A model generated the notes under the pieces. That model did no database searches, was not told the origin of the DNA, and was given only the letters and a program-made list of their open reading frames with translations. The position numbers and the translations under genes are program-made. Of a DNA stretch of 64,000 bases, positions 1 through 64,000 are shown piece after piece; within the stretch, counting starts at the first letter, position 1, and every line of letters begins with the position of its first letter. Where the stretch lies: contig NZ_CP019646.1 in NCBI RefSeq assembly GCF_001999965.1, forward strand, positions 1,178,001 to 1,242,000. The letters run 5' to 3'. Source of the stretch: Limihaloglobus sulfuriphilus. GTDB lineage: Bacteria; Planctomycetota; Phycisphaerae; Sedimentisphaerales; Sedimentisphaeraceae.

Positions 1-1474
1 TATTTCTGAGCTTCCTTGTAAACTGCATATACTGCTTTGCCGGCAGGTATGTTCCATCAGGCGAATAGTGCATATCATGGACCTCAACCTCGACAGGCTG
101 GAGATATTCATGAACCGCCCGTCCGGTAAAACCATGCCAGTCAGCATAAATGCCGTCATAATCTTTCGTAAGGTATTTTTCAAAGAACATGGTGCTTAAG
201 GCGTAATCCTCGACACCTCTCATATATAAACCAACCTTAATGCCCCTGCTGTGAGCATGTTTAATCATCCTTACAAGCTCTTTTTCGTCGCGAGGAATTG
301 AATAGTCGGCATGAGGATTGCCGTTCGAGCCGCGATTCTGCATCCATTCGTGATGAAGCAGCAGGATACTTCCGTAATTTTGAGCCATAAGATCGATCTC
401 TTTGTTGGATGGATACCAGCTTTCCTGATCAGTTATCGCATTAAGAATGGCAAGAGCCTTAATCCGGTCGCAGTCTTTGGCGTTCTCCTGAATCGCGTCG
501 AGAACCTCATTCATTTTATCTGGATCGTTACTGACCCAGTATTTTGCTCCCTTCCCTGATAATTCCTTGAGCAGATCAAGTGCTTCGCCTCGAGTCATCT
601 CCGGCATACGCTCTTCAACTGCACGCATTATAGCACCGGGCTGTGAGGCAAAATTGATCCAGTGATAAATCCTCTGGCCGATAACACTGCTTTTCTGTGT
701 TGATTTAATACCCGCTCCAAGTCCCATTGCCGCAGTATTATGATACACGCCTGGGGATACCAGCCGCGTTTTGCTCTGGGATAAAATCCATTTATATGAG
801 CCGCCCTTGTTTATAAAACCGGGCTCTCCGGCGATATTTCTCCCGTCCTGGACAACAACCTCTACTTCGTTTGTAAAACTGATTGCCGGAGATTGTCCGA
901 AAGCGATCCTTGCAGACGGTCTTGCCATGATGAGTTTCTCTTTGGCAATGTTTTCATTTCTGAAATAATCTGCATTTACTACCTTTTCTGTGACCTCAAA
1001 ACATATTGAAGCCTTGTCAAAACTGAAAGTCTCTTCAAGACACTCAACATAGAAATCGACAAACACGGCTCCTTCGGGACAAAACTGGTAAACCAGCCTG
1101 CATTTAAGCGGCCCGAACATCTTGTGCTGATCTGCAAAACGAGAAATCAATGTAACGAAAACATCGCCGTCATGTTTATTTATATCGAGCAGCTCGGCAT
1201 CACTTAGAGCATAGCTTTTGTCTTCAGCAGTAAAGCTCAGATACGGAAAGGCTTTAACCGAATCATCAATAACCGGATTCCATTTAAGCCCGTCAAACAT
1301 TCCCAGACTGCTGATCAGACCACCCTTTTCAAGATCAATTACGGCCCTGAAATGCGCGCCGCTTAACTGAATTTCATTTTCATCGTTTGCAACTGACACA
1401 CCAACTGGTGCATAATTAACCGCGTGAACGGCAGATAAAAAAAACGTAACTGCTAATAATATAATTTTATTCAC
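1..1474 (-). CDS. Partial secreted glycoside hydrolase, alpha-galactosidase-like TIM barrel (3' end outside window)
   Basis: The reading frame is open from a GTG at 1474 to the left edge of the window, about 491 codons without a stop. An AAAGG ribosome site lies 7 bases upstream of the GTG. The N-terminus (VNKIILLAVTFFLSAVHA) is a signal peptide, so the product is exported. Residues about 25-270 look like a beta-sandwich; the following part has TIM-barrel strand signatures, RGIKVGLYMRG and YDGIYADW, that resemble the strands carrying the catalytic aspartate in alpha-galactosidase-like (melibiase superfamily) enzymes. It starts 10 bases after the stop of the preceding hydrolase gene, so the two are probably co-transcribed. 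The family assignment rests on motif patterns only and the substrate cannot be told. The C-terminus, including any anchoring module, is missing. Confidence 0.72.
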   Translation of the reverse strand, partial: MNKIILLAVTFFLSAVHAVNYAPVGVSVANDENEIQLSGAHFRAVIDLEKGGLISSLGMFDGLKWNPVIDDSVKAFPYLSFTAEDKSYALSDAELLDINKHDGDVFVTLISRFADQHKMFGPLKCRLVYQFCPEGAVFVDFYVECLEETFSFDKASICFEVTEKVVNADYFRNENIAKEKLIMARPSARIAFGQSPAISFTNEVEVVVQDGRNIAGEPGFINKGGSYKWILSQSKTRLVSPGVYHNTAAMGLGAGIKSTQKSSVIGQRIYHWINFASQPGAIMRAVEERMPEMTRGEALDLLKELSGKGAKYWVSNDPDKMNEVLDAIQENAKDCDRIKALAILNAITDQESWYPSNKEIDLMAQNYGSILLLHHEWMQNRGSNGNPHADYSIPRDEKELVRMIKHAHSRGIKVGLYMRGVEDYALSTMFFEKYLTKDYDGIYADWHGFTGRAVHEYLQPVEVEVHDMHYSPDGTYLPAKQYMQFTRKLRN

Positions 1475-1484
1475 TGCAAAACCT

Positions 1485-3761
1485 TTATTTAGACAATTTA
1501 ATAACTGCATAGAACTTTACTCCCGGTATATTGGACAATCTGCCCGAATCCGCGCTCAATTCCAACTCTTCTTTTGTTTCAGGGCTGAAGAATTCGCATT
1601 TTTTTATATTACTGAGATATTTTTTCGGAACCTCAAAACTCCAGCCGTCCTTGATCGGCTTTTGAGAGTGGTTTACCAGATGCAGCACAAATCCATTTCT
1701 GCATTCATATGGACGTATCTCTACAGGAGAGCCGGAAAACACATCTTCGTCTGCAAACCTCAGTATCAGTCTTCCCATTTCTGCCGCATCATCGACAACA
1801 TGTATATTTCCCGCCGTGCTTTTCATTTTATCGAGAAGTGAGACACTTCTGGCCCTGCCGATCTCGTCATAGACAGCAAAATCACTTGTGGCAATCAAAA
1901 CACCGCCTTCTGAGAGCCAGTCGCTAATTATATCGGCATGATGAGAGCTTAAACACGTAACATTCTGCGCAGCCAGGACTCTGTATCTTCCCAACCGGCT
2001 TTCAATACTGTGCTGCCATACACCCTGCAGCGGCAGACCGCTAAGCTGCATATCAGCAGCAAATGAGGGTATAAGCGGCTTGCCCGAATAGTTCCTCGAC
2101 TGAGGAGAAAACAGAACCGCCGCGGTGCCGACAGGCTGTAACTGCCGAAATAACAACTCATTATCAGCCCTGAATTTCATTAGGGTGCGAATTACCTCAC
2201 GCGAAGCGGGGTTACTCTCATTTTCTGCAATTCCATGCCATAGAAGCCATGGCTTGGCGTTGTATGCAAGGGTACCTGCTACAGCATGACCGGCCTCAAA
2301 AGGCGGGCGCAGAACAACAGGGCTTACATGTTTCTGAAATGTTCCCATATAATTGATCAGCGGCTTATCATCAGCTATTGCGTTTCCAAGCAGCATCTTT
2401 GCGCTGAGCTCGGCGGGCCCGGTAACAGAGCCGCTCTCAGAAAAGACGGCCTCCTCGTGTTCGTACTGCAAGTCGGTCGCCAGCCAGAAATTTTTGTAGC
2501 GGTACTGTGTATTGGCAAACACCGGCAGAGCTATTTGCTCCCTGAAAACTGCCAGGGCATCTGCCCAGACAATATTTCTCCAGTGGATCCACAAATTATA
2601 AAGGTCGCTTTTAACCCCGGGGATATCAATATCTTCTTTTGTGATTTTAAAATGATCGCCAAAAGAATCGCCGAAACGCCTTAGAACATAGTCTTTAAAG
2701 TCCGCTCTGCAGGAATCGCAATAGCATGTCACACCCTCGCCTGTACCATCAGAAGAGAGAAATTCATTGTTGTCAAGCATTATCGCGTCGCATTCATAGC
2801 TCTCAACCAGAGATTTGGTATATTCGAGTGTGTATTCAAGGGCCCCGGTAGAAGGGCAAAGCCATTCATGTCCGTAATGAGTAATCGGCTTGCCGTATTT
2901 ATCTCTCTGTGACCATTCGGGGTGTTTCTTTTCAAGAATTCCATTCTGCCACTGCGGGCCGTGTCCCTGATGCATTATGCTGCTGTAGAGTATTATCTTG
3001 AGGCCGAGCCGCCGGCATTCCTTGAGCACATCTATGAAATCCTGCTCTGTTACCCCTTTATATCCATATCTCTGAAAGTTAGGCCAGGGCTGAAGCGCTA
3101 TTGCGGTAATACCGTAGTCTCTGCATATCTGTTCAAGGGGCGGATTTTCTTTATATAATATCTGATACTCATATTTGCCCCACGGCTGAAATATTACTGC
3201 ATTCTCAAGCCACTGTTCTTTTCTAACCGGTATCTGTTTTAGCTCAATTTCGGGCGGAAGCTCACCTTGGATGACAAATTTAGTGTAATCAGACGTTACC
3301 AGTGTTTTTTCTTTACCGTTCTGTTCAAAACTTAAATACTGCCAGGATATTGAAACTCCAAAGTTGGATATTCTTTTCTTAATCTTCGCATAAACAGTTA
3401 TCTCACTTATCTGCATATCCTTAGGCAAAGTAATTTTCACTTCTCTGTTTACAGCCTTGCAGACATCCATCTGCCAGAGAGTGTCCCCGTTGACCTTTAT
3501 ACCATAAACAATATAGCCGCATGTGCCGCCGTCAAAACTGTCGCTTACCCTCCATCTTAATATACCCCCGGATACAGGCGAGCTGACATCAAAGGCTTTT
3601 GAAACCTCCGCTCCGGGCTCTGCAGGCGTTCTGCCGGGCGAAATAAAGGTTAGCGTTTTTCCGTCACTGGTGCCGCCTTCACTTCTCCAGTGAAGATTGC
3701 CGGCATTCAAAAACGAGGCGGTAGAAAAAATTGCAACTGCAAACAATAATCTATAATTCAT
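1485..3761 (-). CDS. Secreted TIM-barrel glycosidase-like protein with C-terminal GATase-like/trimerisation-type domain
   Basis: The exported protein (signal peptide MNYRLLFAVAIFSTASFLNA) has an N-terminal beta-sandwich (about 20-180), a TIM barrel (about 185-520) and a C-terminal alpha/beta domain followed by a beta domain. The layout resembles GH42-type beta-galactosidases and GH29-like hydrolases. Conserved points are VIFQPWG at the barrel start, DAIMLDNNEF (candidate catalytic Asp) and EAVFSESG (candidate acid/base Glu). The same points recur in the C-terminal half of the gene just upstream (3788-7867), so the two are paralogues from a local duplication. I chose the ATG at 3761, which gives a compact signal peptide; a TTG at 3791 overlapping the upstream TGA is an alternative. 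Neither start has a clear ribosome site. The substrate is unknown. Confidence 0.75.
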   Translation of the reverse strand: MNYRLLFAVAIFSTASFLNAGNLHWRSEGGTSDGKTLTFISPGRTPAEPGAEVSKAFDVSSPVSGGILRWRVSDSFDGGTCGYIVYGIKVNGDTLWQMDVCKAVNREVKITLPKDMQISEITVYAKIKKRISNFGVSISWQYLSFEQNGKEKTLVTSDYTKFVIQGELPPEIELKQIPVRKEQWLENAVIFQPWGKYEYQILYKENPPLEQICRDYGITAIALQPWPNFQRYGYKGVTEQDFIDVLKECRRLGLKIILYSSIMHQGHGPQWQNGILEKKHPEWSQRDKYGKPITHYGHEWLCPSTGALEYTLEYTKSLVESYECDAIMLDNNEFLSSDGTGEGVTCYCDSCRADFKDYVLRRFGDSFGDHFKITKEDIDIPGVKSDLYNLWIHWRNIVWADALAVFREQIALPVFANTQYRYKNFWLATDLQYEHEEAVFSESGSVTGPAELSAKMLLGNAIADDKPLINYMGTFQKHVSPVVLRPPFEAGHAVAGTLAYNAKPWLLWHGIAENESNPASREVIRTLMKFRADNELLFRQLQPVGTAAVLFSPQSRNYSGKPLIPSFAADMQLSGLPLQGVWQHSIESRLGRYRVLAAQNVTCLSSHHADIISDWLSEGGVLIATSDFAVYDEIGRARSVSLLDKMKSTAGNIHVVDDAAEMGRLILRFADEDVFSGSPVEIRPYECRNGFVLHLVNHSQKPIKDGWSFEVPKKYLSNIKKCEFFSPETKEELELSADSGRLSNIPGVKFYAVIKLSK

Positions 3762-3787
3762 TATAAATCTCAAAATGCTGTCCTTAA

Positions 3788-6700
3788 TCAATTACTGCTG
3801 ATCTTTAAAACTGAATATGCTTTTATTTCCGGCATGGTAACGGTAATTGAATTACCGTTTCTGCTGTAAAACGGACTGAATGTGCCAGATTCCGGAGTAT
3901 AAACAATAACATCAATATTACCGGTAAACTCATCGGGGACGGTTACCGACCAGCCCGATAATGCCGTACCGCTATAGTCATGATTCATTGAATGGACAAT
4001 CATGGTGCCGGCATTATTTTTATACGGAAACAATTCAACAAACTCACCCGGCGTACTTGAAGTAAACCTGTTTCCTGAAAGCTCAGTAACCTTGCTTACA
4101 ACATTAGAGCTGCCGCGAAGATGTATGTATCCGCTGCCAACGGCATGATCGGCAGAGGATGTATTTGAATTCCACCATTGCGAGACACCTGATATCTCGT
4201 TCTCTGAAAGGCCAAGTTTCTCCGATAGAATGGACCTGCTCTGGCTCCTTTCGAAACCAAGCTCATCGTAATCTCCGGCGTCTTTGTATGCCACAAATCT
4301 GCCGCCGGACTCAACAAAATCTATAATCACATCCGCGTCTTCTTGTGAGAGACAGCGAGATTCAGTATCCATCATAATAACATCAAATCTTGACAGGTCA
4401 GTTTCTCCCAGGTAAATATCTTCTATACCGTCCATAACGATGCCCGCGGCCTGCAAATTCCTTAGAGTAGTGGAAAGATGCGTATAGCCCCTGTATTTGT
4501 GGTCGCGTGTAGAAAAAATGTAACCCGTATTTCTATAAGAGGTTAAGTCTTCATATAAATCAGGGTGTTCAGATCTGAACCTGAAGTAATCAGCGATAAC
4601 ATCTCTTGAGGGGCCGTTCTCTGTATCGTAAGAGCTGAAACCATAATAAACCAGCCAGGGGTTTGACAGCCTTGCAAGAGTAGCCGAAATAATCCTTGCA
4701 ATTTCAGCCGGCGGCTTGAGGTAATTGATATTATCTTCAAAAGTACCTAAATAATTCCAGATCGGCCTGCCCTCGCCAAACGCCTTGCCGAGCATCAGCT
4801 TGAGCGTAATGTCCCTTGATACCTTGCCGCGTGTCTCGGAAAGCACTACATCTTCATGTCTAAGCTGCATATCCGTAGCAAGGTGCCAGTTTTTGTACTC
4901 ATAGGCAGTGTTGGCGAAGAGAAGTACAGGATGTATCTCTTCACGAAAGCGTTCAAGAGTTTTGGCCATTAGCCGGTTTCTCCAGTCCATCCAGACACGG
5001 TAAAGCCTTGTATCAGATTGTGTTTCGTCCGGAATCGACGCATTATCAAGCAAAACACCGAACTCTGTTTCAACGGCATCTCCGTAACGGCTTTCCAGAT
5101 ATTCTCTGAATTTAGTTTGAGCCCCCTCGCTGTAGTCGGTCGGGCCGCCGGTAACATTGCCGGCTACATCCCGCCCCCACATCAGTTGACTGTTATCCAG
5201 CATAATAGCATCGGGCTGATAGAGCTCTATGAGCTGTTTTGCGTAGGCCAGGGTATAATCAAACCCATCGGTCGCCGGAGAGAGCCATGGATGGCCGTAC
5301 GTGTTGCATGTAGCCCCATTTGAAGACCGCTGCTGCCACAGAGGAAAGAGTCTGTCCAACAGGCCGGACTCCCATGTTGAAAAATGCCCGCAATGTATTA
5401 TACTCGAGTAGATTATGATCTTGAATCCCGCTTCTCTGTAGCGGCTGATAGCATCCAGGAATTCCTTGTATTCGAGGTAATAATTCTGTCCCACGCGGTT
5501 GTGAGCCTCAAGGGGATTGATTATTATAGTATTGATACCGTAGTTATCACGCAGCATCTCCGGATTATTGCCGATGTTCTCATACGCCAGAATATCCCAG
5601 ACACTGACTCCCCAGGGCTGAACTATGATTGAGCCTTCAGTCCAGTCAAGCCCCTGCGGCGGCAGAGAATCTATCTTTTTTGCATTATAAGGAGGCTCGG
5701 GCGGCAGCCACTGATCACTGCAACTTGAAACTCCGGGGTCGGTACATTCGAGCCATGAATCCGCCAAGACTTGCAAATCCGCGGTATCTACGATATTATC
5801 ATTATTTATATCACCGGTCTTATCAACTGTATATTTATACGGAAATAATGCTCCGGCATAGTTGACAGTACTATATTCATACGCCCCGATATCAGGGTTT
5901 CCAACACGCAGATTGCCGTTAATATCTCTCTTCGGGCTGTTTACCGCAAACCCCTTATTTATAACCGGAGAAGAATCACTTAGTTTACAGTCTGTACCAG
6001 ATTCAAACAAAGGATCTGCCGACATGTTGGCATATCCCCTGCCGGAATAAGAATCAAGATTGCAGTAGCTGGGGAAAACCTGTGATCCGCTGAACTCATT
6101 AAGACCGATAAAATCACAGTTGCCGTTTGCCCATACTATATTGTTGACAAAATCACCTTTGCCTCCCTTGACCGCTGCTCCGGAGAGAATATTATCCACT
6201 ATAGTATTATTCCTTATAATTCCCTCAAACTGATAAAAGATACCTGCGCAGGAGTTACGTGCAATAATATTATTCTCGCAGAGGCCGCTTAATCTATAGA
6301 GCAAGTCACTGCCTGAACAATCGTTATCAATAATTACGTTGTTTATTAAATCGCAGTATTTCTGTTCGGCTGAAGTTATTAAGCTGCCGCCGGAACAAGT
6401 GTTATCAGATATATTGCAGTCGCGTACAGTGCCGCTGAACGAGGATATGAGGTTGAGTCCCACACAATCTGTAAAAATGCATCCATCGATCAGGCCGCCG
6501 TTGCCTCTGGCATAAACGGCGTATGTAGCACCTGTAACCTTGATACCTTTTATAACAAGATTTGTTACAGCCGGAGCTATATTAAAAGCAACTGTTGAGT
6601 TCATAGCCATGACCGTATTTTCAGGCCCGGCTGCTGAACGGATTATAATATCCTGATTAACGATTACGGTGCTGGTTGAAATACCGGGATATACCTCTAC

Positions 6701-7867
6701 AATATCACCCGAACCCGCAGTGCCTGCGATAGTCCTTAGATCTCCAAATTCATGAGTACTAAGGTTGCTGGCATACATGACCTGTGAGACAGTATTGTAC
6801 TCGTATGCGCCGATATCTGCTGATTCTGTTCCACGGGTATCGCCCTCAATGTCATAAAAGGGAGAATTAGCCGCTTGGGCAGCATCAATACAGACAGAAT
6901 CCGGCCCTAACCGATAATCGTTCTGCCCTGGATCAACAAAGCCGGGACTGCCAATTATGTTGCCTTCACCGCCAGAGTCTGCTTCCAGCACGCAATAGTT
7001 GGCAGGAGAAGACGTGTAGCCTGAAAGCGGCTTTATGCCCCCCTGTGTATTACCCCAGTCAATATTGTTGTATACCTGAGCCTCGCAGCCGTACCATGTA
7101 CCCGAAGGTGTATTGTTATCTGTAATTGTATTATTTCGTATTATGCCGTCACAAATAACAAAAGACGCGGCACCGGCTGTGTTTGCATAAATCAGATTAT
7201 TCTCTATTACAGCCGAACAAACGGCAAATATGCTGTTTCCCGACGAAATTATATTGCTTCGTATGATGCATCCGTTTATCCTGCCTCCGGAAAAAACAAT
7301 AAGACCGTTTTTTGAGGGGGTTTGATTGTTTTCGATAATGCAGTTGTCCAGCAGCCCGTCAAAATCTTCAATTGTATTTCTGCCTTGAGCTCCGGAAAAT
7401 ACACAGTTGCGTATTACCGCTTTGGCGTTGTTGGCCTGAATTGCTCCGTATTCGCCATTTATAAATTCTATCCCTTCTATAAGGCACGCAGCCGTAACCG
7501 AAGCATCAAGCACCAGTGATGCCGAGCCTGTACCCGCGGCATCGATAATCACCGTCTCACCAGATACACCTCTTAGATGTATATCTTTATCAATAATGAG
7601 CGTACCATGATATATTCCCCCGGCAAGGACAACCTCGCCGCCAACAGGCGTATCATCTATAAGCTGCTGCAAAGTATAGACATCCGCGGCTTTGCCCTCG
7701 ATCATCTCCGCGGAGAACCAGTCATCTGCCAAAGCGGCCAGGTCAGCAAAATCTACCACGCAGTCTTTATTGAAATCATGTGGATTGTAACCCCATTGCC
7801 CGCACTCTATGCCCATGGCATGGAAACAGACAAGAAAACTTATAAATGCTGATTTTAGGTATATCAT
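3788..7867 (-). CDS. Giant secreted fusion: dockerin-like / beta-helix / dockerin-like / TIM-barrel hydrolase
   Basis: The 1359-residue exported protein has these modules in order: signal peptide (1-20); a dockerin-like EF-hand module after CGQWGY (about 22-52, DFNKDCVVDFADLAALADDW); a right-handed beta-helix (about 60-665) rich in N-N-xI and IGAYEY repeats, of the 'choice-of-anchor Q' type; a second dockerin-like module (about 682-705, DINNDNIVDTADL); and a TIM barrel with C-terminal GATase-like and beta domains (about 745-1359). The barrel part is paralogous to the downstream gene (IIVQPWG, DAIMLDNSQL, VVLSETRG). The helix itself holds two similar halves, each ending in IGAYEY. Such proteins are likely surface glycan-active enzymes. 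Dockerin-like modules may anchor the protein or bind calcium; no cohesin is encoded here. A promoter with TATAAT lies just upstream. Confidence 0.8.
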   Translation of the reverse strand: MIYLKSAFISFLVCFHAMGIECGQWGYNPHDFNKDCVVDFADLAALADDWFSAEMIEGKAADVYTLQQLIDDTPVGGEVVLAGGIYHGTLIIDKDIHLRGVSGETVIIDAAGTGSASLVLDASVTAACLIEGIEFINGEYGAIQANNAKAVIRNCVFSGAQGRNTIEDFDGLLDNCIIENNQTPSKNGLIVFSGGRINGCIIRSNIISSGNSIFAVCSAVIENNLIYANTAGAASFVICDGIIRNNTITDNNTPSGTWYGCEAQVYNNIDWGNTQGGIKPLSGYTSSPANYCVLEADSGGEGNIIGSPGFVDPGQNDYRLGPDSVCIDAAQAANSPFYDIEGDTRGTESADIGAYEYNTVSQVMYASNLSTHEFGDLRTIAGTAGSGDIVEVYPGISTSTVIVNQDIIIRSAAGPENTVMAMNSTVAFNIAPAVTNLVIKGIKVTGATYAVYARGNGGLIDGCIFTDCVGLNLISSFSGTVRDCNISDNTCSGGSLITSAEQKYCDLINNVIIDNDCSGSDLLYRLSGLCENNIIARNSCAGIFYQFEGIIRNNTIVDNILSGAAVKGGKGDFVNNIVWANGNCDFIGLNEFSGSQVFPSYCNLDSYSGRGYANMSADPLFESGTDCKLSDSSPVINKGFAVNSPKRDINGNLRVGNPDIGAYEYSTVNYAGALFPYKYTVDKTGDINNDNIVDTADLQVLADSWLECTDPGVSSCSDQWLPPEPPYNAKKIDSLPPQGLDWTEGSIIVQPWGVSVWDILAYENIGNNPEMLRDNYGINTIIINPLEAHNRVGQNYYLEYKEFLDAISRYREAGFKIIIYSSIIHCGHFSTWESGLLDRLFPLWQQRSSNGATCNTYGHPWLSPATDGFDYTLAYAKQLIELYQPDAIMLDNSQLMWGRDVAGNVTGGPTDYSEGAQTKFREYLESRYGDAVETEFGVLLDNASIPDETQSDTRLYRVWMDWRNRLMAKTLERFREEIHPVLLFANTAYEYKNWHLATDMQLRHEDVVLSETRGKVSRDITLKLMLGKAFGEGRPIWNYLGTFEDNINYLKPPAEIARIISATLARLSNPWLVYYGFSSYDTENGPSRDVIADYFRFRSEHPDLYEDLTSYRNTGYIFSTRDHKYRGYTHLSTTLRNLQAAGIVMDGIEDIYLGETDLSRFDVIMMDTESRCLSQEDADVIIDFVESGGRFVAYKDAGDYDELGFERSQSRSILSEKLGLSENEISGVSQWWNSNTSSADHAVGSGYIHLRGSSNVVSKVTELSGNRFTSSTPGEFVELFPYKNNAGTMIVHSMNHDYSGTALSGWSVTVPDEFTGNIDVIVYTPESGTFSPFYSRNGNSITVTMPEIKAYSVLKISSN

Positions 7868-7893
7868 AGATAAATATTTCGCACGAAAACTGT

Positions 7894-7921
7894 ATTATAC
7901 CGAAGTGCCTATCTGTAAGCA
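7894..7921 (-). promoter_or_regulatory. Sigma70-like promoter for the 7867-to-1 hydrolase genes
   Basis: On the minus strand a TGCTTA -35 element is followed after 16 bases by a perfect TATAAT -10 element, about 27 bases before the ATG of the giant fusion gene. It would drive the three-hydrolase cluster reading to the left window edge. This is a pattern match only. Confidence 0.5.
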
Positions 7922-7965
7922 CCGGCTGAAAAAATATGATTAAATGTTGAATAACAGTCTGAAAA

Positions 7966-8850
7966 TCAGGGCTTGTAAGTAGGCGTATAAGGCGCGCCGT
8001 ATATTGCCCTTGTTTTGGCCTTTGCCGCGTCATTCATGTACCAGAAACTATGAACCGGCATTCCCCTAGGTGTTACTTCCCAGAGATCGGAATATTCCGC
8101 AAATTCCACATGTCCGTCAAACAATGCGACATTTGTCCCATTGCCGTGAGAGAGCGGTTTGGCTTCATTATACGGTCTGTCCGGATGACCGGAGAGCAGT
8201 GACCTGTTTGAATTACGAATTCGCGTGCTGCTGCCGTCAGCAAAATGAAAGTCAAATTTATAATTTGCATAAGTAGGGCTATAGACATAACTTACCCATG
8301 TATCCAAAACAAACATAGCGGTTGCGCCGCGTATTGTTGATATTTTTAAGTTGTTTTTATCGGCGTCTTCAGGGTAAAAGAAAGGCGCTGATATCGTTGT
8401 ATCTCCGCTGCCTCCTTTAGAGCCCAAACCAAAATGTACGCCAAACCAGGTATCATATTCACCTGTCCAGGTATTTACCTGGTCAGTCGGCCTTTTCCTC
8501 GCAGAAGGGCATCTTCTGACATCAGAAAGCCAGACAGAAGAATCATAAAAATTATCACCTATCGAGCCTGAATCGCTCAGGTATGGGGCAAGAAGATTGG
8601 CCCAGAACAAAGCCGTGTTTTTATTAGAGCGATACGGCCTGTCAGTAAAGCCTACAACCTCGTCATTATTGCTTGCAGCGTAGGCGTTTAAAGCCAGAGC
8701 CCATTGTTTCTGCTTGGAACCGCAGACAATCTTCTTGGCCTGTTCTCTGGCTTTGCTTAGAGCCGGCATCATTATAGCCATCAAAAGAGCAATAATTGAG
8801 ATAACCACGAGAAGTTCAATCAAGGTAAACGCTTTAGTTTTCGATTTCAT
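7966..8850 (-). CDS. Type II pseudopilin-like protein with H-X9-DG-type C-terminus
   Basis: The N-terminus, KAFTLIELLVVISIIALLMAI, is a textbook prepilin-type cleavage/methylation signal with the conserved Glu at +5 of the mature protein. It is followed by a helix with charged spacing (ALSKAREQAKK). The C-terminal part has HGNGTNVALFDGHVEF, the signature of the abundant planctomycete pseudopilin-like family (DUF1559 or H-X9-DG type). The ATG at 8850 is chosen because an upstream in-frame ATG at 8907 would place coding sequence across a strong terminator hairpin. Proteins of this family are probably displayed or assembled by a type II secretion/type IV pilus-like machine; their role next to glycan hydrolases is not established. 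Confidence 0.85.
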   Translation of the reverse strand: MKSKTKAFTLIELLVVISIIALLMAIMMPALSKAREQAKKIVCGSKQKQWALALNAYAASNNDEVVGFTDRPYRSNKNTALFWANLLAPYLSDSGSIGDNFYDSSVWLSDVRRCPSARKRPTDQVNTWTGEYDTWFGVHFGLGSKGGSGDTTISAPFFYPEDADKNNLKISTIRGATAMFVLDTWVSYVYSPTYANYKFDFHFADGSSTRIRNSNRSLLSGHPDRPYNEAKPLSHGNGTNVALFDGHVEFAEYSDLWEVTPRGMPVHSFWYMNDAAKAKTRAIYGAPYTPTYKP

Positions 8851-8875
8851 AATAATAATCTTTGAGTTTAAGGAT

Positions 8876-8918
8876 TGAAAAATCAGGGCCTTCAAAGCCT
8901 TCTTCAAAGGCCCTGATT
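8876..8918 (-). terminator. Rho-independent terminator after the 744-residue beta-helix gene
   Basis: A perfect 12-base inverted repeat, AATCAGGGCCTT / AAGGCCCTGATT with a 14-base loop, is followed on the minus strand by TTTC. It starts 11 bases after the stop at 8929 and separates that gene from the pseudopilin gene. Confidence 0.85.
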
Positions 8919-8928
8919 ATATAACGAT

Positions 8929-11163
8929 TTAGAATTCAACCGCTCCGATATCCGGATTGTCATCTCTGCTGTTTCCAGTGAAATCATCTGCCGGAGCAGC
9001 TGCCGCATCGCCGGCATCGATTGCCGGTGAACCGCTTGCCGGGGTTAAAATACCATTGGCTGGGTCTGCAAACAGAGTATCCGCAGCAGCATGGTAGATA
9101 TTTGTTGCGCTCAGCGAAGCGTCTAAAGTATTGTCAAAAATGTTATTTTCGACATTTGAACCTGTTGCAATATCAAATGTACCGCTGCCTACTATAGGAG
9201 TTCTGTCAGCGTTGGCAAAGTCAATATTGTTGTAAAAATCTACAGTCTGATTGCCCGCAAGTACTGCGTAATAGCAGTCATTGTCGTACATGGTGTTATT
9301 TACAAAACTTGAGCCTTCATAACAGTAGTAGAACATCGCAGAACAGGTATTGCCTGTAAAGATTGAGTTTTCTACATATGCCAGGGATGAGGCAATAAGC
9401 CCCCTGCTGGTCGCGCCGGTGTTATTGTTCTCAAATAGAGTCCTCCTCACGGTAACTGTTCCGCCGGGATCGGCTCTCAGGACTCCGGCTTTAACCATTG
9501 TATTATTGGCGATGTAGCAATCGTTGATCTCGCCGACAAAATCCTCAATCAGCTCTATATCAGGAGCTGTGGTTCCCGGCTGAGTAATGCCTTCTATCAC
9601 ACAGCCGTTTAAAATAGCCGTTGCCGTGCTTCCGCCGAGAATAGCCTGGTATCCGCCTGTTATCATCAATCCGCTGATTGTGCAGGTGTATTGGGGTGTC
9701 GTACCGCCATGAGTCAAGAGTATCGCGGCGTTATCCAAAGGACCGTTGATTACAACATCTGCCGCTGAAAGTCCGGCTGCATGTGTTAGAGTCAGATCAT
9801 GCGCGGGTATTATGATTGGACCGTCGTACTGGCCTTCATAAACAACAATGGTATCACCCGAAGAGCTTGAATCCAGGGCCCGCTGAATACTGTGATAGCC
9901 CTGTCCGGTATTCTGATTTTCACAGATTATCAGCAAATCCTCAGCGCCGTCGGCAAAGGGAACTGTTGAGTTTAGCCAGTTTGAAGCCATTATAGCAAAA
10001 TCAGCCATACTCACATCGCAGTCCTGATTCAGATCTGCTGCATAGAACCCCCAGGCTCCGCATTCCGTATCGTTGACATAAAAAGCAAGTGCACCTGATA
10101 CGCCCTGATAATTCAGATTCTCATCAGTAAAACCGGCGTTAAGGTATCCTGTATCTTCGGTGTCAACGGTGTGGTTGATGACGCTTAACTGGTCGTAGCC
10201 TTCAAGGCCGTCGTTTTCCACTGCCCAGACATTGACCGTTACAGGATCGTAGCTGGTACCTGTAAAATTCAAAGTCGCACTGTTTACATAGCCCTCACCT
10301 ACATCGATCATTACATTGTCGTCTGTCTCGATTAGAATATCAACGGGTGAGTTTGGAGCTCGTGAGAGGCCGAGTGAGTAGCTTGTTGTCTCGCCTTCTG
10401 CAAGATTGGTTTCTCCTACAACGGCATCAATAGTTCCCGGCACAATTTCCTGCTCTACAATAGTAATCTCATCAAAAGTCATATCATTCAGGCCGTACTC
10501 GCCGGTTGTATATGCAGGGCAATAGCCGGTAAAACCTATATACATGACATCAATTGCAGAAGTAGTCATTGTTGCAGTTACAATCAGTTCATCATTCCAG
10601 TAAAGGCTGCCTTCATCTGCGACCCTGATCAGCTTGAGAGTGCCTGACGAATTGCTCGGGCCGATTGCATCCGATCTGGTCATATCGCCCGCAAAAACAG
10701 GCATGACTGTTGGATCCAAAGAATAACTGATGGTGTATTTACTCTCTTCAATACCCCTGCCCCAGATGCCAAGGCCGAATGCCTTCTGATCAGCGGGTGT
10801 AGGTATCTCGCTCAGAGTGGTAAATATGGCCTTTAGTCCGGCTATACCGCCGGTCAGATCGCCCCAGCTCATATCCATTTCAAGAATAAAATCACCTGTT
10901 ACGGGAGTGTCAAAATTTTTCTCAAAACCAACATAACAATAGGCGTTTGCGTTAGAAGAAGTCAACTCAAGACCTCTCAAGCCGCCGCCTGTCACATCGT
11001 AAATAAGCGAGGTGCCGGCACTGCTGTTGGTAAAATCATCCCAGTAAGTCATCTCAAACTCTGACTGAGAAGCATAATCAAATGTCTCAACAAAATCCCC
11101 TGCGATAGATACACCCGCAAAGCACAATGCCATAATAAAGGTTAATAAAAATTTGTTTTTCAT
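8929..11163 (-). CDS. Secreted dockerin-like / right-handed beta-helix protein
   Basis: The 744-residue protein has a signal peptide (MKNKFLLTFIMALCFAGVSIAG) and a concanavalin/LamG-like beta-sandwich (about 22-235). A Calx-beta-like region follows (about 240-345), then a dockerin-like module after CGAWGF (about 368-405, DLNQDCDVSMADFAIMASNW). A right-handed parallel beta-helix ends in NPDIGAVEF, the 'choice-of-anchor Q' ending. The start is supported by TAAGGAG 7 bases upstream. The beta-helix and dockerin organisation matches the front half of the 3788-7867 fusion, which suggests module shuffling between neighbours. A polysaccharide-binding or lyase role is possible, but no catalytic residues can be identified. 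Confidence 0.8.
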   Translation of the reverse strand: MKNKFLLTFIMALCFAGVSIAGDFVETFDYASQSEFEMTYWDDFTNSSAGTSLIYDVTGGGLRGLELTSSNANAYCYVGFEKNFDTPVTGDFILEMDMSWGDLTGGIAGLKAIFTTLSEIPTPADQKAFGLGIWGRGIEESKYTISYSLDPTVMPVFAGDMTRSDAIGPSNSSGTLKLIRVADEGSLYWNDELIVTATMTTSAIDVMYIGFTGYCPAYTTGEYGLNDMTFDEITIVEQEIVPGTIDAVVGETNLAEGETTSYSLGLSRAPNSPVDILIETDDNVMIDVGEGYVNSATLNFTGTSYDPVTVNVWAVENDGLEGYDQLSVINHTVDTEDTGYLNAGFTDENLNYQGVSGALAFYVNDTECGAWGFYAADLNQDCDVSMADFAIMASNWLNSTVPFADGAEDLLIICENQNTGQGYHSIQRALDSSSSGDTIVVYEGQYDGPIIIPAHDLTLTHAAGLSAADVVINGPLDNAAILLTHGGTTPQYTCTISGLMITGGYQAILGGSTATAILNGCVIEGITQPGTTAPDIELIEDFVGEINDCYIANNTMVKAGVLRADPGGTVTVRRTLFENNNTGATSRGLIASSLAYVENSIFTGNTCSAMFYYCYEGSSFVNNTMYDNDCYYAVLAGNQTVDFYNNIDFANADRTPIVGSGTFDIATGSNVENNIFDNTLDASLSATNIYHAAADTLFADPANGILTPASGSPAIDAGDAAAAPADDFTGNSRDDNPDIGAVEF

Positions 11164-11173
11164 AATAATCTCC

Positions 11174-11881
11174 TTATTTTTTACGTTTAATTACTACCGC
11201 ACCGAGTGCCAGCAACGCAAGCGAAGCCGGTTCGGGCACTACATTTACTAAATCCACTTTCATACTGGGATCATCGGCATCCCATACCCAGCTGAGATTT
11301 CTGCCCTGAAAAGTTATACGAACCTCATCGATAGCAGAAGCATCTGTCGCTGTGAGTACCGGAGCACCCTCAAGGCTTACAGTAATCAGATTGGCTGCAT
11401 CGCGGTCGATATCCCAGCTTAGAGAACCGATATAGTCATCCATTGCGAAAGCGTCTCCGGCATAAGTAGCAGGGCTGTCGCCGGCAAGGTAAACCAGCGG
11501 ATTACCCCAGTTGCTCGGATTACCGTCAGCTATACCGGCATAACCTCTTAGCGAGCCTCCCGCGTAAAGCCATAACTGGGCATAAGGCATATCTTCTGCA
11601 TGACTTTGCCTGTAAGACTGTTCAAAATCTATATGAAATTCACCTGTCAAAGCATCAAAAGTCCGGCTCAAATATAAATTCGTCCATTTCAGCGTATTAT
11701 CTACTGGAACCAGTGAATCCAGCGAAACTTCCGAGCCGCTCTCAACCAAAGTGTATGAATCAACATTAACACCGGATATCACCCAGTCGCTGCTTAGAGC
11801 ACCATCATCAAAATCATCATAAACTACTGCTGCGTTTATTGTTGCCGCCACTAACACTATTAACATAATCGTTTTTTTCAT
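11174..11881 (-). CDS. PEP-CTERM sorting-domain protein
   Basis: The 235-residue exported protein has an N-terminal signal peptide (MKKTIMLIVLVAATINA) and a beta-rich lectin-like body. Its C-terminus, VPEPASLALLALGAVVIKRKK, is a canonical PEP-CTERM sorting signal: a PEP motif, a hydrophobic helix and a basic tail. Exosortase systems cleave such tails and attach or release the protein at the surface; no exosortase is encoded in the window. The start is supported by TTAAGGAG. The gene ends 10 bases before the beta-helix gene, so they form one unit, and the body (FDDGALSSDW) resembles the N-terminal beta-sandwich of that neighbour. Confidence 0.85.
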   Translation of the reverse strand: MKKTIMLIVLVAATINAAVVYDDFDDGALSSDWVISGVNVDSYTLVESGSEVSLDSLVPVDNTLKWTNLYLSRTFDALTGEFHIDFEQSYRQSHAEDMPYAQLWLYAGGSLRGYAGIADGNPSNWGNPLVYLAGDSPATYAGDAFAMDDYIGSLSWDIDRDAANLITVSLEGAPVLTATDASAIDEVRITFQGRNLSWVWDADDPSMKVDLVNVVPEPASLALLALGAVVIKRKK

Positions 11882-11957
11882 TTAAATTCTCCTTAATAAT
11901 TGTCTCACTAACTAATCTTACTTAAACTAACATCAACTTTTAAATTTTAATGGTTTT

Positions 11958-11966
11958 ACCTCCTTT
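11958..11966 (-). promoter_or_regulatory. Perfect Shine-Dalgarno sequence without an obvious ORF
   Basis: AAAGGAGGT on the minus strand lies just after the regulator stop codon and 77 bases before the PEP-CTERM gene, which has its own ribosome site. The only start nearby is ATT followed by AAA ATT TAA. It may be a leader element or a fossil of a lost gene. Confidence 0.35.
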
Positions 11967-11968
11967 AA

Positions 11969-13168
11969 TTAGAAATTGATTTGAGTTTTATATTCAATAT
12001 TTCTCTCCAGCCAGCCGGTTTCTATGAGGCTTGCAGGAGTAGATTTACGCAATATGAGTTTGGTTGGAATTATCTCGCCCGGGACAGTCTTACTGCGGCT
12101 GTTTTTGATTTCCAGCATCTGTTTAATCGCCCGCTTTCCCATTTCAACCATGGGTATCTGCACCACACTAAGGGATGGTTCAACGTGAGCGGCTAATTCA
12201 AAACCGCTTGAGCCTACAACGCTCGTGCCGCCCTCAACTCCTATGGGAATCTGATGCTTCTTTAAGGCCGCCATAGCGCCTATAGCGAGATAGTCGCCTG
12301 AACAGTAAATCCCATCCGGTACATTCCCGCTTTTAATCACATCATTAACGGCCTCATAGCCGTTGAGGTCACCGGCTGAATCAAGAATCAAGATTTCAAC
12401 TTCACTGTCACTGCCCGATAGCCTTAGCCCCTCGAGAAGTCCTTTGTACCTCAATTCTTTGGAAAATATGCCGGCAATCTGAGTTGTCACAAACAAAACC
12501 TTGCGGCACTTAATCTCCGCAAAAAGCATCCCAACCATTTTGCTTCCTTCAAGATAATTCGCGGAAACATAATTATCCATGGTGTTGGCGCATGGCCGGT
12601 TGATTGTTGTGAAGGGTATGCCGCATTCTCTAAAAAGGTTGCACATGGTGTAATTATCAGTAAACGGAAACGTTATAACGCCGTCAACCCTGTCTTTTAT
12701 CTGCATCAGCTTACTTGAAAGGCTTGAAAGCTCAAGGGACTCATTCACCAAAAGCAAATCAACGCCATGCTCTGCGGCCTCTATCCTCATGCCGTGCACA
12801 ATACGGGTTGTCCAGCTTTCGGTATGCTGTGTTAAATCTACTTCACTCTGGCCGTCCAGGACAGCTATAGTCCCGGTTCCCCCGCCAATCTGCTCATCTT
12901 CGGTCTCGTAAGGCAGCCTTTCCAAAAAAGTCCCCTTCCCAACATGACTGCTGAGCATACCGTCTTCTTTCATTATTGACAGAACCCTCTGTATGGTCTT
13001 ATCGCTCACTGAGAACTGAGCAGCAAGCTCTGTAACAGATGGCAGCTTGTCACCTACAGAGTAGCCGCTGCTCAAAATTTCATCTCTAATTTTTTTGCCT
13101 ACTGAATCAATCAGAGGCGTAGAATTTCTAATTTGTAAGGCCAAATCTAATATCTCCAAAATAAACAC
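11969..13168 (-). CDS. GntR-family transcriptional regulator with LacI-type sugar-binding domain
   Basis: The 399-residue protein has an N-terminal GntR winged helix-turn-helix (about 20-85: KKIRDEILSSGYSVGDKLPS, then ELAAQFSVSDKTIQRVL and MLSSHVGKGTF). A LacI/periplasmic-binding-like effector domain follows (about 100-380, with GTIAVLDG, GVITFPF, YCSGDYLAIGAMAALKK). Regulators of this build, like AraR, typically repress sugar-use genes until an effector sugar binds. It lies between the hydrolase/PEP-CTERM genes and the divergent GH84 gene, so either side could be its target. The frame opens at a GTG at 13168. A TTG at 13144 with GGAG 8 bases upstream is an equally good start and would remove eight residues. 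Confidence 0.88.
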   Translation of the reverse strand: MFILEILDLALQIRNSTPLIDSVGKKIRDEILSSGYSVGDKLPSVTELAAQFSVSDKTIQRVLSIMKEDGMLSSHVGKGTFLERLPYETEDEQIGGGTGTIAVLDGQSEVDLTQHTESWTTRIVHGMRIEAAEHGVDLLLVNESLELSSLSSKLMQIKDRVDGVITFPFTDNYTMCNLFRECGIPFTTINRPCANTMDNYVSANYLEGSKMVGMLFAEIKCRKVLFVTTQIAGIFSKELRYKGLLEGLRLSGSDSEVEILILDSAGDLNGYEAVNDVIKSGNVPDGIYCSGDYLAIGAMAALKKHQIPIGVEGGTSVVGSSGFELAAHVEPSLSVVQIPMVEMGKRAIKQMLEIKNSRSKTVPGEIIPTKLILRKSTPASLIETGWLERNIEYKTQINF

Positions 13169-13330
13169 AAAAACATGTTAAACCATCCATAGTACACCGT
13201 CAAGAATAAAATACTATTTTTTCTACTATTTTCAATTTAATTATTGAATTGAGCTGAAAAACGGCTAAAATCCTTCTAAAACAGTGTCAGACTAAAGAAA
13301 TTACGTACTATATTTACTATAATCTTTCTT

Positions 13331-13369
13331 TTGACATTTGAAAATTGTAAAATTAAATTTTTTTTAATT
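13331..13369 (+). promoter_or_regulatory. Promoter of the GH84 gene with overlapping inverted repeat
   Basis: TTGACA (13331-13336) and TTAAAT (13353-13358) are spaced by 16 bases and sit about 32 bases upstream of the ATG. The inverted repeat AATTAAA-N5-TTTAATT (13351-13369) covers the -10 box. This is a plausible operator for the divergent GntR regulator; that link is inference. Confidence 0.45.
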
Positions 13370-13389
13370 CAAAGATTATGAGGTAATCT

Positions 13390-15153
13390 ATGCAAATCAC
13401 CTGCCAAAAAACTATTCTTGCCGTTCTTTTAGCCTTCTCATCTGCAGGCCTTTTTGCCGCAAATGTGACAACATTAAACGGCACAGACTTTAAGGGAGCT
13501 GACCATTTTCGTGATATAGTACAGGACCGCCAGAATGTCGGCAGTGTGTACCCTGTTGAAAGCAAAAGGAACACACTTACAGCTGAATTCGAATTAGAAC
13601 CCTCTGCTGATAATTTTTTCGTATATATAAACGGCAGTTATTACAAAAACCCTCAGAAACACTCAGTAAACTTCTGCATCAACGAAACATCATTTTACAA
13701 AGGCAATACAAAGTTTTCAAACGGTAAATGGAGCTGGGAAACTTTTACCGTTTCATCTGATGTACTAACCGAAAAAAACACAATTAAACTTGAAAACCTC
13801 GAAGAAAAAGGCCTTTACGGCGACACCGGCTGCTTCATGGTATGGCAATGCGTAATCTCAGAAAAACCGCTCGAACCCGAAAAACTCCAGCCTGACCCGC
13901 TTGAACAGTTCGGTTTTGACCTTGAAGCAGGGCAATATAATTTATTTACTCAAGGACCAAAACCCGGCTTCAAATTCAGGGGAATTAAAGGGTGGAACTT
14001 CTCTGTAGAGGACTACATGGATATAATACCGTTCATGGCAGAAAATAAAATGAATTTCCTAATGAACTGCTATCTTTCGGTATTCCCAAGAACAGAAAAA
14101 ATGCTCACATTTGAAAACTGCCTCGTGCCGCACCACAACAACTGGTGGGAAGACATAAGTAATTCTGAAAAGGAAGGCTACGAAAAAATAGTGCAGCGAT
14201 GCAGAGAGAATGACATCATATTCTGCTTTTCAATGAATCCGAATTACCATTCTACAAGGGCCTTTGATTATAAAAATGAGCAGGATTTCAACGATCTGCT
14301 CAAGCATTATCTCTGGGCGCAGTCTATCGGTGTCAGATGGTTCAATGTATCTTTTGATGATATAAAAACCGGAATTGATCCCAAGGGTCAGGCGCAGAGC
14401 GTCTCAAGGCTTCTGGGTATTCTGCGGGAGAGAGACAGCGAAGCCCAGATGATTTTCTGCCCAACCTATTATCGCGGCCCTTATAATGACAAGGAGAGGG
14501 AGTATCTTGAAGCACTCAAAGAACACCTGCCGGAAGATACATATATATTCTGGACAGGTGCCGGCAGAAACCAAAGGATTACCAAAGAAGAAGCCGCTGA
14601 GTATAAAGAAGCAATCGGAAGGCGTCTGATCCTGTGGGACAATTATCCGGTAAATAACGGATCAAACACAATGCATTTAGGACCTCTGATCGGCAGGGAT
14701 CCCCAAATCGCCCAAATTGCTGATGGGTACATCTCAAACCCGATGTGGCCGCAGGTTTCATTAAATCAGCTCCCGCTGATAACCGCGGCGGATTTCGCTT
14801 ATAACCCCTGGCAATACGACGCGAGAAAGTCAATAGCCGCCGCGATAAAAAAACTTACAAATTCAGAGAAACAGGCTCAGATTATCAGAGAGCTTGTGAA
14901 CCTCTACCAGGGAAAGATTTATTACAACCGCGAATCAGGATTCAACTCTTTTGTATATAAATTTAATAAGATAACAGAGATAGAGCACTCCAGGACAATA
15001 GCTAAGGCTTTCATAAAACACAGTGAAACTGTACTTGAAGACGCGGCGGAAAACCTGCCTGACGATAAATTCAAATTTGCCAGACAAAGGCTTTCAAGTG
15101 ACTTAAAAGCAATAAAGAGAACCTATGACAGAGTTTACGGCACAATTGAATAA
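13390..15153 (+). CDS. GH84-family beta-N-acetylglucosaminidase
   Basis: The 587-residue exported enzyme has a signal peptide at 1-24, an N-terminal beta-sandwich (about 30-175) and a GH84 catalytic barrel (about 185-480). It is predicted to release terminal beta-N-acetylglucosamine by substrate-assisted catalysis. The support is the paired catalytic aspartates in NVSFDDI (D323 and D324), the ILWDNYPVN strand (416-420) and the block ISNPMWPQVSLNQLPL, which matches the family's NPM-containing segment. A helical region follows to the end. GAGGT lies just before the ATG. The gene is divergent from the GntR regulator and is followed after 65 bases by a transglutaminase-like gene. The likely substrate is GlcNAc-containing host or algal glycan, or cell-wall material; this is inferred from the family. 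Confidence 0.88.
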   Translation: MQITCQKTILAVLLAFSSAGLFAANVTTLNGTDFKGADHFRDIVQDRQNVGSVYPVESKRNTLTAEFELEPSADNFFVYINGSYYKNPQKHSVNFCINETSFYKGNTKFSNGKWSWETFTVSSDVLTEKNTIKLENLEEKGLYGDTGCFMVWQCVISEKPLEPEKLQPDPLEQFGFDLEAGQYNLFTQGPKPGFKFRGIKGWNFSVEDYMDIIPFMAENKMNFLMNCYLSVFPRTEKMLTFENCLVPHHNNWWEDISNSEKEGYEKIVQRCRENDIIFCFSMNPNYHSTRAFDYKNEQDFNDLLKHYLWAQSIGVRWFNVSFDDIKTGIDPKGQAQSVSRLLGILRERDSEAQMIFCPTYYRGPYNDKEREYLEALKEHLPEDTYIFWTGAGRNQRITKEEAAEYKEAIGRRLILWDNYPVNNGSNTMHLGPLIGRDPQIAQIADGYISNPMWPQVSLNQLPLITAADFAYNPWQYDARKSIAAAIKKLTNSEKQAQIIRELVNLYQGKIYYNRESGFNSFVYKFNKITEIEHSRTIAKAFIKHSETVLEDAAENLPDDKFKFARQRLSSDLKAIKRTYDRVYGTIE

Positions 15154-15218
15154 TTATACACTTCAGGACAATGATCCGATTAATCTACAATGATTAATGT
15201 AAACAGAAAGCAAAAAGT

Positions 15219-16277
15219 ATGATTTTCAATATAAAAAATTGGACAGTCACAATAGTTTCAACATTATTATTTTGCAATAACTTTGCTGCCGCCGAAGAAA
15301 AATTATCATTCAGCAGGTACCATCAAGTTTATGGCCCCGTGTATTCTATTGGAATCAAAGACCTTAGTTTTGATAATAAATCTTCTAAAGCAGAAATACT
15401 GCTGTTTTGCACTGAGAAGTACAGATTTTTCTATCAGGGAAAAGAAATACAATTAAACAACGGCATACTTTCTATCCCTTTCGAAATAGCAGACAGTGAA
15501 ACAATCATAAAACAGACAATAGACGTGTTTTGCGCAAAGCAGCAATTCTTCATTGAATTAGAATACTTCTCTCCGAAATATTTTCAGAAGGTAGGAAAAG
15601 ATTATTATAAAGATGGTTATCTTATTTTGAACACGGATTTGCCCAGGTTGTCAACGCCGAAAACTTACCTTGACCTAAATTACAAAAACGAGCTTTTAGA
15701 TTTATTGCAGCCCTACGATTCGAAAGCACCTTTAAATGAACATTTTCTGAACATAGTAAAAAAACAGATTGACATTCTTCATCAGGCTCCCAAACATAAG
15801 GGACCACCCATCGGGACTTTCAAAGACGGATATTTATTTTTAAAAGCTGCAATTGATAGCACCCACAGCTTCAGTTGCAGCGGTAACAGTTTAATGATTC
15901 GCGATTGTTTGCGTGCGGTTGGAATTCCTGCAAGAAATGTCGCAATGGTTTGTTCCAAAAAAGTCAGCAACAACAACCTTGTAATTCTTGAGTCCCAAGG
16001 GCATACGACAAACGAAGCATTTATTAATGGTAAATGGCAGTGGTTTGATGCGTATTTTAATTATCTTTACGCCAAAGACAAAAAAGGAGGGAATTTTCTA
16101 AATACGTGGGAACTAATTGACCACCTTGCAAACCCGCTCAAAAGAGATAGATTATTATTCGGGGTATATGATCCCGAAAAAAAGCTGTATTCGGAGTTAA
16201 CTCTTGATGAATCCGTCAGCCTGAGAAGTACAATCAACAGGTACTTCACTACTGACAAAGATTTGATTTTCAGGTAA
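15219..16277 (+). CDS. Secreted transglutaminase-like (papain-fold) protein
   Basis: The 352-residue protein has an N-terminal signal peptide (about 1-25), a beta-rich region (about 28-140) and a transglutaminase-like core (about 195-290). The core holds the expected triad: Cys220 in FSCSGNSLMIRD, His262 in GHTTNEAF and Asp277 in WQWFDAYF. The segment LRAVGIPARNV is typical of the superfamily. Bacterial members are usually thiol hydrolases or peptidases rather than crosslinking enzymes. The gene follows the GH84 gene by 65 bases on the same strand and may share its promoter. The natural substrate is unknown. A weak GAAAG site precedes the ATG. Confidence 0.72.
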   Translation: MIFNIKNWTVTIVSTLLFCNNFAAAEEKLSFSRYHQVYGPVYSIGIKDLSFDNKSSKAEILLFCTEKYRFFYQGKEIQLNNGILSIPFEIADSETIIKQTIDVFCAKQQFFIELEYFSPKYFQKVGKDYYKDGYLILNTDLPRLSTPKTYLDLNYKNELLDLLQPYDSKAPLNEHFLNIVKKQIDILHQAPKHKGPPIGTFKDGYLFLKAAIDSTHSFSCSGNSLMIRDCLRAVGIPARNVAMVCSKKVSNNNLVILESQGHTTNEAFINGKWQWFDAYFNYLYAKDKKGGNFLNTWELIDHLANPLKRDRLLFGVYDPEKKLYSELTLDESVSLRSTINRYFTTDKDLIFR

Positions 16278-16418
16278 CCCAAATTTCTCACTTAGTGTTC
16301 AAAAACAGGAAAAATATTTTCTTTTCACCGTTTGCTGCCTCCCAGAGGGTTTTTGATCCCGGATTTAGTCTTGGCACAGACCTGCCCTATTGAACCTAAA
16401 TTCCTCAGTTAATTAGAG

Positions 16419-16472
16419 CCTGTGTACTTGTCAAACGTTCATGAGACCGCTGGAAAACTCCATGTTTAGCCT
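16419..16472 (-). repeat. Solo copy of a dispersed repeat (putative insertion-sequence end)
   Basis: This segment matches 29437-29487 at roughly 80% by eye, including the shared blocks CATGAGACCGCTG, ACTCCA, TTTAGCC and TGTACTTGTCAA. The other copy lies immediately beyond the 3' end of a transposase remnant, so this one looks like the isolated end of the same element. It abuts the stop codon of the TPR gene at 16473. Confidence 0.5.
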
Positions 16473-17903
16473 CTATTTCGATTTGGCTACACGCTCAACC
16501 TGTTCGAGATATTCCTGAATATTATCACGATATTTGATCTTTTGTGCTCTTCGCAGCAGCGGCAGGGCCTCGCTGTATTTGCCAAGTCGGACAAGCAGCT
16601 GTGCATGCCGAACCATTGCTTCTGCCTCGAAGCCCTCTATGCCCGCGGCCTGCTCATAATAGAAAATTGCCTTATCCGGATTCTCTTTTCGCGCGCTGTG
16701 TTGTCCAAGCAGAATAAGTGCTTCACCATCAAGAGGATCCAGCTCTACTATCTTTTCAAGTATTTCTGCCTCCCGGTCATCGCCAGAGCCCGAGGCAACC
16801 GCAAGCCTGGCACTGAGCTTGAGAACATCAATCTTTGTCTCCTGATCCATATTGTCAGCATAAGTTGTGTTCACAGCATCCAAGAGCCTTGCGGTATGAT
16901 CAAACTGCGATCTGGCCGTAAGCGCTTTTGCCGCACGCAGAGCCCTCTCGAGCGACGAATCCGGATCGAGTTCCATCGCTTCGATATAGAGATCTGCTGC
17001 CAGGCCAAAAAGCCCCTCGTTGATGTAAATATCCCCAAGCAGATTAAGTGTATCTGCCGTAGAGCCGCCGAACTGTCTGACGATTTCAAAGGCCTGGGCA
17101 GCTTCCATAGGTTTAGCTAAACCTATATAAGCATTGGCTTTGAGAAGCCAGAGGTCTGTATTTTCAGGGTTCTCACGTATCAGAAGTCCACACAAAGCCG
17201 CTGCCTCTGAAAATCTCTCTTGTTTGAAGAAGCTGCGGGCAAGCCCCATCTTCCAGTCGAGAGTCAGCGGATCGAGCATAATCGCCATCCGATACGCCGA
17301 TTCCGCCGAGATGCTGTTCTCAATCGACGAATAAGAAAACCCCAGAAGACCGTATGTCACCGCATCACCGCCGCCAAGCTCAATTACCCTTGTAAGCGAA
17401 TCTACGGCCTCGGTATAATCGGCCTTTCTGACATGTATCAGCGCCAGGTTTCGCCATGCCCGCCGAAATTTATCATATTTGGATACCGCTTTTTCGTAGT
17501 ACAGTGCCGCCTCATCGAGCTCTTCGGCCTGGAAATAAATGTTGGCAAGGGTAAAATCGAAGACCGCAGTTGCCGCTTCGTTATCCTCGAGCGCCTCTTT
17601 GAGAACTTTTTCGGCCTGCAAAACATTATCATCGGATATCAGCTGCATTATCTCCAGCAGCTCTTCACGTTCATCTGAGGTTACTGTGGGCTCGATATCT
17701 GTTTCGGCAATATAACTCTGGGTAAACCTGCGCCTGAACTCTTGATCGTTCCAGATATTAAGCTCCATCGGTTTTAGGCCTGAGAATCCTCGTAATTTCA
17801 GCGGGATATCGTCCCGGGCTGAAGCTGTTGCCGTAAAACAAGAAGATAAAACGACTAACAAACAGTAATATTTAACGTGAACACTTGAATAAATAAATTT
17901 CAT
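16473..17903 (-). CDS. Secreted tetratricopeptide-repeat protein of the TonB locus
   Basis: The 476-residue protein has a signal peptide ending near TATASA and then roughly nine to ten TPR-like helical pairs (for example AVFDFTLANIYFQAEELDEA and FRRAWRNLALIHVRKADYTE). It is the last gene of the TonB/ExbBD operon and begins 3 bases after tonB. In the Vibrio TonB2 locus a TPR protein occupies the same place and aids transport; a periplasmic scaffold role is inferred from that parallel. No enzymatic motif is seen. Confidence 0.82.
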   Translation of the reverse strand: MKFIYSSVHVKYYCLLVVLSSCFTATASARDDIPLKLRGFSGLKPMELNIWNDQEFRRRFTQSYIAETDIEPTVTSDEREELLEIMQLISDDNVLQAEKVLKEALEDNEAATAVFDFTLANIYFQAEELDEAALYYEKAVSKYDKFRRAWRNLALIHVRKADYTEAVDSLTRVIELGGGDAVTYGLLGFSYSSIENSISAESAYRMAIMLDPLTLDWKMGLARSFFKQERFSEAAALCGLLIRENPENTDLWLLKANAYIGLAKPMEAAQAFEIVRQFGGSTADTLNLLGDIYINEGLFGLAADLYIEAMELDPDSSLERALRAAKALTARSQFDHTARLLDAVNTTYADNMDQETKIDVLKLSARLAVASGSGDDREAEILEKIVELDPLDGEALILLGQHSARKENPDKAIFYYEQAAGIEGFEAEAMVRHAQLLVRLGKYSEALPLLRRAQKIKYRDNIQEYLEQVERVAKSK

Positions 17904-17906
17904 ACT

Positions 17907-18587
17907 TTAGTTTCCTTTGGGAAAAGTAAACGGGACACGCATTCGGAACCTGACGGGTTTTCCGTTGCGTTTGCCGGGTTCAAATTTCCATTTTTTAATA
18001 GCTTTTAGTGCCGCTTCTTCGAATATTGGATCAGAGGACTTCTGTATAACCGGGTTTTCAACCCTGCCCTGCTGATTAACAATAAATATTATATACACTG
18101 TTCCGGGGGCCCGCCGGCGAAGCTGCGGAGTAAGCACCGGACCGGGCTGATAGACAATCCGCGGCTTCTGGTCGAGATCGGCAACCGAAAAAAGCGCATC
18201 AATATCATTGCCGCTTTTGACGGCATTATCTATCTTCATCGTAAAATCACCCTGCATCCAGCCATCACCCAAGCCTGGATTGAGTGCAACTGTAAGCTGC
18301 TCAAGTGTCATTGGGGGCGCTTCCTCGGTGAGCTCTGGCGGTGTTTCCTCCGGTTCAGGCTCTTCTTCCGGTTCTTCCTCGGGCGGCGGGGGCGGAGCGT
18401 CAAGTTCTGCTGTATCTACCGTCTGGATAGTGAGATCCGCCACAGGAGGTTTTGAGATGGTCTGCATCAGCGGCAGCACAAGAAACAGCGCCAGAGTGAG
18501 CACGGCAGCGCCGCCGCAAGATACAATTCTTGTCAGCAAAGACTTGATAATGGCTATTGGTGTTTTCTTTGAATTGCGAAATGCCAT
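17907..18587 (-). CDS. tonB: TonB-family energy transducer
   Basis: The 226-residue protein has a cytoplasmic N-tail, one membrane helix (about 22-42, LTLALFLVLPL), a Pro/Glu-rich spacer (about 62-95) and a C-terminal TonB domain (about 150-226) with GTVYIIFIVNQQGRV and AALKAIKKWKFEPGKRNGKP. It should carry proton-motive-force energy from ExbB/ExbD to the outer-membrane receptor encoded upstream. It starts 5 bases after exbD with GAGG upstream. The short spacer resembles TonB2-type rather than E. coli TonB. Confidence 0.9.
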   Translation of the reverse strand: MAFRNSKKTPIAIIKSLLTRIVSCGGAAVLTLALFLVLPLMQTISKPPVADLTIQTVDTAELDAPPPPPEEEPEEEPEPEETPPELTEEAPPMTLEQLTVALNPGLGDGWMQGDFTMKIDNAVKSGNDIDALFSVADLDQKPRIVYQPGPVLTPQLRRRAPGTVYIIFIVNQQGRVENPVIQKSSDPIFEEAALKAIKKWKFEPGKRNGKPVRFRMRVPFTFPKGN

Positions 18588-18592
18588 TTAAT

Positions 18593-19006
18593 CTAATCCT
18601 GAGATTTCCTTGTTGCCAGGCTTACCTTTGCGGCGCCTGCAAGTTTTGTTTCATCGATAAGTCTTACCAGCAATCCGGAATTTACTTCCTGGTCTGCCTG
18701 TATAATGACAGGCACTTCCTCCTTCTGGAGAATCCGCTTGACCAGCGGACGGACGCCGCTGAATCCTATCTCTCGCCCGCCGTAAACGACCTCGCCCTTT
18801 TTAGTCAGCGCCAGCAGTATGCTGGTTTTCTCCAACTGTACAGAGCTTGCCGCCTGGGGCTTATCTACCTCAACACCGGTTTCCTCGACAAATGTTGTCG
18901 TAACTATAAAGAAAATCAGCAGAATAAAAACACAGTCCATCAGCGGCGATATATCAATAGCGGCCTCATTGCCTTCCTCTGCCGCGATTTTACGAAAACG
19001 TCCCAT
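18593..19006 (-). CDS. exbD: Biopolymer transport protein ExbD/TolR
   Basis: The 137-residue protein has a short N-terminal tail, one membrane helix starting DISPLMDCVFILLIFFIV with the conserved proton-path aspartate (D24), and a periplasmic ExbD/TolR domain (about 60-137). It works with ExbB to power TonB. AGAGGA precedes the ATG. It lies between exbB (12 bases) and tonB (5 bases) in the operon. Confidence 0.92.
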   Translation of the reverse strand: MGRFRKIAAEEGNEAAIDISPLMDCVFILLIFFIVTTTFVEETGVEVDKPQAASSVQLEKTSILLALTKKGEVVYGGREIGFSGVRPLVKRILQKEEVPVIIQADQEVNSGLLVRLIDETKLAGAAKVSLATRKSQD

Positions 19007-19018
19007 ATCTATATCCTC

Positions 19019-19651
19019 TTAAGCCGAAGCTTTCATGCGAAGCTTTTTATAAAGCTTCTGGTTACATACTGTTTCCACGTGTGCCAAAAATGCCTTGTAA
19101 CGGTCATGCTTTCGTGTCAGGTGATACTGGAAAAACAGCCCTGCAAGTGCCACAACAAGGCCTGTCTCAGTGGTCACAAGTGCCTCTGAGATACCTTCAG
19201 CCACAAGGCCCATGGTCTTATCCCCGCCAGAGCCGGAAGCAAGGGCAGAGAAAGTAGAAAGCATACCAGTTACAGTACCGAGAAGCCCCAGAAGAGGCGC
19301 AATTCCGACGCAAATCTTCATCACCTTCAGGTCTCTCTCGAAGGGTGCGATTTCGGTTGCATGGAGCTCTTCGAAAAATTCTGCGGTATCCTTTATGGTT
19401 TCGCCGCCGGTGACAAAATCCAGCAACCGCCCGATATGGCCGCGGCGATGTTGGGGGTGGTTTATCCAGTGCCGCCATTTATTCTCACGCACCCTGGTAA
19501 AGCCCCTGCCGCTGAGCCGTATTGAAACGTTCAGGCCAAGTGTGAACATCACCAGAGATGTTGCTGCAATGGCTATCATTGCCCACCCTCCGGCCTGCCA
19601 TATTTCTACCGCCTGCTGCAAAAGTGAAGATTGTTCGTATAAATTATTCAT
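19019..19651 (-). CDS. exbB: MotA/TolQ/ExbB proton channel protein (ExbB2-type)
   Basis: The 210-residue protein has three membrane helices: about 20-40, about 115-135 in the conserved block PLLGLLGTVTGMLSTF, and about 150-172 (EALVTTETGLVVALAGLFF). It forms the ExbB pentamer channel around ExbD. It follows the longer TtpC-like paralogue by 31 bases and has the compact form of ExbB2 in Vibrio. Confidence 0.9.
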   Translation of the reverse strand: MNNLYEQSSLLQQAVEIWQAGGWAMIAIAATSLVMFTLGLNVSIRLSGRGFTRVRENKWRHWINHPQHRRGHIGRLLDFVTGGETIKDTAEFFEELHATEIAPFERDLKVMKICVGIAPLLGLLGTVTGMLSTFSALASGSGGDKTMGLVAEGISEALVTTETGLVVALAGLFFQYHLTRKHDRYKAFLAHVETVCNQKLYKKLRMKASA

Positions 19652-19682
19652 TTAGATGCACTTGTTTCGTTATGTTGATCAA

Positions 19683-21140
19683 TTAAGCCGCCTCAGAATC
19701 ATCGTCTTGAGAATCTTTAGCCTTATATGGAGTTTTGCTTATCTGGTTGACAAGCGACATAGCTGCCTGTTCCATCTGATTAACAATGCTCTTGGCCCGC
19801 CTGGAAAGAAAAGCGTGTATAAGCAGCGACGGGATTGCTACGATAAGTCCGAACTCGGTTGTTATAAGTGCCTCCGATATGCCGCCGGAGAGCGTCTTAA
19901 CATCGCCGGAGCCGAAAACTGTTATCAGCTTGAATGTGTTAATAATACCCGTAACCGTACCCAGAAGCCCCAGAAGCGGTGCAGATGCCGCGCAGATAGC
20001 TATGAATGAAAGCCATCTCTCCAACTTGAGACGTGTTGAAAGTATCTGCTCATACATCACCTCTTCAACCAGCTCACGCGGCTCTTTCATATGCTCAACA
20101 CCGGCTCGCAGCATTCTGCCCACAGGTCCTCTGATTTTAGCGGCTTTATCCATTGCGGATTTCTGGTCTGATTTTGTAACGGTATTCATCACCTCGCCAA
20201 GTTTTTTTCGAGAGGGTGTGCGAACCATGGACATGGCTATCCACTTATACACAGCAACCAGCAAGGCAGCCCCGGCCATGGCAAATATAGGGTACATGAC
20301 CACACCGCCCTTCTTGACGTGTTCAATAAACGTCTCATGTGTATCTTCGATCTTGTGCGCATTGCCCAGAGTTGGGTCAAGCGGCAGAAAACCTCTGGAT
20401 TCCTGCACAACCTGTGCCGCGGCGTGTGTATCATCGGGATTTCTGAATTCAATAATCGCCGCCTCAAGAGAACCAAGCCGCTGCTGCGCAGTTCCTGTAT
20501 TTTTCCCGTCATCCGACTGAAAGATGACTACGGGCCCGGCTGCGGCAAACGTGCCGTGATGTATGGAGCCGCTGGAGTCTGAGGCGGTTCCGTCAAACTT
20601 CGTACCGTTCAGGGCGTCATAGAGCCTCTCAAGAGAGAGCTCAAGAATTGCCGCCTGGGCATTATAAACCTGCTGCTGCGAAAGTGCCGTATTCTCTGCC
20701 GCGAGCTTTGCTTCTTCGAGCGGTTTACGGTATCGCTGAATCTCAGAGATGTGAAGCCGTGACTCGAAATTGCGTATATACTCGCCGAGCAGATTTGAAA
20801 GGTAATTGCCCTCATCGCGGCGGGAGTCGATCTCGTTTTTAAGGTTGCTCAAATCCAGCGTCCTGCTGTCAAGAAGCCTTGTGGCCTGCTGATACTCAAG
20901 GCGAACCTCCACCAGCTGAGACTCGAGGTCCCTGAGTTTGCGGCTGAGAGGAATTTTCTCTTGCGCCATCTTTTCACGAAGCAGCGCGAGCTCACTTAGG
21001 CTTTCATCAAGCCGGGCCCTGATGGATTCGGATGCGTTTTCAAAACTCGCTTCCCGGGCGTAACCTGATGCACAGGGTAAAACAACCGCCAGAACCGACA
21101 CTATTATAAACAGGTAATTCTTCATTATAAATTTCCACAT
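19683..21140 (-). CDS. TtpC-like long MotA/TolQ/ExbB protein with N-terminal periplasmic coiled coil
   Basis: The 485-residue protein has a signal peptide (about 1-28), a long coiled coil (about 30-165), a beta-rich segment (about 190-245) and a membrane helix (about 283-303). An ExbB-type channel core follows, with PLLGLLGTVTGIINTFKLI and EALITTEFGLIVAIPSLLI. The arrangement matches TtpC, the extra component of the Vibrio TonB2 system, which is needed for transport. It sits between a DUF3450-like gene and exbB, as in Vibrio-type loci. An alternative ATG at 21125 (MKNYLFIIVSVLA) gives a more compact signal peptide with GGAA upstream. Confidence 0.85.
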   Translation of the reverse strand: MWKFIMKNYLFIIVSVLAVVLPCASGYAREASFENASESIRARLDESLSELALLREKMAQEKIPLSRKLRDLESQLVEVRLEYQQATRLLDSRTLDLSNLKNEIDSRRDEGNYLSNLLGEYIRNFESRLHISEIQRYRKPLEEAKLAAENTALSQQQVYNAQAAILELSLERLYDALNGTKFDGTASDSSGSIHHGTFAAAGPVVIFQSDDGKNTGTAQQRLGSLEAAIIEFRNPDDTHAAAQVVQESRGFLPLDPTLGNAHKIEDTHETFIEHVKKGGVVMYPIFAMAGAALLVAVYKWIAMSMVRTPSRKKLGEVMNTVTKSDQKSAMDKAAKIRGPVGRMLRAGVEHMKEPRELVEEVMYEQILSTRLKLERWLSFIAICAASAPLLGLLGTVTGIINTFKLITVFGSGDVKTLSGGISEALITTEFGLIVAIPSLLIHAFLSRRAKSIVNQMEQAAMSLVNQISKTPYKAKDSQDDDSEAA

Positions 21141-21149
21141 ATTTCTGAA

Positions 21150-21965
21150 TTATTTAATTTCCATTGGCACCTGAACAAACGAGGCCACTTTTTCGTTATT
21201 CAAAATCGCTATTAGTTCGAGCACCTCGACGGCGATATCGTTATCGGGTATCCACTCCCACCTGAGTTCTGAAGCAGTTCCCATACCCGCTACAACGCCA
21301 TTGGCGCTGGCGTAGTAGCCGTGGCTTATGCCCAGATACAAGGCCGTTACCTCAACTGAGTTACCGTAAGGCATAGTACGAATTTCTGTGCTTAGAGTGA
21401 TCTCACTGTTAAACTTATTCACTTCATTTAGGATACCCACAATATTCTGAAAACGCTCAGAAACCGAAAGCTCAGTTTCATCCGGATTCGCGGGCACACG
21501 CTGGCTAAGAGGCTTTACGTGCTCGCTGATAGGGCCCGGTACACGTTTGAGAAGCTCAAGCGTGCGGCTCTCAAGCGTGCTTAGAACACCGTTTAGTGAG
21601 TCCGTTGCATCTTTGAGCCGGTCATTCTCTTTGATCATTTTATCACGTTTCTTGTCCGCTTCGGCGATGCTTTTCTTTGAATCTGATATCTTTTCTTTGA
21701 AAGATTCAATCTCCTGCTCAACGAGTTTAATCCTTTCGGCGAGCATCTCTTTTGAAAGCTCAAAATCACGTTTTTCACTGGATATTATCCGCTCGGTCTC
21801 CACCCACTGCTCGATAAGAGCCTGGGCATTGTCTATCTGAGCGTCTCGGTCCTCAGCCGCAGCAACAGTGGCAAATGCAGCATAAGCAACTAAAACCACG
21901 AAACATGATACTAAACTGATTCCGGGACGATTTTGGCATATTTTATCTTTTGTTTTTTCTCTCAT
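21150..21965 (-). CDS. DUF3450-like periplasmic coiled-coil protein
   Basis: From the ATG at 21965 the protein is about 271 residues, with a signal peptide or membrane helix (about 14-38, VSCFVVLVAYAAFATVAAA), a coiled coil (about 45-130) and a globular domain (about 150-271) containing VTALYLGISHGYYAS and GWEW-like features (LRWEWIPDN). This is the pattern of the DUF3450 family, commonly found next to TtpC-type ExbB genes. A longer in-frame start at 22112 overlaps the receptor gene and is rejected. The stop lies 9 bases before the TtpC-like gene. The function is unknown; a periplasmic adaptor is inferred. Confidence 0.8.
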   Translation of the reverse strand: MREKTKDKICQNRPGISLVSCFVVLVAYAAFATVAAAEDRDAQIDNAQALIEQWVETERIISSEKRDFELSKEMLAERIKLVEQEIESFKEKISDSKKSIAEADKKRDKMIKENDRLKDATDSLNGVLSTLESRTLELLKRVPGPISEHVKPLSQRVPANPDETELSVSERFQNIVGILNEVNKFNSEITLSTEIRTMPYGNSVEVTALYLGISHGYYASANGVVAGMGTASELRWEWIPDNDIAVEVLELIAILNNEKVASFVQVPMEIK

Positions 21966-22047
21966 ATTAAAGTTCCATAAATGTTTTATAAGTAATGTTC
22001 TGTATTTTCTAATGCTCTGGTTTCTTCTTGCAGATATCTGCCGGCCT

Positions 22048-25000
22048 TTAGAAATTCGCTGTGACCGAAACTGAAAATGCCATCCCTTTCGTATAAGAGC
22101 TCTTGGTAACATCGCCGTCTATGTAATCGGAGCGGTAAACTGTGTCGATTTCCGGGTCAAGTAGGTTTTTTGCCTGGAATTTTAGTTTCATGTTTTTGTT
22201 GAGTTTATGCGAAAGGGTAAAATTAAGTGTACCGAATTGCTTTTCATAAACATCTGGGATATAGTTTCCGTTGGACTGACCGGCACCGGCAGCAAGGGTG
22301 TCACCCCGAACAGTGTAAAAAAGGCCCACATTTGTATCTTCAAAGCCGATATGATCAAGATCATAGGTGAGAAAAAGATTGTATAAATGCTCGGGGGCAT
22401 TTGTCATGTCGCGTTTTCTCGTAGGAGCCTGAATATTGGGCTCGTCGAAATCATCCGCCTCATCGTCAGGAAGAGTCACTTCAGACGAGATGAAAGTTGC
22501 GTTTGCGCCTGCGGTAAGTCCTGCCAAATCCTCCCAGAAATTTCCCAGTTCCTGACGAATTTCAAATTCCCAGCCGGATATTTCACCCTCTGGATAATTT
22601 ACCGCGGTGGTGTAGGTGATTCCGGCGTTACGCTGCACGTATTCGATGGGGTCGGTTACATCTTTGAAAAAGTAAGACGCTGAAATAAGACTGCCTTCAT
22701 ACGGTGTAAAATCGCATCTTAAATCGTAATTCTCCAGTGCACTCATTGTCAGCTCCGGGTTACCTACGAACACATCACCGCCGAGATAATCCTGCTGCTT
22801 AACCGGTGTAAGCTCTTTGAATGTCTGGCGGGCCACTGTCTCGCTATACGAGCCTCGTATCTTGACCTCTTCAAACAGGTCATATTCAAAACCGATCGAG
22901 GGGAGTGTATCGTCTTGTGAGAAAAATACATCCGCATCGCCTGGGTTTATAATTACAGAACCGGCACTTCCCGGAGGAATCCATGTCGCATTGGCCTCCG
23001 GCTCTATTATAGTGGAAAGATCGGTATATTCGTGCCTGAGGCCGCCGATAAGGTTCAATTTTGAATCCAGGGGCATATCAACCATATAATAGAAAGCACG
23101 AATCTTTTGTGAGCCGTCATAGTTTACATCAATCAGCGGGTCCTGCATCTCGTGATATTCATCGGGGAAAACCTCACTCCACGAATCGTTCCAGTCTCCG
23201 GCAAACGAATTGTTGGGGTCATTTAGGTTGCTGAATGAATCCTGTGTATATTCTCTGGTCAGCTCGTCATTGAAAAAGCCGAACTTGAAGTAACCTTCGT
23301 TGTCGCTCCACTGCGTAAAGGGCATTTTCAAATTGATGAAAAGCTGGTCGCTGTCTTCCTGTATATTCTTCCATATTCTCTGCAGGTTGCCCAGCCTTGC
23401 GCCGCCGTCGGCTTTGAGCTGGCGGAATTCCGCCGGCTTACCCGGTATGGTGTAAGGCGGTATCCACGGAGGAAAACCCGGATTCAATGTTTCAGGAGAT
23501 GCCGGATACCACACTGAGCCGAACTGCCTCTTATCCGGCTGATCCAGCTCCGCTCCGCTGACCGCGAATGTCCAGTCAAGCTCCGGATTGCTGAAAGAGA
23601 GCATATCGCCGATCTCCCAGTCAGGGTCGAAAAGCCGGTGTGTACCGTTGAACTGAATGGTCTCTGTTGTTCTCTCGGTATATTCCAGCGTTTCGCTTCT
23701 AAGATACGGGGCTTCATCAGGATTGACATCGCCGGGACGGTTATAATCGTAGCCGGGAAAATAATGCTGTTTGCCCCTGGTATCCTCGGCTAGCGTCCTG
23801 ACATCGTCAACCACCTTTGTCTTCATATACATAAAACCTAAAGTGTGGTCTTCATACTCAATGCCTAAAGCACCAAGACTGCTCCACTTCAAAGATTCTC
23901 TGCTTTGTGCAATATCATAAAGCGATGTTTTAAATTTGCCCTGCCGAGGCGTTCCATCATTGTATTGCGGGCTCATGCCGTCTCCTGGGTTTTCAACCCA
24001 GTATTTATCATCTATTTTATCGTCGGTAAAGAAACTCTCCCGTTTGTAATACATGCTGCCAAAGGCACCGATTCTGAAATCCTCATCAAGGTTCCAGCTT
24101 CCCCCGCCGGAAACTGAAAATTTGTAATCCTGGGGTGCACTGTTCTCTCGCGGGCCGACGGCTCCGTTCCAGTCGGTTCCCAGCGGCTCAATGGCCCTGT
24201 CCTGCTCGGAGCTGCCGAAAAAATCAAACCCAGATTCGTCATAATCAAGAAAGCTGCCGTCCGAATCCCTGACACTTGTATTATAGGTGTATTCACCGCC
24301 TATACTCAGGCTGAACTGCTCGGGTATGCTTCTGGTGATAAGATTGACCGCCCCGCCTGAGGCATCTCCCTGCTGATCCGGGGTAAACGTCTTGCTTACC
24401 TGTATGCTTTCAATTATGTCTGCCGGGAACTGATCAAGCTGAACCGCACGCTTGTCCGCATCAGCCGTGGGAAGGCGGACACTGTTGATCTGTGAGTTTA
24501 CATACCTGTCAGGAAGCCCTCGTATGGTTGCATACTTGCCGTCCTGAACAGTGGCGCCTGTAACCAGATTCAGTGCACCTGCCGCATCACTGGCACCTGC
24601 CCGGCTCATCAAATCAGCACTTATTGAATCAAGCAGAACCGGACTTTCCATTCGCAAATCAAGCAGAGCCGCTTCTGTTCCGCCGCCAAACTGGATGTCC
24701 TGAACAATAAACTCCTCCATCTGGGTGAACTCACCTGAAAGAGAAATATCAAGATCTCTAAGCATCCCGGAGACCACTACAACATCGGCCTTTACGACCC
24801 GGTTATAACCGTCTTTGTGAAAGACGAGCGTATATGCACCGGCAGCAACATCGCTGATCAGATAATTACCTTCGTCGGTGGACTCGACTGTCTGTTCTGT
24901 TTCAAGTATTGTAATCTTGACGCCTGGCAGCGGAGCATCGAAGTCTCTGTCTAATATCATACCCCGGATACTGCCGGTCTGATCAGCCGAAAAAGCCAAA

Positions 25001-25050
25001 CCGCTGACAAATAGAATCATTAAAATAAAAAGATATGACAATCTTACCAT
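22048..25050 (-). CDS. TonB-dependent outer-membrane receptor with carboxypeptidase-regulatory-like domain
   Basis: The 1000-residue protein has a signal peptide (1-21) and a CarboxypepD_reg-like beta-sandwich (about 25-108, GSIRGMILDRDFDAPLPGV). A TonB-box-like EEFIV follows (about 112), then a plug (about 128-235 with YATIRGLPDRYVNSQINSV and GGAVNLITRS) and a 22-strand-type barrel ending in SVSVTANF with the terminal Phe. It should move a ligand across the outer membrane using the ExbBD/TonB proteins encoded downstream. The regulatory-like extension recalls Oar-type and SusC-type receptors. The start overlaps the end of the preceding gene by 7 bases. The ligand is not predictable, although the adjacent beta-helix protein is a candidate partner. 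Confidence 0.92.
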   Translation of the reverse strand: MVRLSYLFILMILFVSGLAFSADQTGSIRGMILDRDFDAPLPGVKITILETEQTVESTDEGNYLISDVAAGAYTLVFHKDGYNRVVKADVVVVSGMLRDLDISLSGEFTQMEEFIVQDIQFGGGTEAALLDLRMESPVLLDSISADLMSRAGASDAAGALNLVTGATVQDGKYATIRGLPDRYVNSQINSVRLPTADADKRAVQLDQFPADIIESIQVSKTFTPDQQGDASGGAVNLITRSIPEQFSLSIGGEYTYNTSVRDSDGSFLDYDESGFDFFGSSEQDRAIEPLGTDWNGAVGPRENSAPQDYKFSVSGGGSWNLDEDFRIGAFGSMYYKRESFFTDDKIDDKYWVENPGDGMSPQYNDGTPRQGKFKTSLYDIAQSRESLKWSSLGALGIEYEDHTLGFMYMKTKVVDDVRTLAEDTRGKQHYFPGYDYNRPGDVNPDEAPYLRSETLEYTERTTETIQFNGTHRLFDPDWEIGDMLSFSNPELDWTFAVSGAELDQPDKRQFGSVWYPASPETLNPGFPPWIPPYTIPGKPAEFRQLKADGGARLGNLQRIWKNIQEDSDQLFINLKMPFTQWSDNEGYFKFGFFNDELTREYTQDSFSNLNDPNNSFAGDWNDSWSEVFPDEYHEMQDPLIDVNYDGSQKIRAFYYMVDMPLDSKLNLIGGLRHEYTDLSTIIEPEANATWIPPGSAGSVIINPGDADVFFSQDDTLPSIGFEYDLFEEVKIRGSYSETVARQTFKELTPVKQQDYLGGDVFVGNPELTMSALENYDLRCDFTPYEGSLISASYFFKDVTDPIEYVQRNAGITYTTAVNYPEGEISGWEFEIRQELGNFWEDLAGLTAGANATFISSEVTLPDDEADDFDEPNIQAPTRKRDMTNAPEHLYNLFLTYDLDHIGFEDTNVGLFYTVRGDTLAAGAGQSNGNYIPDVYEKQFGTLNFTLSHKLNKNMKLKFQAKNLLDPEIDTVYRSDYIDGDVTKSSYTKGMAFSVSVTANF

Positions 25051-26264
25051 GGTTCCTTAAGCCCCTGCTTTATTTGGTTTATTTTCACCCATAGCCGGTC
25101 GTCTGGTTCTATTGAATTTACCGCCATCGAAGAGCATGTAGCAGCCAGATCAATCGCACGCGGCCGCGAATTAAGATTAGAGAGACCTTCATCTAAGACT
25201 TTATTGTAAAGAGACAGCGATTTATCGCTTAGACCGACCTGATGACAGGCGAGGGCAAGCGGCCTGAGCGTCCGGGCACGGTCTATATTCAGTATCTTGT
25301 CTTTACCTTTATCAAAAAGATTTACCAGTTCATTGATTTTTTCGTTTACATCGTTGCCCCTGCCTGCCTTATAATTTAACATCAGCAATTCGGCACTAAT
25401 CGGTATAAACTTCTCCAGACTCCAGTTATATCCCTCGACCATTGCCTGATATTCATCAAGCAGACGGACGGCAGCTGCGTTGTCATGATTATCTAAAGCC
25501 GCTGAAACCATCGCAGCCAGAAAATCGATCCGAAGGGACGGGGGCATCTTCTGCCAGCTTTTTCTGATGTTTTTTTCTACTGTTTCACGAAATTCACTCT
25601 GCTGATAATAACGTTCAAAAAGAAAAACATATCTTTTGAGAGCCTTCATTGTCAGATCAAAATCTCCCCTGGCCGATGTCTCTTCAAGAGCAGCGATCCA
25701 TTCTTTGCTTTTTGCTATGTCAAATTCGCCGCAGGTATCCGGACCGCTGCCGATGTGATTATTTTTGGATTTTTCAACTGAATCAATAAGATTTGTGACC
25801 AGTTCTCTGCGCCAGCCGTCTTTTTCATCCACGAGGGCGTGCCGGGCTTTGGCAAGCAGCATATCAGCCTTTTTCTGCCGGCCGTCTGCTGCGAGCTTTG
25901 CTGCTATCTGGGCATAGCAGTGAGCTTTGCGCCAGTTTTGTATTTTATCAGCGAAACGTTCCGCCATTTCAATCCGGCCCGATTCAATACAGGCCTCTAC
26001 AACCGCGGCCTGTGTTTTACATAAGTCTTTTATATGCGGGTGGACAGGAATTGCCGAAGCTGTATCGAAAGCAACGGTTAAAAGTTGAGTCTGTGAGTCC
26101 TCTGCGCTGTTTGATTCTGCACAAATTTCATTGGTACCAATGCAAAACAGAAAAAACATAACCGCGGATAAATACACAAAGAGAAATGCCAGCTCTTTTG
26201 CTTGCATTTGCGTCATATTTTTTGGTTTTTGTATTTTCAACTGAATCATTACGATTTCTTCCAT
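25044..26264 (-). CDS. Membrane-anchored or secreted helical-repeat protein of the receptor operon
   Basis: The 406-residue protein has a hydrophobic segment at about 27-48 (AFLFVYLSAVMFFLFCIGT) and otherwise all-alpha, TPR/SEL1-like repeats (for example AERFADKIQNWRKAHCYAQI and ADMLLAKARHALVDEKDGW). The last codons overlap the start of the TonB-dependent receptor, so it is the first gene of the receptor operon. Internal ATGs near the N-terminus leave the exact start open. No enzymatic motif is seen. By position it may be a periplasmic adaptor for the receptor. Confidence 0.7.
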   Translation of the reverse strand: MEEIVMIQLKIQKPKNMTQMQAKELAFLFVYLSAVMFFLFCIGTNEICAESNSAEDSQTQLLTVAFDTASAIPVHPHIKDLCKTQAAVVEACIESGRIEMAERFADKIQNWRKAHCYAQIAAKLAADGRQKKADMLLAKARHALVDEKDGWRRELVTNLIDSVEKSKNNHIGSGPDTCGEFDIAKSKEWIAALEETSARGDFDLTMKALKRYVFLFERYYQQSEFRETVEKNIRKSWQKMPPSLRIDFLAAMVSAALDNHDNAAAVRLLDEYQAMVEGYNWSLEKFIPISAELLMLNYKAGRGNDVNEKINELVNLFDKGKDKILNIDRARTLRPLALACHQVGLSDKSLSLYNKVLDEGLSNLNSRPRAIDLAATCSSMAVNSIEPDDRLWVKINQIKQGLKEPW

Positions 26265-26367
26265 AAAAATTCATATTTGCCGCAGTCAATTACAGACACG
26301 GCTGAGCTTAATTAACTCAAATAATAACCACAATAATTAGCAATAAATTAGCTAAAGATTATATTTA

Positions 26368-26407
26368 GGTTAGAAATCTAACCAAAGGCACGCCCCTAAC
26401 CGGTTAA
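26368..26407 (-). promoter_or_regulatory. Two palindromes upstream of the receptor operon
   Basis: GGTTAGAAATCTAACC (26368-26383) is a 7-base perfect palindrome around AA, and TAACCGGTTA (about 26398-26407) is a 10-base palindrome sharing TAACC. Both lie 105-145 bases upstream of the 26264 start. They could be sites for a dimeric regulator; no regulator gene is adjacent. Confidence 0.4.
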
Positions 26408-26472
26408 TCCTTACATGAAAGAGCTTTGCGTTATTTTTTAATTTACTTGCCGACTGTATATTTTATTATTAG

Positions 26473-26510
26473 CAAAAAGAAGGCGGCTGAAGAAACATTC
26501 TCCAGCCGCC
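26473..26510 (-). terminator. Rho-independent terminator after the beta-helix/dockerin gene
   Basis: The inverted repeat GGCGGCTG-N13-CAGCCGCC is followed on the minus strand by TTCTTTTTG. It begins about 25 bases after the stop at 26535, so this gene is transcribed separately from the receptor operon. Confidence 0.85.
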
Positions 26511-26534
26511 AATGATCTATTTTAAAACTGAAAC

Positions 26535-28211
26535 TTACATGAGCCAGTCAGCGCTCATGTCAGCCAGGTCAAGCAAATCAACTTCACCGTCTCTGTTTAC
26601 GTCGGTGCGTTTTACGCTTGAGCTGTCAACAAAACCGAAAGCGTCCGCGGCAGTCCAGCCGACGATCCAGTTTTCATTAGCCTTGAAAGCTCCCGCACCT
26701 TTTGCAGCTGCATCGCCTGATGCACAAGGATCGATGTATTCAACCGGCAACATTGTCTTGCCGCCCGCAACAACCGGAGCTCCGCGAACGATGTTCTTGA
26801 TTGGAGGCACAGCAGCGGTAACGTTGTTGTTAGCAGGGTCATAGACGCCTACTGCGTCTGCCTGATCATCTTCGTCAACGGCATTTGCAAAGAATACGCT
26901 GTTTTTGATCTGAGCCAGTTTACCCGCGGGGTCCTGAGCTGTATAAAGAACATCCGGGTGATTGAACGAACCGGGTGCCGGAACAGGACTTATGGCGTTC
27001 ACTGAGGAGGTCTGCGAGGCACTTGTTGCCCAGGTCTGCTCCCAGGTGAGTGTGCCGTTATAGCCGTATCCCTGTGCTCCGTCGCCGTCATCACCGTCAA
27101 AGCGTACAAGCTCTTCACCAATGTTCATCCAGACACAGCTGTCGTACTGCATACGGCAGTTGTCACGCCAGGCTGTTCCGCCGTCACCGGCTGCGGGCTG
27201 GCCTATACAGGTGAAATTACTTATAACACCGGTTGTAACCGGCTGAGCATCTGAATCTTCAGCACCGTCGTGCTCTATACAGTTATCACCGATACCAGAA
27301 CCCTGGCTTTCGTCATTGCTGTAACCCTGAACGATCAGGCCGTAACGTGCTTTGCCGCGCCAGCCTTCATCGATATCAAAGCTGTCATCACCAATGTTCC
27401 AGATATTTACATATTCAAGTTCAACTGTCCCGCCCCAGATCTCAATACCATCGTCAACATTGTTCATAATCTCAACGTGATCAATAGTAGTTCCGCGGCC
27501 GACGCCGCCCAGAGAGAGGCCGTTAAGCTCTTTATTAATGTCAGAGCCCTGTTTTCCGCCGTAACGCAGAGAGAGATAGCTGATTGAACCGCTGTCATCG
27601 TTGTCGTCGTCACCACCGTAGAGCACTTTCGGATCGCCGGGAGCATCGGCGTCAAGACCTTCCATCTGTTTCTTTGTCAGGCCGTCGGGAAATTTGCTGT
27701 TTTCAACAACAGGTGCTGAGTACCCGTCCTGATAACTCTGCTGGGCTCCCTTGTAGTGCGAACCGGAGATCAGGGCCTGTCCCATGATGGCGATGCTGCC
27801 CCACTCGTTGCATACAGGACGCCAGGTACCTGTCTTGGGATCGCCCAAGGTTGTTATAGAGTCAACAGTTCCGTTAGGGCCGTTATTTGTCACAACGCTT
27901 CCCTTCCAGGTGGCAACGTCTTCGGCCGAAGTGAAGATTACCGGCTCATCCTGAGTGCCGTTTACATAGAATTTCGCGCCGCGGGTGATAGCCAGACTCC
28001 CATCATCCTTGACAAATGTCGCAACAACGACACCTGCATCGATTGTCAGGGTTGCGCCCGGCTCAACGTAAACAACGCCTACCAGGTGATACGGTGAGCC
28101 TTCTTTTGTCCAGTGCTCGCTGGCAGCAATGTTACTGTCAACTACAGTACCCGCCATTGATGATGCCAGTGCCGCTCCAATCATACAGATTAGAAATGCG
28201 ATTTTTTTCAT
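26535..28211 (-). CDS. Acidic secreted beta-helix protein with C-terminal dockerin-like module
   Basis: The 558-residue protein has a signal peptide (1-20), a beta-helix core (about 30-520) with VEPGATLTIDAGVVV, ELNGLSLGGVGRGTTIDHVE and NNVDDGIEIWGGTVELEYV, and a C-terminal dockerin-like repeat (about 536-558, DVNRDGEVDLLDLADMSADW). The body is rich in Asp and Gly (YGGDDDNDDSGS), suggesting calcium binding. From memory, the body resembles a widespread exported family often found beside TonB-dependent receptors in other phyla. AAAGGAAAC precedes the ATG and a strong terminator follows. It is probably a well-expressed surface or secreted protein serving as partner or cargo of the receptor; this is inference. 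Confidence 0.82.
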   Translation of the reverse strand: MKKIAFLICMIGAALASSMAGTVVDSNIAASEHWTKEGSPYHLVGVVYVEPGATLTIDAGVVVATFVKDDGSLAITRGAKFYVNGTQDEPVIFTSAEDVATWKGSVVTNNGPNGTVDSITTLGDPKTGTWRPVCNEWGSIAIMGQALISGSHYKGAQQSYQDGYSAPVVENSKFPDGLTKKQMEGLDADAPGDPKVLYGGDDDNDDSGSISYLSLRYGGKQGSDINKELNGLSLGGVGRGTTIDHVEIMNNVDDGIEIWGGTVELEYVNIWNIGDDSFDIDEGWRGKARYGLIVQGYSNDESQGSGIGDNCIEHDGAEDSDAQPVTTGVISNFTCIGQPAAGDGGTAWRDNCRMQYDSCVWMNIGEELVRFDGDDGDGAQGYGYNGTLTWEQTWATSASQTSSVNAISPVPAPGSFNHPDVLYTAQDPAGKLAQIKNSVFFANAVDEDDQADAVGVYDPANNNVTAAVPPIKNIVRGAPVVAGGKTMLPVEYIDPCASGDAAAKGAGAFKANENWIVGWTAADAFGFVDSSSVKRTDVNRDGEVDLLDLADMSADWLM

Positions 28212-28790
28212 AATAGTTTCCTTTCTTAAAAATTAATTACTTTTTAAATTACATTTCAACTTATTTTCAATCAGTCCCTCAATATTACTGCGGATTGAAT
28301 TAGAACAGACAATTATTAGGCGGCTATTAAGTTAATATTAGAAGAATAATAGGATTGACTGGTTTCTTTAAATCCTTATTTGAATTAGAATTATGAATCT
28401 AAAAATTATTTTTTTATCAAAATTACTTTTTTTTGACTTTCCTTTTCCGCGGCAGCTAACGTTCAACTAGCCGTCAGTTAATCAGATTCTTACAAAACGG
28501 GATGTATAAAAAAACAAAGTTTGCCAGAAAAAAAGCGGGGCAAAGGCCCTAAAGAACCTTCACCCCTTAAGCATGAAAATTTATGGCATATTTAATACTT
28601 CACTGCAATAAGTTATCGGTAGAATTACCATATAATAAATTAATCATGGTTTAATTATAGCTGGTATTGTTTGCCGAATATTATTTGAATGTTATAAAAT
28701 TGTTAGTTTAAAAATAAGTTTTGATATGGCAAAACAAATGGTGCATTATTTTCTCAACAACATCTCTCTTGCTTTCAGTGTCTTGCGTAG
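28212..28790. other. AT-rich upstream region without a gene
   Basis: This stretch upstream of the beta-helix gene has long A and T tracts (28405-28440) and no reading frame I can support. It probably holds the promoter of the 28211 gene, but no convincing -10/-35 pair stood out. Confidence 0.5.
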
Positions 28791-28916
28791 CTGAAAAATC
28801 CCTCGAAAAATGTATCTATAGAAGTTGATATTTCAAAGCTCACCTGGATACTTGAGGGTATAGATCTTTTCAAGGCAAGAAAAAGAAAGCGTTATGGGCG
28901 TAAAACGCCTTCATAG
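28791..28916 (+). pseudogene. IS66 tnpB (Orf2) C-terminal remnant
   Basis: The frame from 28791 to the TAG at 28914 reads LKNPSKNVSIEVDISKLTWI and then LEGIDLFKARKRKRYGRK. The LLEGIDLxxARxRKRY ending is the hallmark of the IS66 TnpB/Orf2 C-terminus. About two thirds of the gene is missing, since a stop precedes the frame. Confidence 0.72.
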
Positions 28917-28980
28917 GCCCTGAAGGTTAAAAATACTGCATTTCTTTTCTTATTTTTCTTGCTTTTATCCTGTTTCTGCT

Positions 28981-29190
28981 ACACTTGTTTCATCGTTAAG
29001 AACAGCAGTATTAAGCCTTGAAGCAATAGTGCCAAAAGAACAGATAACAGCAGAATCATCCATAGATCAATGACCTGAAGATACAGGCACTCTTCAGCAG
29101 ATGGTCATTACGCTGCTCTATGAAATCAACGATCTCAACGGTCAGCTCTATTTTCTCAAGCGTCAGCTGTTCGGCAAAAAGAGCGAATAG
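28981..29190 (+). pseudogene. IS66 transposase (tnpC) N-terminal remnant
   Basis: In one frame the sequence reads LQQMVITLLYEINDL, then NGQLYFLKRQLFGKKSE, which is the coiled-coil and LKRQLFGxKSE signature of the IS66 transposase N-terminus. The frame is broken by TGA at 29071 and TAG at 29188. It lies about 65 bases after the tnpB remnant on the same strand, the normal IS66 gene order, so both come from one decayed element. Confidence 0.72.
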
Positions 29191-29266
29191 ATGGTCCCAT
29201 TAAACCTTAACCAGTACGTATCATGGACAGAAACGAAAGTATCGACAATTTTATGAAATATGCGGG

Positions 29267-29442
29267 CTATGAATAATTACCCCACACCGTATTTTCCGTT
29301 CGGCTGTTATCCTGTATGCTGTGAGTCGGTGCCATTATGCACCCGCCGCCGGGCATCATCACGTCAAGTACATCTTTTACGCTTTGTGCCGCTTCTTCGG
29401 TAGTTCCGTAAGCCATCGCTCCGGCGGTAGATATGCTGTACT
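29267..29442 (-). pseudogene. C-terminal fragment of a uroporphyrinogen-decarboxylase-like protein
   Basis: Read on the minus strand, the frame gives AGAMAYGTTEEAAQSVKDVL, then MMPGGGCIMAPTHSIQDN and a stop at 29267. The GTTEE, PGGG and IMAPTHSIQ segments fit the C-terminal barrel end of URO-D-like proteins (including MtaA/CmuA-type methyltransferases). The 5' part is gone, replaced by the putative insertion-sequence end at 29437. Confidence 0.62.
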
Positions 29443-29487
29443 TGTCAACCTCCCATGAGACCGCTGAAAGACTCCAGATTTAGCCCT
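29437..29487 (-). repeat. Putative insertion-sequence end, second copy of dispersed repeat
   Basis: This is the partner of 16419-16472, with shared blocks TGTACTTGTCAA, CATGAGACCGCTG, ACTCCA and TTTAGCC. It lies between the URO-D fragment and the stop of the transposase fragment at 29522, as expected for the outer end of that element. Confidence 0.5.
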
Positions 29488-29521
29488 ATTTACTCTTTCA
29501 AAAGTGTATAGAATTTCTGGT

Positions 29522-29680
29522 TTAGCGAAAATAGCGTGTTTCAATCTCGGTTAGCACAGACTTGGCAGCACGCGGGGGTGTTTCAGGCAAGTTACCGAAG
29601 AATACATCATCCGGGCGATTGCCGTCTAATGCCATATGCGGCCTCCAGGAATTGTACCAAGTCTCATTCGGCCTTAACAA
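29522..29680 (-). pseudogene. C-terminal remnant of a DDE (integrase-core) transposase
   Basis: The minus-strand frame reads RPNETWYNSWRPHMALDG, then NRPDDVFFGNLPETPP and ends in ETRYFR-stop. The N-E-xWYNxxRPHxAL and PDxVFFG motifs are the C-terminal end of integrase-core transposases of the IS3/IS481 kind. An in-frame stop precedes it, so only about 50 codons survive. Confidence 0.72.
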
Positions 29681-29999
29681 CTACACAGTGTCTTTCTACT
29701 AATATCCGGCCGGCTAAATCTCAAAAAAAATTACAAACGGAGTTGCTTATTACATTTTAAAGCCTTGCTTCAGACGCACTGCTCAATACCTGCAAAAGGC
29801 ATCGACCAGGAAAATTTATAAAACTTAATATATGCATAATCACGTATTTTTAAGCCGGAATCTTTCAGACCGGCATAGACGCAAATCATATTATGCATCT
29901 TAATTTCAACTTTCACATATTTTTTATTGCGATATGCCTCTGTTATTTAAGGCTTTACAAATGGCACATTTTTAAAATACTATTTTTTTGAAAATTTAA
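29681..29999. other. Non-coding remainder of the decayed region
   Basis: No frame in this stretch resembles a known protein. It contains AT-rich sequence leading into the promoter region of the PEP-CTERM gene. Confidence 0.4.
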
Positions 30000-30028
30000 T
30001 TGACGCCATTGTTTCAGTAATGTGTAAT
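30000..30028 (+). promoter_or_regulatory. Possible promoter of the orphan PEP-CTERM gene
   Basis: TTGACG (30000-30005) and TGTAAT (30023-30028) are 17 bases apart. The implied leader of about 90 bases contains a 7-base stem, TAAGCCT / AGGCTTA (about 30051-30075). Confidence 0.4.
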
Positions 30029-30124
30029 GACAAACGGAAACGATGAGAAGTAAGCCTATAGGGAAATAAGGCTTATTCGCTAAGTAATGCGAGAATAATA
30101 ATTTTTACCAGGGAGAATGGGAAA

Positions 30125-30931
30125 ATGAAAAGTACTAACACAATTCTAGTATTCGCAGTTATAGTAATTGCGACCGTATCGTTTAATGTCAACGCAGCAA
30201 TTGTTGACCTTGCACAAAACAATACCTCAGAGGGCACCATCAATGGAGCAATCTTCCGCAATGGAAGCTTCCCGATTGATGGGGCAGGAACTATTGACCC
30301 GCGTATCACAAACCAGGAGGCAGAGGGATTCCTACACTTCCCTTCTACCGGCAACACGAGAGACATCAGCGGTCATAACACCAGTGCGGCAAACCCGTTA
30401 TTTACAGACGTAGGAGATGCCGGCACCGATGATATCACAGTGGGTATGCTAACCGGTAAAGTTATCGGCACCGAATGGTATTTCGAAATCATTGTGGACA
30501 CCAACGAAAACAACAGCGACTCCGGCCAGATAACCTACATAGACGACATGAAAATCTACACATCACCCCATCCGGGCATTAATACAACGAATCTGAACGA
30601 TTTTACAACTCCCGGAATAGGTGACGGCATTTTAAGGTATGATTTTCAGGCCAACGGCGGCGACAACCAGGTCATCTTCAATTATGAACTGGCTTCCGGC
30701 GGCTACAGCAGCGTCTATGACGTTGTAGCCCATATACCTGTGATTAACTTCACCGGAGCTGACGTGTCAGACTATGTATATGTCTATATCGAGCTGGGAA
30801 ATGCTTCTGATGGAGCCGATAACCTGATGTATTTCACGACAGGCGATTACCCTCCAATACCGGTACCTGAACCGGCGGCATTCGCTATATTTGCCTCGGG
30901 AGCAGTATTTATTACCTGGAAAAAACGGTGA
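30125..30931 (+). CDS. PEP-CTERM sorting-domain protein
   Basis: The 268-residue exported protein has a signal peptide (1-24), a beta-rich body with several Asp/Gly loops, and a C-terminal sorting signal, VPEPAAFAIFASGAVFITWKKR: PEP, a hydrophobic helix and a basic end. AGGGAGAA precedes the ATG. It stands alone, with decayed mobile elements on one side and a strong terminator on the other. Its role is unknown; surface attachment through an exosortase elsewhere in the genome is expected from the tail. Confidence 0.85.
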   Translation: MKSTNTILVFAVIVIATVSFNVNAAIVDLAQNNTSEGTINGAIFRNGSFPIDGAGTIDPRITNQEAEGFLHFPSTGNTRDISGHNTSAANPLFTDVGDAGTDDITVGMLTGKVIGTEWYFEIIVDTNENNSDSGQITYIDDMKIYTSPHPGINTTNLNDFTTPGIGDGILRYDFQANGGDNQVIFNYELASGGYSSVYDVVAHIPVINFTGADVSDYVYVYIELGNASDGADNLMYFTTGDYPPIPVPEPAAFAIFASGAVFITWKKR

Positions 30932-30945
30932 TGAAAGTGTCAATA

Positions 30946-30997
30946 GAATACTGACAGCCAGGCATAAAATCCGGCTGTCAGTATTCTACATTTTTTT
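30946..30997 (+). terminator. Rho-independent terminator
   Basis: A perfect 14-base inverted repeat, GAATACTGACAGCC / GGCTGTCAGTATTC with a 13-base loop, is followed by TACA and seven T. It ends the PEP-CTERM transcript. Confidence 0.92.
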
Positions 30998-31041
30998 ATC
31001 AAGGCAGACATTGCGCAAACAACAAAGGTGCTTGTCAAAAT

Positions 31042-33258
31042 TCACTGTTTATTACTAATGCCTTGAACAAGTGTCTCTACCCTTGATTTCCAGAATTCAT
31101 CAAACAGCCTGTCACTTAGCAAGACCTTACAGGCACGGATAAGTTTTTCAGCCGACTCAAGCCTACCTTTGGCTGCGTTATTGAGCTGATAAAACTTAGC
31201 TCTTGAATAGAGCCATTTTCGCTCGCTGACCAGATTGTATGAGGCAAGCCGCCCCCATAAACCTGCCGCTTCTTTGTAATTACCAGCCTTTTCGTTCAGG
31301 CGTGCCATATAGCGAACTATCTCCACAGGCGTTTGTTCTGTTAGAACAAACTTATAAAGTTCGGCGATTTCGGGTTCTTCCATCAATAGGACAGCCTCGG
31401 ACAAAAGCGCCCGCTGAACAGGATTCGGGCTCTGGTAAAAATGTTTCAGAACAAACAAAACGTCAAACAAGCCGTCTTTTTTATCCTGCCCGGAAGCATA
31501 AAACTCATACTTTCCCATTACCTCTGCCGCGGCCTGATCGACCAGATCCGTCTCATTCTCAAAGTTTGCGGGATATTTTTCTATCAAACTGATAGCGGCA
31601 AGAGGTTTATCTACCCTCACAAAGACCTCAGCGGCCACAGCAGGAAAGACATCATTGCATGAAAGATCATTCTCCCCAAGAAGATCGCCGGCAAGCTGCT
31701 CAAGTTCGTCTCGGTCATTTTTCATGAGAATCATCTGGGAATAAAGAGCCTTCGCATCACATCTTATATCCGGCGGACATTGAGACGAAAGGAGTAGATT
31801 TTTCAGGGTACTGACTGCACCGTTATAATCTGCATTGCCGGCTGAATCAATCCTGTCATAACGAAATGCCGCACTGCTGTATCGGGCGTGGCAACTAAAA
31901 GGGTGTCTGTCATCGTCGGCTATTTTTCCCAGAAACTCCAGACCACTGCAATCCCGGCTTTGTGCTATAAGCAGTGAAATCTCGTAATCATAACGATAAT
32001 CATCATAACTCGAACACCCCTCTTTTCTTATATGCGGATAAACAAGACAGAGCTCTGATATCTCCAGCTTTTCTCCGATTGCGGTTTCATAGAGCATCCG
32101 GCGAATGAGGCTAACGCCCTTATCCCTTGCCAGTACCGTCTCCCGCCAGCCGTCTGCGGGAATATCTAACGCCGATTTCATCATTTCAAACCCCTTAGCA
32201 GGTAATGTCTGGGCTTTGAACATGCCGGCGGTAAACCTTAATATACGAGACTTGTTATTTTCCAGATAGTTTTCTGTTAAAACATCCTCTGGAAACTCAG
32301 AACGAGAATAACGGTTAAGGAAATAACCAGCTTTCATCTCTGCCAAAAGCCCTGATTCAGACCCCGCCAGCAATGACGCTGTCTTTAAAATAATCTCAAA
32401 CTCAGCCGGATTTTTCCCCCTTGCCAGGCCATCTAAAAAGTTCTCAAGCAGTGTGTCCTCAACATATATCGCCGCGGCAAAGGAAAAGACAGTTTTATTA
32501 AAAAAAACCATAGACTCGAAACGATGCATCAATTCTGAATAAACAGGTTCCAGTTCTGTTTTAGACACCCCTTTTAAAAGTTTGCCCGTCTCTGCTTTAA
32601 ATAAAAGATACTCAATCAAAACCGCAGTATCCGCGTTTTTAAGGCTTTTGTATTTTCCTAACACAGCTCGGGCTCTTTCTTCAAACTCCTGCCGGTAAAT
32701 CTCTTGAAAGCAGCTCAAATGCCGGCATATCCGCAGACTCATGGCATCAGTATCCGAGGAGTCAACTTCCTTTCCTATAGAATCCAGCCGGCGAATCAAA
32801 TCGGCAAGATGAAAAGTAAGCTCCTCCCCCGAGATGTCTTGTGCTGTAAATCTAATATAATCCAGCCTGCAGAGGATTATCCTTAGTTTTACTTCGTAAC
32901 CTCTCATAGCCTGCCACAAACCTGTATTGGCGAACTTCTCCTCCCAGTCAACGCCTTCATATTCATTTACAGCATTACACATAGCCTGAAGTTTTTCAAG
33001 TTTGTGACTCACATCTTCGCAGGTTTGCTCGATGAAACTTAAATCAGAGTTTTTAATCCTGCCCAGATGTGATACAGGCTGCAGAATAGAAGCTGCGCGA
33101 AAATCAATAAAACGCCCAAGAGACGATTGGTAAACATCTAACGCGCTGCTGTAAATACTCTCAATTTCTGCCTGGTCAATTTCAGGCACGGATTGTGCCC
33201 GGACAGGCAGGGCTAAAGCGGCAGAAAAAAACAAAAACAGACATAATTTTATTTTCAC
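31042..33258 (-). CDS. Large secreted helical protein linked to ExbD and AsmA-like genes
   Basis: The 738-residue protein has a clear signal peptide (MKIKLCLFLFFSAALALPVRAQ) and is otherwise almost entirely alpha-helical, with repeat-like units in the last third (for example AARLNEKAGNYKEAAGLWGR-type helices near 670-690) that resemble TPR pairs. It starts 13 bases after exbD stops, the third gene after purD. I do not recognise a family. The position after ExbD parallels the TPR gene after TonB in the other locus, suggesting a periplasmic scaffold. Confidence 0.72.
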   Translation of the reverse strand: MKIKLCLFLFFSAALALPVRAQSVPEIDQAEIESIYSSALDVYQSSLGRFIDFRAASILQPVSHLGRIKNSDLSFIEQTCEDVSHKLEKLQAMCNAVNEYEGVDWEEKFANTGLWQAMRGYEVKLRIILCRLDYIRFTAQDISGEELTFHLADLIRRLDSIGKEVDSSDTDAMSLRICRHLSCFQEIYRQEFEERARAVLGKYKSLKNADTAVLIEYLLFKAETGKLLKGVSKTELEPVYSELMHRFESMVFFNKTVFSFAAAIYVEDTLLENFLDGLARGKNPAEFEIILKTASLLAGSESGLLAEMKAGYFLNRYSRSEFPEDVLTENYLENNKSRILRFTAGMFKAQTLPAKGFEMMKSALDIPADGWRETVLARDKGVSLIRRMLYETAIGEKLEISELCLVYPHIRKEGCSSYDDYRYDYEISLLIAQSRDCSGLEFLGKIADDDRHPFSCHARYSSAAFRYDRIDSAGNADYNGAVSTLKNLLLSSQCPPDIRCDAKALYSQMILMKNDRDELEQLAGDLLGENDLSCNDVFPAVAAEVFVRVDKPLAAISLIEKYPANFENETDLVDQAAAEVMGKYEFYASGQDKKDGLFDVLFVLKHFYQSPNPVQRALLSEAVLLMEEPEIAELYKFVLTEQTPVEIVRYMARLNEKAGNYKEAAGLWGRLASYNLVSERKWLYSRAKFYQLNNAAKGRLESAEKLIRACKVLLSDRLFDEFWKSRVETLVQGISNKQ

Positions 33259-33270
33259 TGAAAATCCCCT

Positions 33271-33783
33271 TTATTCAGACAACGGAAACGTAATATCATT
33301 TATACCCAGCCCATAAAGCATATTGTAAACAAGTGCCAGATGCTGCCATTTAAGGTTGTCGCTGCAATCAAGCTCGACGGGATCCCCAACAGTGCGGCTT
33401 TGTGCCTCAAAGACCTCCAAAAGCATCCTCTCAAAATCTACAAGCCCAGTTTCCGGTTCATCGTCCGGCACGGTCAGCTCGCCATAGCCGCCGATAACAA
33501 CAGCAAGGCCATTGTCGTTTGAGCTCAGCTCTATCAGCAGCGGCTCAATGAGATTAAGCTCACTCGATTGCGAGTCCGACGGCAGAGCCACGGGCAGAAA
33601 ATCTTCTTTAGGTCTGAATTTCGCCGTTACAAGAAAGAATATCAATAACAGAAATATAACATCTATCATCGGCATCATTCTCAGCGAATAGCTTCGCCGT
33701 CTGGATTGTATAAGCCTTGAGAGAACACTCTTAGAAATATGGCCGGATTTTGCGCCTCGTTCTTGTTTTTTACCGTCTTTCAT
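33271..33783 (-). CDS. Orphan ExbD/TolR-type protein
   Basis: From the ATG at 33783 the protein has 170 residues: a basic N-terminal tail rich in Ser/Arg (about 1-33), one membrane helix (MMPMIDVIFLLLIFFLV) with the conserved aspartate (D41), and a periplasmic domain. A GTG at 33798 is a possible earlier start. It overlaps or abuts the AsmA-like gene. No ExbB/TolQ partner is encoded nearby, so it must use one from elsewhere or act differently. It differs strongly from the ExbD at 18593, with a longer tail and acidic insert (VPDDEPETG). Confidence 0.82.
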   Translation of the reverse strand: MKDGKKQERGAKSGHISKSVLSRLIQSRRRSYSLRMMPMIDVIFLLLIFFLVTAKFRPKEDFLPVALPSDSQSSELNLIEPLLIELSSNDNGLAVVIGGYGELTVPDDEPETGLVDFERMLLEVFEAQSRTVGDPVELDCSDNLKWQHLALVYNMLYGLGINDITFPLSE

Positions 33784-33784
33784 G

Positions 33785-36700
33785 TCACAGCCCCACACCT
33801 ATGCCCATTACTTTTGTATTTACAGTCGGATTGTCGAATTTGCCGCCAACCTTAACGTTGGCGATAGAAGAACCAAATGCGTTGAAGAGAGATTTGCTTC
33901 CTGTTTCCTGCTGACCGGGCCGGCCGAGATACACTGAAAGGTCTATATTTAACTCCTCGCCCGCCGTATCCATGTAACCGCTGCCGTAAAACCCGTAATT
34001 CTGATCCGCCAGATAAATATCAGACATCTCAATACGTGAGCCCTTAATGTATGACTCGAACTGGAGCATATCAAACTTATCGTCAAATGACGCAAGGGCG
34101 CCAAGACCGCCGGTAATCATGGTAAAAAGCGTTTCCTCCTCCGCTGTGATACTGCCGATACTGACATTAAGTCTGCCCTTTCTGCTCTCACCGTCAGCCT
34201 TTACACCTTCGATGTAAAGGTTTCCCCCCGCTGTGCCGTCAAAGTTAAGCATAAACTGCGGAAGGCCGGCGGTAATCTTATTATTAAGTCTGCCGACCTG
34301 AACCTTGTCAAAATTAACAGAAAAGGTATATTTATTCTTATCCCTGTAGGGAAAAAGAATATCCGCCGCCAAAGAGCCGCCGCCAAAGGAAGCGGAAAAA
34401 TTATTAAGTTTAAATTCTCTCTTATCAGGTGCCATCTTCAAATCAAAACTGGAATTTGCTAAAGGAATTGATTTATACTCAAACTCACCGGCTGTCCCTG
34501 TCATGTCAACCATGTGAAACCCATTCAAGAAAGAATATTCCGCACTGCCTGTAAGTCCAATCTGATCAGAGCTGAAATTGTCTCCCTGTACGCCTTTGCC
34601 CAACACAACGCCGGCAAAAGTCAATAGATTTTCACTGCCGTTTGATTTGAGAACACATTCATGCAGGTTAATATCAAAGACACCCCCCGTAACAAAGAGA
34701 TTGTCTCCGCCTTGAAAAATGCCGGCATCTCCAAGTCCTGCCAGATCAATGCCGCTTGATTTGAGGTCAAATCGAAGCGGACTTTTGTCCAGATTCAAAT
34801 CTTTAGTCGCTTTTGTAACAGATACAGGTATTACAGTTTCCGGATTTATAATAAAACTGAAATTCAAGTCAGAAATATCAAGACCGCCGTTATCAAGAAA
34901 CAGACTGCCGGCGGCATTTGAAATATCGTATTGATTGTTAATATTCATCTTATCAAAAGAAAACGACGAATCGATAAAAAGATTTTCTGCCGGAATTTCA
35001 GGCATTGAAATCCGACCGGCCGCAGTAATACGCCCCTTTGGATTCAGATTATTAAGGAAATCAACAATAGGGAATTTTTCAGCATTGATTGATTCATAGA
35101 CCTCTGCCGAGACATCACGTATATCGTATTCAAAATCCCAGGGACGAAAATCAGCCTCTGAATCAGGATTCAGCCTGCCGCGGATACTCACCGGCCCGCC
35201 ATCAAGATCACCATGAATCTTTCTCACAAGTATTTCGCTGCCGCGTATAACCAGTACGGCTTGTACATTATCAAGGGTAAAATCTCTGTAAGATATGTTT
35301 TCAGAATATATACTCAAAGCCGTCTGGGAAACCGGCTCTTTGCCGGGGCTGCTAATATATATCAGGCTTAGATCGGTATATGAGTCAGCCGATAAGGCAA
35401 ACGTCTTATCTTTAAGAACCGGCACCAGATTTTTAAATTCCTGATCCATCCAGAGATTTTCGCAATCAATTTCAATGTCGTATTCTCCCGCCTTTGAGTC
35501 AACCAAACCGTTTATGCATATCTTACCTCTCGAATCCGCGGCTGTAAGATTGTCCATAGTAATCCTGCCGTTGTCCACCGCAGCACGGCCGGTAATATTC
35601 TTAAGAGTGTATGGGTATTTGTTGTAGCAGGCCTCTACGCCGAGCAATTCGGCCTCAAGTCTCGAATCGTTTGGATTGCCCGGACCCTCGATCATATTGT
35701 ATTCAAGTGAAATCCTGCCAGAAGGTTCAAATTTATCCCAACTGGCCTGAACTTCACCCGGCAGGGCAAAATAAAGATCCGGCTCAAGAAGCATATTGGG
35801 CGAGGTAACCTTAGCTCGGGTTGTCCACCCGCCGGATTCGGCATCAAGAGATGTATCTGCGGATATTTCTATGAGCACATCATTATGAAAACCCTTTAAA
35901 TTATTGAGCCCGCCGGAATTATTGCTGATCCACACATCAGCGGTAACATCATCAAGTTCATAGGGGAATTCAACGTAATAAACACTGATACCCTTGAGCT
36001 TCATTTTGCCCTGAATATCCAGAGCCGAAAGCAGCTGTTTAAAAATAGAAACGCTTAAAGTCTTTTCTTTGTTATCAATGGCTGCCGAGGCATCAAATGA
36101 AATATCGACACTTCCCTGCGGCTGATATCTTGCAAGCATATCTCCGAAAAAACCAAAATATTTACCAGAATTCTCAGGATTATAATACAAAGCATTACAT
36201 ACAGGCTGTTGTGTGAGGATGAGATTTGTCAAATCAGTATTTATTTTAAAAGCCAAATTCTCAGAAAAGTCAACCTCTGCACCAAAACTGCCGCTGCATT
36301 TACTAATATCCGACGAACCAAAACTTCCCGTCAGTGATATTTTTTCAGAGTTGATCTGCGTATTCAGCCGTAACTTATCTAATCTCCAGTCATTTCCCGC
36401 CAGAGAATATCCCGTATTAGTTAAGCTGCCCCAAACAGATGCCGTTAAACAATCATCATCTATTTTTACGTCAGCTTCAAGCTCAGTAGCCGCCAGCAAT
36501 CCTTCCTCTGTAAACTTGCAGCTCATGCTCAGATTATCAGTTAGAAGATTTCTATCACAGCTCACATATTCAAGGTTGAATTTTCCAGTATCACCATCGG
36601 GCTGCTCAACGGTAACCGAGGCATCTTCGATATAAAATTGCGGCAGAACTTCGAGATAATTACAGATTCTGGTCTTTATATCGCCGGCAGATGTTTCAAA

Positions 36701-37126
36701 ATTATCCAGTTGGAATTTTATCGGTGTATCTCGAGTCTCTGCTTTTGGCGATAAATCAAGACCAACACCTTTTATTTTGATATCCCGCAGCCTTAATCTG
36801 CCCAAAAGAGCAGGCATAAGACGGATCTCCGCGTAAAGGCTGTCTATCACACACTTACGGTTGCCCTGGCCGTCGTATAGAGCCATATCAGTAAATTCAA
36901 CAGTTGAAGGCAAATGATAATACGTTGAGCTGACATTAAGCTGATATCCGGTTTTTTCAGCGACAGACTGCCGCAGTCTGTCAGCGGCGATCTGGGCGAC
37001 TTTTGGGCTGAAAGCCAGAGCGGCAAGAATGACAACAACAATAAAGCCCAGTAAGACATACAATGCCTTAACCATCTTCCGTTTAACCGAAAAATGCGTA
37101 TTATCTGTTTTATGTTTTGCTTTCAA
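33785..37126 (-). CDS. AsmA/TamB-like envelope protein
   Basis: The 1113-residue protein has one N-terminal membrane helix (about 18-42, VKALYVLLGFIVVVILAALAF) followed by a very long beta-rich region of repeated short amphipathic strands. The first segment after the helix (ADRLRQSVAEKTGYQLNVS, then STVEFTDMALYDGQ) is typical of AsmA-like proteins. The C-terminal part (about 930-1100, FNFDGTAGG-like and ALASFDDKFDMLQFESYIKG) matches the AsmA-like C-terminal region. Proteins of this superfamily bridge inner and outer membranes and are implicated in lipid transport or outer-membrane assembly. The frame opens at a TTG (37126) two bases after purD; an ATG at 37075 is an alternative. It is followed by an orphan ExbD. 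Confidence 0.78.
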   Translation of the reverse strand: MKAKHKTDNTHFSVKRKMVKALYVLLGFIVVVILAALAFSPKVAQIAADRLRQSVAEKTGYQLNVSSTYYHLPSTVEFTDMALYDGQGNRKCVIDSLYAEIRLMPALLGRLRLRDIKIKGVGLDLSPKAETRDTPIKFQLDNFETSAGDIKTRICNYLEVLPQFYIEDASVTVEQPDGDTGKFNLEYVSCDRNLLTDNLSMSCKFTEEGLLAATELEADVKIDDDCLTASVWGSLTNTGYSLAGNDWRLDKLRLNTQINSEKISLTGSFGSSDISKCSGSFGAEVDFSENLAFKINTDLTNLILTQQPVCNALYYNPENSGKYFGFFGDMLARYQPQGSVDISFDASAAIDNKEKTLSVSIFKQLLSALDIQGKMKLKGISVYYVEFPYELDDVTADVWISNNSGGLNNLKGFHNDVLIEISADTSLDAESGGWTTRAKVTSPNMLLEPDLYFALPGEVQASWDKFEPSGRISLEYNMIEGPGNPNDSRLEAELLGVEACYNKYPYTLKNITGRAAVDNGRITMDNLTAADSRGKICINGLVDSKAGEYDIEIDCENLWMDQEFKNLVPVLKDKTFALSADSYTDLSLIYISSPGKEPVSQTALSIYSENISYRDFTLDNVQAVLVIRGSEILVRKIHGDLDGGPVSIRGRLNPDSEADFRPWDFEYDIRDVSAEVYESINAEKFPIVDFLNNLNPKGRITAAGRISMPEIPAENLFIDSSFSFDKMNINNQYDISNAAGSLFLDNGGLDISDLNFSFIINPETVIPVSVTKATKDLNLDKSPLRFDLKSSGIDLAGLGDAGIFQGGDNLFVTGGVFDINLHECVLKSNGSENLLTFAGVVLGKGVQGDNFSSDQIGLTGSAEYSFLNGFHMVDMTGTAGEFEYKSIPLANSSFDLKMAPDKREFKLNNFSASFGGGSLAADILFPYRDKNKYTFSVNFDKVQVGRLNNKITAGLPQFMLNFDGTAGGNLYIEGVKADGESRKGRLNVSIGSITAEEETLFTMITGGLGALASFDDKFDMLQFESYIKGSRIEMSDIYLADQNYGFYGSGYMDTAGEELNIDLSVYLGRPGQQETGSKSLFNAFGSSIANVKVGGKFDNPTVNTKVMGIGVGL

Positions 37127-37127
37127 C

Positions 37128-38396
37128 TTATTTCAATGCTTTTGATCCGATATCCCGGCGGCAGTATGCTCCTTCAAAAGTTATCAAATCAACAGCTTCA
37201 TAAGCACGTTTCTGAGCTTCTTTAAGCGTATCGCCCATAGCGGTTACGCCAAGAACACGCCCGCCGGCCGTAACAAGTTTGCCGTTTTCAATTTTTGTTC
37301 CCGCATGAAAGACCATGACATCATCGAGTTCCATGGCATTTTCGACACCGGTTATTTCTTTGCCTTTTTCATAGCTGCCCGGATAACCTCCCGAAGACAT
37401 AACAACGCATACTGCCGGCCGCCTGTCCCAGTCAAGAGTCATTTTGTCGAGCCTTCCCTCGCAGACTGCCAGCATAACCTCAAGCAAATCTGTTTTTAAT
37501 CTCATCAACACCGGCTGCGTCTCCGGGTCACCAAAACGCACATTGAACTCAAGCACCCTCGGGCCGGCCTGCGTAACCATTATGCCGGCATAAAGAACGC
37601 CTCTAAACGGCGAGCCGCAGCGATTCATGCCATCCACAACAGGAACGAGAACCTCGCGGGTTATCTGATCGAGCATATTTTCATTTACCAAAGGCGTAGG
37701 GCTGTAAGCTCCCATTCCACCAGTATTTAAACCGGTATCACCCTCGCCTACGGGCTTGTGGTCCTGAGACGATTCAAGCACATATATCGTCCTGCCGTCA
37801 ACGAGGGCAAGAATCGATGCCTCCTGGCCTATCAGTTTTTCCTCTACAACGATTGTCCTGCCGGCATCTCCGTAAATATTTTCGCACATTATCTTCTCTG
37901 CAATGTTTATGGCCTCACTGGGCTCATCGCAGACATGTACTCCCTTGCCTTTCGCCAGACCGGCCGCCTTAACCACGACCGATTCATCCCTGGAGGCAAT
38001 ATAAGATTTCGCGTCAGGGTAATTATCAAAAACCCGCCCTTCCGCCGTGGGAATTGAGTTTTCCTTCATGATTTTCTTTGCAAAACCCTTGTCAGCCTCA
38101 AGTCTCGCGGCTGCCGCACTGGGCCCAAACGCCTTTATGCCGGCGGATTCACATGCATCGACAAGCCCATTGGCCAGAGGATCCTCGGGACCTACAACTA
38201 CAAGGCCGATATCATTATTTGCGGCAAAATCCACCAAAGCAGCCGTGTCATTTACATCAATATCTACAGTAGTGCCGTATTTTATCATTCCCGGATTACC
38301 CGGAGCGATGAAAAGTTTATCGAGGTTTTTCGACTTACTGAGTTTCCACGCTATGGCATGCTCACGCCCGCCGCTGCCGACAAGAAGTACTTTCAT
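37128..38396 (-). CDS. purD: Phosphoribosylamine-glycine ligase
   Basis: The 422-residue ATP-grasp enzyme joins glycine to 5-phosphoribosylamine in purine synthesis. Diagnostic segments are MKVLLVGSGGREHAIAWKL at the start, FGPSAAAARLEADKGFAKKI, VVKAAGLAKGKGV, HKPVGEGDTGLNTGGMGAY and LEFNVRFGDPETQPVL. The length is normal. It is followed by the AsmA-like gene after one base, an unusual partner for a purine gene. AAGGT lies upstream of the ATG. Confidence 0.97.
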   Translation of the reverse strand: MKVLLVGSGGREHAIAWKLSKSKNLDKLFIAPGNPGMIKYGTTVDIDVNDTAALVDFAANNDIGLVVVGPEDPLANGLVDACESAGIKAFGPSAAAARLEADKGFAKKIMKENSIPTAEGRVFDNYPDAKSYIASRDESVVVKAAGLAKGKGVHVCDEPSEAINIAEKIMCENIYGDAGRTIVVEEKLIGQEASILALVDGRTIYVLESSQDHKPVGEGDTGLNTGGMGAYSPTPLVNENMLDQITREVLVPVVDGMNRCGSPFRGVLYAGIMVTQAGPRVLEFNVRFGDPETQPVLMRLKTDLLEVMLAVCEGRLDKMTLDWDRRPAVCVVMSSGGYPGSYEKGKEITGVENAMELDDVMVFHAGTKIENGKLVTAGGRVLGVTAMGDTLKEAQKRAYEAVDLITFEGAYCRRDIGSKALK

Positions 38397-38546
38397 TGTT
38401 TAACCTTATGTATTTAAATAACTTATCTCATTTTCAGACTGAATGCCTGCGTAGCAGAACAACAAAACCTGAATTTTCTTGTAATATCAACGTCACAGAT
38501 ATTATTTCAAATTTAAAAAAAATGACAAGTATCAAATATATTCATC

Positions 38547-38574
38547 TTGAACTTATTCTATAGATATATAAAAT
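38547..38574 (+). promoter_or_regulatory. Promoter of the small lipoprotein gene
   Basis: TTGAAC (38547-38552) and TAAAAT (38569-38574) are spaced by 16 bases and lie about 46 bases before the ATG, in an AT-rich stretch shared with the divergent purD gene. Confidence 0.45.
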
Positions 38575-38620
38575 CATTAAACAATGATAGTTATTTAATA
38601 ATTTTACCGGAGATTGCAAA

Positions 38621-39073
38621 ATGAAAAATATCCTGATACTTACCACAATCGCGGCTTTGACAATTCTTGGCGGCTGTACAAAGTCCAACAAAAGCTCCGC
38701 TTCTGAATCCGATGATATTCTAAAGCTCAAAACCGAAAAGGCCCAGATCGTCCAGGAGTTTGAAGCCGCCCGCAAAGAGCTAAACGCTGAAATAGCTCAA
38801 AAAGATGAAAAAATCAAGCAGCTTGAAGAAGAAAACGCCTTACTCACGAAACAAATAACCGGTTTCGAGGGGATAATCAACCAGATGATAGGCAAATTTC
38901 AGGAAATAGGCGAGGATGCCAAGGCTGTAAAAGAAGAAAACAAACAGCTCAAGGCTGAACTTGCAAGACTAAAAGCATCAGACTCCAACAATACTGAACA
39001 ATCTTCACAGGAGCTTGACTCCAACGCCCAAAAAAGGCTGGATGCACTTAAGTCTTTGAAAAAAGCCGAATAG
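38621..39073 (+). CDS. Small coiled-coil lipoprotein
   Basis: The 150-residue protein has a lipoprotein signal peptide with lipobox LGGC (Cys at residue 19) and a coiled coil (about 35-120) with Glu/Lys/Leu heptads (KIKQLEEENALLTKQITGFE). The tail is polar. GGAG precedes the ATG. It resembles Lpp-like or murein-associated lipoproteins in design only. It is convergent with the xseAB-tRNA unit. Confidence 0.8.
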   Translation: MKNILILTTIAALTILGGCTKSNKSSASESDDILKLKTEKAQIVQEFEAARKELNAEIAQKDEKIKQLEEENALLTKQITGFEGIINQMIGKFQEIGEDAKAVKEENKQLKAELARLKASDSNNTEQSSQELDSNAQKRLDALKSLKKAE

Positions 39074-39104
39074 AAGCCGCAAAGATTTGCATAAAGAGGA
39101 GAAA

Positions 39105-39187
39105 TGCGGGCGAGAGGAGTCGAACCTCCACATCCTTAAGATACTAGAACCTAAATCTAGCGCGTCTGCCAGTTCCGCCACGCCCGC
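39105..39187 (-). tRNA. tRNA-Leu (anticodon UAG)
   Basis: The minus strand folds as a tRNA: acceptor GCGGGCG / CGCCCGC, D arm with GGCGGAACUGGCAGAC, anticodon stem CUAGA / UCUAG with loop UUUAGGU (anticodon UAG), a long variable arm (AUCUUAAGGAU, a class II tRNA as expected for Leu), and T arm GGAGGUUCGACUCC. The CCA end is not encoded. It starts 10 bases after the xseB stop, so it is probably processed from the xseAB transcript. Confidence 0.93.
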
Positions 39188-39197
39188 TTTTAAATAT

Positions 39198-39422
39198 TTA
39201 TTCAGCCTCCTGCTCTTCGGAAATCTTTTTGACCCGCTGTTCGCAGTCACGAAGTATTTCCCGACAACGGCCTATAAGTCTCATGCCGCGTTCATATTTA
39301 TCGAGGCTGTCTTCAAGTGAAAAATCGCCGGATTCAATCGACTTGACGATGTTTTCAAGTTCAAGGATTGTATCTTTGAATGTCATTTTGTCCAGATTTT
39401 TTTTCATTTCTTTTTCGTCCAT
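39198..39422 (-). CDS. xseB: Exodeoxyribonuclease VII small subunit
   Basis: The protein has 74 residues from the ATG at 39422, with GGAG upstream. The core FKDTILELENIVKSIESGDF followed by SLEDSLDKYERGMRLI is the XseB signature. It pairs with XseA, whose stop codon lies just before the start (TAATATG). A longer in-frame start overlapping xseA is rejected because of this ribosome site. Confidence 0.93.
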   Translation of the reverse strand: MDEKEMKKNLDKMTFKDTILELENIVKSIESGDFSLEDSLDKYERGMRLIGRCREILRDCEQRVKKISEEQEAE

Positions 39423-39423
39423 A

Positions 39424-40773
39424 TTATTCTCCGTCTTTTTGGGCCCTGCTTTGTAACTTGCTGCCATCTGCAAATTCGGTAACTATTATATCTTCGGGAA
39501 CTATTTTATCAGCACTGCGGATAATAGAATCATCCGCCTTTTTTGTGGTTATGGTGTAGCCTCTTTTCAAAACATTTCTTGGGTCAACAGCTTGCAAACG
39601 TGCCTCAAGCGACTCTAATCGGCTGGTTTGCTCCCGCAGCATAACTTTAACATCTCTTGTAACAGTGCTGCTTATATGTTCGATCGTGAGCCTGTTTTTG
39701 TCAATAAGTTTTGCCGGAGATACCATATCGAGTCTGCGGGCATAAGAATTCAGCATATCTTTATTTGCGGCAAAGGACGCATCAGCAAGCCGCCGCAGTT
39801 TCTGTGTAATGCTGTCAAGCTGCTGAGTTTTGTAATTTACAGGATACAAAGGATTGCGGAAAAAAGAGCTGGCCATAACAGTTTGAAGCCTGCTGCGGGA
39901 AAGGTTTAGCCTTGACTCGGCGGCGCCGCGAAGCCTTTGCCGCAGGCCTTTCACAAACTCTATAAGCTCATGCCTGTCCGGCACGGCAATTACGCCGGCG
40001 CGGGTTGGAGTTGAAGACCTGGCATCAGCGGCAAGATCAGCGAGGGTTGTGTCGATTTCATGTCCCACGGCACTGATTACCGGCAGACGAGAATTGTAAA
40101 TAGCCCGCACAACAGGTTCCTCGTTGAACGCCCAGAGGTCTTCAGGTGAGCCGCCGCCGCGTCCGACAATCAAAAGCTCGATACCGTATTTATCTGCCAG
40201 CCTGTTTGCAAGCGATATCGCATTTGCGATTTTTCCTGCCGCTCCATCACCCTGTACCGGCGCCGGCAGCAGATACAATGCCGCACAAGGCCAGCGCCTG
40301 GCGATGCTGTCTGCGATGTCATGGAACGCCGCTCCGGACTCGCTGGTAACAACAGCAATAGACATGGGATACTGCGGGAGAGGCATTTTGTGAGCTTCTT
40401 CAAAGAGCCCCTCTTCCTTCAGCCGATTATACATCTGTTCAAAAGCAAGCTGGAGGTTTCCTACGCCTGAAGCCTTGATTGTATCCACAATGAACTGATA
40501 CTTGCCGAAAGGCGGATAAACATCAATATTGCCGGTTGCCAGCACTGATACACCGTTGGCGAAATCAAACTTCAGCTTGTTTGCGGTGCTTCTCCATATA
40601 ACTGAAGGCAGCTGAGAATTGTTGTCTTTAAGCGTGAAATAAAGATGCCCCGAATGGTGCGGGCGAAAACTCGATATCTCACCGGCAACAGTTATACGCG
40701 GCGGCAGATACCCCTCAAGAGTCACCTTTATCAGCTGATTTATTTCTGAAACTGTAAATGTTGTTCGCTGCAT
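39424..40773 (-). CDS. xseA: Exodeoxyribonuclease VII large subunit
   Basis: The protein has 449 residues from the ATG at 40773 (MQRTTFTVSEINQLIKVTLE), the typical XseA start. It has the N-terminal OB fold (about 1-100, VAGEISSFRPHHSGHLYFTL), the catalytic domain (about 120-310) with VGRGGGSPEDLWAFNEE and AVGHEIDTTLADLAAD, and a C-terminal helical part with VLKRGYTITTK. It degrades single-stranded DNA together with XseB. A 30-base N-terminal extension starting at 40803 is less likely. Confidence 0.95.
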   Translation of the reverse strand: MQRTTFTVSEINQLIKVTLEGYLPPRITVAGEISSFRPHHSGHLYFTLKDNNSQLPSVIWRSTANKLKFDFANGVSVLATGNIDVYPPFGKYQFIVDTIKASGVGNLQLAFEQMYNRLKEEGLFEEAHKMPLPQYPMSIAVVTSESGAAFHDIADSIARRWPCAALYLLPAPVQGDGAAGKIANAISLANRLADKYGIELLIVGRGGGSPEDLWAFNEEPVVRAIYNSRLPVISAVGHEIDTTLADLAADARSSTPTRAGVIAVPDRHELIEFVKGLRQRLRGAAESRLNLSRSRLQTVMASSFFRNPLYPVNYKTQQLDSITQKLRRLADASFAANKDMLNSYARRLDMVSPAKLIDKNRLTIEHISSTVTRDVKVMLREQTSRLESLEARLQAVDPRNVLKRGYTITTKKADDSIIRSADKIVPEDIIVTEFADGSKLQSRAQKDGE

Positions 40774-40830
40774 AATGCCTAAACGCCCGCAAATCCATTG
40801 CAAAATGAATGCTTTGCGAACTTACAAATA

Positions 40831-40865
40831 AAAAAGCCCCCTGCATTGACATCAGGAGGCTTTAT
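40831..40865 (-). terminator. Rho-independent terminator after the acyl-CoA dehydrogenase gene
   Basis: On the minus strand AAAGCCTCCTG and CAGGGGGCTTT pair across a 9-base loop with one G-U pair, followed by a T run. It begins about 15 bases after the stop at 40879 and lies upstream of xseA. Confidence 0.82.
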
Positions 40866-40878
40866 TAAATTTTGAATC

Positions 40879-42669
40879 TTATGCCAGTTCCGGCACGGGC
40901 CCTGCAATCTCTTCGTAAAGTTCAAAAGAAGATTTACAGCCGCTTAAGATACGTTTTCTGCACGCCTCAATCTCAAAATTGCAGCGGTTTATATAACGTT
41001 TTGCAATAGCGAGTTTACGCTCTTTCATGCTCATGGTTTTGCCATTTTTGCCCACAGCTGTCTGCATATCAAACTTGCTGCAGGCCTGCTGACAGAAAAG
41101 GTAACCGCCAATAATCTTAACGGCGATATCAACCAGATCTCTGCCGTAGAGGTCCATATAATCGATACCCCGCTCTTTGATGAACTTAACGCACTCCTGC
41201 ATTGTCTCGGTGTTGGCTTTTAGAATTTCAAGCAGCTCGACTGTCTGCGGCTCGTAATCATACTCTGCAAGCTCAGCGATATATTTCTCTGCTGTTCCGT
41301 TTGTTACATGCCTTACCGCCGCAACAACCTGAAGCTGTGTAGTACCTTCATAAATATTAGTGATGCGGGCATCACGGAAATACCTCTCACAGGCATAATC
41401 ACGCATGTAGCCGCTGCCGCCAAGAACACTGATAGAATCTGAAGCGACCTGGTTGGCCATCTCGGTTGAAATGTATTTGGTCATAGGTGTAAGCATCGCG
41501 GCGTAGCGTTTTATCATACGCAGACGTTTCTTTGTTTCCTTGACCAATGCCGGATCGCTGTCCGGGTTTTCTATGGTCTTATTCATTCCTATTTCATGGT
41601 CAACTACCCTGCACGCTTCATAAAGCAGCGAACGGCTTTCCTCAACAGAAATTTTCATGTTAATCAGCAAGTCCCTGATCGGAGGCAGTTTCTCAATCGG
41701 TCCGCCGAACTGCTCGCGGCTTGCGGCATAATCTCTGGCAATCCGGTATGCGGCTTCGCCGATGCCAAGACCCTGCGCTGATATGCCGATACGCGCACCG
41801 TTCATAAGCGCCATAACATAAGTAATAAGCCCCCTCTGGCGTTCGCCAACGAGCTCAACAGGAGTATTGTCGAAGAAAATTTCGCATGTCGGAGAAGCAT
41901 GGATTCCCAGCTTGTCCTCGAGCCGGCGTATGTGAACTGTCGGGCTCTTATAACATGAAAACAGACTCAAGCCGCGGCCGTCAGATATTTCCGGCTCACT
42001 CCGTGCCATTATAAGCAGAACTTCGCCGCAGCCGTTTGTTATAAAACGTTTCACGCCGTGAACATACCACTGGCCGTCAGCATCCTGAAACGCCTTGACC
42101 TTACACGCCTGCAGGTCTGAACCGGCATCCGGCTCGGTAAGAACCATTGCGCCGGTATGCTTGCCGTTTGCAAGATCGGGCAGGTATTTTTGTTTTAGCT
42201 CTTCATCTGCAAAGAAGTTGATTGTTTCTGCAATGCCCTGAAGACCAAAAATGTTCATAAGAGAGGCGTCTGCACGGGAAACCATCTCATTAGCAACAGA
42301 AAGCATAAGGCTGGGGAAGTTGAGCCCGCCGAAACGGTGCGGCAGCGTCATTCCCATAACCTGTGCCTTTGCGAGCTGATCAAGTATTTCGTACATTGCT
42401 TTGGGGCGTTTAACACTGCCGTCGGGCAGAAGCTCATTGCCTTCGTGGTCCATTTCTTCACTTCTTGGAGCCACAAAATCGGCGCAAAGCTGTCCCAGTG
42501 AATCTATTACGAGTTCATAGTTTTCTATCGCGTCCTGAGCATTCGCCGGTGCGGTGTCAAACTGTTCTGCGTACTTATATCCCTGCTCCATAAGATCGGC
42601 AAGCTCGCCAAGGTCCATATGGTTCAAGAGAAACTTAATATCGTCATTGTCTTTGTAAAAGTTTGCCAT
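40879..42669 (-). CDS. Acyl-CoA dehydrogenase
   Basis: The 596-residue flavoenzyme has the family blocks in order: AKAQVMGMTLPHRFGGLN, AMVLTEPDAGSDLQ, KRFITNG, GERQRGLITYVMALMNGARI, RDYAASREQFGGPI, and DSISVLGGSGYMRDYACERY with YFRDARITNIYEGTTQLQ. It oxidises an acyl-CoA to the enoyl-CoA and passes electrons to ETF. The C-terminus is about 150 residues longer than the classic 380-residue enzymes, like the 600-residue subfamily. It follows etfB and etfA in one operon. The chain-length preference is unknown. Confidence 0.93.
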   Translation of the reverse strand: MANFYKDNDDIKFLLNHMDLGELADLMEQGYKYAEQFDTAPANAQDAIENYELVIDSLGQLCADFVAPRSEEMDHEGNELLPDGSVKRPKAMYEILDQLAKAQVMGMTLPHRFGGLNFPSLMLSVANEMVSRADASLMNIFGLQGIAETINFFADEELKQKYLPDLANGKHTGAMVLTEPDAGSDLQACKVKAFQDADGQWYVHGVKRFITNGCGEVLLIMARSEPEISDGRGLSLFSCYKSPTVHIRRLEDKLGIHASPTCEIFFDNTPVELVGERQRGLITYVMALMNGARIGISAQGLGIGEAAYRIARDYAASREQFGGPIEKLPPIRDLLINMKISVEESRSLLYEACRVVDHEIGMNKTIENPDSDPALVKETKKRLRMIKRYAAMLTPMTKYISTEMANQVASDSISVLGGSGYMRDYACERYFRDARITNIYEGTTQLQVVAAVRHVTNGTAEKYIAELAEYDYEPQTVELLEILKANTETMQECVKFIKERGIDYMDLYGRDLVDIAVKIIGGYLFCQQACSKFDMQTAVGKNGKTMSMKERKLAIAKRYINRCNFEIEACRKRILSGCKSSFELYEEIAGPVPELA

Positions 42670-42682
42670 AATTATTGTCCGT

Positions 42683-43711
42683 TTATACTTTTTCTTTAAT
42701 CGCCTTTATCATAGCCGGAATAACTTCATTCAAATCGCCTACAATCTTATAATGGGCAACATTGAAAATCGGAGCGTCCGGATCATTGTTAATTGCTATA
42801 ATCTTTTTACTATCGCTCATGCCTGCCTGATGCTGTACTGCTCCGCTTATGCCGGCGGCAATATACAGACTCGGCCGAACAGTAGTTCCGGTCTGGCCAA
42901 CCTGGTGGTCTCTGTCAATAAAACCAAGGTCAACCGCAGCACGTGATGCGCCTGGAACTGCTCCAAGACAATTTGCAAGATCCCAGATAAGGCGGAAGTT
43001 TTCCCTGCTGCCAACGCCGGCGCCTCCGGCAACGATAATTCTCGAAGCCTTAAGGTTAACAGTCTTATCTCGGCGATGTTCATCGAGTATCTCAACCACA
43101 AGATCAGCATGACTGAGGCTTACCTTGATCTCGACTATACCACCTTTACGCCTGCCGTCCGGCTCAGGCATAGGCATAACGCCCTCACGGACTGTTGCCA
43201 TCTGCGGCCAGCGGTCATAGTTTATGATAGTAGCTATAATATTTCCGCCGAAAGCGGGGCGAATCTGGAAGAGCAGATTATCGTAAACTTCTCCGGTCTT
43301 TTTGATTTCATGCCTGCCGATCTGAAGATCAGTACAATCAGCTGTGAGGCCGGCTTTTACCGCACTTGCAACGTGCGGCGCAAGATCACGGCCTACAGGT
43401 GTTGCGCCAAAGAGCATGATTTGCGGTTCATACTTTTGAATAACATCATAAAGTATTTTGCTGTATGAGCTTGTCTGGTAATGCTCAAGCAAGGGATGCT
43501 CACCCATGTAAACAGTATCTGCACCATAATGAACAAGCATATCAGCCGCGTTCTTCACCGAGCTGCCAAGTAAAACCGCGCCGACCTGAACTCCGAGCTT
43601 GTTTGCCAGCTCACGCGCTCTGCCCATAAGCTCAAGAGATGTGTCTTCTATTTTGCCAAGATGCTGTTCAGCGAACACCCACACCTGGCCTTCTTTGTTT
43701 ACTTTTATCAT
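42683..43711 (-). CDS. etfA: Electron transfer flavoprotein alpha subunit
   Basis: The 342-residue subunit has the N-terminal nucleotide-fold domain (about 1-190) and the FAD-binding C-terminal domain with RIIVAGGAGVGS, AVPGASRAAVDLGFIDRDHQ, VGQTGTTVRPSLYIAAGISG and AINNDPDAPIFNVAHY. It works with EtfB and accepts electrons from the adjacent dehydrogenase. AAGGATA precedes the ATG. It starts 11 bases after etfB. Confidence 0.96.
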   Translation of the reverse strand: MIKVNKEGQVWVFAEQHLGKIEDTSLELMGRARELANKLGVQVGAVLLGSSVKNAADMLVHYGADTVYMGEHPLLEHYQTSSYSKILYDVIQKYEPQIMLFGATPVGRDLAPHVASAVKAGLTADCTDLQIGRHEIKKTGEVYDNLLFQIRPAFGGNIIATIINYDRWPQMATVREGVMPMPEPDGRRKGGIVEIKVSLSHADLVVEILDEHRRDKTVNLKASRIIVAGGAGVGSRENFRLIWDLANCLGAVPGASRAAVDLGFIDRDHQVGQTGTTVRPSLYIAAGISGAVQHQAGMSDSKKIIAINNDPDAPIFNVAHYKIVGDLNEVIPAMIKAIKEKV

Positions 43712-43722
43712 TACTAATATCC

Positions 43723-44580
43723 TTATCCGATAGTGTGATCAACAATTAACTCGTGCACCATTTCACTGATGCCCTCTTCTGTAGGCTCAACTTCGCGAGT
43801 TTCCTTAGCGGTGAGCACAACGCTCATAATCCGATGCACCTTTGTAGGAGAGCCGTCGCGGCCGCACCATTGCAGGTCAGCCTCAATATCATCGAGATTT
43901 AACACTTTTATCAGAAGGCCTTTATCTTCAAGAGTTTTGGCTTCGTCTGCGTCTTCAACCTCGAGAGAGGTCTTAGCCTTTTTGTATTTCATCATGTTCA
44001 GAGCGCCTGCCACACGCGGCTCGTTTGCCTCATCAGTGACGGTAAGCAGTACCGGCAGAGTGGTTTTAACATCCTGCCAGCCGTTGCCTATGCTCCGGCG
44101 GGCTGTAATTTTACCTTCTGTTATATCTTTGAGCTCTTCGACATAGGTAACCTGCGGAATACCAAGTTTCTCGGCGGTCTGGGGGCCAACCTGTGCAGTG
44201 TCGCCGTCAATCGCCTGGCGTCCGCACAAGACTATATCATAACCAATTTTCTTAACGGCCTGGCTGAGAATATAGCTTGTAGCCAGGGTGTCACTGGCAG
44301 CACAGCGGCGGTCAGTAACAAGGTACGTCTCATCGGCCCCGCGGAAGAGTGACTGCTTTAGTATTTCAGCAGCAGCCGGAAGCCCCATGGTCACAACTGT
44401 AACAGTGCCGCCGAAACGCTCCTTGATCTGGATCGCAAGTTCCAGCGCATTAAGGTCTTCCGGGTTAAATATTGCCGGCAGAGCCGCGCGGTTGACGGTA
44501 CCGTCTTCGTTCATTGCCTCGCCGGTTATCCTGGCGGTATCCGGTACCTGTTTAACTAATACAACACATTTATAAGACAC
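43723..44580 (-). CDS. etfB: Electron transfer flavoprotein beta subunit
   Basis: The 285-residue subunit starts at a GTG with a perfect GGAGG site upstream. It has CVVLVKQVPDT, AIFNPEDLNALELAIQIKER, ADETYLVTDRR, LCGRQAIDGDTAQVGPQTAE and IPQVTYVEEL, all typical of EtfB (nucleotide-binding). It is the first gene of the etfB-etfA-dehydrogenase unit, with a strong promoter upstream. Whether this ETF is a bifurcating type cannot be judged from the motifs alone. Confidence 0.95.
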   Translation of the reverse strand: MSYKCVVLVKQVPDTARITGEAMNEDGTVNRAALPAIFNPEDLNALELAIQIKERFGGTVTVVTMGLPAAAEILKQSLFRGADETYLVTDRRCAASDTLATSYILSQAVKKIGYDIVLCGRQAIDGDTAQVGPQTAEKLGIPQVTYVEELKDITEGKITARRSIGNGWQDVKTTLPVLLTVTDEANEPRVAGALNMMKYKKAKTSLEVEDADEAKTLEDKGLLIKVLNLDDIEADLQWCGRDGSPTKVHRIMSVVLTAKETREVEPTEEGISEMVHELIVDHTIG

Positions 44581-44654
44581 GAATGCCTCCGTAATTAAAC
44601 TACATTTTGTTGCAAATACTAAATAAAATAAAAAAAATACAATAGGTTGCGGTG

Positions 44655-44682
44655 ATTATAGAAAAAACACCCTCTGCGTCAA
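44655..44682 (-). promoter_or_regulatory. Promoter of the etfB-etfA-dehydrogenase operon
   Basis: On the minus strand TTGACG is followed after 16 bases by a perfect TATAAT, about 75 bases upstream of the etfB GTG. It lies just beyond the carB terminator. Confidence 0.7.
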
Positions 44683-44702
44683 ACAAAATAACCACAAACA
44701 AA

Positions 44703-44733
44703 CAAAAGCCGCTTGACTAAACGTGTTTGCGGC
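44703..44733 (-). terminator. Probable terminator after carB
   Basis: The inverted repeat GCCGCAAAC...GCGGC (stem GCCGC/GCGGC with additional AAAC/GTTT pairing possible) is followed on the minus strand by TTTTGTTTG. It lies 75 bases after the carB stop and just upstream of the etfB promoter. Confidence 0.6.
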
Positions 44734-44807
44734 ATGTACAGCAGCATGACGTATAACCCGATAATGCACAGCATCCGGATTTCATTAAGTCAAAAATTGA
44801 ACGTCAT

Positions 44808-47800
44808 TTACAGATCTTTGTGGTATTCCTGCAGAGACTTTACAGAAAAATCGCGGCCCTGGATTTCGGCTATGCCCCGAACCGCTGCAGCAGCGGCGGC
44901 TGCGGTTGTTACATACGAAACACCATATTTAACGGCAGCTTTTCTAATGTATGAATCATCATACTGACTCGTTTTCCCAGAGGGGGTATTGACAATCAGC
45001 TGTATTTCCTTGTTTTTAATCGCATCAACGATGTTTGGCCTGCCCTCGTGAACCTTAAGGATTTTTTCGCACTCTATGCCGTTATTTGTAAAGAATTTAT
45101 GTGTACCTTCAGTAGATAAAATCTTGAATCCTGCCTTCAGGAAATTCCTCGCCGAGACTAGTATTGACTGTTTATCGTTATCAGCAACGGTAATAAGTAC
45201 CTTGCCGGCGATAGGCAGCGGCTGATTAGTCGCGGCCTGCGATTTGAAGAAAGCCAGCCCGTAAGAATCGGCTAATCCGAGAACCTCACCGGTAGATCTC
45301 ATCTCAGGGCCCAGAACAGGGTCAACCTCCTGGAACATATTAAAGGGGAAGACCGCTTCTTTAACGCCGAAATGCGGAACCGGCTTTGGATTTAAATTGA
45401 GCTCTGAGAGCTTTTTACCAAGCATCAGCTGTGTTGCGATGCTCGCCATTGGAATACCGCAAACCTTGGAAACAAGCGGCACAGTACGCGATGCCCTTGG
45501 GTTTGCCTCGAGAACATAGACCGTATCATCTGCTATGGCGTACTGCATATTCATCAAACCGACAACATTCATCTCTACCGCTATGTTGCGCGTATATTCA
45601 CAGATTGTGTCAATATGCTTGGCTGGGATTGAAACAGGAGGAATCACACAAGCCGAATCTCCGGAATGAACGCCCGCAAGCTCAATATGTTCCATAACCG
45701 CCGGCACAAACGCATCACTTCCGTCTGATATGGCATCAGCTTCTGCCTCTATCGCATTTCCGAGAAATTTATCGATAAGTATTGGCTTTTCGGGGTTTAC
45801 ATCAACAGCCGTGACTACATATTCCCGCAGCATCTGCTCATCGTGTACAACCTCCATACCTCTGCCGCCAAGTACATAAGACGGCCGCACCATCAGTGGG
45901 TAGCCGATTTCAGCGGCTATATCAAGTGCCTGTTCAAGGTTGCTCGCCATACCTGACTGGGGCATCGGAATACCAAGTCTCTCCATCATGGCACGGAAGA
46001 GATCTCTGTCCTCTGCCAAATCGATTGTCTCTGGCGATGTTCCAATTATTTTAACACCGGCGGCTTCCAGCTCACGTGCTATATTCAGGGGAGTTTGTCC
46101 GCCAAACTGAACAATTACGCCCTCCGGCTTTTCTTTTTCGTATATACTGAGAACATCCTCCACTGTCAACGGCTCAAAGTAGAGCTTATCAGAAGTATCA
46201 TAATCTGTAGAAACAGTTTCAGGGTTGCAGTTGACCATGATAGTTTCCAACCCCTCATCGCGAACAGTAAACGCCGCGTGAACGCAACAATAGTCAAACT
46301 CGATACCCTGCCCGATCCTATTGGGACCGCCGCCGAGAATCATAATTTTCCGGTTGCCGGAAGTTTCCACCTTGTCTTTGGCATTATAAGTAGAGTAGTA
46401 ATACGCCGCGTCCTCTACACCGCTTACCGGTACCGGCTCCCAGCTCTCCTCTATACCAAGACCTTTGCGCCGGCTGCGAATATCGGTTTCTTTGATGCCG
46501 AGAATCTTTGAAAGGTATCTGTCGGCAAAACCATCTTTTTTTGCCTCTATCAGCAGTTCATCAGGTAGATCCTTGCCTTTGTATGAAAGCACTCTCTCTT
46601 CAAGCTCAACCAGCTCCTGCATCTGTTCAAGAAACCACATGTTGATTTGCGTCTTATCGTGCAGAGCTTTCAGGGTTGCCCCCTTGCGGAGAGCTTCGTA
46701 CATGATAAACTGCCGCTCACTTGTGGCTTCACCAAGCAGATTCATCAACTCTTCAAGAGGCATTTTGTTATAATTCTTCGCAAAACCAAGACCGTACCGG
46801 TTTATCTCAAGAGAACGTATAGCCTTATGAAACGCTTCTTTATAGTTCTTGCCAATACTCATCACCTCGCCAACCGCACGCATCTGAGTGCCGAGTTTGT
46901 CCTGAGCGCCTTTGAATTTTTCGAACGCCCAGCGGGCAAATTTCACGACAACATAGTCTCCGCAGGGAGTATATTTTTCGAGTGTCCCATCACGCCAATA
47001 CGGCATCTCGTCCAAAGTCAGACCGCAGGCCAGAAGTGCCGATACCATTGCAATTGGAAAACCTGTAGCCTTGCTTGCAAGGGCCGATGAACGCGATGTC
47101 CTGGGATTGATTTCTATGACAACAACCCTGTCGGTTACCGGATCATGAGCAAACTGAACATTTGTGCCGCCAATAACGCCAATAGCTTCTACTATGTCAT
47201 AGGCATATTTCTGGAGTCTCTGCTGGAGTTCTTCGCTGACCGTCAGCATAGGAGCTGTGCAGTACGAATCGCCCGTATGCACACCCATTGGGTCCACATT
47301 TTCGATGAAACATACGGTTATCTTTTGATTTTTGGAATCACGCACAACCTCTAATTCCAACTCCTCCCAGCCCAATACCGACTCTTCTACAAGAATCTGA
47401 TGCACCATGCTTACGGCAAGCCCTCTTGCAGCTACAAGCCTGAGCTCATCAACGTTATATACTAATCCACCGCCGGTGCCGCCCATTGTATAAGCCGGAC
47501 GCAATACTACCGGATATCCAAGCTCTTTTGCAATTTCTTCGGCCTCTTCTACGCTGAAGGCAGGCTTGCTTCTGGCCATCTCTATGCCGAGGCTGTCCAT
47601 GGTCTTCTTAAATTCAATCCTGTCTTCGCCGCGTTCTATTGCGTCGAGCTGAACGCCGATGATTTTAACATCAAATTTATCAAGCACGCCGGATTTTGCA
47701 AGCTCGGATGAAAGATTGAGACCGGTTTGGCCGCCAAGGTTTGGCAGCAGCGCATCAGGGCGTTCCTTTTCGATGATTTTCGTCAGAGTCTCGGCATTGA

Positions 47801-48005
47801 GCGGCTCTATGTAGGTTGCATCTGCCATGCCGGGGTCTGTCATAATCGTTGCGGGGTTTGAGTTAACCAGAACAATTTCATAGCCGAGTTTTCTAAGAGC
47901 TTTACAGGCCTGTGTGCCTGAATAATCAAACTCGCACGCCTGACCGATAATAATCGGACCAGAACCAATAATCATAACTTTTTTAATATCTTTGCGTTTC
48001 GGCAT
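44808..48005 (-). CDS. carB: Carbamoyl-phosphate synthase large subunit
   Basis: The 1065-residue enzyme makes carbamoyl phosphate for pyrimidine and arginine synthesis. It has two ATP-grasp halves: N-terminal half MIIGSGPIIIGQACEFDYSG, VLRPAYTMGGTGGG, VVIEINPRTSRSSALAS; C-terminal half MILGGGPNRIGQGIEFDYCC, MVRPSYVLGGRGMEVV, VLEANPRASRTVPLVS; then the MGS-like allosteric domain (about 940-1065). AGGAG precedes the ATG. The small subunit gene carA is not in the window. Confidence 0.98.
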   Translation of the reverse strand: MPKRKDIKKVMIIGSGPIIIGQACEFDYSGTQACKALRKLGYEIVLVNSNPATIMTDPGMADATYIEPLNAETLTKIIEKERPDALLPNLGGQTGLNLSSELAKSGVLDKFDVKIIGVQLDAIERGEDRIEFKKTMDSLGIEMARSKPAFSVEEAEEIAKELGYPVVLRPAYTMGGTGGGLVYNVDELRLVAARGLAVSMVHQILVEESVLGWEELELEVVRDSKNQKITVCFIENVDPMGVHTGDSYCTAPMLTVSEELQQRLQKYAYDIVEAIGVIGGTNVQFAHDPVTDRVVVIEINPRTSRSSALASKATGFPIAMVSALLACGLTLDEMPYWRDGTLEKYTPCGDYVVVKFARWAFEKFKGAQDKLGTQMRAVGEVMSIGKNYKEAFHKAIRSLEINRYGLGFAKNYNKMPLEELMNLLGEATSERQFIMYEALRKGATLKALHDKTQINMWFLEQMQELVELEERVLSYKGKDLPDELLIEAKKDGFADRYLSKILGIKETDIRSRRKGLGIEESWEPVPVSGVEDAAYYYSTYNAKDKVETSGNRKIMILGGGPNRIGQGIEFDYCCVHAAFTVRDEGLETIMVNCNPETVSTDYDTSDKLYFEPLTVEDVLSIYEKEKPEGVIVQFGGQTPLNIARELEAAGVKIIGTSPETIDLAEDRDLFRAMMERLGIPMPQSGMASNLEQALDIAAEIGYPLMVRPSYVLGGRGMEVVHDEQMLREYVVTAVDVNPEKPILIDKFLGNAIEAEADAISDGSDAFVPAVMEHIELAGVHSGDSACVIPPVSIPAKHIDTICEYTRNIAVEMNVVGLMNMQYAIADDTVYVLEANPRASRTVPLVSKVCGIPMASIATQLMLGKKLSELNLNPKPVPHFGVKEAVFPFNMFQEVDPVLGPEMRSTGEVLGLADSYGLAFFKSQAATNQPLPIAGKVLITVADNDKQSILVSARNFLKAGFKILSTEGTHKFFTNNGIECEKILKVHEGRPNIVDAIKNKEIQLIVNTPSGKTSQYDDSYIRKAAVKYGVSYVTTAAAAAAAVRGIAEIQGRDFSVKSLQEYHKDL

Positions 48006-48117
48006 CGCTTTTGCTCCTGTTAATAGACCTCGAACGTATAAAGTAAAATTTTCGTAAGGTTAACGAAAAATCTTATTATGTCAAATACTCTTATAAATGA
48101 AATTTGATTAAATCGGG

Positions 48118-49005
48118 CTAATCCTTCTTCACGGTTTTTGATTCTTCAATGGGTTCATTGAGTTTATCAGACCCCTTGCCGTGATAGCGAATAACCCTTG
48201 GCGGACATTTGGTAAGCAGTTTATCCACTTTTTCGTTGAGTTCGTACTTTTGATAATCTATATCTGCCAGATTGCCGTCCATGTAGAACATATCTGACAT
48301 TTTTGTGCACATTTTACAGCCAATACAACCGACGCTGCATCGACCGCGGGCTTCTTTGCCGAGCTCCTGACTCTTACAGCTTACCACGAGCATGGCTTCG
48401 TTCTCAAACGGTATCATCTCTATAATGCCTCTGGGACAGGCTTTAACACATGCCATGCATCCGGTACACTTTTCGTAGTCTATGGTTGCCAGGCCGTCAA
48501 TTACTTCTATCGCGTCAAACTGGCAGGCCGTTACACAGTCGCCAAAATTGAGACAACCGTACTTGCATGACCTGGCGCTGGGCAGCAGATGTGCGGCTGC
48601 GCAGGTTGTTATTCCCATATAAACACCCTCATAATGCTTGTCTTCAAGGTGTGCACTGCATCTGACAACAGGCCGTTTTGGAGCCCCGCCGCCGCTGACA
48701 TTGAGGTTTAGAATCTTACTTATAGCCTCGGAGACATCAGAGCCCCCGGGTGCGCATTTGCCTATGTGTGCGGGATCATTAAATACAGCCTTGGCATAGG
48801 ATGAACAGCCCGCGAAACCGCAGGCTCCGCAGTCAATTCCCGGCAGAACATCCTGTATTGCCTCGATCTTTGGATCAACCTCTACTTTGAGTTTTATGCT
48901 GGCCAGAAGCAGAACAAGGGCGAAGAGTCCCGCAAGAACCACCATCATAATGCCGGCGGGCAAAGCACCGGTGATAATGTCTGTAAATGAAGCTAATATA
49001 TACAT
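48118..49005 (-). CDS. rnfB: Rnf electron transport complex subunit B
   Basis: The 295-residue iron-sulfur subunit has an N-terminal membrane helix (about 10-38), a four-Cys cluster motif (GIDCGACGFAGCSSYAKAV) and several ferredoxin-type motifs (CKYGCLNFGDCVTACQFDAI, CTGCMACVKACP, GCIGCKMC). It is thought to receive electrons from ferredoxin at the cytoplasmic face. It is the last gene of the rnfCDGEAB operon, 59 bases after rnfA. Confidence 0.95.
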   Translation of the reverse strand: MYILASFTDIITGALPAGIMMVVLAGLFALVLLLASIKLKVEVDPKIEAIQDVLPGIDCGACGFAGCSSYAKAVFNDPAHIGKCAPGGSDVSEAISKILNLNVSGGGAPKRPVVRCSAHLEDKHYEGVYMGITTCAAAHLLPSARSCKYGCLNFGDCVTACQFDAIEVIDGLATIDYEKCTGCMACVKACPRGIIEMIPFENEAMLVVSCKSQELGKEARGRCSVGCIGCKMCTKMSDMFYMDGNLADIDYQKYELNEKVDKLLTKCPPRVIRYHGKGSDKLNEPIEESKTVKKD

Positions 49006-49064
49006 TTTGTAATCAGTTATTAAGTGTTAATTGCAGACAGAAACATTGCTTGGCACACGCTCTG

Positions 49065-49655
49065 TCATTTTATCATTCCGCCGAAGCCCATAAACGCCAA
49101 AGCCAGAAGGCCCGCCGTAATTAAAGTTATCGGAGCACCTTTTAGACAATCAGGGACATTGGCAAGCTCAAGCTCTTCACGTATGCCGGCCATGATGCAG
49201 ATTGCCATGGTAAAACCGATTCCGGCACCAAAGCTCATAACGGCAGCCATCAGAATTGAATGCACTTCCCAGAGGTTGAGAAAAAGGCACAAACCTAATA
49301 TCGCGCAGTTTGTTGTTATAAGAGCCAGGAAAATGCCGAAACTCTCATAGAGCGACGGGAAAAACTTACGTACATACATTTCTACCAGCTGAACCGCGCC
49401 GGCAATAACCATGATAAACGCCACGTACCTGACAATTTCGAGATTAAATCTCATAAGAACATAATTGTCGATCATGTAAGTCATTATTCCGCTTAGCGTT
49501 ACCACAAAGGTCACAGCCAGCCCCATACCAAAAGCCATATCTATCCTGCCGGAAACTCCCAAATAGGGGCAGATTCCTAAGAACTTGGAAAAAACAAGGT
49601 TATTTACAATTACGATAGATATAAACGCTAATATTAGTGCCTGAACATTATCCAT
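49065..49655 (-). CDS. rnfA: Rnf electron transport complex subunit A
   Basis: The 196-residue subunit has six membrane helices and the conserved N-terminal NNLVFSKFLGICPYLGVSG with the cysteine that binds the inter-membrane 2Fe-2S cluster, and a mirrored ITTNCAILGLCLFL segment. GAGGTG precedes the ATG. It is paralogous to RnfE next to it. Confidence 0.96.
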   Translation of the reverse strand: MDNVQALILAFISIVIVNNLVFSKFLGICPYLGVSGRIDMAFGMGLAVTFVVTLSGIMTYMIDNYVLMRFNLEIVRYVAFIMVIAGAVQLVEMYVRKFFPSLYESFGIFLALITTNCAILGLCLFLNLWEVHSILMAAVMSFGAGIGFTMAICIMAGIREELELANVPDCLKGAPITLITAGLLALAFMGFGGMIK

Positions 49656-49663
49656 TCAACACC

Positions 49664-50272
49664 TCATTTCGCAAGTTTAGTGTTAATTATGTTTACCAGC
49701 CCGAGCATAAGCCCCAGCGTTACAAAAGCACCTACCGGCAGCGCGAATGCGAACATGGTTATAAATCCATCGGGCATAACACGGTAACCGAAAAGGCTGC
49801 CAAGCGACAATATCTCCCGGACAGCTCCGAGAATGCAGAGGGTTATTGTAAAACCGAGCCCCATGCCAAGTCCGTCAACAAATGATATCCAGACGCCGCT
49901 CTTGCTGGCACAGGCCTCTGCACGGCATATAATAAGGCAGTTTACAATAATCAAAGGAATATAGGGCCCGAGTTTTTCACTCATATCAGGCAGAAAAGCC
50001 TTTAAGAAAAGGTCTGCTATGGTTACAAACGTGGAGATAGTTAAAGTAAAAATCAAAATACGCAGATGCGGCTTAAGCAGCCCGCGAAGAAGGCTTACAA
50101 CAACATTAGAACACAGCAGAACAAATGTCGCACTTAGCCCCATTGTTAAAGCTGATTTCACGTCGCCTGTAACAGCCAGTGTCGGACACATGCCAAGCAG
50201 CAGTGCAAACACAGGGTTTTCTTTCCATATTCCCGCCAGAAAGACTGAAAAGGTTTTTTTGTCGTCAGCCAT
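49664..50272 (-). CDS. rnfE: Rnf electron transport complex subunit E
   Basis: The 202-residue membrane subunit has the block NPVFALLLGMCPTLAVTG and YIPLIIVNCLIICRAEACAS, with the paired cysteines of the RnfA/RnfE family. The start overlaps the rnfG stop as TAATG. Confidence 0.95.
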   Translation of the reverse strand: MADDKKTFSVFLAGIWKENPVFALLLGMCPTLAVTGDVKSALTMGLSATFVLLCSNVVVSLLRGLLKPHLRILIFTLTISTFVTIADLFLKAFLPDMSEKLGPYIPLIIVNCLIICRAEACASKSGVWISFVDGLGMGLGFTITLCILGAVREILSLGSLFGYRVMPDGFITMFAFALPVGAFVTLGLMLGLVNIINTKLAK

Positions 50273-50898
50273 TATTTCAGCAATCCTTTCTCTTTCATAA
50301 CAGCTTTAATTGTAGTATTATATGTATTGAATATCGACACCACAGCTTCACTGCTTATTGTGGCTCCTGATATCGCAATAATTTTATCGTCAATAACCGT
50401 CTCATCACCGAGCTTAAGCAGTTCGAGTTCATCGGCAGGAGCACCTTTGAATTGATCCTTATAATAGTCATTCTTGATCTTGTCGCCGAAACCGCTGGTC
50501 TCATTGCTGAACAGGACTTTGTATGCCAGTATTTTCTCAAAATTCGCGTCAACGGCTATCATCAATTCAATCTTGTCCGCATATCCCGGCCCGACAGATG
50601 TATATGCCCAGCCGACAGTTTTGCCCGAGGCGGTTGCCTTGAAAAGCTCGACCTTTTGAGCTTTGCCGGATTCATCGAGGGTGATTTGCTCATCTGACCA
50701 TATCCGCTCGAAGTTCTTTGCCTGGGGAATTACGGTTTTCAGGGCATCGCTGATATTTCCGATTTTATTCTGTTCGATTCTGGGCTGCCATGCTGCATTT
50801 ATCGCGGCAAGCAGCAGGCCGAAAACAAACGAACAGACAATAAGAAGCCAGCTTTCTTTAATGAACAGCATTACAGGGTTTATCTTTTTATTTTGCAT
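50272..50898 (-). CDS. rnfG: Rnf electron transport complex subunit G
   Basis: The protein has 208 residues from the ATG at 50898, chosen because GGAGGT lies 7 bases upstream; a GTG at 50907 is an alternative. It has one N-terminal membrane helix (about 15-35) and an FMN-binding domain ending in ISGATISSEAVVSIFN, where the Thr is the covalent FMN site in this family. The start lies inside the end of rnfD. Confidence 0.95.
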   Translation of the reverse strand: MQNKKINPVMLFIKESWLLIVCSFVFGLLLAAINAAWQPRIEQNKIGNISDALKTVIPQAKNFERIWSDEQITLDESGKAQKVELFKATASGKTVGWAYTSVGPGYADKIELMIAVDANFEKILAYKVLFSNETSGFGDKIKNDYYKDQFKGAPADELELLKLGDETVIDDKIIAISGATISSEAVVSIFNTYNTTIKAVMKEKGLLK

Positions 50899-51970
50899 TT
50901 GGTTCACCTCCGTACGGCTTGCGTTTACACATACGGTCTATCAGCGGGCTCAATGCGTTCATTATAAGCACTGCGTACATTACCCCCTCAGGATATGCAC
51001 CAAAGACACGAATCAGCATTATTAACAGCCCCACGCCCGCGCCGAAAACCATCCGCCCTTTTCTGGTTACGGGATTTGTAACCGGATCTGTGGCTATAAA
51101 AAATGCCGCCATCAGCATACCGCCGCCGGCAATGTGAACCAGAGGATTCACAAATGCCGATGAGTCAACTAAGTACGCAATCTCAGCAAAAACAAAAGCC
51201 GAACCGATAACGAACACAGGGACAATCCAGGTAATAGTCCTGCGTATAAGGAGATATGCTCCGCCCAGAAGCAGGGCAAACGCCGATGTCTCTCCAAGGC
51301 AACCGCCCGTATATCCCCAGAAAACCGCTTTGAGCTGTGAGTTAGCTATTCCGGCTTTCACAATTTTTGATGCGTCTTCGAGGTTTCTGGTTTTCACAGC
51401 CTCTTTCACCCACGCCAGCGGGGTTGCCTGAGTGATAACATCAAGGGTTTCGTCCTCATCAAGACCGCTCTGGCCGGTTACATAACTGTTCGCCGCGCCG
51501 ATTTTCGGCTGCTGAGAAGGCACAACCGCCGGCACGCTCCAGGTAGTCATCGCCATCCCGAAACATGCCGTCATAAACGCCCTTCCAAGCATAGCCGGAT
51601 TAAACGGGTTATCGCCAAGTCCGCCAAAAACCATTTTACCTATCACAATGCAAAATACGCTGCCGATAACTATATAGGCAGGAGGCAGGTTTGGACTAAC
51701 GGAAAACGCGAGTATAACCCCTGTAACTACCGCACTCAAGTCTCCGATAGTAGATTTCTGTTTACGTATCAGGCAGCATAAATACTCACTTATAACACAG
51801 GCTAAAACCGCTGTTAAAATGAGAATCGCCGCTTTTTCTCTGAAAAAAAACAACCCGGCCGCCATTGCCGGCACCAGGGCAATAATGACATCCAGCATGA
51901 CCTGCCTTGTTGTCAATGGCCGGCTGATATGAGGGGCCGGTGATACTATAAGTTTATTCGTTTCTGACAT
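50888..51970 (-). CDS. rnfD: Rnf electron transport complex subunit D
   Basis: The 360-residue membrane subunit has several helices and the conserved FGGLGDNPFNPAMLGRAFM. The FMN attachment segment reads DVITQATPLAWVKE, so the Thr site is kept while the usual SGAT context differs. An amphipathic stretch (about 175-200) interrupts the helices. It forms the transmembrane electron and ion pathway with RnfA, RnfE and RnfG. Confidence 0.94.
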   Translation of the reverse strand: MSETNKLIVSPAPHISRPLTTRQVMLDVIIALVPAMAAGLFFFREKAAILILTAVLACVISEYLCCLIRKQKSTIGDLSAVVTGVILAFSVSPNLPPAYIVIGSVFCIVIGKMVFGGLGDNPFNPAMLGRAFMTACFGMAMTTWSVPAVVPSQQPKIGAANSYVTGQSGLDEDETLDVITQATPLAWVKEAVKTRNLEDASKIVKAGIANSQLKAVFWGYTGGCLGETSAFALLLGGAYLLIRRTITWIVPVFVIGSAFVFAEIAYLVDSSAFVNPLVHIAGGGMLMAAFFIATDPVTNPVTRKGRMVFGAGVGLLIMLIRVFGAYPEGVMYAVLIMNALSPLIDRMCKRKPYGGEPNAK

Positions 51971-51992
51971 TTATAACTGGTTTCCTTTATTT

Positions 51993-53339
51993 TCAACCTT
52001 TTTTGGCCATTTTAGAAAGTAATGCCTTTCCGGTTTTGATATATCCGCTTACCTCAAACTTTGCCGGACAGACATAGCTGCAGCTGCCGCATTCCATGCA
52101 GGCAGATATATAATAATCCTTGGCGAGCTCGAGCTTGCCGTTTTTAACGGCAGTCGCAATTCGCGTGGGATTGAGACCTTCAGGGCATACATCAAGGCAC
52201 CTGCCGCATTTGAGACAGTTGGTTTCATGCAGACTTCTTGCGCCGTGAGTTTCTTTCTTTGTCAGCGCCAGCACTGAACCGGTTGTTTTAATAATCGGTG
52301 TGTTTAATTCCGCTATTGAGAATCCCATCATCGGCCCGCCGAGAATGAGCTTCTCTGTTTCCGGTTTCAGCCCGCCGCAATGCTCTATTATTTCCGAGAC
52401 CTGCGTTCCAACGGGGACATAAAGATTTGCCGGGCTGTTAATCCCGCCGCCGGATACAGTTACAACTCTGTGAGTCAAAGGCTTTTTTGCAACGACGGCT
52501 TCTGTTACGGCACACGCTGTGGCCACATTACTAACCAGAAGCCCCTCCATCGGGGGTATAACTCCGGGTTTAATCGGTTTGCCAAGAACAGCGTTAATTA
52601 GCTGTCTTTCGCCGCCCTGCGGGTACATTGTCTCAAGCATTACCAGCTTAATCTGCTCACTTAACCCCTTTTTATCGAGATATTCGGTAATCATCTTCGC
52701 GGCTTCGGGCTTGTTGGCTTCAAGGCCAATGTAAGCTCTTTGAGCACCGGAGGCCTTCTTAAGAAGCATTATTCCCGTAATCAGCTTTGGAGTGTGCTCC
52801 AGCATAAGCCGGTAATCACATGTAATATAAGGCTCGCATTCACAGGCGTTTACTATAAGGGTGTGCTTTGGAAGTTTTGGATTGGGTGTCACCTTCACGC
52901 TGGCAGGGAAACCCGCCCCGCCCATACCGACAATACCTGCATCTGCGATCGATTCAATGATTTGCTCTCCGCTGACACCGTCAAGATCAAAATCTCCGCT
53001 GAATTCAAGCGGCTCCAGGGGCTGGCGCCCCTGGGCAACGTCTATGACAACAGCTTTGACCCTGCCCAGTACTGGGTGAGAGCGAAGAGCTATATCTTTT
53101 ACTGTACCGTCAAGCGGCGCATGGATCTTTGCAGAGACAAAAGCCGGGCTCTCGCCTATTACGTCGCCGGCTTTAACCTCCTGTTTCTTTTCTACAGCAG
53201 GCTCACAAACCGCACCAATATGCTGGCTCATCAATACATCAAGCTGCGAGGGCACGGGAAGCGGCTCAATCGCCTTATCAGCGCTAAGCTCTTTTCGGTC
53301 AGCGGGATGCACACCGCCTTTAAAGGAATATAACTTCAT
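51993..53339 (-). CDS. rnfC: Rnf electron transport complex subunit C
   Basis: The 448-residue subunit begins with the SLBB-type lead MKLYSFKGGVHPADRKELS, carries the NADH/FMN-binding region (VGMGGAGFPASVK, LIVNACECEPYITCDY, GGERQLINAVLG) and ends with two 4Fe-4S motifs, CLKCGRCLDVCP and CMECGSCSYVCP. It is the NAD(H)-binding entry or exit point of the complex and the first Rnf subunit gene here. Confidence 0.96.
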   Translation of the reverse strand: MKLYSFKGGVHPADRKELSADKAIEPLPVPSQLDVLMSQHIGAVCEPAVEKKQEVKAGDVIGESPAFVSAKIHAPLDGTVKDIALRSHPVLGRVKAVVIDVAQGRQPLEPLEFSGDFDLDGVSGEQIIESIADAGIVGMGGAGFPASVKVTPNPKLPKHTLIVNACECEPYITCDYRLMLEHTPKLITGIMLLKKASGAQRAYIGLEANKPEAAKMITEYLDKKGLSEQIKLVMLETMYPQGGERQLINAVLGKPIKPGVIPPMEGLLVSNVATACAVTEAVVAKKPLTHRVVTVSGGGINSPANLYVPVGTQVSEIIEHCGGLKPETEKLILGGPMMGFSIAELNTPIIKTTGSVLALTKKETHGARSLHETNCLKCGRCLDVCPEGLNPTRIATAVKNGKLELAKDYYISACMECGSCSYVCPAKFEVSGYIKTGKALLSKMAKKG

Positions 53340-53347
53340 ATTTAGCT

Positions 53348-53647
53348 TTAAAATTTAATCTTAAAAATAAACGATACTACATATTTAAACAAAAAAGTAA
53401 TAACCACGGCTGAAAGAACCGACGGCAGAACCGCCGCCAATTCGATGTACTCATCACTTACATAATCACTAAGCCAGTTCAAAAAAAGCACGTACATAAC
53501 GATAAATGCTAAAAGAGGAACAAAAAAAGCGGTAAATGCTTTTAATGCAACCGGTTCCGCTCTGGATTTGCTTAGTTTCGCATAAACTTCGTGGCATCTG
53601 TCACGATCCAGGCAGCCCTTACATTCTTTGTCTTGTTCGCTGGGCAT
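53348..53647 (-). CDS. Small cysteine-containing membrane protein leading the rnf operon (RseC-like)
   Basis: The 99-residue protein has a Cys-rich N-terminus (CKGCLDRDRCHEVY) and two membrane helices (about 40-60 and 68-95). It starts upstream of rnfC by 8 bases and is evidently the first gene of the operon. Small two-helix RseC/MucC-type proteins with cysteines accompany Rnf operons in other bacteria, where they affect SoxR reduction; this assignment is by size, topology and position and is tentative. Confidence 0.62.
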   Translation of the reverse strand: MPSEQDKECKGCLDRDRCHEVYAKLSKSRAEPVALKAFTAFFVPLLAFIVMYVLFLNWLSDYVSDEYIELAAVLPSVLSAVVITFLFKYVVSFIFKIKF

Positions 53648-53700
53648 ACTATTGTGTTATTATTTAAGTTTATATGTTTTGCTTACGTCAAAAACATTGT

Positions 53701-53729
53701 TTTATATGCAAATCAGGGTGTTTATGCAA
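53701..53729 (-). promoter_or_regulatory. Promoter of the rnf operon
   Basis: On the minus strand TTGCAT and TATAAA are separated by 17 bases, about 55 bases upstream of the first gene. A second weaker pair (TTGACG with an AT-rich -10) follows it downstream. Confidence 0.55.
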
Positions 53730-53816
53730 TAATATTATCGTAAGAATTTTAAAAATCAATTTTCATACATTAAATAACGACAGCAATTAACAAAATAAAA
53801 TCAAACAGATAGAATA

Positions 53817-54710
53817 TCACTGATTCAGCTTGTTTTTCTTTTGCTCTTCTTTTGAGGCCTTTCGAAGAATGGCCTTCTCGCTTCTGGTCAGGCTCTGTAT
53901 GCCTTGCCTGCTTACCTTCTCAAGTATCTGGTCTAACTGTTCTTCGAGCTGTTTTCGCTGCTGAAGTTTTTTCTCCCAGCTGCCGGTGCCGGATTTCGAT
54001 GACCGCCGCGGCATTTTGTAATTAAAGAAGTCGCTTATAAATTTATCAATACCTATATTATGAATTTTTTTGCGGCGGTAAAGTATGTAACCGCCGCCTG
54101 CAAGCAAACCTCCAAGATGAGCGGCGTGCCCGCCGGGATTGCTGTCGCTGAACAGAATAGCAAGAACAAAAAACACAAACGATAAAATCGCAAGCAGACG
54201 CATCTGCATCGGGATGAAGATAACGATTACCATCATCTTAGGATACATAACCGCGCATGCGCCTACCAGACCAAGCAGCGATGCGGACGCCCCCAACAAA
54301 ACTCCCGCCTTTAAAACACCAAGAACACACAAAATTGCATACAGCAGCCCACCCGCAATGCCGCAGGCAAGATAGAAGATTGTATAAAACTGCCTGCCCA
54401 TCCGGGATTCGAGGATACGCCCGATAAAGAACAGACCTATCATGTTTACCGCAAGATGCATAAGGTCAACATGCAGAAACTGATACGTAACAAACCGCCA
54501 CAGCTGAAATAAATTGGCTTTGGTCAGAGTGTCAAGAACAAACCATCCGCCAAGACGGGCTATCGCGTTAATCTGCATCAGCAGAAAGACAGCCAGGTTA
54601 ATTATGAGCAGCAAACGGGTTACCGGAGGTATTCTTTCTATAAAAGAATAACCCGGCTCCCGCGGGGGCCTGTAGTCAAAACGCGTATAGTCTCTATCAT
54701 AAAGTCCCAT
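53817..54710 (-). CDS. Rhomboid-family intramembrane serine protease
   Basis: The 297-residue protein has six membrane helices and the catalytic dyad Ser142 (LLGASASLLG) and His198 (GGHAAHLGGLLAG), with the conserved FLHVDLMHLAVNM (His80, His85, Asn89) loop. The variant GASAS instead of GASGA is still compatible with activity. A basic, coiled C-terminal tail (about 235-297) is cytoplasmic and family-typical in planctomycetes. AAGGT precedes the ATG. Substrates are unknown. Confidence 0.92.
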   Translation of the reverse strand: MGLYDRDYTRFDYRPPREPGYSFIERIPPVTRLLLIINLAVFLLMQINAIARLGGWFVLDTLTKANLFQLWRFVTYQFLHVDLMHLAVNMIGLFFIGRILESRMGRQFYTIFYLACGIAGGLLYAILCVLGVLKAGVLLGASASLLGLVGACAVMYPKMMVIVIFIPMQMRLLAILSFVFFVLAILFSDSNPGGHAAHLGGLLAGGGYILYRRKKIHNIGIDKFISDFFNYKMPRRSSKSGTGSWEKKLQQRKQLEEQLDQILEKVSRQGIQSLTRSEKAILRKASKEEQKKNKLNQ

Positions 54711-55076
54711 ATATAATTACCTTATATAACATCTAAAATTGTTATGCCAAATTACTTTCTTACATTGTATGTTATATTCAAACAAGTAAAAGCAAAACTT
54801 CATCGCCTGGGAGTAAAAAAACGTACAAGCTCACTTGATCAACAAGTTTTGAAACTGCAAGAGTACCGGCTTTAATATCTCCAGCGTTTTACTTAAAATC
54901 AGTCTCTCCTGAAAGTAACATTATATGCTTCTCTTTGAGCTGTGAAAATTTTAATAATGCTTGAGTTAGTGCCTTTATTATGTTATATATTGTCGTTTTA
55001 TGATCAGATACCATTTGTAAAAACACGATATTATTATATTTGCTTACTAATTTAAAAGTAAGCAGGAGAATTACTT
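54711..55076. other. Intergenic region between rhomboid and glyA genes
   Basis: This 366-base divergent region is AT-rich and holds no supported reading frame. I looked for a glycine-riboswitch-like aptamer upstream of glyA and saw none. The only structure is the hairpin listed at 55040-55065. Confidence 0.45.
55040..55065 (+). promoter_or_regulatory. Small hairpin abutting the glyA ribosome site
   Basis: GCTTAC and GTAAGC pair across a 10-base AT-rich loop, ending directly at the AGGAG ribosome site. It might modulate translation start; it could also be chance. Confidence 0.35.
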
Positions 55077-56330
55077 ATGTTAACAGCACTCGAACAGTAC
55101 GACCCGCAGATTTGCGAGCTGATTAAACAGGAAAAAGCCCGCCAGGCAGGTTGTATCAGAATGATACCGTCCGAAAACTACGTATCAAAGGCAGTAATGA
55201 CCGCGACAGGCAGCTGCCTTACCAATAAATACGCTGAAGGCTACCCGGGCAAGCGATATTACGAAGGCCAGCAGATAACAGACCTTATAGAAGACATTGC
55301 CCGCCAGAGAGCGGTAAAGGTCTTCGGCTCCGACCATGCCAATGTTCAGCCCTATTCAGGCTCAATAGCAAACATGGCGGCATATATGGCGCTTGTAAAA
55401 CCCGGTGAGACTATCATGGGACTCTCCCTGCCCGACGGCGGGCACCTGACACACGGCTGGAAAGTCAGCGCCACCGGAAAACTTTTCAATTCTGTTCAAT
55501 ATACAGTAAACCCCGAAACAGGCAGATTCGATTACGATCAGATCGCCGAGCTGGCGAAAAAAAATAAACCAAAAATAATAATATCCGGTGCTACCGCCTA
55601 TACACGGGAAATCGACTTCAAAGCATTCAGCGAAATCGCAAAAAGTGTCGGCGCATATCTAATAAGTGATATTGCTCACATTGCCGGTCTTGTTGTGGGC
55701 GGCGTCCACCAGAGCCCCGTGCCATACGCCGACATAGTATCGACAACTACCCACAAGACACTCCGCGGCCCCCGCGGCGGTATGCTTTTATGCAAAGATG
55801 AGCACAAAATCGCTGTTGACCGCGCGGTATTCCCCGGAATGCAGGGCGGGCCGCACCTGCACACAATAACTGCACTGGCAGTGGCACTGGCAGAAGCTGA
55901 CACACCCGAATTCAAACTCTATGCCAAACAGGTTGTCTCTAACGCCGGGGTGCTTGCTGAAAAGCTCATGGAATACGGCTTCGAACTTGTTTCCGGCGGC
56001 ACAGACAATCATCTGATCCTCATCGATATGCGAAACAAAGGTATTCCGGGAAAGAAAATGGCCAAAGCACTTGACCGTGCCGGCATTGTTACGAACTGTA
56101 ATACTGTTCCCGCGGATCCGGCTCCGCCTTTCAATCCCAGCGGCGTGCGAATCGGCACTCCCGCCGTTACCACTCGCGGCATGAAAGAAGAGCAAATGAT
56201 AGAAATTGCAAAATTGTACAAAGAGGTTGCTGAAAACATTGATGACACCGAGACAATTGAGAAAATCGGCAAGAAAGTTAAACTTCTTTGTTCAGAATTT
56301 CCTATTCCGGATCACTTTATCGTAAGTTGA
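55077..56330 (+). CDS. glyA: Serine hydroxymethyltransferase
   Basis: The 417-residue PLP enzyme interconverts serine and glycine with transfer of a one-carbon unit to tetrahydrofolate. It has MIPSENYVSKAV, YAEGYPGKRYYEG, SDIAHIAGLVVGG and STTTHKTLRGPRGG with the PLP lysine (K227), and the C-terminal VRIGTPAVTTRGMKE. AGGAG lies 8 bases before the ATG. It heads a run of plus-strand genes. Confidence 0.98.
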   Translation: MLTALEQYDPQICELIKQEKARQAGCIRMIPSENYVSKAVMTATGSCLTNKYAEGYPGKRYYEGQQITDLIEDIARQRAVKVFGSDHANVQPYSGSIANMAAYMALVKPGETIMGLSLPDGGHLTHGWKVSATGKLFNSVQYTVNPETGRFDYDQIAELAKKNKPKIIISGATAYTREIDFKAFSEIAKSVGAYLISDIAHIAGLVVGGVHQSPVPYADIVSTTTHKTLRGPRGGMLLCKDEHKIAVDRAVFPGMQGGPHLHTITALAVALAEADTPEFKLYAKQVVSNAGVLAEKLMEYGFELVSGGTDNHLILIDMRNKGIPGKKMAKALDRAGIVTNCNTVPADPAPPFNPSGVRIGTPAVTTRGMKEEQMIEIAKLYKEVAENIDDTETIEKIGKKVKLLCSEFPIPDHFIVS

Positions 56331-56376
56331 CAATTTATTGCCGGTATGTTTTAACTGATGGCATGGAAACTGTAAT

Positions 56377-57420
56377 ATGACCGATGAAAAGCTCAAATTC
56401 GGTATTCTTGGATTAACAGATAACAGCAAACTTTTCCTTGAATGCGCACTTAAAAGCGAACAATTTGAGCTGGCAGCTGTTGCCGATGACGATTATCGCG
56501 CTGCTGAATCATATGCGGCTTCGTTGGACTGTGAAACAGAGAGCGATTTCCGTCAGCTCGTGCTTAAGAACCAGTTTGACCTCTTGGTTGTTTCGGAAAA
56601 AAACAACTCTGAGCTGGGAGTCATCCGCCTTGCCCTGGAAAACGGCACAAACATCTGCAAGATCCCCCCGCTGAGCAGAAACCTTGCAGAAGCCGTTGAC
56701 ATATATGAGATTGCCGCGAGTAACCAGACCTTTTATATGCCGGTGAATTTACTCAAATACAGTCACGGCTTCCACTCTTTTGGGGAGTATATAGAGCAGA
56801 AAGGCCCTGAAAACCACGGCTTTTATCAGGCTCTCGTACAAAGCTACAATTATGTTGACACAGCAAGCGAGGATAATCGCTGGAAGACTGATCCCAACCT
56901 TGCCGGCGGCGGGGTTTTACTCAACGGTGCATTCGATATAATAACAACCCTCGTAAAAAGTTTCGGCCTGCCTGTCGATGTGTATGCGGTATTAACAAAT
57001 CAGACATCGGACAACCGAATCCGAAGCAGCCTTACAGAGGACTGTGCGTTTGTTACGATGACACAACAAGACAACATGCTTATAAATATATCCGCAAGCC
57101 GGCTGGCAATCCCGGAAAAACAGAAAATCCTTCTTTTGGGTAAAGAGGAAAATGTCATTGCTGAACCTGATTTTTTCCAAATAAGCAATCCCTGTACCGG
57201 TGAAATAATCAGGCAGGAAAAATTCCCTTTTGAAAAAAAACTCGCAATTACTAAATTTCTCAATGACCTACATTCAGGAATTTTAAATAACAGTATAGTA
57301 AATACTTCCTCGGAGGCTGCCGTAAAGGCTTCAGCCTTAGTTGACAGCGCTTACATTTCGGCAAGAACAAAGATGCCGGAAAATCCTGAGAAACAGATGA
57401 AACTTTTGGCAAAAAATTAA
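56377..57420 (+). CDS. Gfo/Idh/MocA-like oxidoreductase with a degenerate cofactor motif
   Basis: The 347-residue protein has the two-domain Gfo/Idh/MocA layout: N-terminal Rossmann part (about 1-125) and C-terminal alpha/beta part (WKTDPNLAGGGVLLNGAFD). The usual Gly-rich loop reads GILGLTDNSKL instead of GxGxxG, and the EKP catalytic motif reads CKIPPLSRN, with only Lys and Pro kept. It might bind its cofactor weakly or have lost oxidoreductase activity. It lies 46 bases after glyA and 25 bases before the ZIP transporter. No substrate is predicted. Confidence 0.8.
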   Translation: MTDEKLKFGILGLTDNSKLFLECALKSEQFELAAVADDDYRAAESYAASLDCETESDFRQLVLKNQFDLLVVSEKNNSELGVIRLALENGTNICKIPPLSRNLAEAVDIYEIAASNQTFYMPVNLLKYSHGFHSFGEYIEQKGPENHGFYQALVQSYNYVDTASEDNRWKTDPNLAGGGVLLNGAFDIITTLVKSFGLPVDVYAVLTNQTSDNRIRSSLTEDCAFVTMTQQDNMLINISASRLAIPEKQKILLLGKEENVIAEPDFFQISNPCTGEIIRQEKFPFEKKLAITKFLNDLHSGILNNSIVNTSSEAAVKASALVDSAYISARTKMPENPEKQMKLLAKN

Positions 57421-57445
57421 TTGATCATTCAAGGCAGGCTAATTT

Positions 57446-58276
57446 ATGGAAATCAGCTTAAATGACTTTTTATTTGCTTTTGGACTGACTCTTTTTGCGG
57501 GTCTTTCGACAAGTGTCGGTGCTGCAATTGCTTTTTTCGCAAAGCATACAAACACGAAACTGCTTACCGGTTCTTTGGGGTTTTCCGCCGGAGTAATGAT
57601 ATATATATCACTGGTAGAAATTTTCTTTAAAGCAAAAAATGAGCTTACAGAAGCTACTTCGCCGGCAACAGGCTACTGGCTGACTATCGTAGGCTTTTTC
57701 GCCGGTATGGGTATCATCGCTCTGATTGACAAACTGGTTCCTGAATATGAAAACCCCCACGAAATGCGGCCGCTTGAAGAAACCGCAGATAGCATAGACC
57801 TTCCTGTTCATCGTGACAGCAAAGGCCAGCTATACAGAATGGGCATGTTCGCCGCACTTGCAATCGCGATACACAACTTCCCTGAGGGTCTGGCTACTTT
57901 TACAGGCGCCCTGAAAGATCCATCTCTGGGTATTTCCATAGCTATCGCAATTGCTATACATAACATACCGGAAGGGATCGCCGTATCAGTGCCGATATAT
58001 TATGCTACTGCAAGCCGCAAAAAAGCATTTTTCTACTCTTCGCTTTCAGGACTCTCCGAGCCGGTTGGTGCTCTGGTCGGCTATCTGCTGCTGATGCCGT
58101 TTATGAATGAGGTTGTTTTCGGTTTACTTTTCTCGAGTGTCGCCGGCATAATGGTATTTATATCGCTGGACGAGCTTCTGCCTGCGGCGGAAAAATACGG
58201 TGAGCATCACGTTTCAATGTACGGAGTTGTTACCGGAATGATAGTAATGGCTGTTTCACTGGCACTTTTCGCTTAA
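57446..58276 (+). CDS. zupT: ZIP-family metal transporter
   Basis: The 276-residue protein has about eight membrane helices and both ZIP metal-binding signatures, HNFPEGLATF and HNIPEGIAVSVP, plus the later SGLSEPVGALVG. It imports zinc and possibly other divalent metals. A loop of about 35 residues rich in Glu and His lies between helices 3 and 4. AGGCAGG precedes the ATG. Confidence 0.93.
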   Translation: MEISLNDFLFAFGLTLFAGLSTSVGAAIAFFAKHTNTKLLTGSLGFSAGVMIYISLVEIFFKAKNELTEATSPATGYWLTIVGFFAGMGIIALIDKLVPEYENPHEMRPLEETADSIDLPVHRDSKGQLYRMGMFAALAIAIHNFPEGLATFTGALKDPSLGISIAIAIAIHNIPEGIAVSVPIYYATASRKKAFFYSSLSGLSEPVGALVGYLLLMPFMNEVVFGLLFSSVAGIMVFISLDELLPAAEKYGEHHVSMYGVVTGMIVMAVSLALFA

Positions 58277-58351
58277 AACAGCTAAAACGAACACTAATGA
58301 ACACAAATTTTAGAATAGATTGCAAAAGTTGCCGATAGTTGCTTTTACATT

Positions 58352-58380
58352 TTGCTGCTTTTTATTATTATAAATATAAA
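58352..58380 (+). promoter_or_regulatory. Promoter of the peptide ABC transporter operon
   Basis: TTGCTG and TATAAA are spaced by 17 bases, about 28 bases upstream of the ATG, which has ACGGAG as its ribosome site. Confidence 0.5.
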
Positions 58381-58408
58381 TATGCTAATAATATACGGAG
58401 ATAACTGA

Positions 58409-60133
58409 ATGGGTTCAAAATCAACATTTTTTAAGTTCTTTGTGGTAGTGACACTGGTAGTGCTGCTGATATTCCAGATACTGGCAATGAAGCAATCTGA
58501 CCGGCTGTATGAGCGTATCAACAAACTTCAGAAAGATATGGGAAATATGTCGTTTTCATCAGGAAACGGCTCACCCGCCTCCAGCAGCGATGACAGTAAA
58601 GCCGGCGACTGGCTTGTGCGGCGGATAGGATCCGAGCCGCCAACGCTTAATCCTATAACCTACAAGGATTTATATGCCAGTCTTATCTGCGGCTCTGACG
58701 GCGGCAACAACATCTTTGAAACACTGCTCACGTATAATTACGATACTGCCGAGCTTGAGGCGCTTCTGGCAGAATCGTGGGAAATATCCGATGACGGACT
58801 TGAATTCACCTTCACAATTCGTGATGATGCGTATTTCTCTGACGGCACACCGGTTACCTCCGACGACCTTATATTTGCCTATGAGACAATAATTAACCCT
58901 GAAATTGATGCGGCAAACCTGGCCAATTACTACAAGGATGTAGAAGGCTATGAAAGAATTGACAATAAAACAGTGGTATTCAAGATGTCCAGGGCTTATT
59001 TTAAGTCTCTTGAGATGCTCGGCGGCATACCTGTAATACCCAAGCACGTATATCAATTTGAGGATGCTTCCGAGTTTAACCAAAACCGCGCAGACCCTGT
59101 GGGCAGCGGGCCGTATCTCTTTGACAAATGGGATGTCGGCAGTCAGATTGTCCTGACAAGGAACGAAAATTACTGGGGCAGCAAACCCAACTTTAAAAAG
59201 ATCGTTTACAGGGTCATTTCAAACGATAAGGCTGCCCTTCAGGCTCTCCAGTCTCACACTCTCGATGTTCTCTCTGTAACACCTGAGCAGTTTGTTAAAT
59301 ATTCACAGGACGAAGAATTCTGCAATAATTTCCATGTAATATCGTACTGGAATCCCTCATCGGGCTTTACGTATGTAGGCTGGAATTCTGAGAGTAGATT
59401 CTTCAAAGACAAACTTGTTCGCCAGGCAATGACGCATATTGTAGATAGAGACGCCATCAACGAGCATCTATTTAAAAACCTGTTCAGGGTTACCACCGGG
59501 CCGTTTTTCTTTATGGGACACCAGAACAACCCAGAAATTGAGCCCTGGCCCTTCGACCCTCAGCGAGCCTGCGAGCTGCTTGATGAAGCCGGCTGGAAAG
59601 ATACAGACGGCGATGGCGTCAGGGACAAAAACGGCGTCCCCTTCAACTTCAAACTTACAACAGTCAGCGCCAACGAGACCGGCGAAAAGATGTGCCTTTT
59701 AATTAAGGATCAGCTCGAACAGGTCGGGGTTATAATGGAGCTGGACCCGTATGAGTGGTCGGTGTTTACCGACAAACTGCATAAAAGGGAATTTGAAGCG
59801 GTTACTCTGGGCTGGTCAGGAGCTCTGGAATCTGACCCCTATCAGGTATGGCATTCTTCCCAGATTGAAGGCGGCTCAAATTATGTAGGCTTTAACGTAC
59901 CCAGAGCAGACGAGCTCATCGTCCAGGCAAGGGCAACAATCGATCCTGATAAACGAAACAAACTCTTTCATGAGTTTCATGCGATTCTCCACGAGCAGCA
60001 GCCATATACGTTCATGTTCAACAGAAAATCGCTCGTTTTCATAGACAAACGCATTGAAAACGTTACAATCCATAAACTCGGCCTCAACTCCAAGGAGTGG
60101 TATGTGCCGCAGGATAAACAGCGTTATCATTAA
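58409..60133 (+). CDS. Peptide ABC transporter substrate-binding protein (membrane-anchored)
   Basis: The 574-residue protein belongs to solute-binding family 5 (DppA/OppA): RRIGSEPPTLNPITYKDLY, FTIRDDAYFSDGTPVTSDDL and DPVGSGPYLFDKWDVGSQ. The N-terminus is an uncleaved-looking membrane helix (about 9-27) followed by a short coiled coil, with no lipobox, so it seems tethered by a helix rather than lipid. A calcium-binding-like DTDGDGVRDKNG loop lies near 400. It is the first gene of a five-gene transporter. Confidence 0.92.
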   Translation: MGSKSTFFKFFVVVTLVVLLIFQILAMKQSDRLYERINKLQKDMGNMSFSSGNGSPASSSDDSKAGDWLVRRIGSEPPTLNPITYKDLYASLICGSDGGNNIFETLLTYNYDTAELEALLAESWEISDDGLEFTFTIRDDAYFSDGTPVTSDDLIFAYETIINPEIDAANLANYYKDVEGYERIDNKTVVFKMSRAYFKSLEMLGGIPVIPKHVYQFEDASEFNQNRADPVGSGPYLFDKWDVGSQIVLTRNENYWGSKPNFKKIVYRVISNDKAALQALQSHTLDVLSVTPEQFVKYSQDEEFCNNFHVISYWNPSSGFTYVGWNSESRFFKDKLVRQAMTHIVDRDAINEHLFKNLFRVTTGPFFFMGHQNNPEIEPWPFDPQRACELLDEAGWKDTDGDGVRDKNGVPFNFKLTTVSANETGEKMCLLIKDQLEQVGVIMELDPYEWSVFTDKLHKREFEAVTLGWSGALESDPYQVWHSSQIEGGSNYVGFNVPRADELIVQARATIDPDKRNKLFHEFHAILHEQQPYTFMFNRKSLVFIDKRIENVTIHKLGLNSKEWYVPQDKQRYH

Positions 60134-60187
60134 CAGGTTGAGAAGCTCGGCTGTTAAAACTGTACTTTTAAACTGAAAACATAAAAT

Positions 60188-61186
60188 ATGTTTCAATACA
60201 CAATACGAAGAATATTGCTGATGATACCCACCATGCTGGGCATCACTATAATGGTGTTTTCTATCAGCAGGCTCGCCCCGGGAGACCCGGTTTCAATGCT
60301 TTTGGGGCCCGAGGCTACCCTTAACACCGAAAGAGGAACAGAAATACGCGAAGCCCAGATGAGACAGTACGGACTGGATAAGCCCATACCGGTTCAGTAT
60401 GTCATCTGGCTCAAACACATAATCTGCCTGGATTTCGGCCAGTCTTTTAAACACCACCGGCCGGTTATTGAGTTAATCAAGGAACGGCTGCCCATAACGG
60501 TTTCGCTCAACCTGATTGCGTTTACTATTATTTATCTTGTGGCGATACCGCTGGGGGTAACCTCGGCACTTAACCACAAGGGCTGGTTCGACAGGGGATC
60601 TTCACTGGTGCTTTTCATTCTATGGTCACTGCCGACAATGTGGGCGGGCCAGATGATGATCGGCTACCTGTGCAGCCCTGAACACATAAGCTGGTTTCCG
60701 CCATCGGGACTGAGCAGCAATAACGCCGACACAATGGCGTTTTTCCCATGGCTTGCAGACAGAATATGGCATATTATCCTGCCCGTTACCTGCATGACAT
60801 ACACGGGGTTTGCCTATCTGACAAAACTTCTGCGTGCCGGAATGCTGGATAACCTGAGGATGGACTATATCAGGACGGCCAAAGCAAAGGGACTCTCGAC
60901 ATTCGTGGTGATTTTCCGCCATGCCCTGCGAAACAGCATAATCCCCATCATAACAATCATGGCGGCGATCCTGCCGGCAATGTTTGGAGGCTCACTGATA
61001 ATTGAAAAGATTTTTACCATACCAGGGATGGGGCTGCTTGCTTTTGAGGCTGTAACCACAAGGGATTACAATGTAATAATGGCTGTCGCGACAATTGCCG
61101 GCGTTCTGAACCTGACCGGCCTGCTGCTGGCGGACATTGCCTACGCACTGGTCGATCCAAGAATCAGTTTTGAAGGAGGAGAATAA
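60188..61186 (+). CDS. Peptide ABC transporter permease, DppB-type
   Basis: The 332-residue permease has six membrane helices, the N-terminal YTIRRILLMIPTMLGITIMV and the EAA-type loop DYIRTAKAKGLSTFVVIFRH, followed by ALRNSIIPIITI. It is the first of two permeases and follows the binding protein by 54 bases. Confidence 0.95.
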   Translation: MFQYTIRRILLMIPTMLGITIMVFSISRLAPGDPVSMLLGPEATLNTERGTEIREAQMRQYGLDKPIPVQYVIWLKHIICLDFGQSFKHHRPVIELIKERLPITVSLNLIAFTIIYLVAIPLGVTSALNHKGWFDRGSSLVLFILWSLPTMWAGQMMIGYLCSPEHISWFPPSGLSSNNADTMAFFPWLADRIWHIILPVTCMTYTGFAYLTKLLRAGMLDNLRMDYIRTAKAKGLSTFVVIFRHALRNSIIPIITIMAAILPAMFGGSLIIEKIFTIPGMGLLAFEAVTTRDYNVIMAVATIAGVLNLTGLLLADIAYALVDPRISFEGGE

Positions 61187-62391
61187 TGAGCAGCAAAACG
61201 CCATACACTCCGCCGGCAGAATGGGGCCTCTCTTACGGCCAGATGGTCAGCCGGGAATTCTTCAAGAGCAGGCTCAACGCCGCGTGCCTTTATTTTATAA
61301 TATTCCTTTTTGCCATTGCGGTATTTGCACCATTTATCGCTAACGACAAACCGTTCTTCTTCATAGATGACAGCGGAATCAGCTTCCCGATATTCAGTAA
61401 CCTAAACGCGACTGATTACAGCGTGTTCCTGGCCGCAGTCTGCGGTGTTTCTCTGGTTTACATGGCAAGAAGAAACCAGAAGAAAATTGATCCTTCGGTA
61501 AGGTCGGATGTGCTGGTAAAACAGATTACGATACTTCTTTTCATTGTTCTCAGCGGTGTTACGCTGTTTTACACGCTTATACCCAAACGACTTGACACGA
61601 CAAATTATAAAGTCCTCGCGGAAAAAGACGGCGTAAAAGCTATCTTCCCGATGGTACCATATAATTACGCCCGAACTGATATTTCCAACCGGCAGTTGCC
61701 GCCATCTTCACAGCACTGGCTGGGAACAGATGATGTCGGTTCGGATGTTTTGTGCAGGATCATTCACGGCAGCCGTATATCACTGTCTGTAGGGTTTGTC
61801 GCGGTAGGAATATCCAGTATCATAGGGGTATTCGTGGGCGCTATGCTGGGCTACTACGGAGGCAAAGTCGATTTTATAGGAATGCGGTTTGTCGAAATCA
61901 TGATGGCGATACCGGTTTTCTTTTTAATAATAACTATAGTTGCCTTCTTCCCTCGGAGCCTGCTCAATATTATGATTATTATCGGCATTACAAGATGGAC
62001 GGGTAATGCCAGATTTGTAAGAGCTGAATTTCTAAAGCTCCGCAAACAGGATTTTGTCCAGGCCGCCAGGGCACTGGGGCTTCCGCTGCGAAGCATCCTC
62101 TTCAGGCACATGCTGCCCAACGGCATGGCACCGGTGCTGGTAAACGCAACTTTCGGCATTGCCGGCGCTATTTTCACAGAGGCGGCCTTGAGTTTTCTTG
62201 GTTTTGGAGTGGTGCCCCCGACTCCGAGCTGGGGACAAATGCTCAGCAAGGGAGTAAGCCCCACAGGGGATTTCCTCTGGTGGCTCTCGCTGTTTCCGGG
62301 ACTGGCGATATTCCTTACAGTCGTAACCTACAACCTCGTTGGTGAAGGCCTGCGGGACGCTATTGACCCGCGTCTGAGGAAAGCCGCCTGA
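61186..62391 (+). CDS. Peptide ABC transporter permease, DppC-type, enlarged
   Basis: The 401-residue permease has the DppC core in its second half: GTDDVGSDVLCRIIHGSRIS, the EAA loop DFVQAARALGLPLRSILFRH and a SFLGFGVVPPTPSWGQM end. About 100 extra residues with two added membrane helices (about 68-88 and 100-122) precede the core. Overlaps dppB as TAATG, with GGAGGAG upstream. Confidence 0.93.
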   Translation: MSSKTPYTPPAEWGLSYGQMVSREFFKSRLNAACLYFIIFLFAIAVFAPFIANDKPFFFIDDSGISFPIFSNLNATDYSVFLAAVCGVSLVYMARRNQKKIDPSVRSDVLVKQITILLFIVLSGVTLFYTLIPKRLDTTNYKVLAEKDGVKAIFPMVPYNYARTDISNRQLPPSSQHWLGTDDVGSDVLCRIIHGSRISLSVGFVAVGISSIIGVFVGAMLGYYGGKVDFIGMRFVEIMMAIPVFFLIITIVAFFPRSLLNIMIIIGITRWTGNARFVRAEFLKLRKQDFVQAARALGLPLRSILFRHMLPNGMAPVLVNATFGIAGAIFTEAALSFLGFGVVPPTPSWGQMLSKGVSPTGDFLWWLSLFPGLAIFLTVVTYNLVGEGLRDAIDPRLRKAA

Positions 62392-62392
62392 T

Positions 62393-63397
62393 ATGCAGAA
62401 GAAACCAGACATAAATATGGATAAACAAGACAACACATTACTCTCAATAAAAAATCTGTCTGTCGGATTTTATACCGATGAGGGAGAAATCGTGGCCGTC
62501 AATGATGTCAGCTACGATATAGAACGCGGCAAGACTCTCGCTGTAGTCGGCGAAAGCGGCTGCGGAAAAAGCGTTACCGCCATGACAGCGATGAAACTCA
62601 TACCCTCACCGCCGGGCAGGATACTTGGAGGGAGCATAAAGTTCAAGGGTGTCGAGGTAACCACTGCCGGCGAAAAACAAATGCGAAAGCTCCGCGGCAA
62701 TGAAATCGCCATGATATTCCAGGAACCTATGACGAGCCTCAACCCTGTATATACAATTGGCGAACAAATCGCTGAGGCGATAGAGCTTCACCAGAACCTA
62801 AAGGGTGATCAGGCATGGACAAAGGCCGTGGAAATGCTTGACAAGGTTGGAATAGCCGAGCCTGCCAAAAGGGCCTGGGATTATCCGCACCAGATGTCGG
62901 GCGGAATGCGCCAGCGTGTTATGATAGCAATGGCAATTTCTTGCGAGCCCGCCCTGCTGATAGCAGATGAGCCTACCACGGCCCTGGATGTAACTATTCA
63001 GGCACAAATTCTGGAGCTTTTGCGGCAGCTGCAGGAAACCAACAACATGAGCATACTGCTGATAACTCATGACCTCGGCGTAGTAGCTGAAAACGCTCAC
63101 GATGTAGTGGTAATGTATGCCTCCAAAATTGTTGAAAAGGCTGATATAAACTCGCTGTTTTCCAAACCAATGCATCCTTATACGATGGGGCTTCTAAGGT
63201 CGCTGCCTAAACTGGATGAAGACAGCACGCGGCTGGAGACAATCGCCGGCGCTGTGCCCAACCCTTCCAACTTCCCGCCGGGATGCAAGTTCCATCCCAG
63301 ATGCCCTCACTGTATGGATATATGCCGCTCAGAGGAACCCCAGCTTGTCGAAATAGAACCCGGCCGGCATACAGCCTGCTGGCTTTACTGCAAATAA
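62393..63397 (+). CDS. Peptide ABC transporter ATPase, DppD-type
   Basis: The 334-residue ATPase has Walker [10 protein letters not shown]-loop [10 protein letters not shown], signature MSGGMRQR, Walker B LLIADEP and the oligopeptide-type C-terminal [12 protein letters not shown] motif (four Cys, iron-sulfur or metal site). It starts 1 base after dppC. An ATG at 62417 is an alternative start. Confidence 0.95.
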
Positions 63398-63416
63398 CCC
63401 ACAAACGGTACGATAT

Positions 63417-64000
63417 ATGACTGACAAACAGGACAACATAATATTAAAGGTCAGAAACTTAAAAACCTGGTTTCCCATAAAACGGGGCATTTTTTCCAAG
63501 ACCGTCGGCTGGGTAAAGGCTGTCAACGGTGTAAGTTTTGACGTGCCGGCGGGGAAAACACTTGGCCTTGTCGGAGAAAGCGGCTGCGGAAAAACTACCG
63601 TTGGCAGAACTATACTGCGTCTGATACCTGCTACAGAAGGCAGTGTTGAATTTGAAGGTAAAGATATTTTTACACTCGGCAGCAGAGAGCTTCGCAATGT
63701 GCGCAGGGATATGCAGATAATATTTCAGGACCCCTACGGCTCTCTAAACCCGCGAATGACGGTGGCAAATATTGTCGGTGAATCTCTCACAGCACACGGA
63801 ATCGCCAAAGGAACAGAACGTGGCCGAATTGTAGCTGAAATGCTTGAAAAATCCGGCCTTTCCGCCAAATATGCCAACCGCTACCCGCATGAATTCTCAG
63901 GCGGCCAGAGGCAGCGCCTCGGAATCGCCAGGGCTCTGGCCCTGAATCCAAAACTCGTTATCTGCGATGAGCCGGTCAGCGCTCTTGATGTTTCTATACA
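63417..64000 (+). CDS. Peptide ABC transporter ATPase, DppF-type (3' end outside window)
   Basis: From the ATG at 63417 about 194 codons are visible: VRNLKTWFPIKRGIF, Walker A GESGCGKTTVG, Q-loop FQDPYGSLNPRM, signature FSGGQRQRLGIARAL and Walker B LVICDEPVSALDVS at the window end. The GSLNPRM segment is typical of DppF/OppF. It begins 19 bases after the preceding ATPase gene. Confidence 0.94.
   Translation, partial: MTDKQDNIILKVRNLKTWFPIKRGIFSKTVGWVKAVNGVSFDVPAGKTLGLVGESGCGKTTVGRTILRLIPATEGSVEFEGKDIFTLGSRELRNVRRDMQIIFQDPYGSLNPRMTVANIVGESLTAHGIAKGTERGRIVAEMLEKSGLSAKYANRYPHEFSGGQRQRLGIARALALNPKLVICDEPVSALDVSI

Follow-up and report, generated by a model that had tools for sequence, protein, structure and literature searches.

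The window, a 64,000-nucleotide stretch of the Limihaloglobus sulfuriphilus genome, carries a block of nine genes at 16473-28211. All nine open reading frames lie on the minus strand, in the order reported by the first-pass annotation, which had been made from the sequence alone. The genes and their associated elements are as follows:

28299-28341, minus strand: predicted Pho-box operator and promoter of BH, three 11-bp units, -10 element at 28299-28304; sequence CTAATATTAAC-TTAATAGCCGC-CTAAT-N10-TCTAAT
26535-28211, minus strand: BH, 558-aa secreted protein of the beta-helix class with a plain Sec signal peptide and a tail that is half a dockerin, related to the Caulobacter ElpS/CC0170 type
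26482-26510, minus strand: intrinsic-terminator-like hairpin, 24 nt past the BH stop codon
26336-26373, minus strand: second Pho-box-like operator, four 11-bp units with one mismatch, upstream of HEL
25044-26264, minus strand: HEL, all-helical solenoid protein
22048-25050, minus strand: TonB-dependent receptor, CarboxypepD_reg, plug and barrel domains, TonB-box candidate EEFIVQDI
21150-21965, minus strand: TtpB-type coiled-coil protein with a DUF3450 domain, start moved from 22112
19683-21140, minus strand: TtpC-type long ExbB, 485 aa, ExbB domain at residues 338-458
19019-19651, minus strand: ExbB, 210 aa, MotA_ExbB match
18593-19006, minus strand: ExbD, 137 aa, Pfam ExbD match of 96.7 bits
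17907-18587, minus strand: TonB, 226 aa, TonB_C match of 64.8 bits
16473-17903, minus strand: TPR protein, TtpD-type, 476 aa, TPRs in Pfam

An Rfam scan returned one tRNA and nothing else.

The receptor, its motor and the two partner proteins

The last six genes had been equated with the Vibrio TonB2 set, and the order DUF3450 (TtpB)-TtpC-ExbB-ExbD-TonB-TPR (TtpD) bears this out, matching both TonB2 and TonB3 of Vibrio gene for gene. The DUF3450 frame as originally listed (to 22112) runs into the receptor gene; a start at 21965 (MREKTK...) yields 271 aa, compared with 265-303 aa in relatives, and the domain scores 97.5 bits in Pfam. The MotA_ExbB domain is present in both ExbB-like proteins, and the longer one has the architecture of a TtpC, with the domain downstream of a signal peptide and a coiled coil. 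Like the Vibrio TonB3 operon, a known case in which a receptor heads the Ttp/TonB genes (PMC6957404), the block places its outer-membrane receptor at the start. Pfam assigns this receptor a barrel (112.7 bits), a plug and a CarboxypepD_reg domain, with no signalling (STN) domain. Genome-wide searches located one TonB-dependent receptor, one TonB (TonB_C protein) and one DUF3450 protein, each in the locus, so that the "dedicated" pathway of the first-pass annotation is nearly literal. A further receptor candidate, at genome position 390 kb, was judged false: the long forward frames at this site encode only a 249-aa beta-barrel-like and an RHS-like protein.

For BH, the proposed beta-helix stands as a fold class, with right-handed beta-helices making up most of the best Foldseek matches, but no PDB match reached E<=0.001 and the fold searches gave the class only. 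The proposed dockerin is a half motif (16.5 bits, cut-off 22.9) that is absent from several relatives, and a dockerin or cellulosome role was discarded, as no complete domain was found. Searches of PDB sequences with BH, and of PHROGs with BH and HEL, returned no match. An alignment of BH across three phyla contains 32 invariant columns, many of them acidic. The L. sulfuriphilus protein has a Sec signal peptide and no lipobox, whereas BH proteins of proteobacteria and Bacteroidota are lipoproteins with a lipobox, and many relatives carry the domain in two or more copies. BH is probably a surface partner protein of the receptor.

HEL is a lipoprotein in most relatives and was seen only alongside BH, in planctomycete-type loci. 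We considered it as the SusD of a SusC/SusD pair and ruled this out: HEL matched no SusD model in Pfam or NCBIfam, and its best 50 fold matches were mainly TPR or other repeat solenoids, with no SusD and none at E<=0.001.

Conservation and relation to known systems

Among 246 planctomycete genomes, all 31 with a strong BH match also encode HEL, always within 0.75 kb. A search for the nine-gene synteny, which the first-pass annotation had proposed as a check, was positive: the unit is conserved, and the receptor/BH pair accompanies ttpC/exbBD. Outside the planctomycetes, the pair is present in Bacteroidota and Verrucomicrobiota, in Alteromonadales together with the TonB2-type cassette, and in Alphaproteobacteria/SAR86 beside genes for type II secretion; it is therefore not a planctomycete peculiarity, and the earlier description of the set as unusual for this phylum does not hold. 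Among the loci compared, BH is hardly ever found apart from the receptor. Because the gene order reappears across families, classes and phyla, we do not attribute the arrangement to chance. Unrelated genes that happen to be neighbours could account for the permuted order in some relatives (L028, L050, L056, L064), but this explanation has virtually no probability and is refuted by the invariable BH/HEL co-occurrence and by Pho boxes on both halves where the block is split. The genes flanking the loci include no recurrent enzyme, be it phosphatase or nuclease; the only recurrent neighbours are PhoB/PhoR-type regulators and Sel1 repeats.

A pair of this type is already known from Caulobacter crescentus, where ElpS (CC0170) and the TonB-dependent receptor CC0171 lie upstream of gspC-N, as noted in 2010 (PMC2996285). 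ElpS is produced under phosphate starvation, is displayed at the surface independently of the type II secretion system (T2SS), and stimulates phosphatase activity while being no phosphatase itself (PMC2996285). By this published description, the L. sulfuriphilus pair is similar in placing a BH-type secreted protein beside a TonB-dependent receptor and in its predicted phosphate-starvation control. It differs in that BH lacks a lipoprotein anchor, in that a TonB cassette rather than T2SS genes follows directly downstream, and in that the block adds the helical protein to a full TonB2-type cassette. The Caulobacter-like layout BH-receptor-gspC-D-E is found in Sphingomonas, Indioceanicola, Kordiimonas and SAR86 loci (L043, L042, L126, L103, L113), whose BH proteins share about 28-35% identity with that of L. 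sulfuriphilus (28-33% for two of them, with E 4e-28 for Indioceanicola and 2e-25 for Sphingomonas). The BH profile, which was trained mainly on planctomycete relatives, matches the Kordiimonas protein at 2e-157. A close counterpart of the planctomycete block resides on the Alteromonas macleodii plasmid pBGP9 (L044), which encodes phoB-phoR-PstS-like-BH-receptor-DUF3450-TtpC-ExbB-ExbD-TonB-TPR in one run; it differs in lacking HEL, in having a multi-copy lipoprotein BH and in an inserted oxygenase gene.

Pho boxes at the locus

The operator of BH consists of three 11-bp YTAAY repeats followed by N10 and a -10 element. Across all 3.87 Mb of the genome, the pattern YTAAY-N6-YTAAY-N6-YTAAY has only three locations, which precede phoB-phoR, porin-pstSCAB-phoU and BH. 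When 10 upstream regions are compared at the level of the order, the sequence 15 nt after the start of the last repeat agrees with TATAAT at 4.7 of 6 positions, and no other offset exceeds 2.7. The repeat pattern was chosen after inspecting upstream regions, so that its enrichment there is partly post hoc; the genome-wide matches and the -10 spacing are independent of this choice. Across 18 related genomes, the locus regions examined contain 15 of the 51 three-repeat sites (with an exact site there in only 9 of the 18). Of the 27 distinct sites that were inspected, 24 have Pho/pst/porin genes or locus genes no more than 1.5 kb away. Relatives also carry Pho boxes upstream of the DUF3450-TtpC cassette, including L144 and L158, where they precede DUF3450 although the cassette is on another contig. 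At 20 of the 105 loci compared, which belong to several phyla, PhoB-type regulators are encoded no more than 1.5 kb from BH and the receptor. The putative PhoB of L. sulfuriphilus itself has PhoB as its best-scoring model, but below the curated cut-off (245.5 versus 296.2 bits). The E. coli-type box CTGTCAT-N4-CTGTCAT was not enriched (7 matches, 5.0 expected) and was dropped in favor of the order-specific 11-bp repeat. Three or more YTAAY units at 11 bp, followed by N10 and a -10 element, now provide a working Pho-box definition for the order. The hairpin after BH recurs at the same place in relatives; we take its recurrent position as the point and not its covariation as proof, because the hairpins came from a stem search.

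The Pho-box operators at this locus, before BH and as a one-mismatch copy before HEL, are new, and from these sites the locus appears to be a member of the Pho regulon. The first-pass annotation had overlooked this control, which leads away from the function in iron uptake known from Vibrio. Uptake of iron, heme or siderophores through a shared cassette, as in the iron-controlled TonB2 system that serves several siderophores (PMC6957404), would agree with the common ttpB-ttpC-exbB-exbD-tonB-ttpD order (PMC6957404) and with the receptor's weak match to models of heme receptors (62 bits against a cut-off of 317). However, the receptor scores best, though again below cut-off, with the model of the broad TonB-Xanth-Caul family (229 versus 310 bits), and the locus differs from TonB2 in having Pho boxes, the only receptor of the genome, BH and HEL. 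As it is Pho boxes and phoBR, and not iron genes, that accompany such loci, we consider iron highly improbable and have set it aside as the default substrate.

A probable phosphate-starvation uptake system

We consider it likely, from gene content and operator sites, that the locus encodes a TonB system that takes up a phosphorus-bearing ligand under phosphate starvation. TonB receptors under PhoB control are known from Caulobacter (PMC11208175). Upon phosphate depletion, phosphorylated PhoB would bind the 11-bp repeats before BH and HEL and switch on the block, and the hairpin after BH, together with a separate promoter from HEL onwards, could keep BH in excess over the receptor. BH would be exported via Sec and then reside at the cell surface, where HEL probably anchors it or couples it to the receptor. 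There, BH may capture or process the ligand and hand it to the receptor, which would be energized only by the TtpB-TtpC-ExbB-ExbD-TonB-TtpD motor of the same block. The ligand would thus enter the periplasm and become available to PstSCAB or periplasmic phosphatases.

The direction of transport might also be reversed. In Myxococcus, Oar and its Ton system secrete the protease PopC (PMC6434023), and the L. sulfuriphilus receptor has the domain layout of Oar and its own Ton system, with no protease partner at the locus. BH, with its own Sec signal peptide, still has to cross the outer membrane, it is nearly inseparable from the receptor, and the T2SS-independent display of ElpS leaves room for another route (PMC2996285). 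Yet the layout is not diagnostic, because SusC-type importers share it, and according to the Oar study exporters and importers cannot be told apart by any sequence feature (PMC6434023); moreover, BH is a lipoprotein in proteobacteria, and lipoproteins have other ways to the surface, and a GspD above cut-off is encoded elsewhere in the genome. That the receptor exports BH under phosphate starvation, with BH acting outside, is unlikely in our judgement, and a little more doubtful still is the wider proposal of a starvation-induced, TonB-powered, Oar-like exporter of BH, kept in several phyla, as the missing outer-membrane route of ElpS-type proteins. Alternatively, BH could serve as a structure on the surface or as a ligand in signalling, with the receptor and TonB in a mechanical or signalling role in the starved envelope without nutrient import. 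The repeated BH domains of many relatives, the lack of a recurrent degradative enzyme beside the locus and the merely stimulatory effect of ElpS on phosphatase activity (PMC2996285) would fit, but a plugged receptor in a TonB system is normally a transporter and this one has no STN domain; we consider such a role improbable.

Uptake of a phosphorus-bearing ligand would tie a motor type known from iron acquisition to phosphorus scavenging. Given that a complete motor and the only receptor of the genome stand under a Pho operator, L. sulfuriphilus apparently keeps TonB solely for phosphorus. ElpS/CC0171 beside the T2SS, the phoBR-linked sets of Alteromonas and the BH-receptor pairs of Bacteroidota may then be united as one phosphate-starvation module, and the role of ElpS-type proteins becomes testable.

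Gene content and spread of the locus

The first-pass annotation had described a possibly dedicated, nine-gene TonB2/TtpC-type locus with its own receptor and a putative beta-helix cargo, and its nine ORFs hold in strand, coordinates and domains; the DUF3450 ORF is likewise present, while its start moves from 22112 to 21965.

26535-28211, minus strand: BH, secreted, putative beta-helix protein
26482-26510, minus strand: terminator-like hairpin downstream of BH
25044-26264, minus strand: HEL, helical protein
22048-25050, minus strand: TonB-dependent receptor
from 21965, minus strand: six-gene tail, DUF3450-TtpC-ExbB-ExbD-TonB-TPR

Modelling places the BH fold at best in the right-handed beta-helix class and predicts HEL to be an all-helical solenoid, with a lipobox in most relatives that is less clear in the window. 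Two BH domains share one 1040-aa planctomycete ORF (L030, genome G003), and at least two copies occur in the Alteromonadales loci L044, L046, and L048. The tail has the gene order of the Vibrio TonB2 operon, in which iron transport requires the first and last genes, TtpB2 and TtpD2; the Vibrio TonB3 operon is likewise headed by a receptor gene (PMC6957404). Elsewhere in the window, at 33271-37126 (minus strand), an isolated gene resembling ExbD/TolR (53.8 bits) sits between the gene for a 738-aa unknown protein and, immediately downstream, a YhdP/AsmA-like gene that scores below cut-off; together they may form a separate envelope lipid-transport unit. Genes for a beta-N-acetylglucosaminidase and a transglutaminase-like protein (13390-16277, plus strand) converge with the locus end.

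We searched 118 Sedimentisphaerales genomes for BH relatives and examined 18 regions around strong matches, short contigs revealing only the genes that fit on them. The nine-gene order is kept in L026, L027, L029-L031, L034-L037, and L040 and rearranged in L028, L038, and L041. Across the phylum, 31 of 246 genomes have a strong BH match, all 31 with HEL (217-718 bp away between model edges) and most with DUF3450 within 15 kb, the remainder being mainly small contigs. The dedicated-system idea thus survived its own refutation test, the placement of BH and receptor relative to the cassette in relatives. The 8.4-Mb planctomycete genome G316 (C22, C42, C49) has at least two BH-HEL copies, and other planctomycetes (G263:C261, G292:C34, G234:C492, G132:C13, G160:C31) have a divergent BH subtype that lacks HEL and is 0.4-4.5 kb away from DUF3450.

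The set is not rare, nor is it confined to planctomycetes, contrary to its earlier description as unusual, because the BH-receptor pair recurs in several other phyla: the best 80 loci from 84,980 species, together with plasmids, include Bacteroidota, Ignavibacteria/Kapaibacteria, Verrucomicrobiota, Alteromonadales, SAR86, and Alphaproteobacteria. Its partners are the TonB2 cassette plus HEL in Planctomycetota, the same cassette but no HEL in Alteromonas and Pseudoalteromonas, and gspC-D-E in Alphaproteobacteria and SAR86; Bacteroidota have no fixed partner genes. In L059, L063, and L068 the cassette is a variant in which ExbD and TonB are divergent and TtpC has no distinct ExbB match next to it. 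L066, from a Flavobacteriales-binned contig (MAG NAT55), is a planctomycete-type locus that includes HEL and PhoB/PhoR; either mis-binning or transfer would account for this.

A Pho-box operator and the predicted transcription units

In 20 of 105 loci the BH-receptor pair has a PhoB-type regulator gene no more than 1.5 kb away, often in divergent orientation and about 0.2 kb from BH; the best-matching models for these regulators are PhoB, with scores below cut-off. Upstream of BH we found YTAAY repeats at 11-bp spacing, with three units in 6 of 19 upstream regions of the order (0 in 200 shuffles) and two units in 10 (shuffle mean 0.54), an enrichment to be read with the limit that the pattern was chosen after inspecting these regions. 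The -10 spacing and the genome-wide count therefore matter as independent checks. In 10/10 sequences a -10-like hexamer (mean 4.7/6 matches) lies at an offset of 15 nt from the first base of the last repeat, and no other offset exceeds 2.7 matches. In PhoB promoters, activator sites stand in for the -35 element, and the BH operator has this layout. Three places in the 3.87-Mb genome carry the three-unit pattern, namely the upstream regions of phoB-phoR, porin-pstS-pstC-pstA-pstB-phoU, and BH; a control, the pattern read backwards, gives 2 matches. Of the 27 distinct sites that we inspected in 18 relatives, 24 adjoin Pho/pst/porin genes or locus genes. The porin that heads the Pho-boxed pst operon of the L. 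sulfuriphilus genome is a Porin_5 gene (L141:7231-8622); relatives have homologs of it alongside Pho boxes or pstS.

The motor itself is a predicted member of the Pho regulon, since L144 and L158 have the DUF3450-TtpC cassette and BH-HEL-receptor on separate contigs, and the cassette there carries its own repeat site about 0.1-0.2 kb upstream. In the window, the hairpin after BH precedes a second Pho-box-like site (one mismatch) upstream of HEL, which points to BH and HEL-to-TPR being transcribed as two units. In the window and L024-L041, the stem of this hairpin repeatedly contains CTGRTGGCAG, a word seldom seen in other parts of these loci; both stem sides changed in 10/15 pairs, among hairpins that had been selected by stem.

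Proposed mechanism and implications

In Caulobacter, TonB receptors are under PhoB control (PMC11208175), and ElpS, an outer-membrane surface lipoprotein adjoining the receptor CC0171, is produced specifically upon phosphate starvation; its overproduction raises phosphatase activity, and its surface display does not require the T2SS (PMC2996285). Beyond the gene content, synteny and operator shown here, we propose that BH at the cell surface would hand a phosphorus-bearing ligand to the receptor, and that uptake would be powered by the locus's own TonB2-type motor. By analogy with Oar and PopC (PMC6434023), the receptor may instead export BH, which, if true, would be the novel case.

The L. 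sulfuriphilus genome, a single contig (99.97% complete), encodes a single true TonB-dependent receptor as well as a single TonB_C protein and a single DUF3450, and all three lie inside the locus; a second ExbB/ExbD pair at 679 kb lacks TonB. Locus-bearing relatives have from one to at least six receptor matches (up to six candidates scored per genome), and receptor exclusivity therefore characterizes this genome and not the system as a whole.

The BH-receptor-type pair and its phosphate link were already known from Caulobacter, and the cassette is Vibrio-like. We found no earlier report of a Pho-controlled TonB2 cassette in the open-access literature, and one may exist elsewhere. New are HEL as a component of the locus, the occurrence of BH-receptor in several phyla beside three kinds of partner machinery, a Pho operator covering the whole unit, motor included, and a genome in which the only TonB system is, as read from the predicted operator, Pho-controlled.
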